64,000 bases of DNA from a bacterium (lineage in GTDB: Bacteria > Actinomycetota > Acidimicrobiia > Acidimicrobiales > Bin134): the NCBI GenBank assembly GCA_026705465.1, contig JAPPAP010000025.1, positions 124,001 through 188,000 on the forward strand, written 5' to 3'. A model generated the notes under the pieces. That model was given only the letters and a program-made list of their open reading frames with translations. It was not told the origin of the DNA and ran no database searches. Shown here one piece after another: positions 1 through 64,000 of the stretch. The position numbers and the translations under genes are program-made. How positions within the stretch are numbered: the first letter of the stretch is position 1; every line of letters begins with the position of its first letter.

Positions 1-1539
1 GGAGTGGAGCTCACTCCTTTGGCCAAGCTCAGCAGCCTGGGACCCGGCAGAGAACTCATCGATTTGAGCGAATGGGCCGCATGGCGCTGGGCTGGTCGCC
101 GGGCCCACTTCTTGAGAACCGCCTCGCCTCCCCGGGTGGTTGCTGCCCTATCACGGCCTCAGCGCTCCCGGATGGTGCCCTCCGCCGACTACGCCGATCT
201 CTTTGAGGGAGAGGGCCGTACCCTGCGCCAAGGGCCTTCAGACGACGCCCTGCCCATAGCTCTTGCTGCCGCGTCCCGAGGCCAGGCGCTGATCTTGGTG
301 CCCGACCACGGCCGGGCTGACGAGCTGGCGAGGCGGTTGGGCAGGGAAGGAGTGTGGGCGGCGCGCTACCCGGATGGCTGGGCCGCGGCCGCGGCAGGGG
401 CCACCGTGGTGGGCACAGTGTCGGCCGCCTGGGCACCGGCCCCTGATCTGTCCGCCGTGCTGGTGATTGACGAGCATGACGAGTCGTACCGCTCAGAGGC
501 TGCTCCCACGTGGAGCGGCCGGGATGTGGCCATTGAGCGGGCCCGGCGGGCGGGCGTGCCCTGCGTGCTGCTGTCGCCGGTGCCCTCGTTGGAGGCGCTG
601 CGGTCCCGGCTGGTAATGCGCCCTACGCAGGGCACTGAACGGGCTGGCTGGCCGCAGGTGGAGGTGGTGGACCGCCGCAGCGAAGACCCGGGTCGGGCGG
701 GGCTGTACTCTCCGCAGCTGGTCCAGGCGCTGCGAGACGGGGGCCGAGCGGCCTGCGTGTTGAACCGCCGGGGCCGGTCGCTGCTGCTGGCCTGCCACCT
801 GTGCGGCGAACTCGCCGTGTGCACTGAATGCACTGCACCAATGCGCCAGACCGAGGACAAGCAGTTGCGGTGTCGGGCGGGTGATCATGTTCGTCCCCTG
901 GTGTGCGCCGAGTGCGGCAGCACCAAAATGCGCAACCTCCGGGCCGGAATCAAGCGGGTTCGCGAGGAGGTCGAAGCGCTGGTGCGCACGCCCGTAGCCG
1001 AGGCCACTGGCAGCGGCTACGACGGTCCACCCACGGCCCGGGTGGTGGTGGGCACCGAGGCGGTGCTGCACTTGGGCCGGCCGTTCGACCTGGTTGCCTT
1101 CTTGGAGTTCGACCAGGAATTGCTAGCCCCCCGGTTCCGAGCCCGGGAGCAGGCGCTGGCCCTCATTGCCCGGGCGGCCCGGATCACCGGTCCCCGTGAT
1201 GCTGGCGGGAAGATCGTGCTGCAAACTCGCCTGCCCGACAGCCCCGTGGTGGCGGCCGCGCTCCGAGCCGATCCGGCGCTGTTGGCCCGCGCTGAACGAG
1301 ACCGCCGCCAAGAGCTGGGCCTGCCTCCCTACGGGGCCATTGCCGTGGTTTCTGGCCCGGTGGCGGGGGAGTACATGGAGCGATTCGGGACTCCGCTAGG
1401 GGTTCGCATCGCCTCCGACCCCGGCGGGCAGTTCTTCCTGCGAGCCCCCGACTACGACACCCTCTGCGACGCTCTGGCCTCAGTGGAGCGCCCCAGCGGC
1501 CGACTCCGCATCGACGTCGACCCCATCAGAGCGATTTAG
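1..1539 (+). CDS. priA: Primosomal protein N' PriA (5'-truncated by window edge), helicase-inactive type
   Basis: The protein restarts stalled replication forks by recognising fork structures and loading the primosome. The frame is open to base 1, so the gene begins outside the window; about 510 residues are visible, against roughly 650 for actinobacterial PriA. Visible features, counted from codon 4, are a DEAH-like box VIDEHDE near residue 154 and a zinc-binding region with C264, C267, C273, C276 and then C290, C301, C304. The stretch where the Walker A loop should lie reads without a GxGKT, as is known for actinobacterial PriA, so it probably lacks ATPase/helicase activity and acts as a fork-binding scaffold. 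It overlaps the convergent methyltransferase gene by 14 bases. The family assignment is firm; loss of helicase activity is inferred. Confidence 0.9.
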   Translation, partial: GVELTPLAKLSSLGPGRELIDLSEWAAWRWAGRRAHFLRTASPPRVVAALSRPQRSRMVPSADYADLFEGEGRTLRQGPSDDALPIALAAASRGQALILVPDHGRADELARRLGREGVWAARYPDGWAAAAAGATVVGTVSAAWAPAPDLSAVLVIDEHDESYRSEAAPTWSGRDVAIERARRAGVPCVLLSPVPSLEALRSRLVMRPTQGTERAGWPQVEVVDRRSEDPGRAGLYSPQLVQALRDGGRAACVLNRRGRSLLLACHLCGELAVCTECTAPMRQTEDKQLRCRAGDHVRPLVCAECGSTKMRNLRAGIKRVREEVEALVRTPVAEATGSGYDGPPTARVVVGTEAVLHLGRPFDLVAFLEFDQELLAPRFRAREQALALIARAARITGPRDAGGKIVLQTRLPDSPVVAAALRADPALLARAERDRRQELGLPPYGAIAVVSGPVAGEYMERFGTPLGVRIASDPGGQFFLRAPDYDTLCDALASVERPSGRLRIDVDPIRAI

Positions 1540-2131
1540 ACAGCACCTCGAGGATTCGGTAGCCGCGGCGGGAACTGAGCCGGGTGGTGGGCCAGCCCTG
1601 TTGGTTGAGCCAGCGGGCCAGGGAGTCGGAGCCCAGGTTCTTGTTGACCACCAGATAGGCCCGCCCATCGTCGGCCAACCGCCCTAGCCAGGTGGCGAGC
1701 ACCTCGTGGAGAGCGGCCTTGCCGATGCGAATGGGCGGGTTGGAGTAGATGGTGGCAAAGCGCACATCGGGGGCCACTCCGTCGGGGTGGCACACCGCGG
1801 CATCAGGGCGGCCACAGCCGTCCAGGTTGGCCCGGCACAGCTCCAGGGCTCGGGGATTCACGTCGATGGCCCACAGCGGAGCTTGCGGCGCCCACTGTCC
1901 CAGCGCCACCGCAATGGGCCCGTAGCCGCAGCCCAAGTCCAGCATGGGCCTATCTTGTGGAGGTCGGGGCGCCTCGGCCAGCAGGTAGTTGGTGCCGAAA
2001 TCCAGCTCATCCGGTGAGAACACCCCCCGGTCGGTGGCCAACTCCACATCCAGGTCGCCGACCCGTAAGCCGACGGTGCCCGGCCGCCGTTTCCCGCCCG
2101 GTGAGGCGCTGAAGTAATGCGAGTCGCCCAC
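1526..2131 (-). CDS. RsmC-like class I SAM methyltransferase (16S rRNA G1207 type)
   Basis: About 201 residues. The SAM-binding motif LDLGCGYGPIA and the catalytic-type SNPP motif are those of the small-methyltransferase (MTS) family that includes RsmC, which methylates guanine N2 in 16S rRNA; the first part (GVFSPDELDFGTNYL) is also typical. I place the start at the GTG at 2131, giving the usual length for actinobacterial members and leaving 22 bases to the divergent def gene; a longer reading would run over def. The 3' end overlaps priA on the other strand. The exact rRNA target is inferred from family resemblance only. Confidence 0.8.
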   Translation of the reverse strand: MGDSHYFSASPGGKRRPGTVGLRVGDLDVELATDRGVFSPDELDFGTNYLLAEAPRPPQDRPMLDLGCGYGPIAVALGQWAPQAPLWAIDVNPRALELCRANLDGCGRPDAAVCHPDGVAPDVRFATIYSNPPIRIGKAALHEVLATWLGRLADDGRAYLVVNKNLGSDSLARWLNQQGWPTTRLSSRRGYRILEVLSKSL

Positions 2132-2141
2132 GGATTGACGG

Positions 2142-2147
2142 TAACCT
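2142..2147 (+). promoter_or_regulatory. Candidate -10 box for leaderless def transcript
   Basis: TAACCT ends six bases before the ATG of def, and no Shine-Dalgarno-like sequence lies in between. This is the TANNNT spacing known for leaderless genes in actinomycetes, so transcription may start at the A of the ATG. Confidence 0.4.
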
Positions 2148-2153
2148 GAAACG

Positions 2154-2687
2154 ATGGCCCCACTGCGGATACGGGTGTATGGCGACCCGGTACTGCGGCG
2201 CGTGGCCGAAGAGGTAACCGACATCGATGGCGCCATGGCCGACCTGTGCCAAGAGATGCTCACCGCCATGTACGAGGCCCCCGGCATCGGTTTGGCCGCT
2301 CCGCAGGTGGGAGTGTCGCAGCGGTTCTTCGTGTACGACTTCGGGGAAGGGCCCGGTGTGCTGGTCAACCCCGAGATCACCGAGAGCGACGGCGAGTGGA
2401 CCTACAACGAGGGCTGTCTGTCGGTGCCCGAGCTGTCGTGGGAGATCGTCCGCCCCCGCAGCATCCACTTGAAGGGCTATGACTTGGACGGCAACGAGGT
2501 CAGCCTTGAAGCCGAGGATCTCGAGGCTCGCCTGTTTCAGCACGAACTCGACCACCTTGCGGGCAAGATCCTGCTCGACTACCTGGACGAGGACCAGCGC
2601 CGAGAGGCCAAGCGCATTCTCCGAGAGCGGGCCATGAGTGGGCCGAGTGGTCCTTCCGGCACCGGCGACGGGCTGTCGCTGCCGTGA
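2154..2687 (+). CDS. def: Peptide deformylase
   Basis: 177 residues. It removes the N-formyl group from new proteins in the cytosol, using a bound metal ion. All three signature motifs are present: GIGLAAPQVG (44-53), EGCLSVP (86-92) with the metal-binding Cys, and QHELDHLAG (129-137) with the two metal His and the catalytic Glu. Its stop overlaps the GTG start of fmt, so removal and addition of the formyl group are encoded together, a widespread arrangement. The start at 2154 is chosen because of its position just after a TANNNT box and because it gives a normal N terminus. Confidence 0.96.
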   Translation: MAPLRIRVYGDPVLRRVAEEVTDIDGAMADLCQEMLTAMYEAPGIGLAAPQVGVSQRFFVYDFGEGPGVLVNPEITESDGEWTYNEGCLSVPELSWEIVRPRSIHLKGYDLDGNEVSLEAEDLEARLFQHELDHLAGKILLDYLDEDQRREAKRILRERAMSGPSGPSGTGDGLSLP

Positions 2688-3565
2688 TCGACCCGCCGGC
2701 GGGTATACGCCGGCTCGTCTATCTCGGCACTCCCAGTGAGTCGGTGCCCTTTCTAGAAGCGCTGGCTGAGGCTGGCTTCGAGGTGGTCTTGACCGTGACC
2801 CGGCCCGACAAGCGACGGGGGCGGCGAGCCGATCCCACTCCCAGCCCGGTGAAGGCCGCGGCTCAGAACCTGGGCATACCGGTCACCTCCGATGTGGACG
2901 AGGCACTGGTCACCGATGCCGATCTGGGCGTCGTGGTGGCCTTCGGCCAGATCATCAAGCCCCACGTCCTCGACCGTCTGGCCATGGTCAACGTTCACTT
3001 CTCGCTGCTGCCCCGCTGGCGGGGGGCTGCCCCGGTGGAGCGGGCCATCCTGGCCGGCGACCAGACCACCGGGGTGTGCTTGATGGAGGTGGCAGAGGGG
3101 CTCGACACCGGCCGGGTATACCGCCAGGTGGAAGTGCCCATCGCCCTTGAGGCCACTGCGGCGTCGCTTCGGGCTGTTCTGGTGGACGCCGCCGTTCCCA
3201 TGCTGATTGGCGCACTGCGCGACGGCTTGGGCACGCCATATCCCCAGAAGGGCGAGCCGGTCTACGCCGCCAAAATCAGCCGAGACGAACTTCGCCTCCA
3301 GTGGGAACACCCGGCGGACTTGTTGTATCGGCAAATCCGGGTGGGCGGAGCGTGGACGATGTGGCGAGACAAGACCCTAAAGATCTGGTCGGCGGAGCCA
3401 GTCGACGGGTCCCAGCCGCCGGGGGAGCTGAACGGTCCCGTTGTCGGCACCGGCGACGGGCAGCTTCGCCTGGTGGAGGTGCAGGCCGAGGGGAAGTCTC
3501 GTCAGGCCGTTGAGGACTGGCTCCGGGGAGCTCGTCCCACTCCTGGCGACCGGCTCGGATCGTGA
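2684..3565 (+). CDS. fmt: Methionyl-tRNA formyltransferase
   Basis: 293 residues. It transfers a formyl group from 10-formyltetrahydrofolate to initiator Met-tRNA. The N-terminal catalytic domain shows FGQIIKP and the signature NVHFSLLPRWRGAAP (103-117), whose Asn and His are catalytic in the family; the C-terminal tRNA-binding domain follows. Slightly short of the E. coli enzyme (315). The GTG start overlaps the def stop by four bases and the stop overlaps the rsmB start by four bases, so the three genes are translationally coupled. Confidence 0.95.
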   Translation: MIDPPAGIRRLVYLGTPSESVPFLEALAEAGFEVVLTVTRPDKRRGRRADPTPSPVKAAAQNLGIPVTSDVDEALVTDADLGVVVAFGQIIKPHVLDRLAMVNVHFSLLPRWRGAAPVERAILAGDQTTGVCLMEVAEGLDTGRVYRQVEVPIALEATAASLRAVLVDAAVPMLIGALRDGLGTPYPQKGEPVYAAKISRDELRLQWEHPADLLYRQIRVGGAWTMWRDKTLKIWSAEPVDGSQPPGELNGPVVGTGDGQLRLVEVQAEGKSRQAVEDWLRGARPTPGDRLGS

Positions 3566-4704
3566 GCCGCTCCCGATCGGGTGGGGCGTCGGGAAATGCC
3601 CGGGCGGTTGCCGCCCAGCTCCTCGATCGGATTGAGGGCGACGGCGCGTTTGCCAACTTGGCTTTGGCCTCAGCCGAGCTTCCCGAGCGAGATGCTGGGT
3701 TCATCACCGAGTTGGTCTATGGGGTTACCCGCATGCGCCGGGCTTTGGATCACCTCATCGACGGCTTCGTGTCCGACCCTCCCGGTCTCACCACCCGCAA
3801 TCTGCTTCGGATCGGGGCCTACCAACTCCACCTAATGGACACCCCGGCCTACGCCGCGGTGAGCGAGACCGTGGAAGCTGCGCCCCGCCGCCAGCGGGGG
3901 TTCGTCAACGCCGTCCTGCGCCGGGTGGCAGACGTGGTGCCAGCCTGGCCCACCGACGCTGTCCGGCTGAGCTACCCGGATTGGGTCGTTGAACAGCTAG
4001 AGCACGACCTCGGTGCTGAAGATGCTCACGCCGCTCTGCAACACATGAACCGGCCGCCACCGGTCACCGTCCGGCCCGACGGCTACAGGCAGGATCGGGC
4101 GTCCCAGTGGGTGGCGGAATTGGTCGATCCTCAGCCGGGAGAGCAGGTGTTGGACATGTGCGCCGGACCAGGCGGCAAAGCCACCGCGTTGGCCGGCGGT
4201 CGGGCCACCGTGGTGGCGGCTGATCATCGACGGCACCGGGCGTCGCTGGTGGCGGCCAACGCCTCCTGCACCGGCGCCGCGCTGGCTGGGGTGGTGGCCG
4301 CCGACGGCCGCCGTCCGCCATTTCGCCCCAACTCCTTCCACCGGGTGCTGGTGGACGCACCGTGTTCCGGTCTGGGAGTGCTGGGTCGGCGGGCCGACGC
4401 CCGCTGGCGAGTAGGTCCCGATGACGTAGAGGAGCTGGCCCGCCTCCAGGCCGAGTTGGTTGGAGCCGCATTCGACTTGGTCTGCCCGGGGGGAATGGTG
4501 ATCTACAGCGTCTGCACGATGACCAGGCCCGAGACCGTGGCCATTGACGAACATGTGGCCCAAGAGCACCCCGATATCGTGGCTGTCCCCATTGACGACC
4601 ATCGCTGGCGCTCCCATGGCCGTGGTGCGATCGTCCTCCCCCAAGACCACAGCACCGACGGCATGTTTGCTGTCATATACAAAACCCCCGGACCACTAGT
4701 GTGA
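3562..4704 (+). CDS. rsmB: 16S rRNA cytosine-C5 methyltransferase RsmB (Sun/Fmu), NusB domain fused
   Basis: 380 residues. It methylates C967-type cytosine in 16S rRNA. An N-terminal NusB-like RNA-binding domain (about residues 10-130) is followed by the methyltransferase domain with DMCAGPGGK (198-206) for SAM binding, DAPCSG (catalytic Cys268) and YSVCTMTRPE with the second Cys318 that releases the product. Both cysteines expected for an RNA m5C enzyme are present. GTG start overlaps the end of fmt. Confidence 0.93.
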   Translation: MSRSRSGGASGNARAVAAQLLDRIEGDGAFANLALASAELPERDAGFITELVYGVTRMRRALDHLIDGFVSDPPGLTTRNLLRIGAYQLHLMDTPAYAAVSETVEAAPRRQRGFVNAVLRRVADVVPAWPTDAVRLSYPDWVVEQLEHDLGAEDAHAALQHMNRPPPVTVRPDGYRQDRASQWVAELVDPQPGEQVLDMCAGPGGKATALAGGRATVVAADHRRHRASLVAANASCTGAALAGVVAADGRRPPFRPNSFHRVLVDAPCSGLGVLGRRADARWRVGPDDVEELARLQAELVGAAFDLVCPGGMVIYSVCTMTRPETVAIDEHVAQEHPDIVAVPIDDHRWRSHGRGAIVLPQDHSTDGMFAVIYKTPGPLV

Positions 4705-4710
4705 CCGGCA

Positions 4711-5199
4711 ATGGCTGATCAAGAAACGGCGGGCCTGGCCGCCAAGGTGTTGACTGTGTCGGACGGTGTGATTGCCGGCACCCGCCAAGACGGATCAGGT
4801 GATGCTCTGGTGGAGATGCTCACCGGCGAGGGCTATGAGATCGCCGACCGCAGAGCGGTCGAAGACGGCGTGGAGTCGGTGCGCGACGCCCTCTTGGACA
4901 TGTCTGGCGAATTCGCCGGCCTCATTGTCACCACCGGGGGGACCGGCTTCGGCCCTCGCGACCTCACCCCCGAGGGCACCGCCGCCGTGTTGGAGCGCCG
5001 AGCCGACGGTCTGGCCGAAGCCTCCCGGCTGGTGAGCCCGTTCGGGCGCTTGTCAAGAGCCATCGCCGGCACTAGGGGCACGGCGCTGATCGTGAACCTG
5101 CCCGGCTCACCCAAGGGCTCGGTTGAGTGCCTAGGCGCGGTGCTCGAGGTGCTCCCTCACGCCCTGCGCCTGTTGGCCGACCAGCCCACTGACCATTGA
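4711..5199 (+). CDS. MogA/MoaB-family molybdopterin adenylyltransferase
   Basis: 162 residues. The family activates molybdopterin by adenylylation before molybdenum insertion. Motifs TTGGTGFGPRDLTPE and NLPGSPKG are those of the MogA/MoaB fold; the two subfamilies are not separable by eye. A molybdenum-hydroxylase operon (coxMSL) lies about 30 kb away and would need this cofactor. The gene sits six bases after rsmB and its stop overlaps the proposed start of ribD, so it appears to ride in the def-fmt-rsmB transcript, although it has no functional tie with translation. Confidence 0.88.
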   Translation: MADQETAGLAAKVLTVSDGVIAGTRQDGSGDALVEMLTGEGYEIADRRAVEDGVESVRDALLDMSGEFAGLIVTTGGTGFGPRDLTPEGTAAVLERRADGLAEASRLVSPFGRLSRAIAGTRGTALIVNLPGSPKGSVECLGAVLEVLPHALRLLADQPTDH

Positions 5200-6209
5200 C
5201 GTCGAACTCGCCTCAACAAGCTCAGATGATGGACTTGGCTCTGGAGGCGGCCCGGTCCTGTCGGCTGGTCACTTCGCCCAATCCGTGGGTGGGGTGCGTG
5301 ATCGATGCCGGAGACGAGCAGTACATCGGAGCTACCACGCCACCGGGCGGCAACCACGCCGAGATCAATGCTCTGGAGGCTGCGGGCCCGCGAGCTGAAG
5401 GGGCCGTCCTCTACACCACCCTGGAGCCATGCGACCACCAGGGTCGTACCGGACCGTGTACCGAGGCCATCATTGCCGCTGGGGTTGCCCGGGTGGTTGT
5501 AGCTATTGAGGATCCCGATCCCGCGGTGTCGGGCCGGGGCATCGCCGCGCTCCAAGAGGCGGGGATTGCGGTGGAAGCGGGCGTGCGGGCTGCTGAGGCT
5601 GCCGAATTGCTTGCTCCGTATCTGAAGCACCGCCGAACCGGGCTTCCCTGGGTGGTGCTGAAGCTGGCCGCCACTCTGGACGGGCGTATTGCCGCCCCCG
5701 ATGCCACCAGTCGTTGGATCACCGGTCCCGAAGCCCGGATCGATGTCCACCGATTGCGAGCCGAGAGCGACGCCGTGTTGGTAGGAGCGGGCACGGTACG
5801 GGCCGACGATCCCGCCCTCACGGTGCGCGACTGGCAGCCGCCCTCGGGCATCGCTCCTCGCACGAGCCAGCCGTTGCGAGTTGTGCTGGGCACCGCCCCA
5901 CCCGGTGCCCGCATCCGCCCCGCTCTGGAAATGGACGGGCCGCTGGAAGAAATACTCGGTGAGCTGGGGGAGCGGGGCGTGCTCCAGCTCCTCGTGGAAG
6001 GAGGGGCTACCACCGCGGCTGCCTTCCACCGGGCTGGGCTGGTGGACCATTACGCCGTGTATCTGGCCCCCGCCATATTCGGCGGCGACGACAGCCGCCC
6101 CATGTTCACCGGCCCCGGTGCCCCCACCATCGATGACCTATGGCGAGGGGAGATCACCGCGGCCACCCGGTTGGGCGCCGACCTGCGCATCGACCTACGG
6201 CCCGGATAG
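5196..6209 (+). CDS. ribD: Bifunctional riboflavin biosynthesis deaminase/reductase
   Basis: 337 residues from the TTG at 5196, which overlaps the preceding stop (TTGA); an alternative ATG at 5226 would remove ten non-conserved residues. The enzyme carries out the second and third steps of riboflavin synthesis from GTP. The N-terminal deaminase domain has the zinc site H54-A-E56 with PC79 and PC88 in PCDHQGRTGPC; the C-terminal reductase domain has the expected LKLAATLDGRIA and LLVEGG motifs. No other rib gene is visible nearby. Confidence 0.93.
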   Translation: MTSNSPQQAQMMDLALEAARSCRLVTSPNPWVGCVIDAGDEQYIGATTPPGGNHAEINALEAAGPRAEGAVLYTTLEPCDHQGRTGPCTEAIIAAGVARVVVAIEDPDPAVSGRGIAALQEAGIAVEAGVRAAEAAELLAPYLKHRRTGLPWVVLKLAATLDGRIAAPDATSRWITGPEARIDVHRLRAESDAVLVGAGTVRADDPALTVRDWQPPSGIAPRTSQPLRVVLGTAPPGARIRPALEMDGPLEEILGELGERGVLQLLVEGGATTAAAFHRAGLVDHYAVYLAPAIFGGDDSRPMFTGPGAPTIDDLWRGEITAATRLGADLRIDLRPG

Positions 6210-6244
6210 CGAGTATTGATCGCAGACTGAGAGTCGGCGGCCAG

Positions 6245-6250
6245 TAGCGT
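6245..6250 (+). promoter_or_regulatory. Candidate -10 box for leaderless hisG transcript
   Basis: TAGCGT ends seven bases before the hisG ATG with no convincing ribosome binding site in the 48-base gap after ribD. Fits the TANNNT leaderless pattern seen at several genes in this window. Confidence 0.4.
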
Positions 6251-6257
6251 TTAGGTC

Positions 6258-7133
6258 ATGCTCTCGTTGGTTCTGCCCAAGGGGTCGCTGGAAAAAGCGA
6301 CCTTGGAGCTCTTCGACGCCGCCGACATCCCCGTAAACCGCAGTTCGGACGTGGCCTACAAGGCGACGATCAACGACCCCCGCATCGACCAAGTCCGCAT
6401 CCTCCGACCCCAGGAGATTCCCCGCTACGTGGCCGACGGGCTGTTCGACCTAGGCATCACCGGGCGGGACTGGGTAGAGGAGACCGATAGCGAAGTGGTA
6501 TCGCTGGGCCAGCTCCAGTACTCCAAGAACACCTCCCAGCCCATTCGGATGGTGCTGGCCGTGCCGGACGACTCGCCGTGGGAAGCCGTCGAGGACCTGC
6601 CCCAGGGCGTGAAGATCTCCAGTGAGTATCCCGACCTCACCAGGCGGTTCTTCGACGACCTGGGCATCGAAGCCGACATCGCCCTGTCATACGGGGCTAC
6701 CGAGGCCAAGGCGCCCGACATCGTGGATGCGGTGGTGGAGATCACCGAGACCGGTCGGGCGCTCAGAGCTGCCGGCCTCAAGATCATCCACACCATCCTC
6801 ACCTCCTACACCGAGCTGATCGCCAACCCGGCCAGCTACGCCGACCCCGAGCGCCGCCACGCCATGGAGCAGATCCACACCCTTTTGGGCGGGGTGCTAG
6901 AGGCCAGAGGCAAGGTGCTGGTGAAGATGAATGTGCCCGCGGCCAGCCTGGACAAGGTGATCGACCTGTTGCCGTCCATGAAGGCACCCACGGTCAACGA
7001 GCTGTTCGGAGGCCACGGCTATGCGGTGGAGACAGTGGTGCCCAAGGTCGACATCAATGTGTTGATCCCCGACCTGCGCGACGCCGGGGCCAGCGACATC
7101 ATCGAACTGCCGCTGGCCAAGATCGTCCATTGA
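6258..7133 (+). CDS. hisG: ATP phosphoribosyltransferase, long (self-regulated) form
   Basis: 291 residues. It catalyses the first step of histidine synthesis, joining ATP and PRPP. The opening LSLVLPKGSLEK and the ligand-binding-like catalytic part, with DLGITGRDW, match the family. The length shows the long form with a C-terminal ACT-like domain that binds histidine for feedback inhibition, rather than the short form that needs HisZ; no hisZ is present nearby. The other his genes are not next to it. Its stop overlaps the TTG start of the small protein that follows. Confidence 0.94.
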   Translation: MLSLVLPKGSLEKATLELFDAADIPVNRSSDVAYKATINDPRIDQVRILRPQEIPRYVADGLFDLGITGRDWVEETDSEVVSLGQLQYSKNTSQPIRMVLAVPDDSPWEAVEDLPQGVKISSEYPDLTRRFFDDLGIEADIALSYGATEAKAPDIVDAVVEITETGRALRAAGLKIIHTILTSYTELIANPASYADPERRHAMEQIHTLLGGVLEARGKVLVKMNVPAASLDKVIDLLPSMKAPTVNELFGGHGYAVETVVPKVDINVLIPDLRDAGASDIIELPLAKIVH

Positions 7134-7354
7134 GTCTGACCGCTCGAGGCGTTCCGCTTGCCGGCGCGGTCTCCCGCTTCGACGACACCACCGGCTGGGG
7201 AGTGGTGGAGGCCCAGAACGGAGTCGCCTACCCGTTCCATTGCACGGCGATCGCCGATGGAAGCCGCATGATCGAACCAGGAATTGCGGTGACCTTCCAC
7301 CTGGCCCCAGGGCACCGAGGAGTGTGGGAGGCGGCCGGGGTTACTCCTCGCTAG
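7130..7354 (+). CDS. Small cold-shock-domain-like protein
   Basis: 74 residues beginning at a TTG that overlaps the hisG stop. The sequence AVSRFDDTTGWGVVEAQNGVAYPFHCTAI followed by a PGIAVTFHLAPGH segment has the beta-strand pattern of a cold-shock/OB domain (compare the usual FN-x-x-KGFGFI... layout), but the RNA-binding aromatic motifs are altered, so the activity is uncertain. Coupled to hisG by overlap; its tail overlaps the convergent DUF1844 gene by 14 bases. Confidence 0.65.
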   Translation: MSLTARGVPLAGAVSRFDDTTGWGVVEAQNGVAYPFHCTAIADGSRMIEPGIAVTFHLAPGHRGVWEAAGVTPR

Positions 7355-7817
7355 CTTCCTCGTCCCCTGTTTCCTCGGTGTCTGCTTCCTCGTCAGCCCC
7401 CTCGACGAGGCGCGACACCTGCACAAACGCCATTCGGATCTGGTGGAGGGCTTCCTTGAGCGTGGCCTCGTGCTCGCCGAGGCGGCCCTCGAGCCCGTCG
7501 ATCAGCGTGCCGAGGGCGTCGATGGCCAAACGGGCTTCTTCCAAGTTGGGCGGCTGCTGGCTGAGATGGATCGCCCCCAGCTCATACAGCCCCATGGCAT
7601 GGTTCCCCACCACCACCGACGCCGGGGCGTTGGCAATCTGCTCTCGGGCTTCGGCCAGTTGCTGGGCCAGCTCCTCGGCCTGGGCCCGCTCCTCCTCGCT
7701 CAATCCGGCCAGCGGGCCATCGACCGGGTCTGGTGCGCCTTGCGGAGCAGGGCCGGCCGACTGCCCCCTGCCGTCGTCAACCGGTACCTCGCCGCCTGGT
7801 GTCCACAGAGTGCTCAT
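7341..7817 (-). CDS. DUF1844 family protein
   Basis: 158 residues starting at the ATG at 7817, with an AAAGGAG ribosome binding site upstream. The central part reads as DUF1844: an ASVVVGNHAMGLYELGAIHL segment followed by LEEARLAIDALGTLIDGL and a helix ending in IRMAFVQV. The first 60 residues are Pro/Gly- and Glu-rich and the last 20 are very acidic, so both ends are probably disordered. In many actinobacteria a DUF1844 gene lies just upstream and divergent from infC, as here. The molecular role is not known. Confidence 0.8.
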   Translation of the reverse strand: MSTLWTPGGEVPVDDGRGQSAGPAPQGAPDPVDGPLAGLSEEERAQAEELAQQLAEAREQIANAPASVVVGNHAMGLYELGAIHLSQQPPNLEEARLAIDALGTLIDGLEGRLGEHEATLKEALHQIRMAFVQVSRLVEGADEEADTEETGDEEASEE

Positions 7818-7845
7818 CGTCTTTCTCGGCTCCTTTTTGCCTCGT

Positions 7846-7875
7846 TTGGCGTGATTGTGCCTTAACGCTGATACT
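7846..7875 (+). promoter_or_regulatory. Candidate promoter of the infC-rpmI-rplT operon
   Basis: TTGGCG (7846-7851) and GATACT (7870-7875) are spaced by 18 bases and sit between the divergent DUF1844 gene and infC. Match to the vegetative consensus is only fair. Confidence 0.35.
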
Positions 7876-7880
7876 GTTAC

Positions 7881-7927
7881 CCCGCAACTTCGGCACGCAA
7901 GCGGGATCGAACAGTTTCCAGCGTGCC
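7881..7927 (+). promoter_or_regulatory. Possible pseudoknot in the infC operon leader
   Basis: Two perfect arm pairs interleave: CCCGC (7881-7885) with GCGGG (7901-7905), and GGCACGC (7892-7898) with GCGTGCC (7921-7927). Because each pair has one arm inside the loop of the other, together they would form an H-type pseudoknot. infC operons in other bacteria are controlled by L20 or IF-3 through structured leaders, so a regulatory role is plausible; it is inferred from pairing alone. Confidence 0.4.
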
Positions 7928-7953
7928 AGTCCCAATAATCGAGAGAGAGGATT

Positions 7954-7974
7954 ATGCGCATTGCAGAGCGGTGA
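7954..7974 (+). other. Six-codon leader ORF, in frame with infC
   Basis: ATG at 7954 preceded by a GAGAGAGAGG purine tract opens the peptide MRIAER and ends at TGA 7972-7974. It is in the same frame as infC; without the TGA it would be a natural N-terminal extension of IF-3. It may be a leader peptide, a nonsense change, a readthrough codon or a sequencing error. Confidence 0.35.
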
Positions 7975-7980
7975 TCGGCC

Positions 7981-8574
7981 ATAGCTTCGGCAGATGCTGA
8001 GCCCCGGATCAACGACCGGATCAGAGCCAGAGAGGTGCGGCTCGTTGGTGAGGATGGACAGCAGATAGGCATTACGCTGCTGCCTGAGGCGTTGGACATG
8101 GCCCGTGATGCCGGCCTGGACCTGGTGGAGGTGGCTGAGAAGGCGAACCCCCCGGTGTGTCGGATCATGGACTACGGCAAGTACAAGTACGAGGCCGCCC
8201 AACGGGCCAAGGAGTCTCGACGAAACAGCACCAACATCATTGTCAAGGAGATGAAGTACCGGCCCAAGATCGGACCTGGTGACTTCGAGACCAAGACACG
8301 CAAGGTGCGGGGTTTTTTGGAAGAAGGCTCCAAAGTCAAGGTCACGATCATGTTCCGCGGCCGCGAGGTGCAACATCCCGAGTTGGGGAGGCGCATTCTC
8401 GATGACATTGCCGACGAGGTAGAAGACGTGGCCAAGGTCGAGGTCTATCCGAGACTGGATGGTCGCAACATGGTCATGGTGCTGGGACCGGCGAAGAGGC
8501 AGTCCCGCAAACAGGCCGCCCGGTCGGCCAGCCAAGCGGCCGAAGAGGCGTCGGCAGCCGAATCTGCTCAATAA
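7981..8574 (+). CDS. infC: Translation initiation factor IF-3, probable AUA start
   Basis: IF-3 binds the 30S subunit and rejects wrong start codons and tRNAs. The conserved N-terminal segment [17 protein letters not shown] is encoded from about 7999 onward, so the first standard start in frame (GTG 8035) would cut it off. Between the TGA at 7972 and that GTG the only plausible start is ATA at 7981, preceded at four bases by GGTGATC (7970-7976), an exact match to the 16S anti-Shine-Dalgarno end. Rare start codons (AUU, AUC, AUA) in infC are known to allow IF-3 to repress its own translation. The linker and the C-terminal domain ([21 protein letters not shown]) are normal. Followed by rpmI and rplT. 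Identity is firm; start is inferred. Confidence 0.9.
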
Positions 8575-8590
8575 AGCGCAGGCAACTGAT

Positions 8591-8785
8591 ATGCCCAAGA
8601 TGAAAACCCACCGAGGCGCGGCCAAGCGGTTCAAGACCACTGGCACCGGCAAGATCCGCCGTCGCAGCGCCTACAAGAACCACATTCTCGAGAAGAAGGC
8701 CCCCAAACGCAAGCGCCAGCTGCGCGGCCCGGCCCAGGTGTCGGCTGCCGACGCCCCGGCCGTGAAGCGCCAGTTGGGCTTGTAG
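8591..8785 (+). CDS. rpmI: 50S ribosomal protein L35
   Basis: 64 residues starting [15 protein letters not shown], the typical L35 opening, with the usual very basic composition and the KNHILEKK segment. Start ATG at 8591 is chosen over a longer frame running back into infC. Sits between infC and rplT in the conserved order. Confidence 0.96.
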
Positions 8786-8817
8786 CCGACGAGTACGAGT
8801 CCAAGGAGAAGCACACG

Positions 8818-9195
8818 ATGGCCAGAGTCAAGCGCGCCGTCACCGCCCGCAAGCGCCGCCGGGCGGTGGTGAAGCGGGCCAAAGGGTATTACGGCAACAA
8901 GAGCCGCACCTTCCGGGGTGCCAACGAGCAGTTGATGCACAGCGGCCAGTACGCCTTCCGGGATCGCCGGGCCCGCAAAGGCGAGTTCCGCCGCCTGTGG
9001 ATCCAGCGCATCAACGCCGCCTGCCGCCAGAACGGCACCACCTACAGCCGGTTCATCAATGGCCTGAAGCTGGCCGACGTCGAGGTCGACCGCAAGATCT
9101 TGGCCGAGCTGGCCGTCAACGACCCGGCTGCGTTCACCGCGCTGGTCGAGGTCGCCAAAGCTGCGGCCGAGCAAGAGGCCGCCTCGGTGGGGTAG
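8818..9195 (+). CDS. rplT: 50S ribosomal protein L20
   Basis: 125 residues. [30 protein letters not shown]-type N terminus and the [15 protein letters not shown] and INAACR segments identify L20, a 23S rRNA-binding assembly protein that in several bacteria also represses its own operon through the leader. A clear AAGGAG lies 11 bases upstream of the ATG. Confidence 0.97.
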
Positions 9196-9197
9196 CG

Positions 9198-9926
9198 CTG
9201 AACCTCAGCGCCAAAAACCCCCGAATAGCGGAACTTCGCCGCCTCGTCCGCAACCGCCGAGATCGCGCCGAGGCCGGTAAGTTCGTCATCGACGGCCCGC
9301 AACTGCTGGTCGAAGCGGTGGCGGCCGGTTTGGAGATCGTGGACGTATTCGTGGAGCCGGTGATCGACCTGTGGGCCGACCTGGGAGTTTCAGTGGATGC
9401 CCCTACCTGGACAGTAGGCGACGGCGTGCTGGCCAAGGTGGGCTCGGTGGTCACCCCTCAAGGAGTCATGGCCACCGCCCGCATTCCCGATTTGGCACCG
9501 CTGGCTGAAGGAGACTTCATCGTTGAGCTGGCCGGAGTAGCCGATCCTGGCAACGCGGGCACCATCGTCCGCAGCGCGGTCGCCGCGGGTGCCCAGGCCG
9601 TGGTGTTCAGCCCCGGGTCGGTGGATCCTTGGAACCCCAAGACCGTTCGGGCATCAGCTGGCGCCTTGTTCCGTGTCCCGCTGACCGTAGAGGCACTAGT
9701 GGGGGAGCGCATCGGCACCGATCCCCACCAGGGCGAGCCCTGCGACCAAGTCGACCTCTCCGGACCCCTCACCCTGGTGGTGGGCAACGAGGCCCACGGC
9801 CTCGATCAGGGCGCTTCGGTCGACCGCTGGGTGTCCATCCCCATGGCCGAGTCGGTGGAGTCCCTCAACGTGGCCTCGGCCGCTGCGGTGATCTGCTTCG
9901 AGGTCGCCCGCCAGCGCCGCAGCTGA
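9198..9926 (+). CDS. SpoU/TrmH-family RNA 2'-O-methyltransferase
   Basis: About 242 residues if translation starts at CTG 9198, three bases after the rplT stop; no ATG, GTG or TTG lies in a suitable place, and the typical opening LSAKNPRIAELRRL begins there. The N-terminal substrate-binding part (FVIDGPQLLVEA) and the knotted SPOUT domain with ELAGVADPGNAGTIVRSA, VVGNEAHGL and IPMAESVESLNVASAA are all present. The enzyme methylates a ribose in 23S rRNA or tRNA; the target cannot be told. A trmH gene after rplT is common in actinobacteria. Confidence 0.88.
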   Translation: MNLSAKNPRIAELRRLVRNRRDRAEAGKFVIDGPQLLVEAVAAGLEIVDVFVEPVIDLWADLGVSVDAPTWTVGDGVLAKVGSVVTPQGVMATARIPDLAPLAEGDFIVELAGVADPGNAGTIVRSAVAAGAQAVVFSPGSVDPWNPKTVRASAGALFRVPLTVEALVGERIGTDPHQGEPCDQVDLSGPLTLVVGNEAHGLDQGASVDRWVSIPMAESVESLNVASAAAVICFEVARQRRS

Positions 9927-9944
9927 GCTGCTGGATTCTGGGGT

Positions 9945-11336
9945 CTAGCCGATGACGGGGCCGATGGCCGCTGGCTGAGCCCGTAGTGCCTCGATCTCAG
10001 CCACCGCCTCGTCGGAGAGCTCGCGGATGCCGATGAACTCTTCGAGGTTGTAGTGGAGGTTGATGATCCGCATTTCCTCCCGGCTCAAAACGATGTGGTC
10101 GAGGCCGGGCTGGTGCAGGCCTCGCTGGGCCCGTTGAAGGTTGGACAGATCCTGGTCGAACACCAGGTTCATGGAGGCCTCCTCAGCGGGGATAACAGCC
10201 TGCATCGGCGGGGTCCGGTTGGTGTCCGGTGGGCGCCGGTCGAGGTGTAGCAAGTCCATGTAGGCATCGTCGGGGGTGTCGCCGGGCCGGGACCGCAGCA
10301 CGGTGATGCTGTCGCACATCACGATCACCGTGATGTTGGGGAACAGGTTGAACTGGAACAAATCCAGCATCTGCGACTGGTCGAAACTGTCGAGGTCGAG
10401 GCCCTTGTCCGCGGTCTGGGTCCGAACCAGGCCCTCCAGCACGTCGCGCACACTGCCCCCGTCGGGAACCGGCGGGCACGGCCCCGGGTTCTCGGAGTCC
10501 TGGCCGTAGCGGGCGCTCTGGGTGACGATGATGGACTCCCAGATCTCCTGGTCGGTGGCCCCATCGCGCAGCCGGGGACTGGGGACGCCATAGGGCTGGT
10601 GCAATGAGCCGTGGCGACCGTAGAGCCGGTTCACCGAGTTGACGTCGTCGCAGCTGGGCAGCATCTCCCGATGGATGCCCTGCACGTGGTAAGTCTCGCT
10701 GAACGCCTCGATGAGGGTCTTCCAGTTGCACGGCAGAGGCACGGTGAGGTCGTAGGCGCAGGCGTATTCGTCCATGCGGGCCCACTCCAGCAGGCCGGGA
10801 ATGGCCTCCAGGTAGTCGTCCAGGGGCTCGGCGTCGAGGTCGAGGTTCACGAACACCAGCGGCCCCCAGGTGCCCACCTGCACGGGGAACAGCGGGTAGT
10901 CGTCGTTGCGCAGCGCCCCGAAGCCCCGGCGCGACGGCACCTCCCGCAGCTTGCCGTCCAGCGTCCAGCTCCACCGGTGATAGATGCAGCGAAGCTCGGT
11001 GAGCCCCGAGCCCGAGCCGGTGCACAGCACGTTGCCCCGGTGGCGGCACACGTTCTGGAACCCCCGCAGCACCCCGTCGTCGCCCCGCACGATGAGCACC
11101 GACAGGTTGCCCACCGAGTACTCGAACCAGTCGCCCGGCGACGGCACATGATCGACGGTGCAGGCCAGCTGCCAGGCCCGGGGCCACACGTGGGCCATTT
11201 CCAGCTCGGCCCATTCCGGGGAGATGTAGCGGTGGGTGGGCACCTCGACAGGCGTGCGCCGGGGCGGGACCGCTCCGATGGCGGTTCCCACCGGGGCATC
11301 GTTGGTGAGCTCATGGCCGATCTGGATTTTCGCCAT
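9945..11336 (-). CDS. Rieske non-heme iron aromatic-ring oxygenase, alpha subunit
   Basis: 463 residues. Such enzymes add O2 to aromatic or related substrates using electrons from a separate reductase. The Rieske [2Fe-2S] ligands are visible as C97-x-H99 and C117-x2-H120, and the mononuclear iron site as ETYHVQGIHREM (His-x4-His) in the catalytic domain. No beta subunit, ferredoxin or reductase gene is adjacent, so electron partners must be encoded elsewhere and the substrate is unknown. The ATG is preceded by a TANNNT box at six bases and no ribosome binding site. Confidence 0.88.
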   Translation of the reverse strand: MAKIQIGHELTNDAPVGTAIGAVPPRRTPVEVPTHRYISPEWAELEMAHVWPRAWQLACTVDHVPSPGDWFEYSVGNLSVLIVRGDDGVLRGFQNVCRHRGNVLCTGSGSGLTELRCIYHRWSWTLDGKLREVPSRRGFGALRNDDYPLFPVQVGTWGPLVFVNLDLDAEPLDDYLEAIPGLLEWARMDEYACAYDLTVPLPCNWKTLIEAFSETYHVQGIHREMLPSCDDVNSVNRLYGRHGSLHQPYGVPSPRLRDGATDQEIWESIIVTQSARYGQDSENPGPCPPVPDGGSVRDVLEGLVRTQTADKGLDLDSFDQSQMLDLFQFNLFPNITVIVMCDSITVLRSRPGDTPDDAYMDLLHLDRRPPDTNRTPPMQAVIPAEEASMNLVFDQDLSNLQRAQRGLHQPGLDHIVLSREEMRIINLHYNLEEFIGIRELSDEAVAEIEALRAQPAAIGPVIG

Positions 11337-11342
11337 GGCTAA

Positions 11343-11348
11343 AGCGTA
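11343..11348 (-). promoter_or_regulatory. Candidate -10 box for the leaderless Rieske oxygenase gene
   Basis: On the minus strand TACGCT is followed by six bases and then the ATG. No ribosome binding site is present. Confidence 0.4.
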
Positions 11349-11397
11349 GGCGGGTTGACCGAGGCGGCCTCAGCAGTCCCGTAGTCTTTAATCCCGT

Positions 11398-12543
11398 ATG
11401 GGACCGGGCGAAGCCATTGTGTTCACAGTCGGGGCGCTGGTTGCATTGGGCACGCTCCTTGCTGCCATCCAGACCGTGGTGGTGCCCCGAGCCGAGCGCA
11501 GCTTGTTGATCCGCTTCGTGTATGTGGGCATGTGGATGTTGTTCTCGGTGCTTGCCCGCCGCCGAAAGAGCTATGAGGCCAAAGATGCCCTGCTGGCCCG
11601 CTACGCCCCAACCACGCTCATGTTCTTGCCAGTGGTTTGGGCCACCGGAGTGATCTACGGGTTCTCGCTGATGTTCTGGGCGCTGGATGTGCGTCCGTAT
11701 CGCGAGGCCTTGACACTGAGCGGATGGTCGCTCACAACCTTGGGCTATCGGGTGACCACCGACTTTTTCACCCTGACGCTGGCCGGGTTCGAAGCACTCA
11801 TCGGCTTGGGCATAGTGGCCTTCTTGATCAGCTTCTTGCCCACCATGTACAGCGCGTTCAGCGCTCGGGAGTCGGCCGTGGCTCGCCTGGAGATCAGAGC
11901 CGGAACCCCGCCCACACCCGAGGCCATGATCATCCTGGCCCACGAGACCGGCGGCCTCGAGAACATGGAGGAGACCTGGACCGAGTGGGAGCACTGGTTT
12001 ATCCACATTGAAGAAACCCACCAGTCTTATCCCGCATTGGCCTACTTCCGGTCGGTGCGCTCTGACCGGTCATGGGTGACCGCAGCAGGCTGCATCCTGG
12101 ACACTGCCGCCATCATGTTGTCGACGGTGGCGGTCCCCCATTCGCCCGCGGCGCCGTTCATGATCCGAGCGGGTTACGTGGCGCTGCGCAACATCGCCGA
12201 CTTCTTCGCCATCGACTACGACCCCGACCCGGCGCCCACGGACCCGATTTCCGTGCACCGCCACGAGTTCTACGAAACGTACGAGTATTTGCAGAATGAG
12301 GGGGTCCCGGTAGTGGGAGACCGCGACCAGGCGTGGCGCGACTACTCCGGATGGCGGGTGAACTACGACAACTGCCTGGTGGGATTGGCCTCAATCACTT
12401 CGGCACCTCCGGGCAAGTGGAGCACCGACCGGCCTTCTCCCTACCAACGTCTGCGCTTATTCCACCGTCCCCTGCGCCGCCCCCTGCCCCCGCTGTTGCG
12501 CGAGCTCCGGCGGCGGGGATTCGGCGCAGGGCGGCGGCGTTGA
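11398..12543 (+). CDS. Membrane protein resembling a two-helix potassium channel pore, altered filter
   Basis: 381 residues. Hydrophobic segments lie near residues 7-27, 40-52, 72-95 and 125-148. Between the last two is a pore-like loop, GWSLTTLGYRVTTDFF, which resembles the TxGYG filter of Ion_trans_2-type channels but has Arg118 where the second Gly should be. The remaining 230 residues are soluble, with a Glu/Trp-rich helical part, and end in a strongly basic tail. No ligand-binding TrkA domain is visible. It could be a channel relative with different selectivity or a pore-fold protein with another role. The gene stands alone between a divergent oxygenase and a nitronate monooxygenase. Confidence 0.55.
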   Translation: MGPGEAIVFTVGALVALGTLLAAIQTVVVPRAERSLLIRFVYVGMWMLFSVLARRRKSYEAKDALLARYAPTTLMFLPVVWATGVIYGFSLMFWALDVRPYREALTLSGWSLTTLGYRVTTDFFTLTLAGFEALIGLGIVAFLISFLPTMYSAFSARESAVARLEIRAGTPPTPEAMIILAHETGGLENMEETWTEWEHWFIHIEETHQSYPALAYFRSVRSDRSWVTAAGCILDTAAIMLSTVAVPHSPAAPFMIRAGYVALRNIADFFAIDYDPDPAPTDPISVHRHEFYETYEYLQNEGVPVVGDRDQAWRDYSGWRVNYDNCLVGLASITSAPPGKWSTDRPSPYQRLRLFHRPLRRPLPPLLRELRRRGFGAGRRR

Positions 12544-12580
12544 TTTCTCCAGGGACACCGAGGCCGATGAGGCTGGCGCA

Positions 12581-13510
12581 ATGAAGACTCGCATCACCGA
12601 GCTGTTGGGTATCGACATTCCCGTGGTGCAGGCCCCGATGGGCTACATCGCCCGAGCCCAGCTGGCCTCGGCGGTGTCCAACGCCGGTGGCATGGGCATA
12701 ATCGAGACCTCCTCGGGCCAGCTCGACGACATCAAGGTGGAGATCGCCAAGATGCGCGACCTCACCGACCGCCCCTGGGGCGTGAACATCGCCCAGTTGC
12801 TGGTGCCCGACGCCACGGTGATCGACTTCGTCATCGAGCATGGAGTGGGGTTTGTGACCACATCGGCGGGCGACCCCAATCGGTTCACCGCGATGCTCAA
12901 AGAGGCGGGGATCACGGTTTTCCATGTGGTGCCCACCCTGCGGGGGGCCATCAAGGCAGTGGATGCCGGGGTGGACGGGCTCATCGTGGAGGGGGTGGAA
13001 GGGGGCGGGTTCAAGAACCCCCACGGGTCGTCCACCATGGTGCTGACCCCACTGGTGGTGGCCGAAGTGGATGTGCCGGTCATCGCCGCCGGCGGGATCT
13101 GCGACGGGGTGTCGATGGCGGCTGCGCTAGTGCTGGGAGCCGACGGGGTGCAGATGGGCACCCGGATGCTGTCGGCCGCCGAGTCGCCGGTGCACGACAA
13201 CTGGAAGCAGGCGGTGGTAGCCGCGGCGGAAACCGACACCGTGTTGTTGAACCGGTTCGGCCGACCGGGCATGCGGGCGCTGCGCACCGACCTCACCGCC
13301 GAGTTGGAGCACCACGACCAAGTGCAGATGCCCGGCCTGGACCGTCTCATGGACCAGTACTTCGGCGGGCAGATGGACGTGGCTGTGCCCTTCGGCGGCC
13401 AGGTGATGGGCCGCATCGACGAGGTGCGCCCGGTGGCCGACATCCTGCGGGAGGCCTGGGACGACTGCCAGTCCCTATTGCGCCAACTGGGTCAGGCCGC
13501 GACGGGGTAG
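12581..13510 (+). CDS. Nitronate monooxygenase (2-nitropropane dioxygenase family)
   Basis: 309 residues. FMN-dependent TIM-barrel enzyme that oxidises alkyl nitronates such as propionate-3-nitronate, or a relative acting on other substrates. The start ITELLGIDIPVVQAPMG, the SAGDP turn, GVEGGGFKNPHG and the flavin phosphate-binding AAGGICDG and GADGVQMGTRM segments are typical. Follows the channel-like gene by 37 bases. Confidence 0.88.
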   Translation: MKTRITELLGIDIPVVQAPMGYIARAQLASAVSNAGGMGIIETSSGQLDDIKVEIAKMRDLTDRPWGVNIAQLLVPDATVIDFVIEHGVGFVTTSAGDPNRFTAMLKEAGITVFHVVPTLRGAIKAVDAGVDGLIVEGVEGGGFKNPHGSSTMVLTPLVVAEVDVPVIAAGGICDGVSMAAALVLGADGVQMGTRMLSAAESPVHDNWKQAVVAAAETDTVLLNRFGRPGMRALRTDLTAELEHHDQVQMPGLDRLMDQYFGGQMDVAVPFGGQVMGRIDEVRPVADILREAWDDCQSLLRQLGQAATG

Positions 13511-13530
13511 CCGGGCGGGAAGTCATCTTC

Positions 13531-14787
13531 ATGCTCTCCCGCACAATGCTCTCGCTTCTCCGCCGGTCAGGTAGCCGGCTGCAACTGATCCGCCTGCTCG
13601 GACCCGACCCTCGGGGTGTGCGCCAGTCGCTGGGGGCGCTGTGCATCTTGGCGGTGACCAGCGTGATCGCCGGGGTGGTGCTGGGTCGCAGCCACGAGCG
13701 ATTGGCCGAGCTGCCTGGCCTGCTGCTGCTGGTTCCGGCGGCCATCGCCTTGCCGGGGAAGATCTTCGGAGCGCTGGGCAGCCGGCTGGGCACCGCCATC
13801 CACACCGGCACGTTCCGGCTGTCGCTGCGCTCATCCAGCGTGGTGGGCCAGAACGTGTGGGCCTCGTTGGTCTTGACGCTCCTGATGACGCTGGTACTGG
13901 CCCTATTGGCCTCCGCGATGGCGTCGGGTATCGGGGTGGAGGGTGCCATCAGTGTGGCCGACTACGTGGTGGTGTCGGTGGTGGGGGGAACGCTGGCCTC
14001 GGTGTTCGTGCTCTTGGTGACGCTGGGCATGGCCACCGCGTCGGTGCGCTGGGGCCTCGACCCCGACAACGTGACCGCCCCCATGGTGACCGCAGCCGGC
14101 GACGTGTTGGCTCTGCCCGCGCTCATCCTGGCCTCCTATCTGGTGCGCCGCGACACGGTGACCCCGGTGGTCGCCGGGCTGTTGGCGGCCATCACGGTGG
14201 TTTCGCTGGCGGCCGCGTTCCGGTCCAAAGCCCCGCAGATCAAGACTGTGATGCGGGAGTCGGTCCCGGTTCTGGTGTTGGCCGGGTTCTTGTCGCTGAT
14301 GGCCGGGGTGACGGTGGAGAACCGGTTCGAGGTGTTCTCGGACCGACCAGTGCTGTTGGTGCTGGTGCCTGGCTATCTGGCCATCGCCGGAGCCTTGGGC
14401 GGCATCTTGGCCAATCGGCTGTCCAGCAAGCTTCACCTGGGCTTGATCGGCCCATCGGTGCTGCCCCAGCGGGGGGCCCGCACCGATGTGGGCGTGACCA
14501 TCGGGCTGGCGCTGCCGGTGTTCGCCATTGTGGCCCTGGTTTCGCAGGGGGCGGGTTCGCTGGTGGACCTGGCCGGACCAGGGGTGGGCCTGTTGGTGGG
14601 GGTCGCCCTGGTGGGCGGAGTCCTAGCGGTGATGGTCGCGGTGGCGGTGGCCTACTACGGGACCATCGCCGCGGTGCGATTCGGGGTCGATCCCGATTCA
14701 GTGGGCATTCCGACGGTGACCGCGGTGCTCGACCTGGTGGGAGCGCTCACGCTGGTATTCGCCATCGCGGTTTTGGGAGCAGGGTGA
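13531..14787 (+). CDS. MgtE/SLC41-like divalent cation transporter, two fused membrane domains
   Basis: 418 residues, almost wholly hydrophobic, with about ten membrane segments. Two halves carry the same MgtE-type signature: DPDNVTAPMVTAAGDVLALP in the first and DPDSVGIPTVTAVLDLVGA in the second. Bacterial MgtE has one such domain plus N and CBS domains and works as a dimer; here the domain is duplicated in one chain, as in eukaryotic SLC41, and the cytosolic N/CBS gate is absent. The gene immediately downstream encodes a soluble PhoU/TrkA-C protein that may supply the missing gate. Mg2+ or another divalent ion is the expected substrate. Confidence 0.8.
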   Translation: MLSRTMLSLLRRSGSRLQLIRLLGPDPRGVRQSLGALCILAVTSVIAGVVLGRSHERLAELPGLLLLVPAAIALPGKIFGALGSRLGTAIHTGTFRLSLRSSSVVGQNVWASLVLTLLMTLVLALLASAMASGIGVEGAISVADYVVVSVVGGTLASVFVLLVTLGMATASVRWGLDPDNVTAPMVTAAGDVLALPALILASYLVRRDTVTPVVAGLLAAITVVSLAAAFRSKAPQIKTVMRESVPVLVLAGFLSLMAGVTVENRFEVFSDRPVLLVLVPGYLAIAGALGGILANRLSSKLHLGLIGPSVLPQRGARTDVGVTIGLALPVFAIVALVSQGAGSLVDLAGPGVGLLVGVALVGGVLAVMVAVAVAYYGTIAAVRFGVDPDSVGIPTVTAVLDLVGALTLVFAIAVLGAG

Positions 14788-14838
14788 AAGGCCAATGACT
14801 CATTTTGAATCTGATGACTAACGTGGAGAGACCTGACA

Positions 14839-16065
14839 ATGGACGATAAACCCCGCAATCTTCGGGCCATGCTCGCCGAGGCCAAGGACCTCTCCGAGCT
14901 GATGGTCGATCTTGCCTACGCCGCCCTGTACTTCGGCGACCCGGACATGGCCACCGAAGTCGACGAACTCGAGATCCAGATGACTCAGCTGGTGCAGGAC
15001 ATGCGGGCGACCTGCATCATGGCCGTGCGCCACCCCCGCGAGGCCGAGGGCATGTCGTCGGTGCTCCAGGTGATCAGCGCCATCGAGCGGATCGCCAACG
15101 ACGCGGTGGACATCTCCCGGATCGTGTCCCGCCGGCTGGGAATCCCCGCCGAGTTGGTGGCCGACTTGTCCAGCGCTGAGGAGATCTCCCACCGCCTCGT
15201 TGTGCACGAGGGATCCCATATGGTGCGCCGCCCCCTGGGCGACTTGGAGTTGCCCGTGGTGGCCGGAATGCGGGTGATGGCTATCCGCCGGGAACGCAGT
15301 TGGATCACCGATGTACGGGGCGATCAGCTGATGATGCCCGGCGACGTGCTGTTCTTGCGGGGCTCACCCGCGGGCATCATGCGGCTGCACCAACTGGCCG
15401 CCGCGCCCATGTGGGAGGAGCCGGTGGCTCCCGAAGACCCTTGGATCTCCGATCTGGATCGGGCGGTGGACGTACTGGTGGAGATGAAGGACCTTTCGGA
15501 GGCCGCGGTTGGTTTGGCCTATTCGGCGCTAGTGCTCAACGACCGGGGCCTGGCCGCCCAGGTTCGGCTGCTGGAGGGCCGCCTCGACGAGATGAACCAC
15601 CAGTTGGAGCTGTGGGTGCTGCGGGCCGCGTCCAACAACATCGACCCCTCGCCGCTGCGGGGACTGCTGCATCTGGGCCAAGCAGCCGAGGACATCGGCG
15701 ACCAGGCCCGCCAGATGATCTCGCTGGTGGAACAAGGCGAAGAGGTCCACCCCATTCTGGAGATCGCCCTCGGCGACTCCGACGAGGTGGTGGTCGAGCT
15801 GCCAGTAGCCCGCCTGAGCGGTGCCGATGGGACCTCGCTCAAAGAACTGGGCCTCAACATCGAGCCCGGCTTCACCGTGCTGGCCATCCGCCGGGCCGGC
15901 CGCTACATCTACCGACCCCGGGGCAGCGCCGTGCTCTACGCCGGCGACGAGATCGTCGCCAGCGGCCCCGACGAAGGCCGCGAAGCCCTCTCCGAGCGCT
16001 TCGGCTGGAACCTGGTCCGCGAAGAAGAAGGCCTAGAAGACGAACTCCAACCCATGGGATCGTGA
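14839..16065 (+). CDS. Duplicated PhoU-like/TrkA-C regulatory protein
   Basis: 408 residues, soluble. The sequence repeats: EAKDLSELMVDLAYAALYFGD near residue 14 recurs as EMKDLSEAAVGLAYSALVLND near residue 217, each followed by PhoU-like helices and then a TrkA-C (RCK-C) beta domain (VVAGMRVMAIRRERSWI and IEPGFTVLAIRRAGRYI). TrkA-C domains bind small ligands and gate ion transporters. Placed 51 bases after the duplicated MgtE-like transporter, it is most likely its cytoplasmic regulatory subunit, the two repeats matching the two transporter halves. The function is inferred from domains and pairing. Confidence 0.75.
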   Translation: MDDKPRNLRAMLAEAKDLSELMVDLAYAALYFGDPDMATEVDELEIQMTQLVQDMRATCIMAVRHPREAEGMSSVLQVISAIERIANDAVDISRIVSRRLGIPAELVADLSSAEEISHRLVVHEGSHMVRRPLGDLELPVVAGMRVMAIRRERSWITDVRGDQLMMPGDVLFLRGSPAGIMRLHQLAAAPMWEEPVAPEDPWISDLDRAVDVLVEMKDLSEAAVGLAYSALVLNDRGLAAQVRLLEGRLDEMNHQLELWVLRAASNNIDPSPLRGLLHLGQAAEDIGDQARQMISLVEQGEEVHPILEIALGDSDEVVVELPVARLSGADGTSLKELGLNIEPGFTVLAIRRAGRYIYRPRGSAVLYAGDEIVASGPDEGREALSERFGWNLVREEEGLEDELQPMGS

Positions 16066-16099
16066 TAGTCGAAATTATCTGAAAGATCATGAAAACTGC

Positions 16100-16130
16100 T
16101 TGACCGAACTGGTTGCGGTATGGGCATACT
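16100..16130 (+). promoter_or_regulatory. Weak candidate promoter before the small ORF
   Basis: TTGACC (16100-16105) and CATACT (16125-16130) spaced by 19 bases, in the 531-base stretch between the PhoU/TrkA-C gene and sspE. The rest of that stretch holds the small ORF below and nothing else I recognise. Confidence 0.25.
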
Positions 16131-16220
16131 TGGCAGGTGTCAACGGCTACTAGGTCTATCCGCAAGAGTAGGTCCCGAAAGGTAGCCTCGTGGTTGTGGA
16201 AAAGACCCCGGAGGCCAGGC

Positions 16221-16469
16221 ATGCAGGATGACCTGGAACAGGTCAAGATGAACCGAGCCGCCTACGAGTCCGACCACCGTGTGCGCTTGGAGCGCGACGA
16301 CCGCGGCAGGATCGCCCTCATGCACGATGGCGATCTTGATGGTGTGTTTGACGACCTTGAAACTGCGAACATCGCAGGTTACGAGCAATTCGGCGAAGGC
16401 AAGTTTTCCCTCATCAGGATCGGCCGCGACTGCGCCGACTTCGGGGCCATGAACCGATCCGTCGGATAG
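16221..16469 (+). CDS. Small hypothetical protein
   Basis: 82 residues if started at ATG 16221 (the frame is open upstream to 16113). The part RIALMHDGDLDGVFDDLETANIAGYEQFGEGKFSLIRIG has the look of a short bacterial protein type in which a 'hydrophobic strand-DGE-variable-FDD...AGxxxFG...FLVRxI' unit stands alone. It lies at the left edge of the less GC-rich defence island, 127 bases upstream of sspE and in the same direction. No role can be assigned. Confidence 0.45.
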   Translation: MQDDLEQVKMNRAAYESDHRVRLERDDRGRIALMHDGDLDGVFDDLETANIAGYEQFGEGKFSLIRIGRDCADFGAMNRSVG

Positions 16470-16596
16470 TCATCCCAGCAAGTGCCAGCGACCCTTCATT
16501 CCAAGTCTGCATGAATGGTCTCCTTGTATGCGGGAAGCCGAGTCAAATGTGTCGACAGGCCAAGATGGCTGTGGTCCTGAGTGCAAGGAGTGACTG

Positions 16597-18735
16597 ATGG
16601 GTATTCACTACAAGACAGCGACTCTTCGGGAAATCATCGATTCGCACACTCTCGGCAAACTCGTATTGCCCAATTTTCAAAGGGAGTTTGTGTGGTCAGT
16701 CGAGGACCAGCGGCAGCTGATGACGTCACTTCTTGCGGATATCCCAATTGGTGCTGTGCTTCTGCTGCTCGGGACTTCGACTGACTTCACGGCGAGGCCC
16801 TTCGGGCGACGGGTAGCGGCTGAACCGACCGACGAGTGCACTTTCCTGCTCGACGGCCAGCAGAGGCTCTCCTGCGTTTACCACTTCCTAAGCGATCCGC
16901 TGAGCGAGGAGTCTGGGTGGGAGTCTGTAACCAGGGACACGTACTACAACCTGCGATATCGATGGCTTGCTCGTGTGGTGCCTGAACAGGACAAACCAGA
17001 CCCTTTCGGGTATTTCCACCTCCACTTCCGTGGAATTCGAGAGGAACCGGAAGCACTCCGCGATTTTGTCGAGCCCTTTAGGGTGAATCTGACGGGCAGC
17101 AGAGATGCCGTCGCTCACCCAGCGTGGCTTGCAGAGAAGCTGGTCAACGAGAATGGCAACGAGGGGGAGCTTAGGTATCGCATCGCTCGCGGTCTCGCTG
17201 ATCAGGGTCTTGTTCCCCTGTGGGAAGTTGTCTCCAGACCCAGAGACGCAGGATCGCTTCATGGGATGGCACTCCAGATCATCGCTCAAACTCGAGCCGA
17301 TCAGTTGGCGGCGCGATCGGGGCCTGTCGATGATGCCGTCCTTGCCGCTGCTCAAGAAGTTCGTCCCGGCCTCGTGCAAGCTGGCGACGAAGTGACATAC
17401 GCCAACCTGTCAGAAGCCATCACATCCATGTCTGCCACCTGGGTGAAGGCGATGCGGGACTACTTCGATGAACTTGGCGATCGAGAGGTTCCGCAGGTGA
17501 TCTTGCCCGGAGACGAAATTGACCGGGCAATCCCAATTTTTGAAGTCATGAACCAGGGTGGTACGCCCCTAACTACATTCGACTTGGTAGTAGCCAAGAT
17601 GGCGCGCCTGTCTGTTGATAGGGAGACGGCTGAGAGGAGCCTCGCCGAACAGCTGATCCAACATGCCTTAGATTCCACCGTCGACGTCACTGATGCACTT
17701 TGGAATATCAACAGTGCCGAACGACCGGACCTCTGGAAAGTCAGTGACTACAACTTCGTTGTCGAACGTGACTCGCTGTCAAACAACTTCAAGAACGCAC
17801 TCCTCAATCTCCTGTCGGCCAGGGCACACAGTTCAGCCTCTTCGGTAGCAGACCTCGACACAGATCACATCAAGCGGCCTGCGATCCTGAAGCTCGACGC
17901 CGCACAAATCGAAGGCCTGTGGAGGGACGCCGCCAATGCTGTCATAAGAGCCTGGGCGTTTCTGAGCCTCCGCTGCGGGATCCGCAACAGCGGAGATCTT
18001 CGCAACAAGCTCATCCTTCTCCCCATCGCCTTTGCAATCTCAAATGATGAAATCTGGGGCGACCCTCAGGCGCTCGATCGCTTGGAGTATTGGTATTGGT
18101 GTACCACCTTGGCGGGCACCTATACGGAGCGTCAGACCGACAACTGCATCAACGACATCAAACTACTCAACGACTGGCTGGTCGAGGGCGACACGAACCC
18201 GTTTGCTGGTCGGGAAGGCCATGTACTGGCCGCACCCAATTACAGCGACGAGACGACATTGCTTCGTCAGCACGAAGAGGCCGGTGTCACGTCCGACGTC
18301 GGCGACTACATCGCACAATACGTACTCAGCCGAAACCCGCGGGACTTTCTCGAGGATTCAAGGCTCGCTGCGTGGGAGTTCGATATGGAACTTGAGCTAC
18401 ACCACGTAATCCCACTTCAGACTGCTACTTCAGTCGGTGAGTCGACGAGCAAGCTCCGGTCCCGGGCAGAGCAGCGCCACATTCTGAACAGTCCGCTCAA
18501 TAGGACCTTCATCCTAAAGACAAGCAACCGCACCCTCGGAGCGCGGTCAATTCACCAGTACATGGAGCACGTGCCGACATCGTCACCTTTGACACATCTC
18601 CTCCCTTCTGGTGCTAGTAGCTACCAGAAGCTACCGACTGAAGACGACGACACTTACTACCGACGCGTTCTCCGCAGGCGGTATGACCATCTCATGCAAG
18701 TCATCCCTGAGGAGCTTGATCGATTGCGAGGCTAG
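16597..18735 (+). CDS. sspE: SspE, phosphorothioate-sensing DUF262/DUF1524 restriction protein
   Basis: 712 residues, with AAGGAG six bases before the ATG. The N-terminal DUF262 domain shows LPNFQREFVW (residues 24-33) and the nucleotide-related DGQQR motif (86-90). The C-terminal DUF1524 nuclease domain has H602-H603-V-I-P and a later N631/N635 in LNSPLNRTFI, consistent with the HNH-type site. In described systems SspE uses these domains to sense phosphorothioate DNA, hydrolyse NTP and nick invading DNA. DUF262-DUF1524 proteins also include GmrSD-type enzymes that cut glucosylated DNA; the adjacent sspABCD genes decide for SspE. It faces the sspBCD cassette tail to tail with 131 bases between. 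Confidence 0.85.
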   Translation: MGIHYKTATLREIIDSHTLGKLVLPNFQREFVWSVEDQRQLMTSLLADIPIGAVLLLLGTSTDFTARPFGRRVAAEPTDECTFLLDGQQRLSCVYHFLSDPLSEESGWESVTRDTYYNLRYRWLARVVPEQDKPDPFGYFHLHFRGIREEPEALRDFVEPFRVNLTGSRDAVAHPAWLAEKLVNENGNEGELRYRIARGLADQGLVPLWEVVSRPRDAGSLHGMALQIIAQTRADQLAARSGPVDDAVLAAAQEVRPGLVQAGDEVTYANLSEAITSMSATWVKAMRDYFDELGDREVPQVILPGDEIDRAIPIFEVMNQGGTPLTTFDLVVAKMARLSVDRETAERSLAEQLIQHALDSTVDVTDALWNINSAERPDLWKVSDYNFVVERDSLSNNFKNALLNLLSARAHSSASSVADLDTDHIKRPAILKLDAAQIEGLWRDAANAVIRAWAFLSLRCGIRNSGDLRNKLILLPIAFAISNDEIWGDPQALDRLEYWYWCTTLAGTYTERQTDNCINDIKLLNDWLVEGDTNPFAGREGHVLAAPNYSDETTLLRQHEEAGVTSDVGDYIAQYVLSRNPRDFLEDSRLAAWEFDMELELHHVIPLQTATSVGESTSKLRSRAEQRHILNSPLNRTFILKTSNRTLGARSIHQYMEHVPTSSPLTHLLPSGASSYQKLPTEDDDTYYRRVLRRRYDHLMQVIPEELDRLRG

Positions 18736-18784
18736 TGCGACATGTGCTCAGGGAACGCCAAGGGGCTCCTGACCCCCTAGTTAG

Positions 18785-18803
18785 GCCGGTGCGCTCCACC
18801 GGC
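18785..18803. terminator. Hairpin between convergent sspE and the 156-residue gene
   Basis: GCCGGTG, a five-base loop and CACCGGC form a perfect 7-bp stem. An AGGGG/CCCCT stem lies about 20 bases to the left. Both are in the 131-base gap between two converging genes, so they may end transcription from both sides; there is no strong T-run. Confidence 0.4.
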
Positions 18804-18866
18804 TCTGGGCGGATCTCGAGCAGGACTCAGCTAAACCTAGACACAGCAATGTCACATCTGAATTGC

Positions 18867-19337
18867 TCATCCATCGGTAGCACCAGAATCGTCAGCCAGG
18901 CTCTTCACCAGGCTTCGGGTCAAGTTCTGCAGTGCGGGGAGATGCCCTGTTTCCATCATCTCTTTGACGAGTGGGATTCCGGCAGCGGCATAGCCTTCAG
19001 CAATATCCAATACCTGTCGGGGCTCTCGAGCTACGAAAGGGTCGCCGGAGTGAGCGATCGCCAACAGGAATAGGAATTCGATGGTGGCCAAGTCTCGTTG
19101 GAATACGACACCGGTGATGAACTCATGTCGTTCAGAAGAGTCGACGGTCATGAATTGCTCTTCCGAAGCACCGACCGCAGCAGCGAGGAGCCAGAAGTCG
19201 ACATACCGCTTGAACGGAGCATCTTCGGGGCTCTTTGAGCCGAATGTTGAGCTGTAGTGATTCACATCCTCGTGATAGGCCTTCGGAACGTGAACTGCGA
19301 GGTTGGCAAACGGGTTGAAATCTTGAGATATGGCCAT
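18867..19337 (-). CDS. Last gene of the phosphorothioation cassette, dnd-associated-protein-4-like
   Basis: 156 residues, alpha-helical, no catalytic motif seen. The pattern APFKRYVDFWLLAAAVG ... FITGVVFQRDLATIEFLFLLAIAH ... EGYAAAGIPLVKEMM recalls small proteins found with Dnd/phosphorothioation loci (the 'dnd system-associated protein 4' type, with its YA-x-GG-like motif), but I cannot confirm this by eye. It ends the run of eight minus-strand genes and starts only two bases after the SMC-like ATPase stop, so it is co-expressed and probably part of the restriction module. DndE is another possibility on size grounds but the sequence does not support it. Confidence 0.6.
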   Translation of the reverse strand: MAISQDFNPFANLAVHVPKAYHEDVNHYSSTFGSKSPEDAPFKRYVDFWLLAAAVGASEEQFMTVDSSERHEFITGVVFQRDLATIEFLFLLAIAHSGDPFVAREPRQVLDIAEGYAAAGIPLVKEMMETGHLPALQNLTRSLVKSLADDSGATDG

Positions 19338-19339
19338 GT

Positions 19340-21454
19340 TTAGATAGCCGCCTTTCGTTCGCAGAGGCGGCAGGAGGAGTGGTAGTCGCAGTCACAGAGC
19401 AATGTCTCGAGCCGGCCGGTCTCTGGGTCGTTGACCAGTTGCTTTGGATAGTGATCGGTAAAGGTCATCGTGTAGGTACGCCCTGCGTATCTGTCGAGGA
19501 TGTCCTCCACACCCTGTGCTTCGCTCCCCGTAAGGAACATGACCAACTGAGTTGAGTTCGCAGCCGCGTATTCGAGCAGGGATCTTCGGACTAAGGCGCT
19601 GGTCATCCCAAGTGGGGTGTCTACAACGTTGGGGGCGCTCACGCCGCTCACACGGACGAGCCCAAGAATGAAGGCAAGTGTCAGAGCTCTACGCTGGGCA
19701 CCGCTGAGATCTTTGTCCGGGTCCAGACGTTGTTCGTCAGAGCCGAACACAACAATGTCATGTTGGCGTGTCAACTCCGCACGGCTGATGAGTCCTCCGG
19801 CCTCTGGATCAGCGACGATCATCTTCAGAAAAATCTCGCTCATCGCGGAGCTCACCTGGTCGACCGTTTCGCTTTCCAACGTCTCGACTGTGTTCCGAAT
19901 GACGGCAAGCAGGTCATTGGCGGCAGTTTCTTCAGCAAGTCGACGTCGGTACTTCTCGACTTTCTTCTGTGCCGCTTGCCGGTCCTTGATGACGGCAGCT
20001 CGGTGTTGGCTTGTCGTCCGAATTTGCTCTGACACTCTTCCCGCGTCACCACTGAGGCGCTTGGCCTCGGCTTCTTCGTCTGTCAGCATCTGTTCGAGTT
20101 CGCTGATGTCCTGTTCGGGGATGTCTCGGATCCTTGTTCTCAGTTCAGCAATGTCCTGCTCGAGCCGGCTTTGGTTTTGGCTACACCCAATGACATCGTC
20201 AAGGGAGTCTCCCGCCTGGGCAACCCACGATCCGGAATCGTCATCGACTCTGGTTGTGGTTTCACGGTGGCGTGCTGCGGAACTGAGGTGAAGAAGGATC
20301 TCATGGCTTTCCTCCAGTTGGTCCACCTCCTCCAGCAACTCGCAAAGGGCAGCATGACCGTCTGTTCCTTCCGATACGTCCCGCCCGCAAATGCATGTTT
20401 CGCGATTGAGCCGGTCTCGCACGACGTCGGGCAGAGTGTCCGGGATGACACCTTCAGTTTCGAGTTGGGCGAGCAAGGTTCCCGCCTGGCGAATTTGCTC
20501 TCTGCCGACTCGTGCAAGAACGTCAGATCCGTTAATGAGCGCTCGTTGCTTCTGAACCAGATTCGTGTGGCGTTTCCGTTCTTTTTCCAGTTGCTGCGTT
20601 CGATCAGCAAGATCTGATTCAAGTTTTCGGCGGTCAGCACCGCCAGCTGCAAGCGCTGAGTGTAGGGCGTCTTTGGCCTTACGTTTGCGACTGTCTGTCG
20701 CCTGCCTGTCTTCATCGATCTGGCTCTTGGAGTCCTCCAATTCCTGCAACCGTTCATTCAGTTCAGCTTCTCGTGCTGCAAGCTGTTCGACGTCAGTGCC
20801 AGCAGCGTCCTTTCGTACCGCGGAGACCGCCTCTCTACGGGCAACATCGACATGTCGTTCTGCCTCTTCGAGGATGTCCAGGCCAAGTAGCTGTCTCACG
20901 GCCCGCTCCACCCGCTCTCGCTTTGCCGAGCGTTCGTCGGTCGCTTCGATGAAGGCCAACGCGCGGTCCCCATCTATGAAGAACACATCCTTGAGGCTTA
21001 TGGGCAAAACCCGATTGGCGATGAAGGCGTTGGGATTTGGCACAGGTTGATCGCCAGTTGGCTTCTGCTCAAAGAGCATCAAATCCGATCCGTCTACTTC
21101 GAAGGTTCCGGAGTTAGCTGGTCGCTCCCTCGTGACGCGGACTAGTTCATATGTGCGCTCCATGCCGGTCTCGTCATCGATAGTGGCAAATTTGATGGAG
21201 ACCTCGATTGCACAGACCTTGCCATCCCTGTCGACAACCCAATCGAGGGGGTGTATTCGGTACGCCGTTCTCTTGCCGGGTAGAGCGTCATCGCCAAAGA
21301 GTCCCCAAGTCAGCGCCGAGAGCAGTGTGGTCTTGCCTGTACCGTTCTCGGCACGGATCACGGTAAGAGGGCTGTCTGGGTCGCGAGCAAATGAGAGCTC
21401 GATGTTGCGGAGCTGCCTGAAGTTCTGGACTTTCGCCTGGACGAGCTTGATCAT
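19340..21454 (-). CDS. SMC/DndD-like ATPase of the SspFGH-type restriction module
   Basis: 704 residues. The N-terminal half-domain has Walker A ENGTGKTTLL (36-45); the C-terminal half has the ABC signature LSGAQRRALT near residue 585 and a Walker B NVVDTPLG, as in DndD and Rad50-like proteins. Between them lies a long coiled coil with ETCICGRD near the middle, a possible zinc-hook-like turn. The last 20 residues hold four Cys (CDCDYHSSCRLCERK), a likely metal site not expected in SMC proteins. Its start codon shares one base with the stop of the upstream 76-residue gene. It is probably the DNA-scanning motor or bridge of the restriction complex; the letter within sspFGH is not assigned here. 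Confidence 0.8.
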   Translation of the reverse strand: MIKLVQAKVQNFRQLRNIELSFARDPDSPLTVIRAENGTGKTTLLSALTWGLFGDDALPGKRTAYRIHPLDWVVDRDGKVCAIEVSIKFATIDDETGMERTYELVRVTRERPANSGTFEVDGSDLMLFEQKPTGDQPVPNPNAFIANRVLPISLKDVFFIDGDRALAFIEATDERSAKRERVERAVRQLLGLDILEEAERHVDVARREAVSAVRKDAAGTDVEQLAAREAELNERLQELEDSKSQIDEDRQATDSRKRKAKDALHSALAAGGADRRKLESDLADRTQQLEKERKRHTNLVQKQRALINGSDVLARVGREQIRQAGTLLAQLETEGVIPDTLPDVVRDRLNRETCICGRDVSEGTDGHAALCELLEEVDQLEESHEILLHLSSAARHRETTTRVDDDSGSWVAQAGDSLDDVIGCSQNQSRLEQDIAELRTRIRDIPEQDISELEQMLTDEEAEAKRLSGDAGRVSEQIRTTSQHRAAVIKDRQAAQKKVEKYRRRLAEETAANDLLAVIRNTVETLESETVDQVSSAMSEIFLKMIVADPEAGGLISRAELTRQHDIVVFGSDEQRLDPDKDLSGAQRRALTLAFILGLVRVSGVSAPNVVDTPLGMTSALVRRSLLEYAAANSTQLVMFLTGSEAQGVEDILDRYAGRTYTMTFTDHYPKQLVNDPETGRLETLLCDCDYHSSCRLCERKAAI

Positions 21455-21684
21455 CAGGATGGTTCCCAGCCAGCTTTGTGCAGAATCGTGCCCAATGCCT
21501 GCGCTTGGTCATTGATCTTCTTCTGAATCTGCGTCTTCGCTTCGAGATGCTCCTTCTCGAGGACAACGATCTGAGCGAGCGTCTCGAGTAGGTCTCTTCG
21601 ATAGCCAGGGACCCTGTCTGACTCGTCGATCTGGTCTACTCGGTCGCGGATTACTGAAAGGAGTTTCTGTTGGCTGACAGTCAC
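21454..21684 (-). CDS. Small coiled-coil protein of the restriction module
   Basis: 76 residues. GTG at 21684 is chosen because GGAGGT stands eight bases upstream, within the gap after the helicase stop. The sequence is helical (heptad-like, with RRDLLETLAQIVVLEKEHLEAKTQIQKK) and lacks motifs. The gene is wedged between the PLD-helicase and the SMC-like ATPase and touches the latter by one base. It is likely a linker or assembly subunit. This could be the middle gene of an sspFGH-like set. Confidence 0.65.
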   Translation of the reverse strand: MTVSQQKLLSVIRDRVDQIDESDRVPGYRRDLLETLAQIVVLEKEHLEAKTQIQKKINDQAQALGTILHKAGWEPS

Positions 21685-21713
21685 TTCGTCTACCTCCACC
21701 TGGGCAGCGGCGA

Positions 21714-23873
21714 TTATACGATGTACTCCAGCCGGACATCTTGGAGCACATCCCTTGGTCCGTCCTTGGAGGCACGGTTCCGAGCGAGATTCGCGAATTC
21801 GTCGCACCTTGCGAGTTCGCCGCCGATCAAGATTCTGATGTCGTCGTCTCTGGGTTCCCCCGGTGGTGGGAGGACCAGAAAGTCGTGAATCGTGGCGTAT
21901 TCCTTTCCTATCGCTGCACACATGCGCAAGACCCGGCCGCGGCGCTGTACCCACTGTCGCTCGACGGTTGTGCTCGCGAGGATGATCGCTGTCGAGATTT
22001 CCGGGACATTCAATCCTTCGTCAAGAACTCGCTTGGCTGTGAGTATTTTGAGCCCTCCACTTCTAAAGGCATCTAGCACAGCGTCAACTAGTTTGGCGTT
22101 TCCTGTCTCCTGGGCGGTGATCTGGTGGAATCTCAACCCAGTCGACCGGATGATGTCGTTCACGGCGTCAAGCTGCCCGGGGTCCTTGTCCGTTGCGTAG
22201 ACGAGCGTGTGCTGAACTTGCCCTGCTGAGCCTTGCAGGAGCAGCGATTCGAGGACATCTAGCTTCCCTTTCGCAGCCTCCAAGATCAACCGTCGTTGGT
22301 TCCGAAGTAGTTGGAGTCGCTCCTCATCTTCTGTGCTTGGATCTCGTCCTGCAGCGAGCCTAAGGCGTCGAATCCGATCACTCAGATGCCTGTAGTCCTC
22401 AAGTTCGTGGTGGCTGAGCTCGACTAGGTGCAGGTGGTAGTCGTAAGGCACAAGACAGACGCCAATCGCATCGCCAAGGCTGAACTCGAATACGACGTTG
22501 CCGAAGTACTCCACCAACCGATCCGATACTTCAGGTTCGTATTGCCTTTCCGGGGTAGCTGACAGACCGAGGCGGTATGCGATCTGATTGGGCGGTGTGT
22601 TGAGAAAGGCGTCGGTCCCGAGATTGTGCACCTCGTCAGCGATCAGCATTAGTGGGCCCTGGAAACGGTCGATTAGCTCGCGAAACTCAGCGTCATTCAA
22701 GAAGTTGTTGGTCACAATTAGGACCTCAACCCCACGATTACCCCGCTCAATGCGTTGGAGTCTCTCGTCGATCTCTCTGAGGCGCCTTCTTCTGTTGTGG
22801 CTGCCTGCGACATACGGCGTGAGAGCGAAGTTCTGACATTCATCCGCCCACTGTGCGATGAGGGGGAGTGTTGGAGCGGCCACGACTACAACCAAGCGTC
22901 GAACTTCACGCCAGAGTCGCCAAGCGCAGAGGAGAGCGGTGATGGTCTTCCCCGAGCCAGTGGCCATTGCCAGGATCCCGCGTCGCCCGGCACCTTCCCA
23001 CCTGAATACTGCCTTTCCCTGATGAGAGAATGGCCCTGCCTCCCAAACGAGATCAGAAGGGGGAGCGAATCGCTCAAGGTTGACGCTGGCCTCGACCGAG
23101 CTTCCAAGATCGCTCCTGTACACCCTTCCTTCAAGATCGAGGGCTTTGCGATAGTCAGCCTCGGTTGGAGGCCGAGTTGTGTCATAAGAATCAACTAAGT
23201 CCTCTTGCAGCGCTAGTGGAAGATCGACAGCAACTGCGTGGGGCTTAGAGTTCGTCCAGTAGGCCTCGAATTCGTCAACGGCATCACGACATGCGGTTTC
23301 GCTATCCCCATCACGCCAGCTGCGATGGAGATTGAGCCGCTCGACATTTCCCAGGAGAGCTTGGCCGGTGAAGTTCGCCGACCCCGAAAGTACAGCTACG
23401 TCTTTGCCGGCTCGAAATATCCACTCCTTTAGGTGGAATGTCGCATCCCGCACCAGCACGATCTTCATTTGCAGTCGACGCGTGGCGAGCAAGTACGCCA
23501 AGCACTGTTGCGTATGTTGCGCTAGCGCGCTGGCAAGCGCTGTTTCGTCGGTGAATGCAATCTTGATCGCGTCCGTGAGGGCGTCAGGGGGTGTCCTGAC
23601 CCCCAGGCGAATTGCTTCCTGGTCGGCCTCGGATAGCACGGGACTGACAAGGAGGCGCAGTGGCTGATCGCTTCGCAGGATGTACGCCGCCAACCCATGC
23701 GACAACTCTCGCAACGCGGCACCACCGAAGTAGCCGACCATGCATTCGAATCGATCTGATACCTGTAGCGCAGGAACGATCACATCTTCGACAACCTCGT
23801 CGTCGGGCCGTCGCCAGGTTGGCTTCCGGTCGTCTAGGCATCTCAGCCGCGACACTGATTGCCAGGCCGCCAC
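21714..23873 (-). CDS. PLD-type nuclease fused to SF2 helicase, SspFGH-type module
   Basis: 719 residues from a GTG one base after the sspD stop. Residues 30-200 form a phospholipase-D-like domain with the HLKE (147-150) and GSANFT (164-169) halves of the HxK...GSxN motif. From about 285 an SF2 helicase follows: ATGSGKT (304-310), the DEVH box in LIADEVHNLG, and a second RecA domain with QRRGRVLRM (motif VI). Such fusions resemble the R subunits of Type III-like or Dnd-associated restriction enzymes. It probably translocates on and cuts DNA lacking phosphorothioates. Only one HxK half is visible, so dimerisation would be needed for catalysis. Confidence 0.8.
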   Translation of the reverse strand: MAAWQSVSRLRCLDDRKPTWRRPDDEVVEDVIVPALQVSDRFECMVGYFGGAALRELSHGLAAYILRSDQPLRLLVSPVLSEADQEAIRLGVRTPPDALTDAIKIAFTDETALASALAQHTQQCLAYLLATRRLQMKIVLVRDATFHLKEWIFRAGKDVAVLSGSANFTGQALLGNVERLNLHRSWRDGDSETACRDAVDEFEAYWTNSKPHAVAVDLPLALQEDLVDSYDTTRPPTEADYRKALDLEGRVYRSDLGSSVEASVNLERFAPPSDLVWEAGPFSHQGKAVFRWEGAGRRGILAMATGSGKTITALLCAWRLWREVRRLVVVVAAPTLPLIAQWADECQNFALTPYVAGSHNRRRRLREIDERLQRIERGNRGVEVLIVTNNFLNDAEFRELIDRFQGPLMLIADEVHNLGTDAFLNTPPNQIAYRLGLSATPERQYEPEVSDRLVEYFGNVVFEFSLGDAIGVCLVPYDYHLHLVELSHHELEDYRHLSDRIRRLRLAAGRDPSTEDEERLQLLRNQRRLILEAAKGKLDVLESLLLQGSAGQVQHTLVYATDKDPGQLDAVNDIIRSTGLRFHQITAQETGNAKLVDAVLDAFRSGGLKILTAKRVLDEGLNVPEISTAIILASTTVERQWVQRRGRVLRMCAAIGKEYATIHDFLVLPPPGEPRDDDIRILIGGELARCDEFANLARNRASKDGPRDVLQDVRLEYIV

Positions 23874-23874
23874 G

Positions 23875-24723
23875 TCACAGCGCGCACACTGTGCAGGGGG
23901 TTGTGTCGTCGTCCTCGTTCAAGACATCGGCCAAGGAATCCACCAAGGGGAGGTTTGGCCGGGTGCTGGCGGTACGGGCGATGGCTGCTTCGTGGCGTTC
24001 GAGGATTTCATCTCGCCTAGCGCGGAGTTGTACGAGTGTCTCACCGCCCGACCAGGTGTACTGGCGGCCTTTCATTGCCTGCTTGCCGAAGTCCGCATCG
24101 CCGTCTACCCCGGCGTCCTGGAGGACTTTCTGCTCGATGGCGACGGCTCGCTCAAATAGGTCGGGGTGGCGGTCGGCGAGGCCGATCCATTCCGCTTTGC
24201 GCTGGTAGAAGCAGAAGTAGCACCCCGAACGTGTTCGCCACTCGTAGTATGCCGGGAGGCCGATGCCAGCATCGTCGAGTATCCGCATCACGCCGGCGTG
24301 GTCGATGCTGTCTTCGACGAACGGGAAGCGGCTCTCGATATTCGGCTTGGTAGAGACGTAACCCTTGCGATTGGCCTCGTCGGATCGTATGGCGACATAG
24401 GAGATTGCTGGATCGTCGCCGATCCACTGCTCCAGCGGCTTTATCTTCATGTTCTTGGTGCACCAGCGCATCTGGGGTGATGGTAGGGCACCCCTGAAGA
24501 TCTCGAACCAGTGGTCGAATCCCCGATCAGCATTCAGCCGGGCAATTGGCTTGGCCAATATCACCTCTAGCCGGGTTAGGAACTCGTAGGTCTCGGGAAG
24601 TTCGGCGCCGGTGTCGCAGAAGAAGTACTCCATCTCAGGCACCCGGTCCTTCAGGTACACCGCCAATGCACTGGAGTCCTTGCCTCCCGAGATGCCGCAG
24701 ATATGCCGGATTTCCTCAGGCAA
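23875..24723 (-). CDS. sspD: SspD, PAPS-reductase/ATP-pyrophosphatase-like sulfur transfer protein
   Basis: 282 residues. The PP-loop SGGKDSS (12-18) and CDTGAELPE (36-44) place it in the PAPS-reductase/ATP-sulfurylase superfamily used by DndC and SspD to activate the DNA phosphate for sulfur replacement. Further markers are RWCTKNMKI (Cys88), GCYFC (Cys168, Cys171) and the C-terminal CTVC (Cys277, Cys280), which could hold an iron-sulfur cluster. It is much shorter than DndC (about 500), which favours the Ssp type. It overlaps the end of sspC by eight bases and is followed after one base by the helicase gene. Confidence 0.85.
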   Translation of the reverse strand: MPEEIRHICGISGGKDSSALAVYLKDRVPEMEYFFCDTGAELPETYEFLTRLEVILAKPIARLNADRGFDHWFEIFRGALPSPQMRWCTKNMKIKPLEQWIGDDPAISYVAIRSDEANRKGYVSTKPNIESRFPFVEDSIDHAGVMRILDDAGIGLPAYYEWRTRSGCYFCFYQRKAEWIGLADRHPDLFERAVAIEQKVLQDAGVDGDADFGKQAMKGRQYTWSGGETLVQLRARRDEILERHEAAIARTASTRPNLPLVDSLADVLNEDDDTTPCTVCAL

Positions 24724-27700
24724 TTTGTGCCTCCTCTACTTGCTGAAGCTCAGCTTCAGTTGTGCCCGCACCTTCCTCGGACCTTCCTGTCGACAGCATC
24801 CGCTCACCTAGCAGTGCAAGAAGTGCGTGATCAGCACGCCGCTGGGAACCGGTCACTTCCGAGAGCTTGTCAAGAGCGTCATCGAGGACCTGCTCAAGCA
24901 TCTGACGACTGCTTTGGTCGATTCCAACAAGGCGAGCCAGTTCTGAGCCGTCAGCTTGGGTGACCGTCACACGTAGAGCATCGAATGGGCCACCTCCGTC
25001 AGCTCTGCGTTCTGCGTGAAGGGCCACTAGCCGGTGGAAGGCGGCAATGTGCTCGGGCATTACACGTTGGAATCGCGCCAAGTCATCATCGGTCCATTCG
25101 GCGGGAGCCTTTTCGGTTACCACCATCGCAATTGCCTTTATCCAATCGATGTCGTTGTGGAGGCTCTCGTTGGCGAGAGCAAAGACAAACGCCCGAACAT
25201 TCGGATCGAGCACTTCGTTCTCTAGAGCAGCGGCTTGCCCGACGACTGCGGTGCGGGAGCTCTCACAACACTCCTCAAGAAGCAGGTCGTATAAGTCACC
25301 GAGGAGATTGCCAAAGCAACCGGTGAGATCCTCAAGAGCCTTGCCGACACTGTCTGCGTAGTCTCGCGCCTTCGTGTATGTCTTGGTGTTTGCAGGCACT
25401 GGCCTGAATCCGAGTGCTTTTGGTAGAGCAGTGAACAGGAGTTCATCCGGCTCAACTGCGGTGACAAGTGCTTCCCGTGCCTTTGTGGCGGTTTCCGGGA
25501 GGTTCCCAGTCCGAAGTGTGTAGTTGTCGAGTCCGTTAACTTGGGAAACGAGATGGCCGACTATGGCAAGAACGTTGGCAACTCGGTGTTGGCGGAACGA
25601 TGGGCGAACTTCCAGCCGAGCTGCCAATTCGTCAATGACTTGCCGCCGCGCCCCTGTTGTGTTTGCAAAATGCTTGAATTCGAAGTGACTGGGGTTACGC
25701 ACCATTCGTTCTGAGAGCTCTGGACTAAGCAGCGGCTTGAACGTTCCGTGCTCGTAGATGGCCACATCGTCCGCGAATGCAAGCAAGCCGGCGGTTGCAA
25801 CCACCGGAATCACTGCTGCCTTCATCCCTATCGGTGGGGACATGAGCGCCGCGTACAGATCGTTGAGATTTACGCGCCGTTTTCTAGAGCGCCTGAATTC
25901 ATCCTCCATGGTCTTCCACGCCGGCAGCAGTGAGGGATCCTTGGGTCTGCTGAAAGCTGAAGCGTCATTCTGCGAATCGACCTGGTGTATGCCAGTTCGC
26001 TCGAGAACGGCCCGATACATCGCGACCTCTGGCCCATAGCCCTCAAATCCGAGATCGACTTCACTAGCGCGTTCGATCATCCCGGTCAGCAGCATGCCCC
26101 GCGCCTTTGCCCCTTGTGAGGTGAGTGCAGTGCGATTGATCATCTCATTTCCGACCCGCGGTGCTGACTGGTACGTCCTATCGGCGGCTGCCGACAGCGC
26201 TGCGGTCCCGCGACCACTAGTCAGAGGTTCTGCTCCGTCTTCCGTCAGAAGGAACCAAGCACAATTCTGCGGATCGAAAGTTGAGATGAAGGCTTCGTGA
26301 AAAAGCGTTTCAGCTTGCGCGAGCTGTTCCCCGAGCTCGCTGCGAACTACCCAGTCATTGATCACTTCGGGCAGTTCGAGAGCCTGGTGGATTGCAGCAA
26401 GATTCCGCGCTGACGTGTCCAAAGCCGTAAGGGATGTGGGAAGCGCAGCGACAATCGGCTTGCTCAATCCGGCTTCGGCGATGGCCGGACAACGGGATTC
26501 AGAATCGACTAGAAGCAACAACTCGCCATCAACCTCCGAGAATGGGCTGAGTGGCTTAACGACCTCCGATGTTGTTGCGTAGCGGCGGCCAAAGACGCGA
26601 AGCGTGTCGTGCTCAGCGGAGTGGCGGGCTGCTATCACCGGAGTGGGAGAATCGAAGCGCGAAAGAACCTCGATTAGGGGGAGCTTTGCCAGGGTCGCTG
26701 AGGCACCTTCAACGAGTGTGCGGACGTCCAGATCGCTTCCTTGCCATATTCGGTATTCGTCAGCGAAAGAGCGGTATGTGATGAGACCGCGCTGTTCTAG
26801 TTTCCGGAGTGTTGTCGTTGGTCGCTTCGCAACCTGTCCCAGAAGAGTCTTTGAAGCTCGTATCGTTCCCGAAGCTCCGACCAGATTCAGAATGGCGATT
26901 GACTTCGCCAAGGTCCATTCCTGTGCACTGAGGCCGTGCGCATCCCGCAGGCAAGTGGCGATTTCTCTCCACCGGCTCCCGTTAACGCCGGGAGATCCAG
27001 CAATTTCTCCTTCAATGAAGTAGTCGTATACCTCAGACAGCCCTAAGACGGGGAGTGGCTCCGTGTCGGCAAGTTCCTGTCGTGCAAGAACAGCTGGAAC
27101 TGCTGCGGCATCGCTTCCTGCAAGGAAAGAGAAGAGCGTTCGTTCGTTCTGCCCATACCGGCTGCACAACTCAGGAAGGATGGCCGCGGCGAGCGGGTGG
27201 AGCGGAAAGCAATCGGCGACAGCGTCCCTAGTGGACAGGTCCTCAAGACCCAGCTTTCCCATGGCCGTTGCCATGCCTGAAGCCCAGGAGTCGATCCGTT
27301 CACAAAGCGAGTCGTCAACTTCAAAGACGGTTTCGATCAGGGCTCGCGTCTCCGCTGGTGAATCCGCGAAGGGCACATCTTCGAATCGTCCTTGTACTTT
27401 GGCCCACTCACGATGTTCCAAGTTTCCAGCTGTTGCGAAGTAGTCCTCGAACGACAGATGTTGCAGAGTCAAGGTGAAAATTGGGATTTCACTTCCCTGC
27501 CCGGCCTCCGCGAGTTGCTGAAGGAGATAAGGGTCGGAATCGACCGAGCTGCTGATTGCCTCAAGGTTCTTCCCAAACTCGTCGATCACGATGAGGAGGG
27601 GTGCTGATTCAGCAAGGCACCGAGCGACAGCAAGGAGCGCTGCGGGAGATGGTCCAGTCCGACGAGGATCGTCAGAGGATTGGTCGGACAGGGCATCTGT

Positions 27701-28186
27701 GAGTGCCTGTGCGGCCTTGAACTTTGTGCGGGGTGGGATCCTGCCAAATCGGCGTATGACGGCCGAGTGAAGAGCTCGTAGGACTGTGTGGCTAATCGGC
27801 TCCCGGCTCGCTGTTGCTACTGCAAGACAAAAGCCCGACTGGCCTGTGCCATGAAGTTTGTGGGCATTGAGGATCTTCGCTCTTAGATCGGGGGAAGCAG
27901 ATCCAATGAGGTCTAGAGCCTTGTCGCGTACTTCCCCTTCTTCGCCGAATGCTCCATCAATCAGAAGAGCTAGCGAGGACTTTCCTGATCCATACGGTCC
28001 GGTGATTGACCACGCCCCACCCGCTGTGCTGCTTGTAGCTCGGGTGGCGAGACGATCTACTACATCTACAGCCCGTGCGGTAACGATGTAGCCGTCAAGG
28101 GGGTCGACGGAGGACACATCGCGCTCGAGATTCGCCGAGCGGGCGAAGCGCGCTGAGACAGACACAAGGTCGGCGAGAGTGGTCAT
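24716..28186 (-). CDS. sspC: SspC, large P-loop ATPase of the phosphorothioation complex
   Basis: 1156 residues. An N-terminal P-loop domain has Walker A GPYGSGKS (63-70) and Walker B LLIVIDEFGK (about 197-206); the other 900 residues are mostly helical with no further motif that I recognise. The size and fold recall BrxC/PglY-type ATPases, but no BREX methylase or phosphatase is present and the flanking DUF4007 and PAPS-reductase genes fit SspB-SspC-SspD. In described systems SspC hydrolyses ATP and helps SspB and SspD in single-strand sulfur insertion. It overlaps sspB by four bases. Confidence 0.8.
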   Translation of the reverse strand: MTTLADLVSVSARFARSANLERDVSSVDPLDGYIVTARAVDVVDRLATRATSSTAGGAWSITGPYGSGKSSLALLIDGAFGEEGEVRDKALDLIGSASPDLRAKILNAHKLHGTGQSGFCLAVATASREPISHTVLRALHSAVIRRFGRIPPRTKFKAAQALTDALSDQSSDDPRRTGPSPAALLAVARCLAESAPLLIVIDEFGKNLEAISSSVDSDPYLLQQLAEAGQGSEIPIFTLTLQHLSFEDYFATAGNLEHREWAKVQGRFEDVPFADSPAETRALIETVFEVDDSLCERIDSWASGMATAMGKLGLEDLSTRDAVADCFPLHPLAAAILPELCSRYGQNERTLFSFLAGSDAAAVPAVLARQELADTEPLPVLGLSEVYDYFIEGEIAGSPGVNGSRWREIATCLRDAHGLSAQEWTLAKSIAILNLVGASGTIRASKTLLGQVAKRPTTTLRKLEQRGLITYRSFADEYRIWQGSDLDVRTLVEGASATLAKLPLIEVLSRFDSPTPVIAARHSAEHDTLRVFGRRYATTSEVVKPLSPFSEVDGELLLLVDSESRCPAIAEAGLSKPIVAALPTSLTALDTSARNLAAIHQALELPEVINDWVVRSELGEQLAQAETLFHEAFISTFDPQNCAWFLLTEDGAEPLTSGRGTAALSAAADRTYQSAPRVGNEMINRTALTSQGAKARGMLLTGMIERASEVDLGFEGYGPEVAMYRAVLERTGIHQVDSQNDASAFSRPKDPSLLPAWKTMEDEFRRSRKRRVNLNDLYAALMSPPIGMKAAVIPVVATAGLLAFADDVAIYEHGTFKPLLSPELSERMVRNPSHFEFKHFANTTGARRQVIDELAARLEVRPSFRQHRVANVLAIVGHLVSQVNGLDNYTLRTGNLPETATKAREALVTAVEPDELLFTALPKALGFRPVPANTKTYTKARDYADSVGKALEDLTGCFGNLLGDLYDLLLEECCESSRTAVVGQAAALENEVLDPNVRAFVFALANESLHNDIDWIKAIAMVVTEKAPAEWTDDDLARFQRVMPEHIAAFHRLVALHAERRADGGGPFDALRVTVTQADGSELARLVGIDQSSRQMLEQVLDDALDKLSEVTGSQRRADHALLALLGERMLSTGRSEEGAGTTEAELQQVEEAQIA

Positions 28187-29238
28187 GCAATTGCCTCCGT
28201 CCGATGCCGGGCACTGGCTTCGCGGAGCCTTGACATTGCTGGTGATTGCTCAAGCAGCAAATCTCGATCCACTGGTTCGTCACCGTCAGGACCGATGGCT
28301 GGAGCCTCGGGCTTCGTTTCGTAGTAGTCATTGAGGACAGCAACCGCAATCTCGGCAGCAGCGGTCTTCCATGCGACTTGTTGGGCGCCGGTAGTTGCCA
28401 GCAACTCCATCGAAGGTTGTTTCTTTGCGATCCGGTCCAGGGCGACATGGAGGTCCTGCTCGCCAAGTCTGAAGGCTCGGCCTGGACTGCCTGGCTCGTT
28501 AGCGAGGTGTGCCAGGGTGATCGTCCGCCCGCCTTGCCGGCAGCGAGACAGATAGTCCAGCACGGCAAAGGCCACGATCTCATCAGGCAATGTCGGTTTG
28601 GGTCCTAGTACAAATCGGTGATTGCCAGTGGCGGCAGAGTGGACGATTAGCCCAAGTTCGCGCATTGGACAGTCAAGTAGATCGTCGAAGCTCGTTCGTG
28701 AGGTTCGTACCGCAGGTGCGTAGGTGCGGAGGAGTGCAGAGACGTCCTTCTCGATCGCTGTGTGGTGAGGCATCGGCCATGCTCCGGCCGCCTCGATCTG
28801 GGCAGTTATGGCTCCAGCCAGCATGTCATCGTCGAAGTTGACGGCGTGCAGCTCATTGAAGGCAAGCCACCAGACAGGCAACAGAGATGGAGGGGCGAGA
28901 AGCATCCAGTGAAGGAGCCACACTGTCCCGGGGTCTTCCATGTAGGGGTCCCACCCATCTGGCCCGAAGAGGCTGTGGCCGAATCGGGTGGGAATCATGT
29001 CAGGGGAGCGCTTGTTGACTGATTCGGGATCCGAAGTGATGATCTTGGCCGCTAGGCCCCAGAACTTGATCGAGCGGACCATGTTCTTTCCGACGCCGAT
29101 TGCAACCGGAGCGTCATCGGCTGTGAACCCACGTTCATTCGCTGCTGCTGTGGCGTATGCCTTGCGGAACCATCCATAGCGGGGATGAAACGTCTCATGT
29201 CTGGCAAATACACCTTCAGCGGCATCGGCAAGCCTCAT
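28183..29238 (-). CDS. sspB: SspB, DUF4007 protein (DNA nickase subunit)
   Basis: 351 residues. The DUF4007 pattern is clear: HETFHPRYGWFRKAY, GVGKNMVRSIKFW, then PTRFGHSLFG and DPYMEDPGTVWLLHW. In the described SspABCD system the protein of this type nicks one strand so that sulfur can be put in. It overlaps sspA by four bases upstream and sspC by four bases downstream. Assignment rests on the domain and on the fixed A-B-C-D order; nicking itself is taken from the family. Confidence 0.82.
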   Translation of the reverse strand: MRLADAAEGVFARHETFHPRYGWFRKAYATAAANERGFTADDAPVAIGVGKNMVRSIKFWGLAAKIITSDPESVNKRSPDMIPTRFGHSLFGPDGWDPYMEDPGTVWLLHWMLLAPPSLLPVWWLAFNELHAVNFDDDMLAGAITAQIEAAGAWPMPHHTAIEKDVSALLRTYAPAVRTSRTSFDDLLDCPMRELGLIVHSAATGNHRFVLGPKPTLPDEIVAFAVLDYLSRCRQGGRTITLAHLANEPGSPGRAFRLGEQDLHVALDRIAKKQPSMELLATTGAQQVAWKTAAAEIAVAVLNDYYETKPEAPAIGPDGDEPVDRDLLLEQSPAMSRLREASARHRTEAIA

Positions 29239-30398
29239 CGGTCATCGCTTCCGGTCATTGCACGGACGTACTCCACTGCTTTCACGGCCTGTCGAATGGC
29301 GGTCTCTATCTCGGCCTCGGTAGTGAACCGACCCAAGCTGAAGCGGACCGATTCGAATGCCTCGTCTCGTGAGAGCCCCATGGCCAAGAGAACTTGGGAG
29401 GGCTCAATGGAGCCCGAACTGCACGCAGAACCGGTCGAAATCGCTACCGGGTCCATGTTGAACACCACCGCCTCTGCATCAGCCCCTTCGAATCGCACAC
29501 TTGCTGTGTTGGGGAGACGTCTGTTCGGGTCTCCGTTCTCGTGGACTCCAGCGAGCTCTGAGCGCAAACCATCCACTAGCCGATCCCTTAGTGCTCTTAC
29601 CCTGGCTGATTCGGAGTCTCGTTCTTCTACGACCAGGTTGGCCGCAGCTCCGAGACCCACGATTCCGGCTACGTTCAACGAACCTGACCTCAGGCCTCGT
29701 TCATGCCCTCCTCCATGGGTCACGGGCCGAAGTTGAGGTAGCGATTGGCGTGTGCCGACCAGTGCACCCACTCCTCCCGGGCCGCAGATCTTGTGGCCGC
29801 TCATCGACAAGAAGTCAATAGGGGTGTCGCTCACCGAACATGGAAGTCGACCCACCATCTGGGTGGCATCACAGTGAAACACTGCCCCGATGGCTTGCAC
29901 TTGTTGCGCCACCTCCTCAATCGGATTCAGAACACCGGTTTCGCTGTTGGCGGCCATCACCGAAACAGCCAAGACGTCCGGTCCTAGCAGCGAATCGAGC
30001 TCATCTAGGTCTATATGTCCACCCGGGGTAACCCCGACTACATCCACCTTTGCCTTACCTTGCTTATGCAGCCATTGGGCCGGTTCGCGTACCGAGGCAT
30101 GCTCTACAGCCGAGACCACGATCCTGTTCCGCTCAGCAGGCGCGCCTTCAGCCAGTCCGATCAGTGCCAAGTTATTGGCTTCGGTGGCCCCAGCGCAGAA
30201 AATAACCCCTGATGGGGAGGCATCAGCGAGGGTGGCAACGCGTTCGCGTGCATCTTCCACTGCTGCTGCTTGTCGTTGACCGAAGCGATGAACTGAAGCA
30301 GCGTTGCCTACTCCGCTTGTTAAAGCAGGCATCATGGCATCGGCCACTCGTGGGTCGAGTGGTGCAGACCCGTTGTAGTCGAGGTAAACCTCGTGCAC
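29235..30398 (-). CDS. sspA: SspA/DndA-type cysteine desulfurase
   Basis: 387 residues from a GTG preceded by TTAGGAGA. PLP-dependent NifS/IscS-like enzyme that takes sulfur from cysteine for transfer to DNA. The PLP lysine lies in SGHK (Lys203) and the catalytic cysteine in STGSACSSGS (Cys326); the opening VYLDYNGSAP is typical. An IscS for general use cannot be excluded from sequence alone, but the four-base overlap with sspB ties it to phosphorothioation. It heads a run of eight tightly packed minus-strand genes (about 11.5 kb) that would be read from a promoter to its right. Confidence 0.88.
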   Translation of the reverse strand: MHEVYLDYNGSAPLDPRVADAMMPALTSGVGNAASVHRFGQRQAAAVEDARERVATLADASPSGVIFCAGATEANNLALIGLAEGAPAERNRIVVSAVEHASVREPAQWLHKQGKAKVDVVGVTPGGHIDLDELDSLLGPDVLAVSVMAANSETGVLNPIEEVAQQVQAIGAVFHCDATQMVGRLPCSVSDTPIDFLSMSGHKICGPGGVGALVGTRQSLPQLRPVTHGGGHERGLRSGSLNVAGIVGLGAAANLVVEERDSESARVRALRDRLVDGLRSELAGVHENGDPNRRLPNTASVRFEGADAEAVVFNMDPVAISTGSACSSGSIEPSQVLLAMGLSRDEAFESVRFSLGRFTTEAEIETAIRQAVKAVEYVRAMTGSDDR

Positions 30399-30523
30399 GC
30401 CATCTCCTAAGGGGCTGATTAGGGAATTACACCGCTGTCATTGACGGTAGTCCCGCTGACTCCCTAGATGATGGACATTGCCTATGACAGTTTCTCCAAA
30501 ACCCCAGGCCGCCGCAGGGTGGC

Positions 30524-30540
30524 TGGCACAAATTGTGCCA
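30524..30540. promoter_or_regulatory. Operator-like palindrome upstream of the ssp operon
   Basis: TGGCACAAATTGTGCCA is a perfect 8+1+8 inverted repeat located 126-142 bases upstream of the sspA start codon, in the 176-base gap to the nucleotidase gene. It has the size of a dimeric repressor site; with a three-base loop it could also be a short hairpin after the nucleotidase gene, but there is no T-run. Confidence 0.45.
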
Positions 30541-30574
30541 ACCGTCCCCTGGGCGGATTCGGTGCTGGTTGGGG

Positions 30575-32566
30575 TTAGATGGTGAGGCGCTTGCTGCGGC
30601 GGGACAGGCTGGCCAGGAGGAGGCCAGCTAGGACGAGGGTGGCGGCGATGATGAAGAGCAGGCGGCTTTCCGCGCCGGTGGCGGGGAGTTCTTCGCCGGT
30701 CATGTCGTCCATGTCGTCAGCCATTCCATCGTCCATGTCATCGTCCATGTCGTCGGCCATGTCGTCCATGTCCGCGGCTACTGCCGTGATGCGGCCTTCG
30801 CCGCCTTCGGGGTAATCGGCAGCAGTGATGGTGCCGCCGAGGCCGTCGGCGATGTAGGCGGCCAGGGACTGCTGGTCGGTGAGGCCCAGGTGGGTGCGGG
30901 TGCCGTCGCCGAACAGGTACTGGTCGCCGCCGTTGGCCAGGAAGTTGAGGGTGACCAGGGCGATGGATGGGGCACCGTCCACCACGGCTCCGTCGCTCAC
31001 GATGGCGGTGCCATCGTCCAGGGTGATCGACTGCACTCGGGAGCCCTCGGTGGTGACGGTGTCGTCTTCGCCGATCTCTTGAGGAGTGCCGGCGGGGTCG
31101 TACACCAGGCTCATGCCCGCGATCTGGGCGAAGCGGCCGCTGGAGCTCTCCACCCTTGACACGGCGTTCTCGAAGATCACCTTCATCTGGGCGGGCGATA
31201 CGTCTTCGATCACGGTCACGAAGTTGCCGAACGGGGAGATGTTGAAGGTCTCCAATTCGCTGATCGGGCCCACCGGGATCACCGAGTCGTTGCGGATGCC
31301 GCCACCATTTTGGAGGGCGACCACCGGCTCGGGCACGCCGAAGTCGGCGGCCAGCCGCTGTCCATTCCACAGCAGGGCGTCGGCCAGCAGGTTGCCTTGA
31401 TTGGTCTCGTGGGTGCGGATGCCGGGCGAGCGTCGTCCGTCCAGGGGCACCTCGGTGTTGCCCACCGGGGAGGCGGCCAGCTCTTCGAGGGCCGCGGCCA
31501 CCGGCTCGGTCACCTGGGCCACCACGTCGGGGTGGGGCTCAACCGCGTCGGGCTCGTCCCCGCCGGCCACCCGGCGCAGGCCGCTGGTCTCGTCGATGGC
31601 GGTCACATTGCCGTCAGCATCGACAGTCAAGATCAGCTGGCCAACGTAGGTGTAGTCGCCCGGCGTGGTCACGATCGGGACGCTGTTGCCGTCGGCCAGG
31701 GTGGCGGTGAGCGGGTAGGGGCCGTAGGGGTCGCCGTCGCCGGGCAGCAGCGCGGTGTTCTCGTCGGCCAATAGCGCCCCGCTGCCACCGGCCACGATGG
31801 CGTCCACCCCGGTGAGCTCAGCGGCCAGATCGGTCTCGCCGCTCAGGGCCTGCAAGTGGGTGGACAACACGATGATGTCCACCCCGTCGCCGGTGAGCCG
31901 GTCGATCTCGGCCTGCACGATCTCGGCCACATTCGACATCACCGCCACGTTTCGGGGGCTGGAGATGTAGGAGAGCTCCGGGGTGGTGGCGCCGATGATG
32001 CCGATGCGCCGACCCTGCTTCTCCACCACTGCCGACGGGGCGATACGGCCCTCATCGACCAGCGCAGCCAGCGCCGGCTCGCCGGAGAAGTCCAGGTTGG
32101 CGCTGATGAACGGCGCAGTGGTGGTCTCGGTGATGAACCGGGCCAACAGGTCGGGGCCCAGGTCGAACTCGTGGTTGCCGATGGTCAACGCGTCATAGCC
32201 GATGAGGTTGAGGGCCAGGGCGTCGTAGAACGGGCTGTCGTCGCCAAGGCTCACCGATAGCTCGGGGCCGCTCAGGAAGTTGTCGCCCGAGGAGATGGTT
32301 ATCACCGCCGCGCCGTCATCGGTGGCCTGGGACCGCAGCTGGTGTACCAGGGAGGCGAAGCGGGCCACGCCGCCGTAATCGGGCAAGTCCGACGACGCCT
32401 GCACCAGCTGCGACTCGCCGTCATTGTGGTGCAAGATCACCAATTGGAGCTCGCCGCTGTCACCGGCTGCGTCACCGTCGTCTTGCGCATTTGCCGCTAC
32501 CGCGCCCAGCAGCGCCGTGACCAGCCCCAGGGTGATCAATGCCCACACGATCCTTCGAATGCCCAC
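30575..32566 (-). CDS. Cell-wall-anchored 5'-nucleotidase/UshA-family metallophosphoesterase
   Basis: 663 residues, secreted. A signal peptide (residues 1-28) is followed by the metallophosphatase domain with HHND (46-49, in place of the usual HTND), SGDNFLSG and IGNHEFDLG, then the nucleotidase C-terminal domain (QNGGGIRND, GNFVTVIED). Near the end is an acidic Asp/Met-rich stretch (about residues 595-623) and a sortase signal LPATG (627-631), hydrophobic helix and basic tail. It should remove phosphate from nucleotides outside the cell and be bound to the wall. A sortase gene is not in the window. AAAGGAGA precedes the ATG. Confidence 0.88.
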   Translation of the reverse strand: MGIRRIVWALITLGLVTALLGAVAANAQDDGDAAGDSGELQLVILHHNDGESQLVQASSDLPDYGGVARFASLVHQLRSQATDDGAAVITISSGDNFLSGPELSVSLGDDSPFYDALALNLIGYDALTIGNHEFDLGPDLLARFITETTTAPFISANLDFSGEPALAALVDEGRIAPSAVVEKQGRRIGIIGATTPELSYISSPRNVAVMSNVAEIVQAEIDRLTGDGVDIIVLSTHLQALSGETDLAAELTGVDAIVAGGSGALLADENTALLPGDGDPYGPYPLTATLADGNSVPIVTTPGDYTYVGQLILTVDADGNVTAIDETSGLRRVAGGDEPDAVEPHPDVVAQVTEPVAAALEELAASPVGNTEVPLDGRRSPGIRTHETNQGNLLADALLWNGQRLAADFGVPEPVVALQNGGGIRNDSVIPVGPISELETFNISPFGNFVTVIEDVSPAQMKVIFENAVSRVESSSGRFAQIAGMSLVYDPAGTPQEIGEDDTVTTEGSRVQSITLDDGTAIVSDGAVVDGAPSIALVTLNFLANGGDQYLFGDGTRTHLGLTDQQSLAAYIADGLGGTITAADYPEGGEGRITAVAADMDDMADDMDDDMDDGMADDMDDMTGEELPATGAESRLLFIIAATLVLAGLLLASLSRRSKRLTI

Positions 32567-32750
32567 CGGTTGTCTCCTTTGATTTGTTGGATCCTCAAAG
32601 GGCGTTCACCGGTTGGCACCCATCGGGTCGACGCCAACGCCAATCTGCCACACCAACGCTTCTCCATGTCAACGCGGGCGCGAATCCGGGATGAATTTCC
32701 CAGAACCTGTCCAAAACCTGGTAGTGCTGTGTTTGAGAGCCGGGGGCCAG

Positions 32751-32756
32751 TACCGT
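32751..32756 (+). promoter_or_regulatory. Candidate -10 box for a leaderless MFS gene
   Basis: TACCGT is followed by six bases and the GTG at 32763; no ribosome binding site is seen. Supports the chosen start. Confidence 0.35.
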
Positions 32757-32762
32757 CGCAGC

Positions 32763-34031
32763 GTGAGCGACGTCGCCCCTACTTCTGCTTCAGGGATATT
32801 CGCGTCGCTGTCCAACCGGGACTACACCTTGCTGTGGTGGTCGGGACTGTTGGCGTTCTTGGCCGTCGGCATGCAGATCCTGGCCCGGGGCTGGTTGGCC
32901 ATCAAGCTCACCGAAACCAACTCCAGCTTCGCCTTGGTGCTGCTGGCCTTCGGCATCGGCATGTTCACCGTCACCCCGTTCGGAGGAGTGGCCGCCGACC
33001 GCTTCCCCCGGCGAGCCCTCATTCTTGGCTCGCACGTCTCGCTCACCCTGAGCGCTCTCTGGCTTGGCATCATGATGGTGCTGGACTTGGAGCGGTTTTG
33101 GATGCTCCTGGTGGCATCGGTGATTCAGGGCGCGTCGTTTGCCTTCATGGGACCGGCTCGGATTGCCATGACCGGCGAAGTAGTCGAGCGAGAGCTGCTT
33201 TCCAACGCCATCTCACTCACCCAATTGACTGTGGCCAGCACACAGTCAGTGGGACCCTTCGTGGCGGGGCTTCTGGTCGACACGCCCGGTTTCGGGCTGG
33301 CTGGGGTGTACATGCTGAGCGCGGGGCTTACCGCGGTGGCAACCATCCCGGTGCTGATGCTGCCGACCTCGCGACCGGAGCAGCGGGAGGCTCACAGTCC
33401 CTTTGAGGAGATAGCCGAAGGTGTGGCGTATGTCGCCCGACAGCCCTATCTGCGCGTGGTGGTGATCTCCACTGCGCTCATGCTCCTGGTAGCCATGCCG
33501 TATCTGGCGTTTCTGCCCAAGTACACCGAGAGCGTGTTCGGGGTAGGAGCGTTGTGGCTTGGCGTCCTCCAGGGGGCCAATGCCCTCGGCGGCACCGTTA
33601 CTGCTCTGCAAGTGGCCCGGATGCGGGACAACGCCCTGCTTTGGCGGTTGCGGGTCTTCAGTCTTGGCGTGGTGGCTGTCGGGGTGGCCGTACTGGCCAT
33701 CACCCCCAATCACCTGGTGGCTCTGCCGGTGCTCTTCTTCCTGGGCGGTGCGGCCACCACCTTCCAAACCGCCAACATGTCGATGTCGCTGCTTCTGGCC
33801 GAGCCGGTGTACCACGGCCGGGTGCAGAGCCTGGTAATGATCGCGTTCAGCGCCCAGAGCCTTGTCGCCTTCCCGCTCGGCGCATTGGCCGACCAGATCG
33901 GATTGCGGGAGATGCACGGATACATGGCCGCGGCCACCGTTCTAGTGGTTGTCTGGTCGGTGATTGCCGGTCGCAGCGCCCGCCGCGAGACGGAAGCGTC
34001 CAGAGCCCAGGCGCAGACAGCGGGTGGTTAG
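32763..34031 (+). CDS. Major facilitator superfamily transporter (enterobactin-exporter/MFS_3-like)
   Basis: 422 residues from the GTG at 32763; an upstream ATG at 32691 would add a Pro/Cys-rich piece unlike this family. Twelve membrane segments can be traced, beginning LLWWSGLLAFLAVGMQI. The cytoplasmic loop with GVAADRFPRRALI is the MFS signature after helix 2. Members of this type export drugs, siderophores or small metabolites; the substrate is not known. Converges with the methyltransferase gene, sharing four bases. Confidence 0.85.
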   Translation: MSDVAPTSASGIFASLSNRDYTLLWWSGLLAFLAVGMQILARGWLAIKLTETNSSFALVLLAFGIGMFTVTPFGGVAADRFPRRALILGSHVSLTLSALWLGIMMVLDLERFWMLLVASVIQGASFAFMGPARIAMTGEVVERELLSNAISLTQLTVASTQSVGPFVAGLLVDTPGFGLAGVYMLSAGLTAVATIPVLMLPTSRPEQREAHSPFEEIAEGVAYVARQPYLRVVVISTALMLLVAMPYLAFLPKYTESVFGVGALWLGVLQGANALGGTVTALQVARMRDNALLWRLRVFSLGVVAVGVAVLAITPNHLVALPVLFFLGGAATTFQTANMSMSLLLAEPVYHGRVQSLVMIAFSAQSLVAFPLGALADQIGLREMHGYMAAATVLVVVWSVIAGRSARRETEASRAQAQTAGG

Positions 34032-34870
34032 GCCCGGGCGCTGACCAGCCAGGCGGCGGCGCCCATGGTGATGCCGTCGGTGGTGCGGCGGCGCTCGACC
34101 ATGGCTCCAAGGGCGGCTTTGACCCGGTCGATCACATGAATGTCGGCGTTTTCGGGAATGGCCGTTCCGGGCAGCAAGTCCATGTAGTAGCGGACAAGCT
34201 CATCAGTGGTGCCGCCGCCGATGTTCACCGGCAGGTCGTGGGGGGTGATGTCGATGTCCACCAGCCCGGCCCCGGTGAGGATCGAGCTGATCCGATCGAC
34301 CGAGGCCAGCGAGAACGGTCCGGGGGCATCGGGATCCATAGGATCGGGCGGACCCAGAACCTCGGCTACCGCCCGGCCCGGTTCGGTAACCCAGGAGTTT
34401 TCCTCGGGCGACCGCCAGCAAACGAAGGTCAGCCGTCCGCCCGGCCGCAGCGACCTGCGGAGGTTGGTGAAACCGGCCACCGGCTCGGCGAAGAACATGA
34501 TCCCCATTCGAGAGAAGGCGGCGTCAAAGTGTCGGGGCTCGAATTGGTGGGCACCGGCGTCGGCCACCACGAATGTGGTGTTGTCCAAACCGGCGTCGGC
34601 GGCCCGTCGGCGGGCCTCGTCCAGCATGGGCGCCGAAACGTCAACCCCGGTCACGTGTCCTCCGTCGGCCACCAGGTGGGCCAACTCCAGGCTGGTGGTG
34701 CCGGTGCCGCAGCCGATGTCCAGCACGTGCTCGCCGGGGTCGGGATGCAATCGGGCAATTGCAGCCTCCCCCAGAGGGGCCAGCATCGCATCCAGCCTCT
34801 CCCGGTGCTCCACCCATACCGGTCCCCGGTCGTTCCAGTAGAGGCGAAGATCCTCGGCTACATCGGTCAT
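34028..34870 (-). CDS. Class I SAM-dependent methyltransferase (UbiE-like)
   Basis: 280 residues from ATG 34870. The SAM motif VLDIGCGTGTTSLELA, the acidic strand end GVDVSAPML and the RLTFVCWRSPEENSW segment are typical of small-molecule methyltransferases of the UbiE/COQ5 or sterol type. The C-terminal third (with VRYYMDLLPG) is usual for actinobacterial paralogs. Substrate unknown. Convergent with the MFS gene. Confidence 0.82.
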   Translation of the reverse strand: MTDVAEDLRLYWNDRGPVWVEHRERLDAMLAPLGEAAIARLHPDPGEHVLDIGCGTGTTSLELAHLVADGGHVTGVDVSAPMLDEARRRAADAGLDNTTFVVADAGAHQFEPRHFDAAFSRMGIMFFAEPVAGFTNLRRSLRPGGRLTFVCWRSPEENSWVTEPGRAVAEVLGPPDPMDPDAPGPFSLASVDRISSILTGAGLVDIDITPHDLPVNIGGGTTDELVRYYMDLLPGTAIPENADIHVIDRVKAALGAMVERRRTTDGITMGAAAWLVSARA

Positions 34871-34986
34871 GGCCCAAGTCTGCCAGAACACTCTGGCAAG
34901 GGGGCAGGCCAAGTACCGGGGTCAGAACACTGTGGTGTACCGACGCTTGGACCAGCTACTCCTGCGACACTGGCAGCGAGGCGGGC

Positions 34987-34992
34987 TACAGT
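34987..34992 (+). promoter_or_regulatory. Candidate -10 box for the coxMSL operon
   Basis: TACAGT is followed by eight bases and the GTG start of coxM, without a ribosome binding site; fits the leaderless pattern of the window. Confidence 0.35.
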
Positions 34993-35000
34993 CCCCGGCG

Positions 35001-35885
35001 GTGAAACCTGCTCCATTTGAATACCACGCTCCCGAGTCGGTGGCCGACGTGGTTGGCCTCCTCGGCGAGCACGGCGACGATGCCAAGCCGCTGGCCGGGG
35101 GCCAGAGCCTGGTGCCCATGCTGGCCATGCGCCTCACTCGCTTCGAGCACATCGTGGACTTGAACAAGGTGGAAGAGCTGTTCGGCGTGACTGCCGACAA
35201 CGGCGGCGTCCGCATCGGGGCCATGACCCGACAAGCTGCTGTGGAGACCGATGCCACCGTGGCCGAGCGGGTGCCGCTTTTGCACCTGGCCACTCCCCAC
35301 ATCGGCCACTTTCAGATTCGCAATCGGGGCACCATCGGTGGCTCGGTGGCCCACGCCGACCCGGCGTCGGAGTACCCCGCGGTGATGCTCGCTCTGGACG
35401 GGGTGGCTGAGGTTGCATCGGCATCGGGCACCCGGGAGGTGCCAGCCGCCGAGTTCTTCGAATCCACCTTCATGACCGCGGTGGCCCCCGACGAGCTGCT
35501 AACCGCCCTTCGGTTCCCAGCATGGGAGCAGCCAGCTGGGTTCGCCTTCGACGAGATCGCCCGTCGCAGCGGCGACTTTGCCCTGGCCGGCGTCGCGGTG
35601 GGCATCGGCACCGACGGCGGGGGCCGCATCAACCGGGCCGCGGTGGGCATGCTGGGCGTGGGACCGACCCCGCTGCGAGCCTCATCGGTGGAGGCGGCTC
35701 TGACGGGATTGGCCGTAGCCGATGCCGACCCCGCCGAGATCGGGCGGCTGGCGGCTGACGACATGAACCCGATCGGTGATGTCCATGCCAGCGCCGACTA
35801 TCGCCGGCGGGCCGGATCAACCTTGGTGGGCCGGGTTTTGGCCGACGCCCTGTCCCAGCTGACCCAGGAGGCAAATGGTGGCTGA
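35001..35885 (+). CDS. coxM: Molybdenum hydroxylase FAD-binding medium subunit (CoxM-like)
   Basis: 294 residues from GTG 35001, where the typical VKPAPFEYHAPES opening begins. FAD-binding motifs LAGGQSLVPML and TIGGSVAHADPASEYPA are present. The subunit passes electrons from the 2Fe-2S subunit to FAD and on to an acceptor. First gene of an M-S-L operon; its end overlaps coxS by 11 bases. Confidence 0.88.
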   Translation: MKPAPFEYHAPESVADVVGLLGEHGDDAKPLAGGQSLVPMLAMRLTRFEHIVDLNKVEELFGVTADNGGVRIGAMTRQAAVETDATVAERVPLLHLATPHIGHFQIRNRGTIGGSVAHADPASEYPAVMLALDGVAEVASASGTREVPAAEFFESTFMTAVAPDELLTALRFPAWEQPAGFAFDEIARRSGDFALAGVAVGIGTDGGGRINRAAVGMLGVGPTPLRASSVEAALTGLAVADADPAEIGRLAADDMNPIGDVHASADYRRRAGSTLVGRVLADALSQLTQEANGG

Positions 35886-36369
35886 TCAGATCTCCCTCTC
35901 TATGACCATCAATGGCCGAGCCCGGCGGGGGGTGGCCGAGCCCCGGCTGACGCTGGCCGACTTCTTGCGGGAACAGGCCCAGTGCACCGGCGTCCATTTG
36001 GGCTGCGAGCACGGGGTGTGCGGTTCATGCACCGTGCTGATGGACGGCGAGGCGGTGCGTTCTTGCCTGCTGTTCGCAGTGCAGGCCGACGGTGCCGACA
36101 TCACCACGGTGGAGGGGCTCGCCCCCGACGAGGAGACACTGCACCCGGTGCAGGAGGCGTTCCGCGACTGCCACGGCCTCCAGTGCGGGTTCTGCACTCC
36201 TGGCTTCATCGTCTCGGTGACCGCATTCCTTGAGGCCAACCCCGATCCATCTGACGAAGAGATCCGCCACGGGATCGCCGGCAACCTGTGCCGCTGCACC
36301 GGCTACCAGGGCATCGTGGCCGCCACTCGCCAAGCCGCCGCCGCTATGAAAGGAAGCGGGCAATCATGA
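35875..36369 (+). CDS. coxS: Molybdenum hydroxylase 2x[2Fe-2S] small subunit (CoxS-like)
   Basis: 164 residues. The plant-type cluster ligands lie in GCEHGVCGSC with a fourth Cys in VRSCL, and the second cluster in CGFCTPG and LCRCTGYQGI; all eight cysteines are present. It links the molybdenum site to the FAD subunit. Placed between the M and L genes in the usual order. Confidence 0.93.
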   Translation: MVADQISLSMTINGRARRGVAEPRLTLADFLREQAQCTGVHLGCEHGVCGSCTVLMDGEAVRSCLLFAVQADGADITTVEGLAPDEETLHPVQEAFRDCHGLQCGFCTPGFIVSVTAFLEANPDPSDEEIRHGIAGNLCRCTGYQGIVAATRQAAAAMKGSGQS

Positions 36370-36421
36370 TTCACCTGACGGCCCTGGGCATCAGCGCCGC
36401 CCACCCGAAAGTAGGCAGGAT

Positions 36422-38737
36422 ATGAGTACAGCCGCCGCCCGCTACGTCGGCCAATCAGTCAAGCGGTTGGAAGACCCCCGGCTGGTCACTGGCCACGGCC
36501 GGTACGTGGACGACATCATGCTGCCCGGCATGCTCCATGTGGCCTTCGGGCGCAGCGACTTGGCTCGGGCCACCATCACCCATCTCGACACCTCGGCGGC
36601 TGAGGCCCTCGACGGCGTCCACGCCGTGTTCACCGGTGCCGACCTGAACTCCCACAACGACTCGCTGCGGGCGTCGCTACACCCGCCCGAGTCGCCTGCG
36701 CCCCCGGCCAACATGCTGGCCGATGGCGACGTGCGCTTTGTCGGCGACCCCTATGTGATGGTGGTGGCTGAGAGCCGCTACATCGCCGAAGACGCCCTCG
36801 AATTGGTCGACGTGGAGTTCGAGCCGCTCGATCCGGTGGTGGACTACGAGACCGCAGCCGAATCCGACAACCACGTCCATCCCGAGCTGGGCGGCAATCT
36901 GGCCCACGACCTGCCCGTGCCCAACCCGGCCCAGCAGGAGGTCTTCGAGAACGCTGCCCACATCATCACCGAAACCTGGCACCAGCACCGCCAGACCAAC
37001 GTCCCCATGGAGACCCGGGGCATCGTGGCCTCCTGGCAGCCCCACGCCGGAGTGATGGAGGTGTGGGCCTCCACCCAAAGCCCCCATGAGATGCAGCTCG
37101 TCGGAGCCCGGGTGCTGGGCATCGGCGAGCACAAGATGGTGGTGCATTTCGGCGACGTGGGCGGCGGTTTCGGCCAGAAGATGTTCTTGGGCCGAGAGGA
37201 CATGGCGGTGCTCGTGGCGGCCAAGCTCCTTGCCAGCCCGGTGAAGTGGATCGAGGACCGGCGGGAGAACCTGCTGGCTTCCAACCACGCCCGCATCGAG
37301 CAGATGACCGTGTCCATGGCGGTGGACGAGGACGGCAACTTCTTGGCCGCCGACTTGGACCAGCTCGAGGACGACGGCGCCTACCCGCTGGGCGGCCCGG
37401 CCACGCCGGGAGCCATGGCCACCATGCTCTATCCCGGTCCCTACCGGATGGGACCGGTGAGCTGGCGGGCCCGCACCGTGTACACCAACACCTGTGGCCG
37501 GGGGGCCTACCGGGGCCCATGGCAGATGGAGAGCGTGGCCCGCGAGCAGATGATCGACCGGGTGGCCCGGGAGATCGGCATAGACCCCCTGGAGCTGCGC
37601 CGCCGCAACGTGCTGAAGCCCGAGGACCTGCCCTACCAGGTGTCCACCGGGCTGTTCTATGAGACCACCATCTCCCCGGAGCAGACCCTGGAGCAGGCGG
37701 CCGAGATGATCGGCTACGACGACTTCCGAGCCGAACAGGCCAAGGCCCGCGAGGAGGGCCGCTACCTGGGGCTGGGCATGGCCCTGTATATCGAGCCCAC
37801 GTCGATGGGCATGGGCCCGCTGGGCACTGAGTCGGCCATGTTGCGGGTGGAGGTCGACGGCCACGTCAACGTGTTCATGGGCACCGGCTCGCACGGCCAA
37901 AGCCTGGAGACCACCATCGCCCAGCTGGTGGCCGACGAGCTCGGGGTGCGCCCCGATGACGTCACCTTGCACCAGGGCCACGGCTCCGGTTACGGCTTCG
38001 GTACCGGCGGCAGCCGCTCAGCGGTGATCGCCGGCAGCGCGGCCCGGGCTGCGGCCTCAGGCGTGCGGGAGAAGGTGGTGGCCATCGCCGCCCACCTGAT
38101 GGAGGCCTCCGCCGACGACCTGGAGGTGGCCGACGGGGTGATCTCGGTCAAGGGCACGCCAGCGGCCTCGATGACGATGGCCCAAGTGGCAGCCACCGCC
38201 TACCAGAACTCCGACGCGCTGCCTCCGGGAACCGAGGCCGGGCTGGAGCACACCGCCCGCTACAAGGCCCCGCCCACCACCCACTCCAATGCCTGCCACA
38301 TCTGCACCTGTGAGATCGATCCGGGAACCGGCAAGGTCACGCTGTTGCGCTACGTGGTGAGCGAGGACTGCGGTGTGTTGATCAACCCCATGGTGGTCGA
38401 CGGCCAGATCGCCGGGGGAGTGGTACAGGGAATCGGCGGCGTGCTCTACGAGCACTGCGTATACGACGAGAGCGGCAATCCGCTGGCCTCCACCTTCCTC
38501 GACTACCTGGTGCCCACCGCAGCCGAAGTGCCTGATCTGGAGACTGGCCACGTGGTAGTCCCCTCCGACACCCCCGGAGGGCACAAGGGCACCGGGGAGG
38601 GGGGTGCCATCGGCGCGCCCCCGGCGGTGTTCAACGCGGTGGCCGACGCCTTGGCCCCCTTCGGGGTGTACCCCAACCGCCAGCCGCTCGACCCCAATGC
38701 CGTGCTCAGCCTGATCGCCTCGGCTTCCGACTCCTAG
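36422..38737 (+). CDS. coxL: Molybdenum-binding large subunit, CO-dehydrogenase/aldehyde-oxidase type, not form I
   Basis: 771 residues. Contains the pterin-binding GGGFGQKMF and the catalytic glutamate region KGTGEGGAIG near the C terminus. The active-site loop reads AYRGPWQ; true (form I) CO dehydrogenases have AYxCSFR with the Cys that binds copper, so this enzyme is not expected to oxidise CO at high rate. Form II and related hydroxylases carry AYRGAGR; the PW here is a further change. Likely substrates are aldehydes, purines or other heterocycles. Cofactor insertion genes are not in the operon; the MogA/MoaB gene lies at 4.7 kb. Confidence 0.85.
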   Translation: MSTAAARYVGQSVKRLEDPRLVTGHGRYVDDIMLPGMLHVAFGRSDLARATITHLDTSAAEALDGVHAVFTGADLNSHNDSLRASLHPPESPAPPANMLADGDVRFVGDPYVMVVAESRYIAEDALELVDVEFEPLDPVVDYETAAESDNHVHPELGGNLAHDLPVPNPAQQEVFENAAHIITETWHQHRQTNVPMETRGIVASWQPHAGVMEVWASTQSPHEMQLVGARVLGIGEHKMVVHFGDVGGGFGQKMFLGREDMAVLVAAKLLASPVKWIEDRRENLLASNHARIEQMTVSMAVDEDGNFLAADLDQLEDDGAYPLGGPATPGAMATMLYPGPYRMGPVSWRARTVYTNTCGRGAYRGPWQMESVAREQMIDRVAREIGIDPLELRRRNVLKPEDLPYQVSTGLFYETTISPEQTLEQAAEMIGYDDFRAEQAKAREEGRYLGLGMALYIEPTSMGMGPLGTESAMLRVEVDGHVNVFMGTGSHGQSLETTIAQLVADELGVRPDDVTLHQGHGSGYGFGTGGSRSAVIAGSAARAAASGVREKVVAIAAHLMEASADDLEVADGVISVKGTPAASMTMAQVAATAYQNSDALPPGTEAGLEHTARYKAPPTTHSNACHICTCEIDPGTGKVTLLRYVVSEDCGVLINPMVVDGQIAGGVVQGIGGVLYEHCVYDESGNPLASTFLDYLVPTAAEVPDLETGHVVVPSDTPGGHKGTGEGGAIGAPPAVFNAVADALAPFGVYPNRQPLDPNAVLSLIASASDS

Positions 38738-38750
38738 GAGTGCCCAACCA

Positions 38751-39860
38751 ATGAGGTTCGCCCTGTTCTATGAGATCCCCGTGCCCCGTCCCTGGGACGA
38801 GGACAGCGAGCGTCGGGCGTATCAAGAAGTGCTGGAGCAGGCCATCTTGGCCGACAAGCTGGGCTTCGACAGCGTGTGGACGGTAGAGCACCACTTTTTG
38901 GAGGAGTACTCCCACTGCTCCAACCCCGAGGTGCTCTACGGCGCCATCGCGGCCCGGACTGAGAACATCCGCATCGGCTATGGGGTGCGGCTCGCCCCCC
39001 AGCCCTACAACCATCCGGTGCGCTCGGCCGAGTCAGCCGCCACCTTGGATGTGATCAGCGGCGGACGGGTGGAGTTCGGCACCGGCCGGTCCAACAGCCG
39101 GGCCGAGCTGGAAGGCTTCGGCATCGATCCCAACGAGACCCGGGCCATGTGGACCGAGGCCGTGGAGCACATCGCTGGCTGCTGGATGAACGACGAGCAC
39201 AGCTTCGAGGGCCAGTACTGGTCGATGCCCCGCCGTCGGGTGATCCCCAAGCCCCTCCAGAAGCCGTGCCCGCCCATGTGGGCCGCGGCGGGAAGCGATG
39301 AGACCCATCACATCGTGGGGTCGATGGGCATGGGGCTGCTGTCTTTCAGCGTGTTCGTGCCCATGCCCGACCTGAAGAACAAGATCGACATCTACCGCAG
39401 TGCCATCGCCGACTGCGCCGACCCGGTGGGCGGGCGCATCAACAACCGGGTGGCCAGCTTCACCATGGTCCACTGCGCCCCCACCACCGAAGAGGCCTAT
39501 GAGGTGGGGCGGCAGTCGTTCGAGTGGTATCCCATCGCCGGGTTGCAGCTCTCAGCCTCGATGCCGGCCTGGCAAGCCGACCGCAACCTGGAGTTCAACG
39601 ACTTCCAATACCTCAGTGGCATCACCGAGATGCTCGACAGCGGAATGGCCGAGCAGGCCATGAACCTAGAAGGGCTGGTGGAGATGGGCACCGCGCTGAT
39701 CGGCGATCCCGACCAGGTGATCCGCCTGGCCAAGGGCTACGAGGAGATCGGCACCGACCTGCTGTTCTGCGCCGTGCAGCCCTACAACATCCCCCACGAC
39801 AAGGTCATGGCCTCCATCGAGCTCCTCGGCCGCCACGTCCTGCCGGCCTTTGACCATTAG
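38751..39860 (+). CDS. LLM-class flavin-dependent oxidoreductase
   Basis: 369 residues, luciferase-like TIM barrel. The opening MRFALFYEIPVPRPW, the VEHHFLEEYSHCSNPEV segment and ISGGRVEFGTGRSNSR are typical of the bacterial luciferase alpha-like group that uses FMN or F420. Fourteen bases after coxL and in the same direction, so it may act with the molybdenum hydroxylase in one catabolic route. A related protein (about the same length, same HHFLEDYSH motif) is encoded at 60.7-61.9 kb. Substrate unknown. Confidence 0.87.
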   Translation: MRFALFYEIPVPRPWDEDSERRAYQEVLEQAILADKLGFDSVWTVEHHFLEEYSHCSNPEVLYGAIAARTENIRIGYGVRLAPQPYNHPVRSAESAATLDVISGGRVEFGTGRSNSRAELEGFGIDPNETRAMWTEAVEHIAGCWMNDEHSFEGQYWSMPRRRVIPKPLQKPCPPMWAAAGSDETHHIVGSMGMGLLSFSVFVPMPDLKNKIDIYRSAIADCADPVGGRINNRVASFTMVHCAPTTEEAYEVGRQSFEWYPIAGLQLSASMPAWQADRNLEFNDFQYLSGITEMLDSGMAEQAMNLEGLVEMGTALIGDPDQVIRLAKGYEEIGTDLLFCAVQPYNIPHDKVMASIELLGRHVLPAFDH

Positions 39861-40761
39861 CTCTTCACCCCCCGTATCGGGACCCGGCGCAGCTGGGGCT
39901 GCGCCGCCCAAAGCCGGAATGGGCCTCGGCATGTGGGCCGCGGCCACCGGCATCTTCTTGTTCAGCTGGGGACCCGTCTTCGTCCGCGACAACGAGTTCG
40001 GCGCCCTGCCGTTTGCATTCTGGAGGCTGTTCGGCGCCGCGATGTGGGCGGTTGCTGCTCTGTACCTGCGGGGCGGTCGACTCGACCGCCGAGTGCTGCG
40101 CCACTCGCTGGCCGGCGGGCTGGTGTTCACGGTCAACGCGGCCACCTTCTTCACTGCAATCAAGACCACCGCGGTGGCCAATGCCATGGTCGTCGGCGCC
40201 ACCGCCCCCATCTTCCTGCTGTGGGCCGCCAGCCGGGTCTTCCAGGAGCGGATCAGCTTCCGAGTAGTCCTGGCCACTCCCATTGCGGTCGCCGGGATGA
40301 TCCTGATGCTGGTAGGCCGCTCAGGCGGAAGCGGCGATGCATCGCTGACCGGCGATGTCCTGGCGGTGGTCGCCATGTTCGCATTCGCCGGCTATTTGGT
40401 GGCGTCTCGCATTGCCAGGAATCACCTGAGCGCGTTGGAGTACCAGGCCGGATGGTCCACCATCGCTGCCGGGCTCATGCTGCCCATCTCGCTGTTGTCG
40501 TTCGACCCCCTTGTGATCGCCGACGGCTGGAGCTGGGGGGTGGCTGCCACCATGGCGGTGACTGCTGGTCTGGCCCATCTGCTGTTCAACTACAGCCACA
40601 GGTATGTGCCCATGCGGGCCCTCTCGCTGCTGAACATGGCTGCACCGGGCCTGGCCGTGGTGTGGGCCTGGTTCTTGTTCGACGAGCAGATCGGCGGGTT
40701 GCAGTGGCTGGGCATTCCCCTCGTGGTGATTTCGGTGCTGGCCGTCGTATTGGATGAGTGA
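39850..40761 (+). CDS. EamA/DMT-family transporter
   Basis: 303 residues from TTG 39850, which overlaps the preceding stop; ATG 39919 is an alternative that would start at the first membrane helix. Ten membrane segments in two EamA halves, with PIAVAGMILMLVGR and the second half ending in LGIPLVVISVLAVVLDE. Members export amino acids or other metabolites. The last seven codons and stop are repeated just downstream (see repeat). Confidence 0.83.
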   Translation: MTISSSPPVSGPGAAGAAPPKAGMGLGMWAAATGIFLFSWGPVFVRDNEFGALPFAFWRLFGAAMWAVAALYLRGGRLDRRVLRHSLAGGLVFTVNAATFFTAIKTTAVANAMVVGATAPIFLLWAASRVFQERISFRVVLATPIAVAGMILMLVGRSGGSGDASLTGDVLAVVAMFAFAGYLVASRIARNHLSALEYQAGWSTIAAGLMLPISLLSFDPLVIADGWSWGVAATMAVTAGLAHLLFNYSHRYVPMRALSLLNMAAPGLAVVWAWFLFDEQIGGLQWLGIPLVVISVLAVVLDE

Positions 40762-40802
40762 TAGGACAGAATTCGATTGTGGCCGTCATATTGGATGAGT
40801 GA
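40739..40802 (+). repeat. 23-base direct repeat duplicating the 3' end of the EamA gene
   Basis: TGGCCGTCGTATTGGATGAG plus TGA (40739-40761) recurs at 40780-40802 with one mismatch (G to A). The first copy is the end of the transporter gene including its stop; the second is non-coding and lies 34 bases before tRNA-Asn. Confidence 0.8.
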
Positions 40803-40836
40803 GGCAGCCTGCTGGCGGGGTAAAATCTCAGGTCGA

Positions 40837-40909
40837 TCCGGGGTAGCTCAACCGGCAGAGCAAGCGGCTGTTAACCGCTAGGTTGTGAGTTCGAGTCTCA
40901 CCCCCGGAG
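40837..40909 (+). tRNA. tRNA-Asn (GTT)
   Basis: Acceptor arms TCCGGGG and CCCCGGA pair; the anticodon loop CTGTTAA between AGCGG and CCGCT gives anticodon GTT at 40870-40872; the T arm has GTTCGAG. A genomic CCA follows (40910-40912). A -10-like TAAAAT is at 40821-40826. Confidence 0.95.
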
Positions 40910-40954
40910 CCAAACCAGCACCAGTCTGGGAGGCCCGCCCAATAGGCTGTCGGC

Positions 40955-41027
40955 GGGCCCGTAGCTCAGTGGTCAGAGCAGGCGACTCATAATCGCTCGG
41001 TCGCGGGTTCGATCCCCGCCGGGCCCA
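40955..41027 (+). tRNA. tRNA-Met (CAT), elongator-like
   Basis: Acceptor arms GGGCCCG and CGGGCCC pair; the anticodon loop CTCATAA gives CAT; T arm GGTTCGATCC. The CGACTCATAATCG anticodon arm is that of elongator tRNA-Met; a tRNA-Ile2 with modified CAT cannot be fully excluded. No genomic CCA. The PAP2 gene on the other strand ends inside it. Confidence 0.9.
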
Positions 41028-41862
41028 CTTCAGCCAGCACCTGCTGGCTCCTCTCCAAGTGGCCAGCCTTGGCCAGTTCAGGTTGCTCGGTGCTCTCCGC
41101 ATCCTCTTCTTCGCTTGGCTCCTGCCAGCGGCGGGTGAGCCAGCCCAGGCGATGAGCGACATAAAGGCCGATCATGGCCAGCGCAATGCCCACAAAACCA
41201 TCGATCACCCAGTGGTTGCCGGTGAGCACAACAGCGACCGACATCAACACCGGAGAGGCCACCGCGAAGATACGCACCGGAATCGACCGCACGGTGCGGA
41301 ACAGGATCACGCAGGCCAGAACATTCCATCCCACGTGGAAGCTGGGCAACGCGGCGTACTTGTTCACCACCGACGGGGGCTGGAGGTACTTGTAAGAGGT
41401 GGACAGCTCGGTGACCGTGTCGGTGAAGCCGTCGAAGAATCGAGGAGGTGCCACCGGGAAGAAGGCGAAGAACACCAAGCCCAGAGCGCCAGAGACGATC
41501 ATGGCGTTGCGCATCAGCGTGTAGCGGCTTCGGTTGTAGTGGTACAGCAGAAGCAAAGCGCCGATTATCACCGGCCAGTGCAGCCAGATGTACACCCAGT
41601 TGAAGAAGGTGACCAGCCAGTGGTAGTCGAGCACCGCCGACTGAGACCAAGCCTCAAGGTCCAAACCCAGCGTGGATTCGAAGGTCAGCAGGTCGTAGGC
41701 GTTCTTGAATGCGGCAACCTCAGCCCCTTTGGTGGCCATCCGCACACCGAAGTAGATGAGCGCGGCCACCGTCACAATGAAGACTTGGCCAGGAAAGTAG
41801 CGCCAACCCCGCGCACCGCCGGCGATTTCCGGCGCGACGATGATCTTGAGCCGACGAACCAT
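40987..41862 (-). CDS. PAP2-family membrane phosphatase/transferase (PAP2_3 type)
   Basis: 291 residues with about six membrane segments. The catalytic motifs PSFH (in ALPSFHVGWNV) and GNHWVIDG, with Arg in PPRFF, are those of the PAP2 group related to inositol-phosphoceramide synthases, which transfer or remove lipid phosphate head groups. The final 14-16 residues (GPAGIEPATERL) are the antisense of the tRNA-Met T and anticodon arms and are probably an accident of readthrough, not a family domain. A TAACAT box nine bases before the ATG suggests a leaderless start. Confidence 0.8.
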   Translation of the reverse strand: MVRRLKIIVAPEIAGGARGWRYFPGQVFIVTVAALIYFGVRMATKGAEVAAFKNAYDLLTFESTLGLDLEAWSQSAVLDYHWLVTFFNWVYIWLHWPVIIGALLLLYHYNRSRYTLMRNAMIVSGALGLVFFAFFPVAPPRFFDGFTDTVTELSTSYKYLQPPSVVNKYAALPSFHVGWNVLACVILFRTVRSIPVRIFAVASPVLMSVAVVLTGNHWVIDGFVGIALAMIGLYVAHRLGWLTRRWQEPSEEEDAESTEQPELAKAGHLERSQQVLAEVGPAGIEPATERL

Positions 41863-41940
41863 GGTAATTCAATGTTACCGATTCGTTACCGTCTTGTCGC
41901 CCCGCGTTTTCCGGCCTGCATGTCGGCAAAAGGCCGAGAG

Positions 41941-42519
41941 CTACGACAGGTCTTCTCCCAGCCAGGCGGGGGCTCGATCGAGCAGGAACTCACTGATCTG
42001 GGCCACCTTGGGCATCACGCTGCCCAGGCATTCCTGGCCGGTGAACATGCCGCTGATCGACACCTCCACTCGGGCCGTGATGGAGATGGTTCGCTCCGGG
42101 GCGTCGGTTACCGCGGCATAGGCGTCGATGGCAGAAACGTCTAAGGGCAACTCCATGCCGCCGATACCGGCCAGGTCGGTGGCCAGCAGCAGCAGGTCGG
42201 GGCCGTCGGGCAGCGGCGGCAGGCTCCACGACACCACCAAGGGCAGTTTGAAGTCCTCGGTGGGCTCCACTCCCTCGGGCAGCTCCATCACGTGGTCCTC
42301 GAAGCCCAGCATCACCCGGGGATCGACTTCGAGAGTGATATGGACGTCGAGCGGACCGCCGCACGCTATGGAGGGGTGCAGATCCACCTCCCAGGCCTGG
42401 CGCATGGAATAGGTCTCGACGAAGTGGCGATCATCGTGGACGTGAAAGCCGTGATCGGCGGCATGATCCTTGAGATCGGCGATGAAGGTGGCGATATCGA
42501 CGACAGCCAAGAGTCCCAC
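41941..42519 (-). CDS. Hypothetical protein
   Basis: 192 residues from a GTG; no signal peptide or membrane helix. The sequence is rich in beta-strand-like stretches (LDVHITLEVDPRVMLGF, LPLVVSWSLPPLPDGPDLLLLATDLAG, ISITARVEVSISGMF) and has no motif I know. It is divergent from the inositol-monophosphatase gene with 53 bases between. A restricted family of this bacterial group is possible. Confidence 0.65.
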   Translation of the reverse strand: MGLLAVVDIATFIADLKDHAADHGFHVHDDRHFVETYSMRQAWEVDLHPSIACGGPLDVHITLEVDPRVMLGFEDHVMELPEGVEPTEDFKLPLVVSWSLPPLPDGPDLLLLATDLAGIGGMELPLDVSAIDAYAAVTDAPERTISITARVEVSISGMFTGQECLGSVMPKVAQISEFLLDRAPAWLGEDLS

Positions 42520-42559
42520 ACTGCCACTAAATGACCGCTTCTGGCTATCTATGAGCAGA

Positions 42560-42565
42560 TAGTTT
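42560..42565 (+). promoter_or_regulatory. Candidate -10 box for the leaderless IMPase-like gene
   Basis: TAGTTT is followed by seven bases and the GTG at 42573. It overlaps a 6-bp inverted repeat, CTATCT (42545-42550) and AGATAG (42557-42562), in the gap between divergent genes, which may be a repressor site. Confidence 0.4.
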
Positions 42566-42572
42566 CAACCCG

Positions 42573-43376
42573 GTGGATGGCGACGCAATCCTGACGGTCT
42601 TCGACAAGGCCGCGGCCCGGGTGGCCGAGGTGGTCGACCGCATCGACGGCTGGTATCTGACCGGAGACCGGGAAGGCCAGTACAGCTTCGATGTGGCCGC
42701 TGATGAGGCTGCCCGAGAGGTGTTGGCCGAGGCTGGCTACGGGGTGTACAGCGAAGAGTCAGGATCGCACGACCCCAACCGGGAGCTCCAGGTGGTGCTC
42801 GATCCGGTGGACGGCTCGACTAACGCGGCCCGCGGCTTGCCTTGGTATTCCACCAGCTTTTGCGCGTTGGACTCCGAGGGGATGGTGGCTGCGCTGGTGC
42901 TCAACCTGGCCAACGGAAAGGCCTACCGAGCCGTCAGAGGTCAAGGGGCAGCCGTCGACAGCCGCCGGTTGGCCCCGAACACCGGGGAAGACCGCGGTCG
43001 GGGATCAGGGCCTTCGGGACAGCGGTCTTTGGGGGAGGCCACGGTGGGGTTGACTTACATTCCTCCCCGGCATCTGGGTTGGAAGCAGTATCGAGTGCTG
43101 GGGTCGATTGCCCTGGACATGTGCGCGGTGGCCGAAGGCGTGCTCGACGCCTATATCGACTGCACGAATGAGGGCCACTCCACCTGGGACTATCTGGGCG
43201 CCGCGTTGGTATGCGCCGAAGCCGGGGTGGCCATGGGCGAGGCTTGGGGACGGGAGCTTCTGCCCGACGACCTCGCTGAGCGACGCTATCCGGTTGTAGC
43301 CGCCACCCCGTCGCTGCTGGCCGAGGCTCTAGCCGAGCGGCGCACTTTCGGCGCCGACGATGTGATCAATCCCTAG
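42573..43376 (+). CDS. Inositol-monophosphatase-family phosphatase
   Basis: 267 residues. The metal-binding DPVDGSTN motif, the preceding EESGS Glu and the C-terminal STWDYLGAALVCAEAG (WDxxAxxxxxxEAG) are complete, so the protein should be an active Mg2+-dependent phosphatase acting on inositol phosphate, histidinol phosphate, fructose bisphosphate or a similar small molecule. The substrate cannot be told. The last codons are repeated once after the stop (see repeat). Confidence 0.87.
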   Translation: MDGDAILTVFDKAAARVAEVVDRIDGWYLTGDREGQYSFDVAADEAAREVLAEAGYGVYSEESGSHDPNRELQVVLDPVDGSTNAARGLPWYSTSFCALDSEGMVAALVLNLANGKAYRAVRGQGAAVDSRRLAPNTGEDRGRGSGPSGQRSLGEATVGLTYIPPRHLGWKQYRVLGSIALDMCAVAEGVLDAYIDCTNEGHSTWDYLGAALVCAEAGVAMGEAWGRELLPDDLAERRYPVVAATPSLLAEALAERRTFGADDVINP

Positions 43377-43399
43377 CTGGGTGATCAATCCTTAGCTGA
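43362..43399 (+). repeat. 19-base tandem repeat over the stop of the IMPase-like gene
   Basis: GTGATCAATCCCTAGCTGG (43362-43380) is followed directly by GTGATCAATCCTTAGCTGA (43381-43399), two mismatches. The first copy contains the last three codons and the stop. Confidence 0.8.
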
Positions 43400-43423
43400 C
43401 GACACCACTATGTCGCTTGCCTT

Positions 43424-43453
43424 TGGGAGCGCTCACAATATAGAGCGCTCCCA
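43424..43453. promoter_or_regulatory. Two CelR/CebR-like operator sites upstream of the LacI-family gene
   Basis: TGGGAGCGCTCACA (43424-43437, 13 of 14 matches to TGGGAGCGCTCCCA) and ATAGAGCGCTCCCA (43440-43453, 11 of 14), with centres 16 bases apart. The same 14-bp palindrome is the known site of the cellobiose-responsive regulators CelR and CebR. Confidence 0.75.
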
Positions 43454-43502
43454 AAAACAACCGACATACGCTCATGGTGAAATATCGTTTATTTTTCTGG
43501 TC

Positions 43503-43546
43503 TTGACAGCCCACGATTGCCGCTGTAGCTTGTGAGAGCGCTCCCA
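43503..43546 (+). promoter_or_regulatory. Promoter of the LacI-family gene with overlapping operator
   Basis: TTGACA (43503-43508), 17 bases, TAGCTT (43526-43531), then the operator TGAGAGCGCTCCCA (43533-43546, 13 of 14) over the expected start site. A repressor bound there would block its own gene. Confidence 0.75.
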
Positions 43547-43556
43547 GGGGGGATCT

Positions 43557-44585
43557 ATGGCGCGACGACTTAATCTAGAGGAGATCGGACGCAGGGCAGG
43601 GGTATCCCGCTCCACCGTCTCGCGCGTCGTCAACGATGACCCCAATGTGAGCCTCAAGACCAAGAAGCGGGTCGAGGCAGTCATCACCGAGACGGGCTAC
43701 CGTCCTCACGCCGCGGCGCGGTCCCTCGCCCTGAACAGCACCGACGTCTTGGGGCTGGTCATCCCCAGCGCTGTCGAGACTCTGTTCGCCGACCCCTATT
43801 TCGGCCGCCTCATTTTCGGCATTAGCAGAGCGACCAACGAAGTGCAGATGACCCTGACGCTGTTCCTGTTCGGAGACGTGCCCGACGAGGAGTCGATCAT
43901 TTCCCGGGTAGTTAGCCCAGGATTGGTAGACGGCGTGATCGTCACCGCAACCACGATGGGCGATCCGCTGATCGATTACTTGCGGGGTGCAGAAATGCCC
44001 TTCGTCGTTATCGGACGACCCGACGACGGCGGTCCCGTCTTTTCTGTCGACGTTGACAATCGGGGTGGCGCCCGGGCGGCAGCCTTGCATTTGGCCAATT
44101 TGGGCCGGCGGCGAATGGCGCTCATCTCCGCTCCGGCCAATACCAGCGCGGGCGTTGATCGAACAAGTGGGTTTCTAGACGGCCTGGCCGAATCCGATCT
44201 TGATCTAGAAGGCCGAATCCGCGAGGGAGACTGGACAGAGGGCTCGGGGCGAGCGGCGATGGAGGAATTGCTTGCCGATCAGCCCGATGCTGTTTTCGCG
44301 GCCTCTGATCGGATGGCCGTGGGTGCGATGAGCGCCATACGCGCTGCTGGTCTCAGGTGCCCGGAAGATGTTGGTGTCGTCTCTTTCGACGGCCTTATCG
44401 CCCCCGATCAGACCTCACCGCCCTTGACCTCGGTTGTCCAGCCGGTGCGCAAAGTGGGTGAGCGCGCCGTCAAGCTGCTCAAGGCGGTCGTCGACGACAC
44501 CGTCGCGTTGCCCGAGTGCATCGTGTTTCCCACCGAGCTTGCTGTGGGCGGGTCGTGCGGCGCGTTGCCCGAGAAGGTGTTGTGA
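43557..44585 (+). CDS. LacI-family transcriptional regulator of the beta-glucan operon (CebR/CelR-like)
   Basis: 342 residues. The N-terminal helix-turn-helix (NLEEIGRRAGVSRSTVSRVV) and hinge (AARSLA) are followed by the periplasmic-binding-like effector domain and end with TELAVGGSCG. GGGGGGAT stands five bases before the ATG. Three operator-like palindromes lie upstream, one over its own promoter, and two lie between it and the sugar ABC operon, so it probably represses both until a beta-glucan oligosaccharide binds. The operator sequence equals that of CelR/CebR, whose inducer is cellobiose; with a GH16 enzyme in the operon a laminari-oligosaccharide is the other candidate. Confidence 0.88.
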   Translation: MARRLNLEEIGRRAGVSRSTVSRVVNDDPNVSLKTKKRVEAVITETGYRPHAAARSLALNSTDVLGLVIPSAVETLFADPYFGRLIFGISRATNEVQMTLTLFLFGDVPDEESIISRVVSPGLVDGVIVTATTMGDPLIDYLRGAEMPFVVIGRPDDGGPVFSVDVDNRGGARAAALHLANLGRRRMALISAPANTSAGVDRTSGFLDGLAESDLDLEGRIREGDWTEGSGRAAMEELLADQPDAVFAASDRMAVGAMSAIRAAGLRCPEDVGVVSFDGLIAPDQTSPPLTSVVQPVRKVGERAVKLLKAVVDDTVALPECIVFPTELAVGGSCGALPEKVL

Positions 44586-44640
44586 TCATGGCTGAGACTC
44601 TGGTTCGTGCCGGCTCTCAGGCCTTTGTTGTACTCAATGT

Positions 44641-44701
44641 TGGGAGCGCTCCCAGATTCACTGCAAATCCCCTCCAGCGGAAGAATCTGTGGGCGCTCCC
44701 A
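44641..44701. promoter_or_regulatory. Two operator sites upstream of the beta-glucan ABC operon
   Basis: TGGGAGCGCTCCCA at 44641-44654 is a perfect copy of the CelR/CebR palindrome; TGTGGGCGCTCCCA at 44688-44701 matches 12 of 14. They lie 68-128 bases upstream of the binding-protein start. I could not pick a convincing -35/-10 pair. Confidence 0.8.
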
Positions 44702-44768
44702 CAACTTTGGCCAGTCCGGTCAAGCAGGCGTCTTGCGGCGCATCCCAATTGAATGGAGATACACAACC

Positions 44769-46181
44769 ATGAAAAGACCAATTATGTGGCGGTTGCTGAC
44801 CGTCTTATTCGCGTTGGGCCTGGTTGCTGCCGCGTGCGGCAACGATGACGACGCCCCTGCCGCGCCGAGCGTTGATGACTCGAGCCCTGCGACCGCAGAG
44901 GCCGCCGATGACTCAGCGGCACCGGCGCCAGAGCCTGAGCCGACAGAGGCGCCGCCCGAAGACGTCACATTGCGCGTGCTCGTTCACCAGAACCCGCCGA
45001 TGGTGGAGTTCATGGAGTCGTTCAACGACTCGTTCGAGGCCGCCAACCCCCACATTTCGATCGACATGTCGGTGGTAGAGGCCGGCGATCTGAGCATCTC
45101 CACTCAGACGCGGCTTTCGGCCAGCGACGTCGACGTCATCGACATTTTCGGGTTTGCCAATGCGGCCCAGCCCTACATGTCTGATGTAACCCCGCCGAAC
45201 TGGCAGACGTTGATCGAGGCCGGGCTCTTGATGGACCTGACTGGCCAGCCTTTTGTGGATCTCTATGACGCCCCCACGATTGCCGATGCCGGCTCGTTCA
45301 ACGGACGGGTCTACGCCATCAACCTCGGGCGGGTGTCCTACAGCGGCATGTTCCTCAATCTCGATCTGTTCGAGGCCACCGGTGTTGACGTGCCCACCAC
45401 CTGGAGCGAATTAGTAGCGGCGTGCGATGCCTTCGTGGCGGCCGGTAACTCGTGCATGACCGCCGGCGGTGGCGACGGCTGGCCGATCTTCGTCGGCGCC
45501 TATGGCCTCCTCGGCGCCATGTACCCCGACCAGGCAGCACTGGTCGAGGGTCTATGGACCGGTGACATCACCTGGGACGATGAGCACTCCGTTGAGATGT
45601 TCCGCCGGATGCAGATCTATGCCACCGAGATGCTTGAGGACGGAGTAACCGGACTTTCGCATGACGCCGCCCCATCTCGCTTCGCGGCCGGCGATGTGGC
45701 CATGATGCCCACCGGGGTTTGGCAGGCGCCCGCCCTCGACGCCGCCGGTGTCGAGTTCGACTGGACCTACATTCCCTTCCCGGGCAGCGACAACCCCGAG
45801 GACAACCAGTACCTGTTCGGCAAGTACGACCAGGGCTGGGCCATCGCGGCAGACACACCACATCCGGAAGCTGCGCTTGCCTACCTCGCGGCGTTCTCAG
45901 AGCCGAGCAACTATGAGGCCTTCGCCAATGCTGTCGGCTTCATCCCGACCCAGCCAACTGCCGCCCTCAACACCAAGCTCGGTGCCGAGGTGGCTCCCTA
46001 TCTGGCCAACTACCGTGTTGGCTTCGAGCAATACTGGGTGCAGCCCACCGGTGCCGGCCAATGGGCCAACGGCTCTCAGGCAGCCGCATGGTTCGACCCG
46101 TTCAACGAATGGACTGATCCGGTCGCTTTGGCCGAGCAGGCTCAATCCGACCTGCAAGCCGGCCTCGACGCCAGCTCATAG
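44769..46181 (+). CDS. ABC sugar-binding lipoprotein (family 1 extracellular solute-binding)
   Basis: 470 residues from ATG 44769 with GGAGAT upstream. Lipoprotein signal (lipobox VAAAC, cysteine at about residue 21) is followed by a 45-residue Ala/Asp/Glu/Pro linker and the solute-binding domain (LRVLVHQNPP, then VDVIDIFGFANAAQPYM, DVAMMPTGVW). It delivers oligosaccharides to the two permeases that follow. First structural gene after the double operator. A strong stem-loop follows its stop. Confidence 0.9.
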   Translation: MKRPIMWRLLTVLFALGLVAAACGNDDDAPAAPSVDDSSPATAEAADDSAAPAPEPEPTEAPPEDVTLRVLVHQNPPMVEFMESFNDSFEAANPHISIDMSVVEAGDLSISTQTRLSASDVDVIDIFGFANAAQPYMSDVTPPNWQTLIEAGLLMDLTGQPFVDLYDAPTIADAGSFNGRVYAINLGRVSYSGMFLNLDLFEATGVDVPTTWSELVAACDAFVAAGNSCMTAGGGDGWPIFVGAYGLLGAMYPDQAALVEGLWTGDITWDDEHSVEMFRRMQIYATEMLEDGVTGLSHDAAPSRFAAGDVAMMPTGVWQAPALDAAGVEFDWTYIPFPGSDNPEDNQYLFGKYDQGWAIAADTPHPEAALAYLAAFSEPSNYEAFANAVGFIPTQPTAALNTKLGAEVAPYLANYRVGFEQYWVQPTGAGQWANGSQAAAWFDPFNEWTDPVALAEQAQSDLQAGLDASS

Positions 46182-46194
46182 ACAACTGCGCTGA

Positions 46195-46232
46195 GGTGCG
46201 GGCTCCCCACTGAGAGTCGGGGAGCCCGCACC
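46195..46232 (+). promoter_or_regulatory. Intercistronic stem-loop after the binding-protein gene
   Basis: GGTGCGGGCTCCCC (46195-46208), ten-base loop, GGGGAGCCCGCACC (46219-46232): a perfect 14-bp stem, no following T-run. It stands between the binding protein and permease genes, where such stems protect the upstream mRNA or partly stop polymerase so that more binding protein than permease is made. Confidence 0.7.
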
Positions 46233-46257
46233 CAGGCGGTCGTGGGGGACAATCGGC

Positions 46258-47199
46258 ATGCAATTCACTAAGAGGAACTACCTCTTTGCCAGGGGTTGGA
46301 AGAGCGCCGCGCCGATCATCCTGCTCCTGCCGGGATTTATCCTCTATTTGGTGATTGCGGTCGGCCCCTCGATGGCCACTGCCGTCTACTCGTTCACCGA
46401 CGCCACGGGGATCCGCGGCATCGCGATCAATTGGGTCGGCTTCGAGAACTACGACGAGTTCCTCTTTCGGGGTGCGGCATCGCGCGACAACATCGCAGCG
46501 CTCACCCGAACGCTGTACTTCTGCTTCTTTGTGACCACGATCCAGTTCGTACTGGGGTTGCTGCTCGCCGTGCTGTTGAACAGCAAGCTGAAGGGAACGA
46601 CATTCTTCCGGACCCTCTTCTTCATGCCCGTCATTCTCGGAGTGGCGATACAGGGGCTCATCTGGAAGCTGTTCCTCTTGCCCCGAGGTGGTCCTGCGGC
46701 CGAGTTGTTCAGCCTGTTCGGGACGACCTCGGAATTTCTCGGTGGACAGCCCAAGCAGGCCTTCGCCTGGGTCATCGTCGTTCAAATCTGGTCGAACGTA
46801 GGTATCACCATGGTGATCTTCCTCGCCGGCATGCAGACGATTCCGGACTACTTATATGAGGCGGCGAAAATCGACGGCGCCAACGGCTGGCAGCTCTTCA
46901 GGAACGTCACCTGGCCGCTGCTGACTCCTGCGGCCAACACCAACTTCCTGCTCAACATCATCGGTTCGCTGCAAGCGTGGCAGTTGTTCCTTGTGCTGAT
47001 CGGATACCGCCCCGGTACCCAAGTGCTGGGTTATCTCGTTTTCGCCGAGGGGTTCGGCCAAACCTCGGGATCGGTGATGACAGCCTTCCGCCAGGGCTAT
47101 GCCGCGGCCGCCTCTATTGCCCTGTTCATGCTGGTGCTGCTCATCGCGCTGTCCGCCAACTTCATTGTCTCTCGCCGAGAGAAGAAGTACATGTTGTGA
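46258..47199 (+). CDS. ABC sugar permease (MalF/UgpA type)
   Basis: 313 residues, six membrane segments. The cytoplasmic EAA loop EAAKIDGANGWQLFRNVTWPLL, which docks the ATPase, is intact. Pairs with the next permease; the stop overlaps the GTG start of that gene by four bases. Confidence 0.92.
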   Translation: MQFTKRNYLFARGWKSAAPIILLLPGFILYLVIAVGPSMATAVYSFTDATGIRGIAINWVGFENYDEFLFRGAASRDNIAALTRTLYFCFFVTTIQFVLGLLLAVLLNSKLKGTTFFRTLFFMPVILGVAIQGLIWKLFLLPRGGPAAELFSLFGTTSEFLGGQPKQAFAWVIVVQIWSNVGITMVIFLAGMQTIPDYLYEAAKIDGANGWQLFRNVTWPLLTPAANTNFLLNIIGSLQAWQLFLVLIGYRPGTQVLGYLVFAEGFGQTSGSVMTAFRQGYAAAASIALFMLVLLIALSANFIVSRREKKYML

Positions 47200-48065
47200 C
47201 CGTTGCATCGCAACTGCCCACAGAGGCCCCGAAGCGGGAATTCCGCCCGAGAAGGGGACCTAAGTTGTGGAAGATCGCGACGTATGCGGTCTTGTTGGTC
47301 TTTGCCGCCGTGTATATCGGGCCGCTGCTTATGTTGGTCCTCACCTCGTTCAAAACGCTGCCGGAGTTCTTCAGGAATCCAACCGGCTGGCCGGAGAGCT
47401 TCGGCTTCGGAAACTTCACCGAGGCCTGGGATCTCGCCAACTTCCCCCGTTACCTGCTGAACACCGTGTTGTACACCTCTGTCGCCACGGCGATCTTTGT
47501 GGCCACATCGGTGCTGGTCGCCTTCCCGATCGCCCGGGGCTACTTCAAGGGGGCGAAGTTCATCTTGACGCTCTATCTCATCGCGCTGTTCTTGCCGCCC
47601 GCGCTCATCCCCCAATTCCAGCTGATCCTGAACCTGGGCCTGTTCAACACCAGAATCGGATACATCTTGCTGTTCCTGGTCAACCCGATCGGCATCATCA
47701 TCCTGGTGAACTACATGAAGTCGATTCCGAAGGAGTTGGACGAATCAGCAGCCATAGACGGCTGCGGGTACTACCGGTTCATCTTCACCATCATCGTCCC
47801 CCTCATCCGTCCCGCCGTTGCCACGGTGACGGTGCTCCACGCAATCGGCATCTGGAATGAGCTGGTGTTGCCGACCATCTACCTGACCAACGACGACCTT
47901 TACCCGGTGACACGCGGACTGATCGTCTTCGAAGGCCTTTACGGCAGCCAATGGCCCCAGCTGTCCGCAGCAGTGATCATGCTGATGATCCCGATGCTTC
48001 TGCTCTTCGTGTTCTTGCAGCGGTACATCGTGTCGGGCCTGACCGCTGGCGCGGTCAAGGGCTGA
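47196..48065 (+). CDS. ABC sugar permease (MalG/UgpE type)
   Basis: 289 residues from GTG 47196, which overlaps the preceding stop. Six membrane segments, EAA loop DESAAIDGCGYYRFIFTIIVPL. Forms the channel with the MalF-type partner. Only 11 bases before the GH16 gene. Confidence 0.92.
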   Translation: MTVASQLPTEAPKREFRPRRGPKLWKIATYAVLLVFAAVYIGPLLMLVLTSFKTLPEFFRNPTGWPESFGFGNFTEAWDLANFPRYLLNTVLYTSVATAIFVATSVLVAFPIARGYFKGAKFILTLYLIALFLPPALIPQFQLILNLGLFNTRIGYILLFLVNPIGIIILVNYMKSIPKELDESAAIDGCGYYRFIFTIIVPLIRPAVATVTVLHAIGIWNELVLPTIYLTNDDLYPVTRGLIVFEGLYGSQWPQLSAAVIMLMIPMLLLFVFLQRYIVSGLTAGAVKG

Positions 48066-48076
48066 GGGCAGTCGGT

Positions 48077-49075
48077 ATGGTCCGCTGCGGGAAACACACC
48101 TGGCATAGTGCGCTCATCACCGCCCTGGCCGTCCTCATCATTGGCGCTGGGTGCGGGTCCGATAGCCCGTCGGCAACCGAGCCGACCCCAACAGCTACCG
48201 CTCTTCCCACCGCGGCCGCTACGCCAGTAGTCGAGCCCACGCCGACTGCTAGCCCCACACCCACCGAAGTGCCGACCTCGGAGCCGATCGCCGCACCCGA
48301 GCCCATCCCGATTGAGCCGGCTGAGGGATGGGAGCTGGTCTGGCACGACGAATTCGATGGTGACGAGATCGACCTCACCAATTGGACGTACGACATCGGC
48401 GGCTGGGGCTGGGGAAATGGAGAGGCGCAGTACTACACCTCCCGTCCTCAGAACTCCCGGGTCGAGAATGGGCTGCTGGTTATCGAAGCCCGCCAAGAGC
48501 GATTCGAGAATTCGTACTACACCTCCGCCCGTCTTCTGACCCAGGGACTGCGGGAGTTCAAGTACGGTCGCTTCGAAGCTCGCATTAAGGTCCCCGCCGG
48601 CGCCGGGTTGTGGCCGGCGTTCTGGATGCTCGGCGCCCACTTCGACCGCCACTCCGAGGACCCGGCCAATCACTGGCCCACTGTGGGGGAGATCGACATC
48701 ATGGAGTACATCGGCCGCGAGCCCGACCTCATCATGGGAACGCTGCACGGCCCTGGCTACGCGGGTGCGCTCGGAATCACCAAGTGGAACCGGCAGACCT
48801 ACAACATCGCCGACGACTTCCACACCTACGCCATCGAATGGGACGAGGAGGGAATCAGCTGGTTCTACGACGGCGAGCACTACCAGACCTTGCCGAGAGA
48901 CTTCGTGGGCAACCGCGAATGGGTCTTCGACCACGAGTTCTTCATGATCCTGAACCTTGCCGTCGGTGGACAGTTCCCCGGACCGATCGGTCTCGACGTG
49001 GAGTTCCCCGTAAACCTCTATGTCGACTATGTGCGCGTCTACCAGCCCGTCGCGGAATCAGCGCCGGCGGCATAG
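48077..49075 (+). CDS. Secreted GH16 endo-beta-1,3(4)-glucanase lipoprotein (laminarinase type)
   Basis: 332 residues from ATG 48077. A lipoprotein signal (GAGC at about residue 24) and a Thr/Pro-rich linker of some 60 residues precede a complete GH16 domain. The catalytic motif is GEIDIMEYIG with Glu205 as nucleophile, Asp207 and Glu210 as acid/base; WNRQTYN, FHTYAIEWDEEGISWFYDG and FFMILNLAVGG are typical. It cuts beta-1,3-glucans such as laminarin at the cell surface. Direct coupling to importer genes implies uptake of its products. Confidence 0.92.
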   Translation: MVRCGKHTWHSALITALAVLIIGAGCGSDSPSATEPTPTATALPTAAATPVVEPTPTASPTPTEVPTSEPIAAPEPIPIEPAEGWELVWHDEFDGDEIDLTNWTYDIGGWGWGNGEAQYYTSRPQNSRVENGLLVIEARQERFENSYYTSARLLTQGLREFKYGRFEARIKVPAGAGLWPAFWMLGAHFDRHSEDPANHWPTVGEIDIMEYIGREPDLIMGTLHGPGYAGALGITKWNRQTYNIADDFHTYAIEWDEEGISWFYDGEHYQTLPRDFVGNREWVFDHEFFMILNLAVGGQFPGPIGLDVEFPVNLYVDYVRVYQPVAESAPAA

Positions 49076-49089
49076 CTCTGTCGAAGTCC

Positions 49090-52000
49090 ATGATGTCTGA
49101 AAGCGGGCCGGTGGGCCGATTCTGCTCGGAAGACGGCCTCGAGTGGTTCCGTATTGACCAATACGACCTGCTCGATCCGTTCATGATCAGCATCATCACC
49201 TCCCACGACCAGTGGCTGTTCGTCTCGAGCTCGGGCGCGCTGACTGCGGGCCGCCGCAGCGCAGAGCAGGCGTTGTTTCCCTATGAGACCGAAGACCGCC
49301 TCCATCGCGGCGGCGGACAGACCGGCCCGGTCACGGTGATCCGCATTGAGGGCGCCGACGAGGTCTGGGAGCCGTTTGCTCCTCACACGCCGGCGGGGAA
49401 GGTTCGCCGGTCGATAGCCAAGACGGTCGCGGGCGATCGTCTGCGGTTCGAGGAGCACCACCCGGGTCTGGGCCTTGCATTTCGCTACACATGGTCCACC
49501 GCGCCGGAACTCGGATTGGTCCGAAGCTGCGAGTTGGTGCGCGATGAACCTCAGCAGCCGGTCACCGTCTGGTTGCTCGATGGACTGGTCGATGTGCTGC
49601 CCGCTGGCGTCGAGCTTTCCGTGCAGCAGACGTCGAGCACTCTGGTAGATGCCTACCGCCGTTCGGAATATGAGCCCGATTCCGGTCTCGCGCTGTTCAC
49701 ACTGGAGGCGCTCATCAGCGATCGGCCTGACCCTGCGGAGTCATTGAGCGCCTCGGTGGTGTGGTCGGTCGGACTGGAGAATGCGACCACGGCTTTGTCG
49801 GACCGCCAGATCCGACGCTTCCGGTCGGGCGAGAAGATCAATCCCGAACACCTCGTCACCGGCAGGAAGGGGGCATTCCTGCTCTCAACGACGGTGCGTC
49901 TGGAAGCGGGTTCCCCGCTGCGCTGGATGATGGTTGCCGATGTTGGCCAAGACCATGTTGGGATTGCCAATCTCCGCCAGTGGCTGGGCCAGTCGTCCTC
50001 ACCGGAGGTCGAAGTGGAGGCTGCGGTTGAAGCAGCCCATGGGGAGTTGATGAATCTCGTGGGGGCGGCCGATGCGCATCAGGAGACCGCAGATCGTCGA
50101 ATTTCCGTAAGCCATTTCGCCAACGTGCTGTACAACTGCTCACGCGGCGGGGTGCCGGTTGATAGCCACCGCGTCGAGGTCGCCGATATCAGCCGATTTA
50201 TTGCGTCGCGGAACCGACCGGTCCATGCTCGGCTTGGCCCACTAGTCGAGGCACTAGAACCCGTAGTCGAGCTTGACGTCCTTCGTGGTGCCGTGGCCGG
50301 CGACGTCGATCTCTCCCGCCTTGTGAGCGAGTATCTGCCATTGGTCTTCAGCCGTCGTCATGGCGATCCCACTCGGCCGTGGAACAGCTTTCACATCGGC
50401 ATCGGATCAGGTGGGGAAAAGGCAGCTCACGCGTATGAAGGCAACTGGCGAGACATCTTCCAGAACTGGGAAGCGCTCGTTCACAGCTTTCCCGGCTACG
50501 CCGAATCGGTGGTCGCGAAGTTCCTCAATGCATCCACGATGGACGGGCACAATCCGTATCGAATTACGAACGAGGGGATCGACTGGGAAGTGCCGGAGGA
50601 CGGAAGCTGGTCGAACTTCGGCTATTGGGGAGACCATCAGATTGTCTATCTCCACCGACTTCTCGATGCTGTGCAGCGCTTTCACCCCGGACGCCTTGAG
50701 GAGATGTTGCATCGCCAGCTCTTCTCCTACGCCAATGTGCCGTATCGCATTCTCCCCTATGGCGACATCGTCGCCGATCCGAAGCACACGCTCGAATTCG
50801 ATCTCGCTGAGCAGGAAGAAATCGATCGACGGGTGGAGTCCATCGGCTCTGATGGAAAACTCGTTTTCGCCGACGACGGAGGAGTGCTGCACGCGTCGTT
50901 GGCTGAGAAGCTGCTCGTGCCTGCCCTCGCCAAGCTCTCCAACCTGGTGTCCGGCGGGGGAATCTGGCTGAATACCCAACGTCCGGAGTGGAACGACGCC
51001 AACAATGCGCTGGTCGGCTTCGGCGTGTCGGTGGTGACTGCCTTCCATCTGAGCGAGTACCTCGCGTTTGTGGATGGTCTGCTGGAGCGATCGCCGGTTG
51101 CGCAAGTGCCGATCAACCAGTCAGTACTCGACTGGCTCCGTGAGGTGGAATCGGCTTTGGACACTTGGGCTGCTCTCGCCGAACACCGCGAGATCTCAGC
51201 TCAGGACCGCCGAAACCTGCTCGATCAGCTGGGGGACGCCTTCTCCGTGTATCGGAGGCAGGTGTACAACGGAGTGCCGAAACGAAGTTCAGCCTCTTCG
51301 GTGGGTATCTCAGAGCTACGCCAGTTCCTCGGCGTGGCCAAGCTGCACCTCGACATTGCCGCGACATCCGCCCATCGCCCCGACGGTCTGGTGGATGCCT
51401 ATCGGCTGCTTCGACTGGCCCCGGGTGTCGCCGAGTTGGAGCCGCTCTATCTCATGCTCGAGGGCCAGGTAGCCGCCATCAGCTCCTCGTGTACCGAACT
51501 CGACTCTGTCGTTGGACTCATGAATGCTGCATTCGAGAGCGAGCTGTACCGGCCCGACCAAGAGTCCTTCCTCCTGTATCCCAACAGCCCGCGGTTGCCA
51601 TTCATGCAAAAGAACCAAATACCAGGAGAGCATTTTGGCCCCGCTATGGGCGCTTTGGCTGATTCCGGGCAGGGAATCATCCACCGCGATGCAGATGGCA
51701 TTGCCCGCTTTGGGAGCCACTTGCAGTGCGCTCAAGATCTCGTCATCGCCCTTGATGGGCTAGACGATGTGGTCGCCCTCGACGACACGGGCCGGTCCGA
51801 GGTCTTGAATGCCTATGAGGCCGTGTTCAACCACCGAGGGTTCACCGGGCGTTCTCAGACCATGTACCGCTACGAGGGGCTCGGGTCGGTCTACTGGCAT
51901 ATGGTGGCGAAGCTCTTGCTCGCGTTGCAGGAGCGCCTCATTGGCGCCATCGACTCCGACGAAGACGAGACCCTCGTGGGCGAGTTGTTCGGGTTCTACC

Positions 52001-52497
52001 GCAGGGTGAGGGCCGGACTCGGACCCTTGAAGCCTGTGGCAGCCCACGGAGCCTTCCCCACCGATCCTCACTCGCATACTCCAACCCATTCGGGCGCCCA
52101 GCAGCCCGGAATGACCGGTGCGGTGAAAGAAGGGGTACTGCTGCGATGGGGCGAGCTTGGCATTCGTGTCGAGGCCGGTTCCGTGGGCTTTCACCCCGTC
52201 CTTCTCGACGAGGCAGAGTTTCTCGTCGAGCCCCGCCCGTGGTCGCCGCTCGGGTCAGGCGAGTTCCTTGAGGCAAACACTATCGGCTTCACTTACTGCG
52301 GGGTCCCGGTCGTGTATCACCGGCAAAATGGAACGCCATGGACCCGTGTGACCTGGGCCGACGGTAGCGTGTCTACCGGCGGCAACCGGCTGGATCGGGA
52401 ATCGAGTCATGCGCTTTTTGCCCGAGACGGGTCGATCAAGCGAATCGATGCGGGGGTGCAGGCGCGGAGACTGGATCGCGGGGAGAATTGGGCATGA
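49090..52497 (+). CDS. Large cytoplasmic glycoside-phosphorylase-like protein (GH94/GH149/GH161 clan-like)
   Basis: 1135 residues from ATG 49090 (a second ATG follows at 49093), no signal peptide. The first 500 residues look beta-rich (carbohydrate-binding sandwich), and the central part looks like an alpha-barrel with many aromatic motifs ([30 protein letters not shown]). W634-N635-D636 in [15 protein letters not shown] resembles the catalytic Asp region of inverting phosphorylases of the GH94 clan. The length of about 1100 residues fits the beta-1,3-glucan phosphorylase families GH149 and GH161. Inside the operon it would split imported glucan oligomers with phosphate to glucose-1-phosphate. 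This is inferred by eye; an inverting hydrolase is the alternative. Confidence 0.6.
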
Positions 52498-52528
52498 AAT
52501 TGCAGTCCACAAGAAAGGGGAAAGAGTT

Positions 52529-53680
52529 GTGGCTTCGATAACGATTGACCAGGTGGACAAGGTCTACCCCAATGACTTTCAGGCCATCCACAGCCTCAGT
52601 CTTGAGATCGAGGACGGAGAGTTCCTCGTTCTGGTAGGGCCTTCAGGCTGCGGCAAGTCGACGGCCTTGAGAATGGTCGCTGGCCTGGAGGAGATCACCG
52701 CCGGTGTACTGACAATCGGCGACCGGGTTGTCAATGATGTTGAGCCCAAGAACCGTGATATCGCCATGGTTTTCCAGAACTATGCGCTCTATCCCCATAT
52801 GACTGTGAGGGAGAACGTCGGATTCGCCTTGAAGCTCGCCAAAGTGCCCAAAAAGGAGATCGCCCGACGTGTCGAGGAGGCCGCTCAGATGCTCGAACTG
52901 ATGGAGCAGCTTGACAAGAGGCCAGGCCAGCTCTCCGGCGGCCAGCGGCAGCGGGTGGCGATGGGCCGGGCAATCGTGCGCCAACCCGCCGCATTCTTGA
53001 TGGACGAGCCGCTCTCCAATCTCGACGCCAAGCTCCGGGTCCAGATGCGAGCCGACATTGCCCGGCTTCAACGGCAGCTCGGGGTCACAACAATTTATGT
53101 GACGCACGACCAAGTCGAGGCGATGACCATGGGTGATCGCGTGGCGGTTCTCAAAGACGGTTTTCTCCAACAGGTCGATACGCCACAGGGGCTCTACGAC
53201 CGCCCGGACAACGTCTTTGTGGCTGCATTCATAGGATCGCCATCCATGAACCTCTATGAGGCCGAGATACAGGATCAACGGCTTCAACTCGGACCGCATG
53301 AGCTGCTGCTTCCCCCTTCGGCCTTCGAGCGCCGCCCAGCACTCCGAAGCTACGAAGGCAAAAGGGTGATTGTTGGGGTGCGACCGGAGGACCTGCAAGA
53401 TGCTTCGCTGGTCCCGTCCCCAACCAGCGGTACGACCATCACCTGTGCGGTGGAGCTCACCGAATCCCTGGGCAGTGAGATCGTCATCCATTTCGTGCTT
53501 GACGCCCAGCCGGTGGATCCGGGAAATCCCGATGCGGCCGATGACGGAGGTGCCGGCAGCGCTGTAGCCCGATTCGATCCGCGGAGCCGTTGCCACGCCG
53601 GGGAAGAAGTCGACATCGCAGTTGCCGTAGAGAATCTTCACTTCTTCGACCTCGACAGCCACACGGCAATCTGGGGCTGA
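52529..53680 (+). CDS. ABC sugar importer ATPase (MsmK/UgpC type)
   Basis: 383 residues from GTG 52529 with AAAGGGG upstream. Walker [10 protein letters not shown] (37-45), Q-loop QNYALYPHM, signature [14 protein letters not shown], Walker [14 protein letters not shown] and the switch His in VTHDQVEAM are complete; the C-terminal TOBE/OB domain (VGVRPEDL) follows. It powers the two permeases. Unlike many actinobacteria, which share one MsiK ATPase among sugar importers, this operon has its own. Confidence 0.93.
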
Positions 53681-53783
53681 CGTATGCCGCGACCCTGCCG
53701 GTATTGATGCAGGAGAGGTAAGCGAACCTGGAGCTATTGGTGGGGGTGAGGCCGAGGGACGCCGCTAATCTGGGCATCTCACC

Positions 53784-53857
53784 GGGCGCGTAGCTCAGAT
53801 GGCAAGAGCGCTTCCCTTACAAGGAAGAGGCCGGGGGTTCAAGTCCCTCCGCGCCCA
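53784..53857 (+). tRNA. tRNA-Val (TAC)
   Basis: Acceptor arms GGGCGCG and CGCGCCC pair; the anticodon arm CTTCC-CTTACAA-GGAAG gives TAC; T arm GGTTCAAGTCC. No genomic CCA. Confidence 0.95.
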
Positions 53858-53979
53858 CCGACGGCCACAGTGCAGATTCCCGCCGAATATGGCGAGCAAG
53901 TGGCGTGATGGGTAAAAATGGCACCCGTCATACCGCCGGCCGCTGTATGGGAGCGTGCCGGTCCTTTGAAGGGGGAAAC

Positions 53980-55509
53980 GTGAAGCACTTCCGTTTGCTT
54001 ATTTGCCTGTTGGCTGTTTTCGCACTTGTTGCCGCGTCGTGCGGTGGCAACGACGACGATGATTCGGGTGCTGACGCGCCCGACGCTGCGCCTACCGCGG
54101 CACCAGACGATTCCATGGATGACGAGATGGACGACTCCATGGACGATGAGATGGACGATTCCATGGATGACGAGATGGATGACTCCATGGACGATGAGAT
54201 GGACGACTCTGAGGCGGAGCCGGTTGCCACTGAGGAGCCTGAGGTCGATCCGTGCGAGGCCGTCGATCTGGAGGCCACCGATGTCGGTATCACCTCCGAC
54301 ACCATCACCGTGCTGGTCATGGCCGATGTCGGCTCCCCGCTGGCTCCTGGCCTCTTCCAGGGCTCCATCGACGGAGTCAAGGCCTGGGCTGACCATGTGA
54401 ACTCCGAGGGAGGATTGGCCTGCCGCCAGGTCGAGGTTCTTGAGCACGACTCAGCCATCAACCCCACCGAGACCACCAACGGGTTCCTAGTGGCCTGCGA
54501 GGAGGCTTTCGCTTTGGTGGGCACCACGGCGTTGTTCGCCCTCGACACCACCGATTTGCAGTCCTGCTCCGATGCCCACGGCAATGACATCGGGGTGCCC
54601 GACTTTGCCTACATCACCACGGAGCCACCCCACCAGTGCTCGGTGGTGACCTTTGCCACCAGCCGCCCCAACAGCGAGTGCCCTTATAGCGGTCGCGGTC
54701 CCCGAGCGGTGCAGAGCCAGGTCGGCCATGCACAGTGGGCGCTGGAGAACATCAGTTCCGACCTCCATGGCGTGTATCTGGTGCCCTCCGACCTGCCGTC
54801 CACCATCGCCTCGACCATGCCCCAGCTGCGGTCCTTCCAGGAGATTGGCATCGTGATCGATGGCGAGCCCGGCGTGAGCGGGTTCACCACCCAGTCGGAG
54901 TACGGGGCCTTCATTCAAGTCATGCGGGACGCCGGTTCCAACTTCGCCTACACCGGTTCTGACGACCAGTCCATGATCAAGTGGCGCAGTGAGGCCGAGG
55001 CACAAGGAATGGACGTGGACTCCATTACCTGGATGTGCCAGCTGGCCTGCTACACCCCCAGCTTCCTTGAGGCTGGCGATGTTATTGAGAACACCTATAT
55101 CTGGCTCTGGTTCCTGCCCTTTGACGAGGTCGAGCACAACCAAGAGCTGGCCGACTTCATGGTGGCTATCGACGACCCCTTCCCGCCGGCGTGGGCCGCG
55201 GGCTCTTGGGCCGACGGCGTGCTGTTCGAACAGGTCGTGAACGGCATCGTGGCCGAAGGCGGCCCCAACGCCCTCACCCGCCAAGCAGTGCTGGATGGTG
55301 CTCGCAGCCTGACGTCCTTCGACGTGAACGGCTGGTGGAGCCCAGCGGATTACTCCACCACCGAGAACATCATGCCCTGCTTCATGCTGATGCAGGTGCA
55401 GAACAACGAGTTCGTCCGGGTACACCCCTCAGCTCCGGGCGAGTTGGACTGCGATCCCGACAACGTGGTCGGCCTGACCAAGGATTGGGGAGCGGAGTTC
55501 GGCGGCTGA
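53980..55509 (+). CDS. Branched-chain amino-acid-type ABC substrate-binding lipoprotein
   Basis: 509 residues from GTG 53980, with GGGGGAAA just upstream. Lipobox VAASC is followed by an extended acidic linker holding four exact copies of the octapeptide DSMDDEMD, then a periplasmic-binding type I domain (ITVLVMADVGSPLAPGLFQGSIDGVKAWADHVN is its opening, cut here for length: VLVMADVGSP). Six or more Cys in the domain (for instance PHQCSVV, SECPYS, CQLACYT) suggest disulfides. First gene of a Liv-type operon; such systems in this bacterial group import amino acids, amides or aromatic acids. Confidence 0.87.
   Translation: MKHFRLLICLLAVFALVAASCGGNDDDDSGADAPDAAPTAAPDDSMDDEMDDSMDDEMDDSMDDEMDDSMDDEMDDSEAEPVATEEPEVDPCEAVDLEATDVGITSDTITVLVMADVGSPLAPGLFQGSIDGVKAWADHVNSEGGLACRQVEVLEHDSAINPTETTNGFLVACEEAFALVGTTALFALDTTDLQSCSDAHGNDIGVPDFAYITTEPPHQCSVVTFATSRPNSECPYSGRGPRAVQSQVGHAQWALENISSDLHGVYLVPSDLPSTIASTMPQLRSFQEIGIVIDGEPGVSGFTTQSEYGAFIQVMRDAGSNFAYTGSDDQSMIKWRSEAEAQGMDVDSITWMCQLACYTPSFLEAGDVIENTYIWLWFLPFDEVEHNQELADFMVAIDDPFPPAWAAGSWADGVLFEQVVNGIVAEGGPNALTRQAVLDGARSLTSFDVNGWWSPADYSTTENIMPCFMLMQVQNNEFVRVHPSAPGELDCDPDNVVGLTKDWGAEFGG
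54109..54204 (+). repeat. Four 24-base tandem repeats in the binding-protein linker
   Basis: Each unit encodes DSMDDEMD. Units 1 and 3, and units 2 and 4, use nearly the same synonymous codons (GAT TCC / GAC TCC alternation), so the array looks like a doubled 48-base block. Confidence 0.85.
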
Positions 55510-55551
55510 TCTGACGCAGAGCGAGCGGCGGCCGCTACAGGCTGAATTCTC

Positions 55552-57750
55552 ATGATTTTTGGGGTCCGCCACTCCGTGGTGGTTGCCACCCTGTTGGCAA
55601 CCCTCGGAGCGGTGGTGCTCGCCGTGCTCACCTGGAAAGGCTCGCAGGTCACTAGCGAGTCCTTCCTGGTCACCACCTACATCGGGCTCTTCCTCGGCGC
55701 CCTCTGGGCGATGTACGCCACCGGATTGGTGGTGGTCTACACCACCACCGGGGTGTTCAACTTCGCCCAGGGCGCCATCGGGGTGTTCTCGGCGTTCCTT
55801 TACTGGGAGCTCCACGTGAACCGGGGCTGGCATTCCATCCTCGCCCTGTTCGTGGTGGTCTGCCTGTTCGCCCCTGCGCTGGGAGTGACGCTTGATGCGG
55901 TGATCATGAGGCGGCTGCGCACCGCTTCGCTCGTGGTACAGCTCATGGTCACGGTAGCGATCATGGTGCTGTTGCTGTCGGTGGTTGGCGACATCTGGGA
56001 AGCCGATACACCACGACGAGTGCCCTATCTGTTCGGCATCAACAACGGCATCGACTTGGGTCCTTCGCAGCTTCCCTGGCACCGGCTCATCGTGTTTGTA
56101 GTGGCAATTGCCATCGCCGTGTCCATGCGTTTCTTGCTGCGCCGCACCCGTATTGGCACGGCTATGCGTGCGGTGGTGGACAATCGGGAGTTGGCTGCCC
56201 TCAACGGAGCTCGCCCCAACGTGGTGTCTTCCACATCTTGGGCACTGGGCTCCATGCTGGGGGCATTGGGCGGCATCCTCATCGCCCCCGAACTGGGACT
56301 CGATCCCGCCACCCTCAACAACGTGGTGATCATCGCGTTCGCGGCCGCCGCCTTCGGTGCCCTGCGGAACCTGCCTATGGCGGTGATCGGAGCCATGCTG
56401 ATCGGGCTGTTGCGGGCCCATACCGGGGCGTGGCTCGACTTTGGACCCGACTTCCGATTCGCCCACCTAGCTGTGGCCCCTCTGATTCTTCTGTTCGTGG
56501 TCGTGGCCTTGCCTCAGGCTCGTTTGGAGGTGGGCCGGCTGGCCCATCACCTCCGCCGCCACGAGAGATACACCAAGTGGTGGGAGGGACTCATCGGCTG
56601 CGGTGTGGTCATCTTGCTGGCGGTAGCCTTCTCCGGCGGTTGGCTGGACTTCGGCATCTGGGATCCCGGTGCTTGGGGGAGCCGGGAGCTCAACTCGGCC
56701 AACGAGGCGATGGCCCTTGCCCTCATAGGATTGTCGTTGGTCCCGCTTATTGGCTGGGCCGGGCAGATCAACTTTGCGCCCTTGGCCTTTGCCGGGTTTG
56801 GCGCATTCGTGTACCTCAAATTCGCTGGGGACTCCGGCAATGGCTATTGGATTCTGCTGGTGGGTCTGCTGTGCGCGCCTCTGGGCGCCCTTGTCGCCCT
56901 GCCCGCCGCTCGATTGCGCGGGTTATACCTGGCCTTGATGACCATGGCCTTCGCCCAGGCCATGTCGTTGATCTTCTTCCCCCACCCGTGGGTCATGCCC
57001 ATCATCGGTACCGGTCGCCAATTCCCCCATATCGAGTTGTTCGGAGTCACTTTTGACGATCGCCGGGGCTTCTTCCTATTGATGGTGTGCGTCTTCGCCA
57101 TCTTCGTATACGGATTGGTGCTGCTGCGACGATCTCGATACGGCCGAAGATGGATGGCCATCAACGATTCGCAGGCCGCCGCGGCCACCTTGGGCGTACC
57201 AGTTGTCTGGACCAAAGTGGTGGTGTATGCCGTATCGGCCTCCATGGCCGGAATCGCCGGAGTGTTCTGGGCCACCGTGTCGGGCAATGTCGACAGCGTG
57301 CAGGGTTTCGACCTGCTCATCGGATTCAACATCGTATTGCTGGTGGCTGCTGCGGGGGTGTCGATTCCCATGGCCGGCATCTTCCTGATTTTCATCCCGC
57401 TGTTCAAGGGGTTTGGGCTGCGACTGGAAGACGCGGGGAACGTCGACTTCCTGGTCACGTTGCTCGACATCATGACCACCTACGGACCAGGCTTGATGGT
57501 GCTGGGCATGGTGTTCAACCCTCGGGGCGCGATTTTCGAGATGGGTCGGGGATTCTCGCCGATCTTGCCGTGGCGCCGCGATGCTCGAGCCGAGATCGCC
57601 GCCGAGAACGCCCAAAAGCGGGAGCCGGAGATCGGCGAGTTGGGCATCGATCGGCCGTTCACCCCCGAAGAGGTGATTGCCATCGACCGGCGGTTGGGAA
57701 TCTTGGACGAGGTGGTACCGAAGGAGGGTTATGGCACTGCTCGAAGCTGA
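55552..57750 (+). CDS. Fused LivH-LivM permease
   Basis: 732 residues with some 17 membrane segments. Residues 40-330 match LivH (GLVVVYTTTGVFNFAQGA, then RRTRIGTAMRAVVDNRELA); residues 350-690 match LivM (LIGWAGQINFAPLAF, RRSRYGRRWMAINDSQAAA). Each half has its EAA-like loop. The usual two permeases are thus one chain. The stop overlaps the livG start by 20 bases. Confidence 0.9.
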   Translation: MIFGVRHSVVVATLLATLGAVVLAVLTWKGSQVTSESFLVTTYIGLFLGALWAMYATGLVVVYTTTGVFNFAQGAIGVFSAFLYWELHVNRGWHSILALFVVVCLFAPALGVTLDAVIMRRLRTASLVVQLMVTVAIMVLLLSVVGDIWEADTPRRVPYLFGINNGIDLGPSQLPWHRLIVFVVAIAIAVSMRFLLRRTRIGTAMRAVVDNRELAALNGARPNVVSSTSWALGSMLGALGGILIAPELGLDPATLNNVVIIAFAAAAFGALRNLPMAVIGAMLIGLLRAHTGAWLDFGPDFRFAHLAVAPLILLFVVVALPQARLEVGRLAHHLRRHERYTKWWEGLIGCGVVILLAVAFSGGWLDFGIWDPGAWGSRELNSANEAMALALIGLSLVPLIGWAGQINFAPLAFAGFGAFVYLKFAGDSGNGYWILLVGLLCAPLGALVALPAARLRGLYLALMTMAFAQAMSLIFFPHPWVMPIIGTGRQFPHIELFGVTFDDRRGFFLLMVCVFAIFVYGLVLLRRSRYGRRWMAINDSQAAAATLGVPVVWTKVVVYAVSASMAGIAGVFWATVSGNVDSVQGFDLLIGFNIVLLVAAAGVSIPMAGIFLIFIPLFKGFGLRLEDAGNVDFLVTLLDIMTTYGPGLMVLGMVFNPRGAIFEMGRGFSPILPWRRDARAEIAAENAQKREPEIGELGIDRPFTPEEVIAIDRRLGILDEVVPKEGYGTARS

Positions 57751-58495
57751 GCAAGTGGTCATGCGCTTCGGCGGCGTGGTGGCCCTTGACAACGCCTCAG
57801 TGGACATCGACATCGGTGAGGTGACTGGCCTCATCGGCCCCAACGGCGCGGGCAAGACAACCTTGTTCAACGTGGTCACCGGCTTGCTGCCCCCCACCAG
57901 CGGCAGGGTGAAGTTCGACGGGGTCGACATCACCCGGGCCACAGTGGCCAAGCGCTCCCAGATGGGCATTGCCCGCACCTTCCAGAAGCTGGAGGCCTTC
58001 AACACGCTGAGCGCGTTCGACAACGTGCGGGTGGCGGTAGAGAAGAACCACCGGGCCAAGTGGAAGCACCGGAGAGTCGGCGATGTGGCCCACGAGATGT
58101 TGGGCAAGGTAGGCCTCGACGAGGTGGCTGATGTGACCGTGGGTACTCTCCCCACCGGCAGTGCCCGGTTGGTGGAGCTGGCCCGGGCCTTGGCGTGCCG
58201 GCCCCGGGTGCTGCTGTTGGACGAACCGTCGTCTGGTCTCAACGAAGACGAGACCTCTTCCATCGGCGAGTTGCTGTTGGGACTGGTGGCCGATGAGGAC
58301 AACGAGCTCGCGGTACTGCTGGTGGAGCACGACATGAGCTTCGTGATGGGAGTTTGTGCCCGCATTCATGTGCTGGATTTCGGCAAGATCATCGCGGTGG
58401 GCACTCCCATCGAGGTGCAGGGTGACTCCGCGGTTCGGGCTGCCTATCTGGGCAGCGACGAATTTCGGGGTGCCTATGTGGAGCTGGACGAATGA
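57731..58495 (+). CDS. livG: LivG-type ABC transporter ATPase
   Basis: 254 residues from ATG 57731, with AAGGAGG just before it inside livHM. Walker A GPNGAGKTT (36-44), Walker B VLLLDEPSSGL and switch LLVEHDMSF are complete. The signature reads LPTGSARLVELARAL, where LSGGQ would be expected, a variation met in this subfamily. Pairs with LivF; stop overlaps livF start. Confidence 0.92.
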   Translation: MALLEAEQVVMRFGGVVALDNASVDIDIGEVTGLIGPNGAGKTTLFNVVTGLLPPTSGRVKFDGVDITRATVAKRSQMGIARTFQKLEAFNTLSAFDNVRVAVEKNHRAKWKHRRVGDVAHEMLGKVGLDEVADVTVGTLPTGSARLVELARALACRPRVLLLDEPSSGLNEDETSSIGELLLGLVADEDNELAVLLVEHDMSFVMGVCARIHVLDFGKIIAVGTPIEVQGDSAVRAAYLGSDEFRGAYVELDE

Positions 58496-59208
58496 GCGTC
58501 GAGACGGAAACCCCGCTGCTGGAGTTGGTCGGCATCCGGGCTGGCTACGGCACCATCGATGTGCTCCACGGCGTGGATCTGCGGGTCATGCCCGGCCAGG
58601 TGTACGCCTTGCTGGGGCCCAACGGTGCGGGCAAGACCACCACCTTGGGGGTGGCAAGTGGGCAGATCCAGCCCCACGCCGGCTCGGTGCTGCTCGACGG
58701 CCACGAGGTGAACGGGGTCTCTCCCGACCGCCTGGCCCGGGCCGGGGTGTGTCTGATCCCCGAGGGTCGGGGCATCTTTCCCAACCTCACCGTGGCCGAA
58801 AACCTGCGGATGTCCACCTACGCCGGCGTGTCCTACAAGCAGGTGCAAGAGCGGGCCTTCGCCCAGTTCCCCCGCTTGGAGGAGCGCCGCAATCAGATGG
58901 CGGGCACGCTGTCGGGCGGTGAGCAGCAGATGCTGGCCATGTCCCGGGCGCTGTCCACCGATCCGGCCATCTTGATGCTGGACGAGCTATCCATGGGGCT
59001 GGCCCCCATCATCGTGGAGGAGCTCTATGAGCAGGTGTCGTCGCTGGCCGAGGCTGGACTGTCCATCCTGATCGTTGAGCAGTTCGCCCAAGCGGTGTTG
59101 GGGGTGGCCAATGAGGCCGCCATCATGCTTCATGGCCGCATCCAGCGCACTGGATCTCCAGAAGAGATCGCCGAAGAACTGACCGCCGCCTATTTAGGCA
59201 TGACTTGA
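58492..59208 (+). CDS. livF: LivF-type ABC transporter ATPase
   Basis: 238 residues. Walker A GPNGAGKTTT, signature LSGGEQQMLAMSRAL, Walker B ILMLDELSMGL, and LIVEQFAQ at the switch. ATG overlaps the livG stop by four bases. Completes the importer. Confidence 0.93.
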   Translation: MSVETETPLLELVGIRAGYGTIDVLHGVDLRVMPGQVYALLGPNGAGKTTTLGVASGQIQPHAGSVLLDGHEVNGVSPDRLARAGVCLIPEGRGIFPNLTVAENLRMSTYAGVSYKQVQERAFAQFPRLEERRNQMAGTLSGGEQQMLAMSRALSTDPAILMLDELSMGLAPIIVEELYEQVSSLAEAGLSILIVEQFAQAVLGVANEAAIMLHGRIQRTGSPEEIAEELTAAYLGMT

Positions 59209-59218
59209 GGAGAAAACG

Positions 59219-59566
59219 ATGAGTGACACAGGCGACAGCAGCCGGTTGGAGGAGTTCCACCAAGAGGTGGCCAAGCTCCGGGCTTCCGGTGGCCGGGCCA
59301 ACCCCGACCGGTGGGTGTTCCGCATCGGGTTGATCTTCACCATTGTCGGGCTGGCTTTCACCCTGGTCTCGTTCATCATGACCGGCGGGGCTTCCAACGC
59401 GGTCAACCACCTGGATCTGGTGGTCTCGGCCATATTCGGTCTCAGCCTCACGTTCATCGGCCTGGTGATGATCGCGGTCAGCTCATTCAAGCGCTTCATG
59501 CGCTACTGGCTGGTCCGTCTCGTCTACGAATACCGCGAGCAGACCGACCGAGTGGTGGGGAACTAG
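59219..59566 (+). CDS. Small two-helix membrane protein in the Liv operon
   Basis: 115 residues, starting ten bases after livF with GAGGAGAA upstream. An N-terminal charged helix (about 30 residues) is followed by two membrane segments (WVFRIGLIFTIVGLAFTLVSF and LVVSAIFGLSLTFIGLVMIAV) and a basic C-terminal helix. No known motif. Its place suggests an accessory role for the transporter, but this is not shown. Confidence 0.7.
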   Translation: MSDTGDSSRLEEFHQEVAKLRASGGRANPDRWVFRIGLIFTIVGLAFTLVSFIMTGGASNAVNHLDLVVSAIFGLSLTFIGLVMIAVSSFKRFMRYWLVRLVYEYREQTDRVVGN

Positions 59567-59587
59567 CCAAAGCCAGCCGAGTACCGC

Positions 59588-60697
59588 TCAGAGTTCGTCG
59601 AGTTGGGCTCTGAGGCAGTCCGACGAAGGGTTCTCCAGCCAGAAGGGGTTGTCGGCCGGCATCTCGCCCCGCAAAACGGTGCGGTTCATCACCCGCACCA
59701 CGATGGCGGTGTAGCGGGCCGCAGCGAACACCTCATACCAAGTGGTGTCGCCCGGATCATGCCCCGCGTGGGCAGCGTACAAATCACGCTGCTCAGCCCG
59801 AGAGGGCTCGCCGTCCAGGCGGGGCTGGTTGCCCATGTGCTCGTGCGACCACCGGTCGAACATCAGCCACCACCCCAGATCCACCAGGGGAGAAGCGATG
59901 CAGGCCGCCTCGAAATCGGTGACGCAGGCGGGCTCGAAGTCCTGCCAGATGATGTTGCCGGGCCGTCCATCGCCCCAGTTCAGGCACAGCCCGTCGTTGG
60001 TGGGCATGTTCTCGAAGAGATAGTCGAACCCGGCTTCGAGTACCGGGTGATCACGGCCGTCGAGCTCCCGGTCGGAGTATTTCCGCCAGATGCGCACTTG
60101 GGTGGCGGTGCCCGGCCGGTCGCCGGTGGCCACCAGCCAGTTGAGCCCGGCGGCCTGCCAGTCGATGGCGTGGATCTGGGCCATGGTTCGCAAACCCCGG
60201 TCCACCAGTTGGCGGCGCTGATCGGGCAGGGCGTCGAAGAAGAAGCCGGCGCTGGTGTAGATGGGATCCTCCCGGGGGATGTCACCGCCCACGTACCCCA
60301 TCACGAAAAACGGCCCGCCAAGCACGGAATCGTCGGCTTCGTACCCGACCTGCGGAGCGACGGGGGCGTCGCTGTGGGCGGCTACTGCCGACATGACCCG
60401 GTACTGGATGTCCACCTCCACATCCAGCTCACCGGGTGCCTGTTGGGGGTACACCGCCGGTTCGGGCAGCTCCCGGCGGAGCACATAGCGTTCCACTGCC
60501 GGACCGCTTCCTCGGTCCACGGTGGCGTCGAACAGCAGGGTCTCCGCTGAGTACCCACCCGACGGCACCTCGAAGGGTCCGATTTCTACGCTCTGAGCGC
60601 CGAGTTGCTCCGCCAGCCATCCGGCCAGCGGTTCTCGCAGTTCGGACCGGTCGCTTCTCGCCCCCAGGATGTCGGGGCCTTGGTCGCTCATCTCCAA
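59588..60697 (-). CDS. Phosphotransferase-family protein (APH/choline-kinase fold)
   Basis: 369 residues. The ATP-site region GGYSAETLLFDA and the catalytic loop CLNWGDGRPGN followed by VTDFEAA are those of the APH family, with Asn-Trp in place of the usual His before the catalytic GD. In this bacterial group such proteins are often linked with acyl-CoA dehydrogenases and other fatty acid or steroid genes; here an enoyl-CoA hydratase and LLM oxidoreductase are near. Substrate unknown. Confidence 0.8.
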   Translation of the reverse strand: MEMSDQGPDILGARSDRSELREPLAGWLAEQLGAQSVEIGPFEVPSGGYSAETLLFDATVDRGSGPAVERYVLRRELPEPAVYPQQAPGELDVEVDIQYRVMSAVAAHSDAPVAPQVGYEADDSVLGGPFFVMGYVGGDIPREDPIYTSAGFFFDALPDQRRQLVDRGLRTMAQIHAIDWQAAGLNWLVATGDRPGTATQVRIWRKYSDRELDGRDHPVLEAGFDYLFENMPTNDGLCLNWGDGRPGNIIWQDFEPACVTDFEAACIASPLVDLGWWLMFDRWSHEHMGNQPRLDGEPSRAEQRDLYAAHAGHDPGDTTWYEVFAAARYTAIVVRVMNRTVLRGEMPADNPFWLENPSSDCLRAQLDEL

Positions 60698-60710
60698 ATG
60701 AGTGTCGCGG

Positions 60711-61904
60711 CTACTTGTATTCCTCGGCTCGGGGAACCTCGTACAGGGGATCGGGGGTCATCTCCAGCGGACCGCCGTATTCGATCCGCTGGCGGGTGCT
60801 GCGGTGCAGCGGGTCTTTGTCCAGCTTGGGGATCACGTGGGTGCCGAACAGGCGGATGGTCTCCAGGCAGACCTCATGGTCTAGCTGGATGGGGAGGCCA
60901 AACGACACCTGGTCGCAGCCGATCTCGTCGTAGCGCTTCACCTGCTCGAGCACTTCGTCGGGGTCACCGCACAGCAGGAACCCAGCCTCGATGCGCTCCT
61001 CCACGTCCTCGATGGTCGGCTCGGGGACCAGCTCGGGGTACACCGGCAGGCCCTCGGGCTTGGGAAAGGTGTCGTGGTACTTGAACACCAGCGACTGGAG
61101 ATAGCTGAGCTGCATCTGCTCGACCACCACCCGGCGGGCCTCCTGGCCGTCCTCCAAGCACACCAGGCCGTTGGCGATCATCACGTTGTCGTTCACGTAC
61201 TCGCCGGCGGGCTCGGCATCGGGTATGGCGTTCTTGTAGGCCTCCACGTGGGGGGCCATGTCGTAGATGGCCGACACGTTGAACCCCAGCACCCCGAGGC
61301 CGTGGCGGGCGGCTTTCTCATAGGTGGGGGTGTTGCCCGCCGCCACCCACATGGGCGGATGGGAGTGGCAGTAGGGCTTGGGCAGCACGTTGAACGTGCC
61401 CCAAGTGCCGGTTTCGGGGGTCTGGAAGGCGGCGCCGTCGGGGTGGGAGTAGGCGGTGCTGCCCCAGATCTTCTTGAACTCCCAGATCACCTCGTCCCAG
61501 TTGGCCTTGGTCTCCGATGGGTCGAGGCCGAAGCCGCCGATCTCATGGCTGCCCGCCCCCCGGCCGGTGCCGAACTCGAAACGGCCCTTGCTCATGTGGT
61601 CGAGCATGGCCACCCGCTCGGCCAGCTTGAGGGGATGGTTCACGATGGGGTTTAAATTGAAGATGCCCGATCCCATATGGATCTGAGAGGTTTGAGCAAA
61701 GGAGTAGGCCATGAACACCTCGCTGGCCGAGGTGTGGGAGTAGTCCTCCAGGAAGTGGTGCTCGCTCACCCAGATGTACTTCCAGTTGTTTTGGTCGGCA
61801 ACCCGCACTATCTCCAGTTCGTTCTCAAAGGCCTGATGCTCCCAATAGGGGCTGCGGGCCCCGCCCCGGCGAGGCGATCCCTGCAAGAAAATGGCGAACT
61901 CCAC
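60711..61904 (-). CDS. LLM-class flavin-dependent oxidoreductase
   Basis: 397 residues from a GTG with AGGGAG upstream. Luciferase-like barrel: SEHHFLEDYSHTSASEVF, MSKGRFEFGTGRGAGSHE and LLCGDPDEVLEQVKRYDEIGCDQ. Clearly related to the LLM protein at 38.8 kb. Thirteen bases separate it from the phosphotransferase gene in the same direction. Substrate unknown. Confidence 0.87.
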   Translation of the reverse strand: MEFAIFLQGSPRRGGARSPYWEHQAFENELEIVRVADQNNWKYIWVSEHHFLEDYSHTSASEVFMAYSFAQTSQIHMGSGIFNLNPIVNHPLKLAERVAMLDHMSKGRFEFGTGRGAGSHEIGGFGLDPSETKANWDEVIWEFKKIWGSTAYSHPDGAAFQTPETGTWGTFNVLPKPYCHSHPPMWVAAGNTPTYEKAARHGLGVLGFNVSAIYDMAPHVEAYKNAIPDAEPAGEYVNDNVMIANGLVCLEDGQEARRVVVEQMQLSYLQSLVFKYHDTFPKPEGLPVYPELVPEPTIEDVEERIEAGFLLCGDPDEVLEQVKRYDEIGCDQVSFGLPIQLDHEVCLETIRLFGTHVIPKLDKDPLHRSTRQRIEYGGPLEMTPDPLYEVPRAEEYK

Positions 61905-61984
61905 GGTGTTTCTCCCTCTATTCCCTTGGTGGCTGCGGTTCGCAGACTACTCGTCTGATGTCAGGCAGTCTCAGCCCGGAGTGG

Positions 61985-62971
61985 TCACGTGCCCAAATCC
62001 AGCACCACCCGGCCAATAACCTCGCGTGATTCCAAGGCCCTCATGGCCTCGGGAAGTTCTTCGAACCGATAGGAGGCCGTGACCACCGAGCTGATGCTGC
62101 CCGCGTCCCACAGCGCGCTCAGCTCGCGGTGGTCCGCCAGGCGCTCTTCCCGGCTATAGCGAGCCGGTATGGCCCCCACCACCGAGTAGTTGCGCTGCAC
62201 CACATGGCGGACGTTGACCGGCGCCCATTCACCACTGGCGAACCCGATGATTACCACGCGGGCGTCTCGGGCAACGCACCGGGTAGCCGCGGTGTAGGCA
62301 TCGCCTCCCACCGGGTCGTACACCACGTCCACCCCGCGCCCGTCGGTCAGCTCCATGACTGCGGCGGCAATGTCGCCTTCTCGGTGGTCCACGGTCTGGT
62401 GGGCGCCGAAAGAGGCTGCTGCCTCACACCGCTCCGGTCCACCGGCCACCGCGATCACCCGGGCGCCCAGCGCGGCCCCCAAAGAACAGGCTGCGGCCCC
62501 CGTGCCTCCGGCCGCGCCCAGCACCAGCAGCGTCTCGGCTGCCGCCAGCCCTCCTCGCCGCACCAACCCGATCCAGGCGGTGTGGTAGGGGATCAAGAAC
62601 CCGGCCGCGGCAACGTCGCCCATGGAGTCGGGCACGGTGAACCACGAGTGGCTCAGGCCTAGGCATTGCTCGGCAAATCCGCCATCGCCGGTCTGGAAGG
62701 AAGTGACGGTCATCACCCTTTGGCCGGCTTCCAATCCCACGCCGTCGGTGGCCTCTATCACCGTTCCGCACACCTCTTGGCCGGGGGTGAACGACCCTTC
62801 CTCTGGTGCGAGCGGATACGTCCCCTTGCACATGAATACGTCAGGCAGGCCGACACCGACCGCCCCCACCCTCATCAGGAATGTCCCCTCCCGGGGATCG
62901 GGGGCATCCCTGTCAGTCAATTGCAGCACCTCACCCGGTGCCCCCGATCCTTCGACCACCCAAGCTCGCAT
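61985..62971 (-). CDS. Zinc-free quinone oxidoreductase/alcohol dehydrogenase-like (MDR family)
   Basis: 328 residues from ATG 62971. GroES-like N-terminal part (GVGLPDVFMCKGTYP, FTPGQEVCGTV) and nucleotide-binding motif VLGAAGGTGAAA, then VDVVYDPVGGDAY, match NADPH:quinone reductase-type medium-chain reductases. The catalytic and structural zinc cysteines are missing. Divergent from the enoyl-CoA hydratase gene by 46 bases. Confidence 0.87.
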   Translation of the reverse strand: MRAWVVEGSGAPGEVLQLTDRDAPDPREGTFLMRVGAVGVGLPDVFMCKGTYPLAPEEGSFTPGQEVCGTVIEATDGVGLEAGQRVMTVTSFQTGDGGFAEQCLGLSHSWFTVPDSMGDVAAAGFLIPYHTAWIGLVRRGGLAAAETLLVLGAAGGTGAAACSLGAALGARVIAVAGGPERCEAAASFGAHQTVDHREGDIAAAVMELTDGRGVDVVYDPVGGDAYTAATRCVARDARVVIIGFASGEWAPVNVRHVVQRNYSVVGAIPARYSREERLADHRELSALWDAGSISSVVTASYRFEELPEAMRALESREVIGRVVLDLGT

Positions 62972-63017
62972 CTGCCTAGCTTTCCCCACCCGGCCTACCA
63001 AGTGCGAAGCTAGCCCC

Positions 63018-63836
63018 ATGGGTGACAGGTACGGACTGGAAACCATTGCCACCGAGCTGGACTCCACAGGAGTGCTCACCGCCACACTGAACCGGCCTGA
63101 TCGGGGCAACGGCCTCAACAAGCAGATGCACCTCGACTTGCGGGATCTGTACCGCCGCATTGCCGAGGACGCCGAGGTCCGGGCGGTGGTGCTCACCGGA
63201 GCGGGGCGGTCGTTTTGCGTGGGGGCCGACTTCGCGGTCATGGAGGAGAACCTGGAGACGGGCTATCCCGAGGGCCGTCCCGACTTGCTCGACGACGGCA
63301 TCGACATCGCCCGGGGGGCGCTGCGGGTCCGCCAGCCCATGGTGGCTGCGGTCAACGGCCATGCCATAGGCCTGGGGGCGTCGCTGGCCCTGTTCTGCGA
63401 CATCGTCTACATGAGCGATGCAGCTCGGATCGGCGACCCCCATGTGAACGCCGGACTGGTGGCCGGTGATGGAGGAGCGGTTCTGTGGCCGCTGTTGGTG
63501 GGGCTCAACCGGGCCAAGGAGCTGCTCATGACCGGGGACCTGCTCGATGCTGACCAGGCCGAACGCTACGGGCTGGTCAACCACGTGGCGCCGGCCGATG
63601 AGGTGCTGGTGTCGGCCACGGCCACGGCCCAGCGGCTGGCTTCAGGCCCCCGCCACGCCATCGAATTCAACAAGCGGCTGTGCAACAAGGAGCTGGAAGA
63701 CCGGGTGAACCGCCTCTACGACCTGGCCTTCGCGCTGGAAGCGATCACCTTCGACACCGACGACCATCGGGAGGCGGTGGATGCCTTCTTGAACAAGCGC
63801 ACCCCCGATTTCAACCGCGGCAGCGATAAGGGCTGA
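63018..63836 (+). CDS. Enoyl-CoA hydratase/isomerase family protein
   Basis: 272 residues from ATG 63018. The crotonase fold is shown by VRAVVLTGAGRSFCVGADFAVM (oxyanion-hole strand) and PMVAAVNGHAIGLGASLALFCDIVYMSD (second oxyanion-hole and helix). The Glu pair of true hydratases is not clear: the position after GLVAGDG holds Gly-Ala, so the reaction could be another crotonase activity. Followed two bases later by the last gene. Confidence 0.85.
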   Translation: MGDRYGLETIATELDSTGVLTATLNRPDRGNGLNKQMHLDLRDLYRRIAEDAEVRAVVLTGAGRSFCVGADFAVMEENLETGYPEGRPDLLDDGIDIARGALRVRQPMVAAVNGHAIGLGASLALFCDIVYMSDAARIGDPHVNAGLVAGDGGAVLWPLLVGLNRAKELLMTGDLLDADQAERYGLVNHVAPADEVLVSATATAQRLASGPRHAIEFNKRLCNKELEDRVNRLYDLAFALEAITFDTDDHREAVDAFLNKRTPDFNRGSDKG

Positions 63837-63838
63837 TC

Positions 63839-64000
63839 GTGGCCAACGAGAAGCTCTACATCCACGAGTTCATCGACATCATCGGCCATCACCGGGCCAA
63901 CTACATGCACCACATGACGGCCAACTGGTCGCCCATCGCCCAAGATGAGCGCGATCAGCTCTGCTATGGGGTGTGGGCCATCGTCGGCACCACCCGGGGC
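63839..64000 (+). CDS. Unknown protein, start only (cut by window end)
   Basis: 54 codons from GTG 63839 to the window edge, without a stop. The visible part, MANEKLYIHEFIDIIGHHR then MHHMTANWSP and CYGVWAIVGTTRG, has no motif I can place with confidence. It begins two bases after the enoyl-CoA hydratase stop, so the two are probably coupled in one transcript. Confidence 0.7.
   Translation, partial: MANEKLYIHEFIDIIGHHRANYMHHMTANWSPIAQDERDQLCYGVWAIVGTTRG

What the first reader, a model, noticed from the sequence alone, without database searches (positions are those of the whole stretch)
16597..30398. One phosphorothioation module with two restriction effectors (SspABCD + SspE + SspFGH-like)
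Seen: cysteine desulfurase, DUF4007, large P-loop ATPase and PAPS-reductase genes overlap each other, then run without gap into a PLD-helicase, a 76-residue coiled coil, an SMC-like ATPase and a 156-residue protein; a DUF262-DUF1524 gene converges from the left. Known: SspABCD makes single-strand phosphorothioates; SspE and SspFGH are alternative effectors that are reported to be compatible. Inferred: this chromosome carries both in one island, in a lineage (probably Acidimicrobiia) far from the studied hosts.
Basis: partly seen in the sequence, partly recalled or inferred. Interest (0 to 1): 0.85.

Follow-up and report, generated by a model that had tools for sequence, protein, structure and literature searches.

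The report
Sulfur-DNA writer paired with Pbe effector
A sponge-symbiont bacterium carries an eight-gene anti-virus operon in which the Ssp enzymes, which put sulfur into the DNA backbone, run directly into the PbeABCD effector so far studied only with a different sulfur writer (Dnd), and the same pairing recurs in at least six bacterial phyla, which could explain many published 'orphan' Ssp and Pbe genes.

Summary
The gene anatomy is confirmed. The genes behind it are not SspFGH: they are PbeA (HKD nuclease + SF2 helicase), PbeB (small), PbeC (CxC-type Rad50/DndD-like ATPase) and PbeD (DndE fold), collinear with SspD after a 1-nt gap. Pbe is described as the partner of Dnd or of methylases; I found no paper that pairs it with Ssp. 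The pairing is not local chance. 26 of 33 close PbeA loci in GTDB contigs carry SspBCD genes within 10 kb. In 395 Acidimicrobiia genomes all nine high-scoring PbeA genes lie with Ssp (p about 2e-14). These PbeA form one fully supported clade, marked by a Cys4 tail on PbeC (36/36 inside, 0/14 outside). At one chromosomal site in the genus, the same SspABCD carries a different Pbe cassette, homology ending at the SspD stop codon: writer and effector behave as swappable modules. The convergent DUF262-HNH gene is not SspE by profile, but its only full-length relative found also adjoins an Ssp operon. Function is inferred: no phosphorothioate or anti-phage data exist for this host. Verdict: new variant of a known kind, directly testable in culturable strains.

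The parts
29235..30398 (-). SspA, cysteine desulfurase (387 aa)
   Evidence: PADLOC SspA 1.5e-130; Aminotran_5; active-site motif STGSACSSG
28183..29238 (-). SspB, DUF4007 (351 aa)
   Evidence: PF13182 2.7e-78; PADLOC SspB 4.7e-98; family profile matches solved SspB 6juf/6lb9 at 6.9e-91
24716..28186 (-). SspC, ORC/Cdc6-type AAA+ ATPase (1156 aa)
   Evidence: PADLOC SspC 1018.6 bits; Walker A GPYGSGKSS and LLIVIDEFGK
23875..24723 (-). SspD, PP-loop (PAPS-reductase-like) ATP pyrophosphatase (282 aa, TTG start)
   Evidence: PADLOC SspD 5.2e-108; SGGKDSS and C-terminal CTVC
21714..23873 (-). PbeA, HKD/PLD endonuclease fused to SF2 helicase (719 aa)
   Evidence: PADLOC PbeA 2e-178; TIGR04095 2.5e-104, below its cut-off; HLKEWIFRAGKDVAVLSGSANFT, GSGKT, DEVH
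21454..21684 (-). PbeB, small coiled-coil protein (76 aa, GTG)
   Evidence: position between PbeA and PbeC, and related small ORFs there in most loci; no convincing profile hit
19340..21454 (-). PbeC, CxC-type (Rad50/DndD-like) ABC ATPase with C-terminal Cys4 tail (704 aa)
   Evidence: PADLOC PbeC 7.5e-56; CxC hook C354/C356 and tail C687, C689, C695, C698 invariant in 24 rows; AF2 model pLDDT 84, Foldseek Rad50 9e-19
18867..19337 (-). PbeD, DndE-fold protein (156 aa)
   Evidence: TIGR04062 dnd_assoc_4 1.1e-5, below cut-off; AF2 pLDDT 90.8, only entries hit are DndE 4lrv Z 8.6 and 5wtu Z 7.8
16597..18735 (+). DUF262(GmrSD_N)-HNH protein (712 aa), convergent; candidate second effector, not SspE by profile
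   Evidence: PF03235 1.2e-22; SspE only 0.006; full-length relative next to an Ssp operon on a Vibrio plasmid; 31-aa remnant at the same place in a same-genus genome
16096..32739 (.). Extent of the inserted island relative to a complete same-genus chromosome; includes a 5'-nucleotidase-like gene 30575-32566 that is probably unrelated
   Evidence: L157 (G678) aligns to window up to 16095 and again from 32739, with 1.6 kb of other sequence between

Best explanation
This is an SspABCD-PbeABCD system. Inferred steps: SspA and SspD mobilise sulfur, SspB and SspC select and nick the DNA, and phosphorothioate is placed on one strand of the host genome (CCA-type motif in studied Ssp; motif here unknown). 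PbeC-PbeD, a Rad50/DndD-like ATPase with a DndE-fold partner, scans DNA and reads the presence or density of the mark. On unmarked incoming DNA it licenses PbeA (helicase + HKD nuclease) to block replication or cut, and PbeB probably regulates. Shown here: gene identities, tight operon, recurrence, the dedicated Pbe clade with a Cys4 tail on PbeC, and module swapping. Not shown: modification, motif, defence, and whether DNA is cut.
For: Profiles and folds. Same eight-gene order on a Sphingomonadaceae plasmid and in other phyla: 26 of 33 PbeA loci with SspBCD genes within 10 kb. Class census of 395 genomes: 9/9 strong PbeA lie with Ssp, 0/4 weak ones (Fisher 1.9e-14). PbeA tree: 37-row clade, SH-aLRT 100, holding 30 of 31 ssp-linked rows, and one change separates ssp from dnd labels. 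Cys4 tail in 36/36 PbeC of the clade, 0/14 outside. Distances correlate within modules (0.955, 0.914) and between them (0.47-0.52, 0 of 2000 permutations). Same-site swap at the SspD stop codon. Literature: Pbe with Dnd needs PT to act, PT-marked virus escapes, and about half of archaeal PT sites are hemi-modified (PMC6459918), so a one-strand mark is a plausible Pbe signal.
Against: No functional data. Three loci of the same Pbe clade with long flanks (L050, L051, L055) lack SspBC, so the link is not absolute. SspABCD also occurs without Pbe in about half of Acidimicrobiia loci. Cross-module co-evolution is only moderate. In archaea Pbe was read as not cutting viral DNA, which sits badly with an HKD nuclease role.
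Confidence: 0.75

Rival explanations
1. One reading: SspABCD with two known effectors, SspE and SspFGH.
For: Position and number of genes; a DUF262 gene converges on the operon; SspE and SspFGH are reported compatible (PMC8092258); genuine SspE occurs in related loci.
Against: The four genes are PbeABCD, with no FtsK-like protein. P0001 does not reach SspE models or structures and shares only about 37 N-terminal columns with the SspE alignment.
Confidence: 0.04
2. Two independent systems stacked in a defence island: Ssp is an orphan writer or has another effector, and Pbe uses another mark or none.
For: Island with foreign GC; Ssp often occurs without Pbe; three members of the Pbe clade lack SspBC; solitary Pbe has been reported (PMC6459918).
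Against: 1-nt junction and shared operon; 9/9 linkage in one class; recurrence in several gene orders across at least six phyla; one Pbe clade dedicated to Ssp. None of the nine proteins is a DNA methylase.
Confidence: 0.12
3. Ssp-Pbe is coupled but acts by abortive infection: Pbe attacks the cell's own DNA when PbeB or PT marking is disturbed by a virus.
For: Proposed for CxC systems in PMC10853773; PbeA has an intact HKD-type motif.
Against: PT-marked virus escaped Pbe in archaea, which fits self/non-self discrimination; Pbe without PT did not act (PMC6459918).
Confidence: 0.2
4. The DUF262-HNH gene is part of the system as a second, SspE-like PT-sensing effector (compatible with the main explanation).
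For: Its only full-length relative found converges on SspD-SspC-SspB with SspA beside it on a Vibrio plasmid; same head-on geometry as SspE in L035, L036 and L043; remnant at the same place in G676.
Against: Absent from every other ssp-pbe locus examined, including the 96%-identical L032; only two members known; separate transcription unit.
Confidence: 0.4

Closest known systems
DndCDEA-PbeABCD of haloarchaea (PMC6459918); CxC ABC-ATPase/DndE systems (PMC10853773)
   Same: PbeA-B-C-D order, HKD+SF2 helicase, CxC ABC ATPase, small protein, DndE-fold protein, linked to a phosphorothioate writer
   Different: Writer is SspABCD, not Dnd; PbeC has a C-terminal Cys4 tail; PbeA motif HxKxWxF..GSxN instead of HxKxG..GSxN; PbeC far from PADLOC models (188 bits, against 887 for the PbeC of L077)
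SspABCD-SspE (solved SspE 6jiv)
   Same: Same writer; a DUF262 gene lies nearby
   Different: Operon partner is PbeABCD; the DUF262 protein is not SspE by profile
SspABCD-SspFGH (PMC8092258)
   Same: SspBCD writer with a multi-gene effector cassette
   Different: Four genes of other families; no FtsK-like subunit
BREX type 4 (PMC12839542)
   Same: Shares DUF4007, PAPS-reductase and BrxC/SspC-type ATPase
   Different: No BrxL or PglZ match among the nine proteins; SspD is a short stand-alone protein
Rhizobium indigoferae plasmid locus (L077)
   Same: Ssp beside Pbe
   Different: Pbe from outside the clade, in order C-D-A, convergent to SspDCBA, no Cys4 tail: a separate pairing

Membership tests
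SspABCD writer | SspA, B, C and D homologues adjacent in one operon | tested here: met
   PADLOC 434/326/1019/359 bits, overlapping genes; SspB matches 6juf
SspABCD writer | Catalytic motifs intact (PLP enzyme Cys, PP-loop, Walker A) | tested here: met
   STGSACSSG, SGGKDSS, GPYGSGKSS
SspABCD writer | Single-strand phosphorothioate at a CCA-type motif | not testable with these tools
   needs LC-MS/MS and PT mapping
PbeABCD / CxC-DndE system | HKD nuclease fused to SF2 helicase | tested here: met
   PbeA 2e-178, HLK...GSAN, GSGKT, DEVH
PbeABCD / CxC-DndE system | ABC ATPase with CxC hook at the apex of about 400 residues of coiled coil | tested here: met
   C354/C356 invariant, helices 192-545 around it in the model
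PbeABCD / CxC-DndE system | DndE-like partner next to the ATPase | tested here: met
   DndE 4lrv Z 8.6, 100 of 104 residues at 3.0 A, DndE being the only entries hit; Foldseek E-value alone not significant
PbeABCD / CxC-DndE system | Dnd or methylase writer as partner, as described in PMC6459918 and PMC10853773 | tested here: not met
   partner is SspABCD
SspFGH | Three genes: Walker A SspF, SspG, FtsK/SpoIIIE-like SspH | tested here: not met
   four genes of Pbe families, no FtsK-type hit
SspE | Full-length match to SspE profiles or structures | tested here: not met
   E 0.006 over residues 8-93, no 6jiv match; positive control A7 reaches 1e-183
SspE | PT-stimulated NTPase and nickase activity | not testable with these tools
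   biochemistry needed; DGQQR and HNH-like motifs are present
BREX type 4 | BrxL and PglZ in the operon | tested here: not met
   no such hit among the nine proteins

The most novel reading that the evidence does not exclude
Ssp-Pbe is a distinct class of phosphorothioate immunity in which a Rad50/DndD-like scanner was re-tooled (Cys4 tail on PbeC, altered HKD motif in PbeA) to read a one-strand phosphorothioate, on an Ssp writer that serves as a docking platform for interchangeable effector cassettes; in this host a second, new DUF262-HNH effector family reads the same mark.
Probability: 0.35. Interest if true: 0.85.

Novelty: new variant of a known kind. Interest (0 to 1): 0.7.

Why it matters
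Two published counts have waited for an explanation: 2,211 of 2,678 sspBCD loci had neither SspE nor SspFGH, and the authors suggested further restriction partners (PMC8092258); 320 of 553 pbeAC loci had no dndCD, 165 of them no modification gene at all (PMC6459918). The pairing found here predicts that part of each orphan set is the other's missing half. It also gives a natural test of what Pbe reads: the same effector type lies beside a two-strand writer (Dnd) and a one-strand writer (Ssp), and the proteins differ in nameable places. Several carriers look like cultured strains from their record titles (Geodermatophilus obscurus DSM 43162, Thiothrix fructosivorans ATCC 49748, Novosphingobium sp. 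PC22D, Hephaestia mangrovi, Sphaerisporangium perillae).

Tried and rejected
SspFGH reading: rejected by profile and domain content. P0001 as SspE: rejected by PADLOC, PDB search and profile-profile comparison, with genuine SspE as positive control. P0001 as a conserved part of the operon: not supported, no full-length homologue in any other ssp-pbe locus. Viral-contig scans with PbeA and P0001 gave no relatives. The genome-contig scan used ssp-linked PbeA sequences as query, so 26/33 is biased upwards. Plasmid sample: 14 PbeA records, of which I looked at the neighbourhoods of eight and found two Ssp-linked; 96 SspB records exist in all, so on plasmids Pbe is a minority partner of Ssp. PbeB was identified by position only. 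The PbeD fold match stands on structural Z, not on Foldseek E-value.
Full report
WHAT IS THERE. On the minus strand, window 30398 down to 18867, eight genes lie end to end: SspA, SspB, SspC and SspD overlap by 4-8 nt, PbeA starts one base after the SspD stop, a 76-codon gene follows, and the last two are spaced by -1 and +2 nt. A DUF262 gene (16597-18735, plus strand) converges on the 3' end. The stretch has 56-59% GC inside a 65-70% GC neighbourhood. In a complete chromosome of the same genus, window 16.1-32.7 kb is replaced by 1.6 kb (L157), so this is an inserted island that also carries a 5'-nucleotidase-like gene. The host is an Acidimicrobiia MAG (100% match to isolate SB0677_bin_11; 96% to Ca. 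Poriferisocius); that these come from sponges rests on my own knowledge.

WRITER. The first four genes are SspABCD: PADLOC 434, 326, 1019 and 359 bits, and the SspB family profile hits solved SspB at 7e-91. Catalytic motifs are intact in the translations.

EFFECTOR. The SspFGH paper describes three genes, with a Walker A motif in SspF and FtsK/SpoIIIE similarity in SspH (PMC8092258). No such set is here. The PLD-helicase is PbeA (593 bits) and the ABC ATPase is PbeC (188 bits, above DndD at 144). Rakesh et al. define PbeA as HKD nuclease + SF2 helicase, PbeB as a small fast-evolving protein, PbeC as a CxC-hook ABC ATPase and PbeD as a DndE cognate (PMC10853773). All four fit: PbeC has the CxC hook (C354/C356) within an AF2 coiled coil at 192-545 and a Rad50/SMC-like fold; PbeD, at pLDDT 90.8, hits only DndE structures in the second look (Z 8.6 and 7.8). 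Weak profile scores (PbeD not seen by PADLOC at all) explain how such loci could escape standard annotation.

RECURRENCE. With an alignment of PbeA from four ssp-linked loci, one scan of GTDB contigs gave 33 true PbeA loci; 26 carry SspBCD genes within 10 kb. Of the other seven, four lie on contigs that end near the operon and three (L050, L051, L055) have long flanks without SspBC. Arrangements differ: collinear sspABCD-pbeABCD (the window, Geodermatophilus, Thiothrix, Novosphingobium, a Sphingomonadaceae plasmid), with an extra gene between SspD and PbeA (L052, L056, L060), convergent (L035, L036, L038, L041, L043, L045), divergent (L049), or Pbe first (L063). Phyla, by record title and origin: Actinomycetota, Pseudomonadota, Gemmatimonadota, Latescibacterota, Acidobacteriota, Rhodothermota. 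The scan query was ssp-linked, so 26/33 is biased. The unbiased test is the class census: in 395 Acidimicrobiia genomes SspB occurs in 16 and PbeA in 13; nine PbeA score above 500 bits, eight of these have SspB on the same contig within about 10 kb, and the ninth has the end of SspD on its contig; the four weaker PbeA do not lie with Ssp. Fisher p is 2e-14. In an Actinomycetota sample of 396 genomes, 3 of 7 full-length PbeA are ssp-linked and 3 of 9 SspB are pbe-linked.

ONE DEDICATED CLADE, WITH NEW MARKS. The PbeA tree places 30 of 31 ssp-linked rows in one clade of 37 (SH-aLRT 100); ssp and dnd labels are separated by a single change. Every testable PbeC in that clade (36/36) ends in C-x-C-x(n)-C-x2-C, and none of 14 outside does; the four cysteines are invariant in 24 aligned rows. 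I read this as a metal-binding knuckle (inference). PbeA carries HxKxWxF...GSxN in the clade against mostly HxKxG...GSxN outside. The Rhizobium plasmid locus L077 is Ssp-linked but lies outside the clade and has neither mark, so Ssp and Pbe met at least twice, and the tail is a clade mark, not a proven requirement.

SWAPPABLE MODULES. Distances correlate at 0.955 between PbeA and PbeC and 0.914 between SspC and SspD, but only about 0.5 across the two modules (0 of 2000 permutations). In genome G676 (same genus, same right flank) SspABCD is 82-91% identical to the window, while PbeA, C and D are 38, 29 and 22% identical; nucleotide homology stops at window 23874, the end of SspD, and returns for 102 bases at 18742-18641, where a 31-codon remnant of the DUF262 gene remains. 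In G539 the SspABCD of the genus carries another cassette (helicase, HSP90-like ATPase, PLD-type protein). The SspC tree mixes loci with and without Pbe. Ssp thus looks like a writer platform on which effector cassettes are exchanged.

THE DUF262 GENE. It is not SspE by profile: PADLOC SspE E 0.006 over 86 N-terminal residues, no match to solved SspE, whereas genuine SspE in L035, L036, L043 and L046 reaches 1e-183 as a profile. Yet its only full-length relative in 72,556 plasmids, on a Vibrio scophthalmi plasmid, converges on SspD-SspC-SspB with a cysteine desulfurase beside it, and no other relative was found in 376 Actinomycetota genomes. It shares DGQQR and HNH-like motifs with that relative. 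A second effector reading the same mark is possible but rests on two members.

MECHANISM. Shown: identities, operon, linkage, clade marks, swapping. From literature: SspABCD makes one-strand PT (PMC8092258); archaeal Pbe acts only when PT is present, spares PT-marked virus, and stops viral replication without visible cutting; about half of archaeal PT sites are hemi-modified (PMC6459918). Inferred: PbeC-PbeD scans and reads the one-strand mark and PbeA executes. Whether PbeA cuts is open: the paper that found Pbe says no, Rakesh et al. argue yes.

NOVELTY. Searches of open-access full text for Ssp with Pbe found papers naming both as separate systems and one that counted pbeA-D with PT genes without separating ssp from dnd (PMC7464106). 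The Nature Microbiology 2020 paper on SspE and other subscription papers were not readable. The claim is therefore: no description found in the held library. The parts are known; the pairing and the PbeC tail appear new: a new variant of a known kind.

Noticed in passing
L121:15233-19638, L119:1470-5450, L028:3736-8170: SspABCD next to a three-gene cassette: SF2 helicase like PbeA's but without PLD, an HSP90/MzaB-like HATPase of about 600 aa, and a DrmC/ZacB-like (PLD-type) protein of about 320 aa. Three loci, one in a viral contig: possibly a further Ssp effector.
   Followed up: partly
L129:8148-10412, L052:8391-9962, L060:7889-9976, L051:7920-9974, L021:5087-8980, L078:6873-9926: A 500-1300 aa protein with a Sigma70 region-4 domain sits directly upstream of PbeA in both Ssp- and Dnd-linked Pbe loci, but not in the window.
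   Followed up: partly
L050:1-9974, L055:1536-9974: Pbe of the Ssp-type clade preceded by a divergent PP-loop protein, a cysteine desulfurase, an HSP90/sacsin-like ATPase and (L055) a DUF6339 protein instead of SspBC: perhaps another sulfur writer.
   Followed up: partly
L035:5743-8052, L036:15024-17321, L043:5700-8039, L046:14902-17232: Genuine SspE genes within ssp-pbe loci, three of them between PbeD and SspD: natural two-effector systems.
   Followed up: yes
L132:11225-12487, L118:3514-5148 (similar DGQ-motif genes in L038 and L041): DndB-like (PF14072) genes beside SspD, although DndB is described with Dnd systems.
   Followed up: partly
window 23875-24723 and SspD of related loci: SspD ends in a C-x2-C at the extreme C-terminus, in addition to an internal CxxC, in nearly all loci.
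   Followed up: no
L077:7433-18335: Rhizobium indigoferae conjugative plasmid with a non-clade Pbe in order C-D-A converging on SspDCBA: a second, independent Ssp-Pbe pairing.
   Followed up: partly
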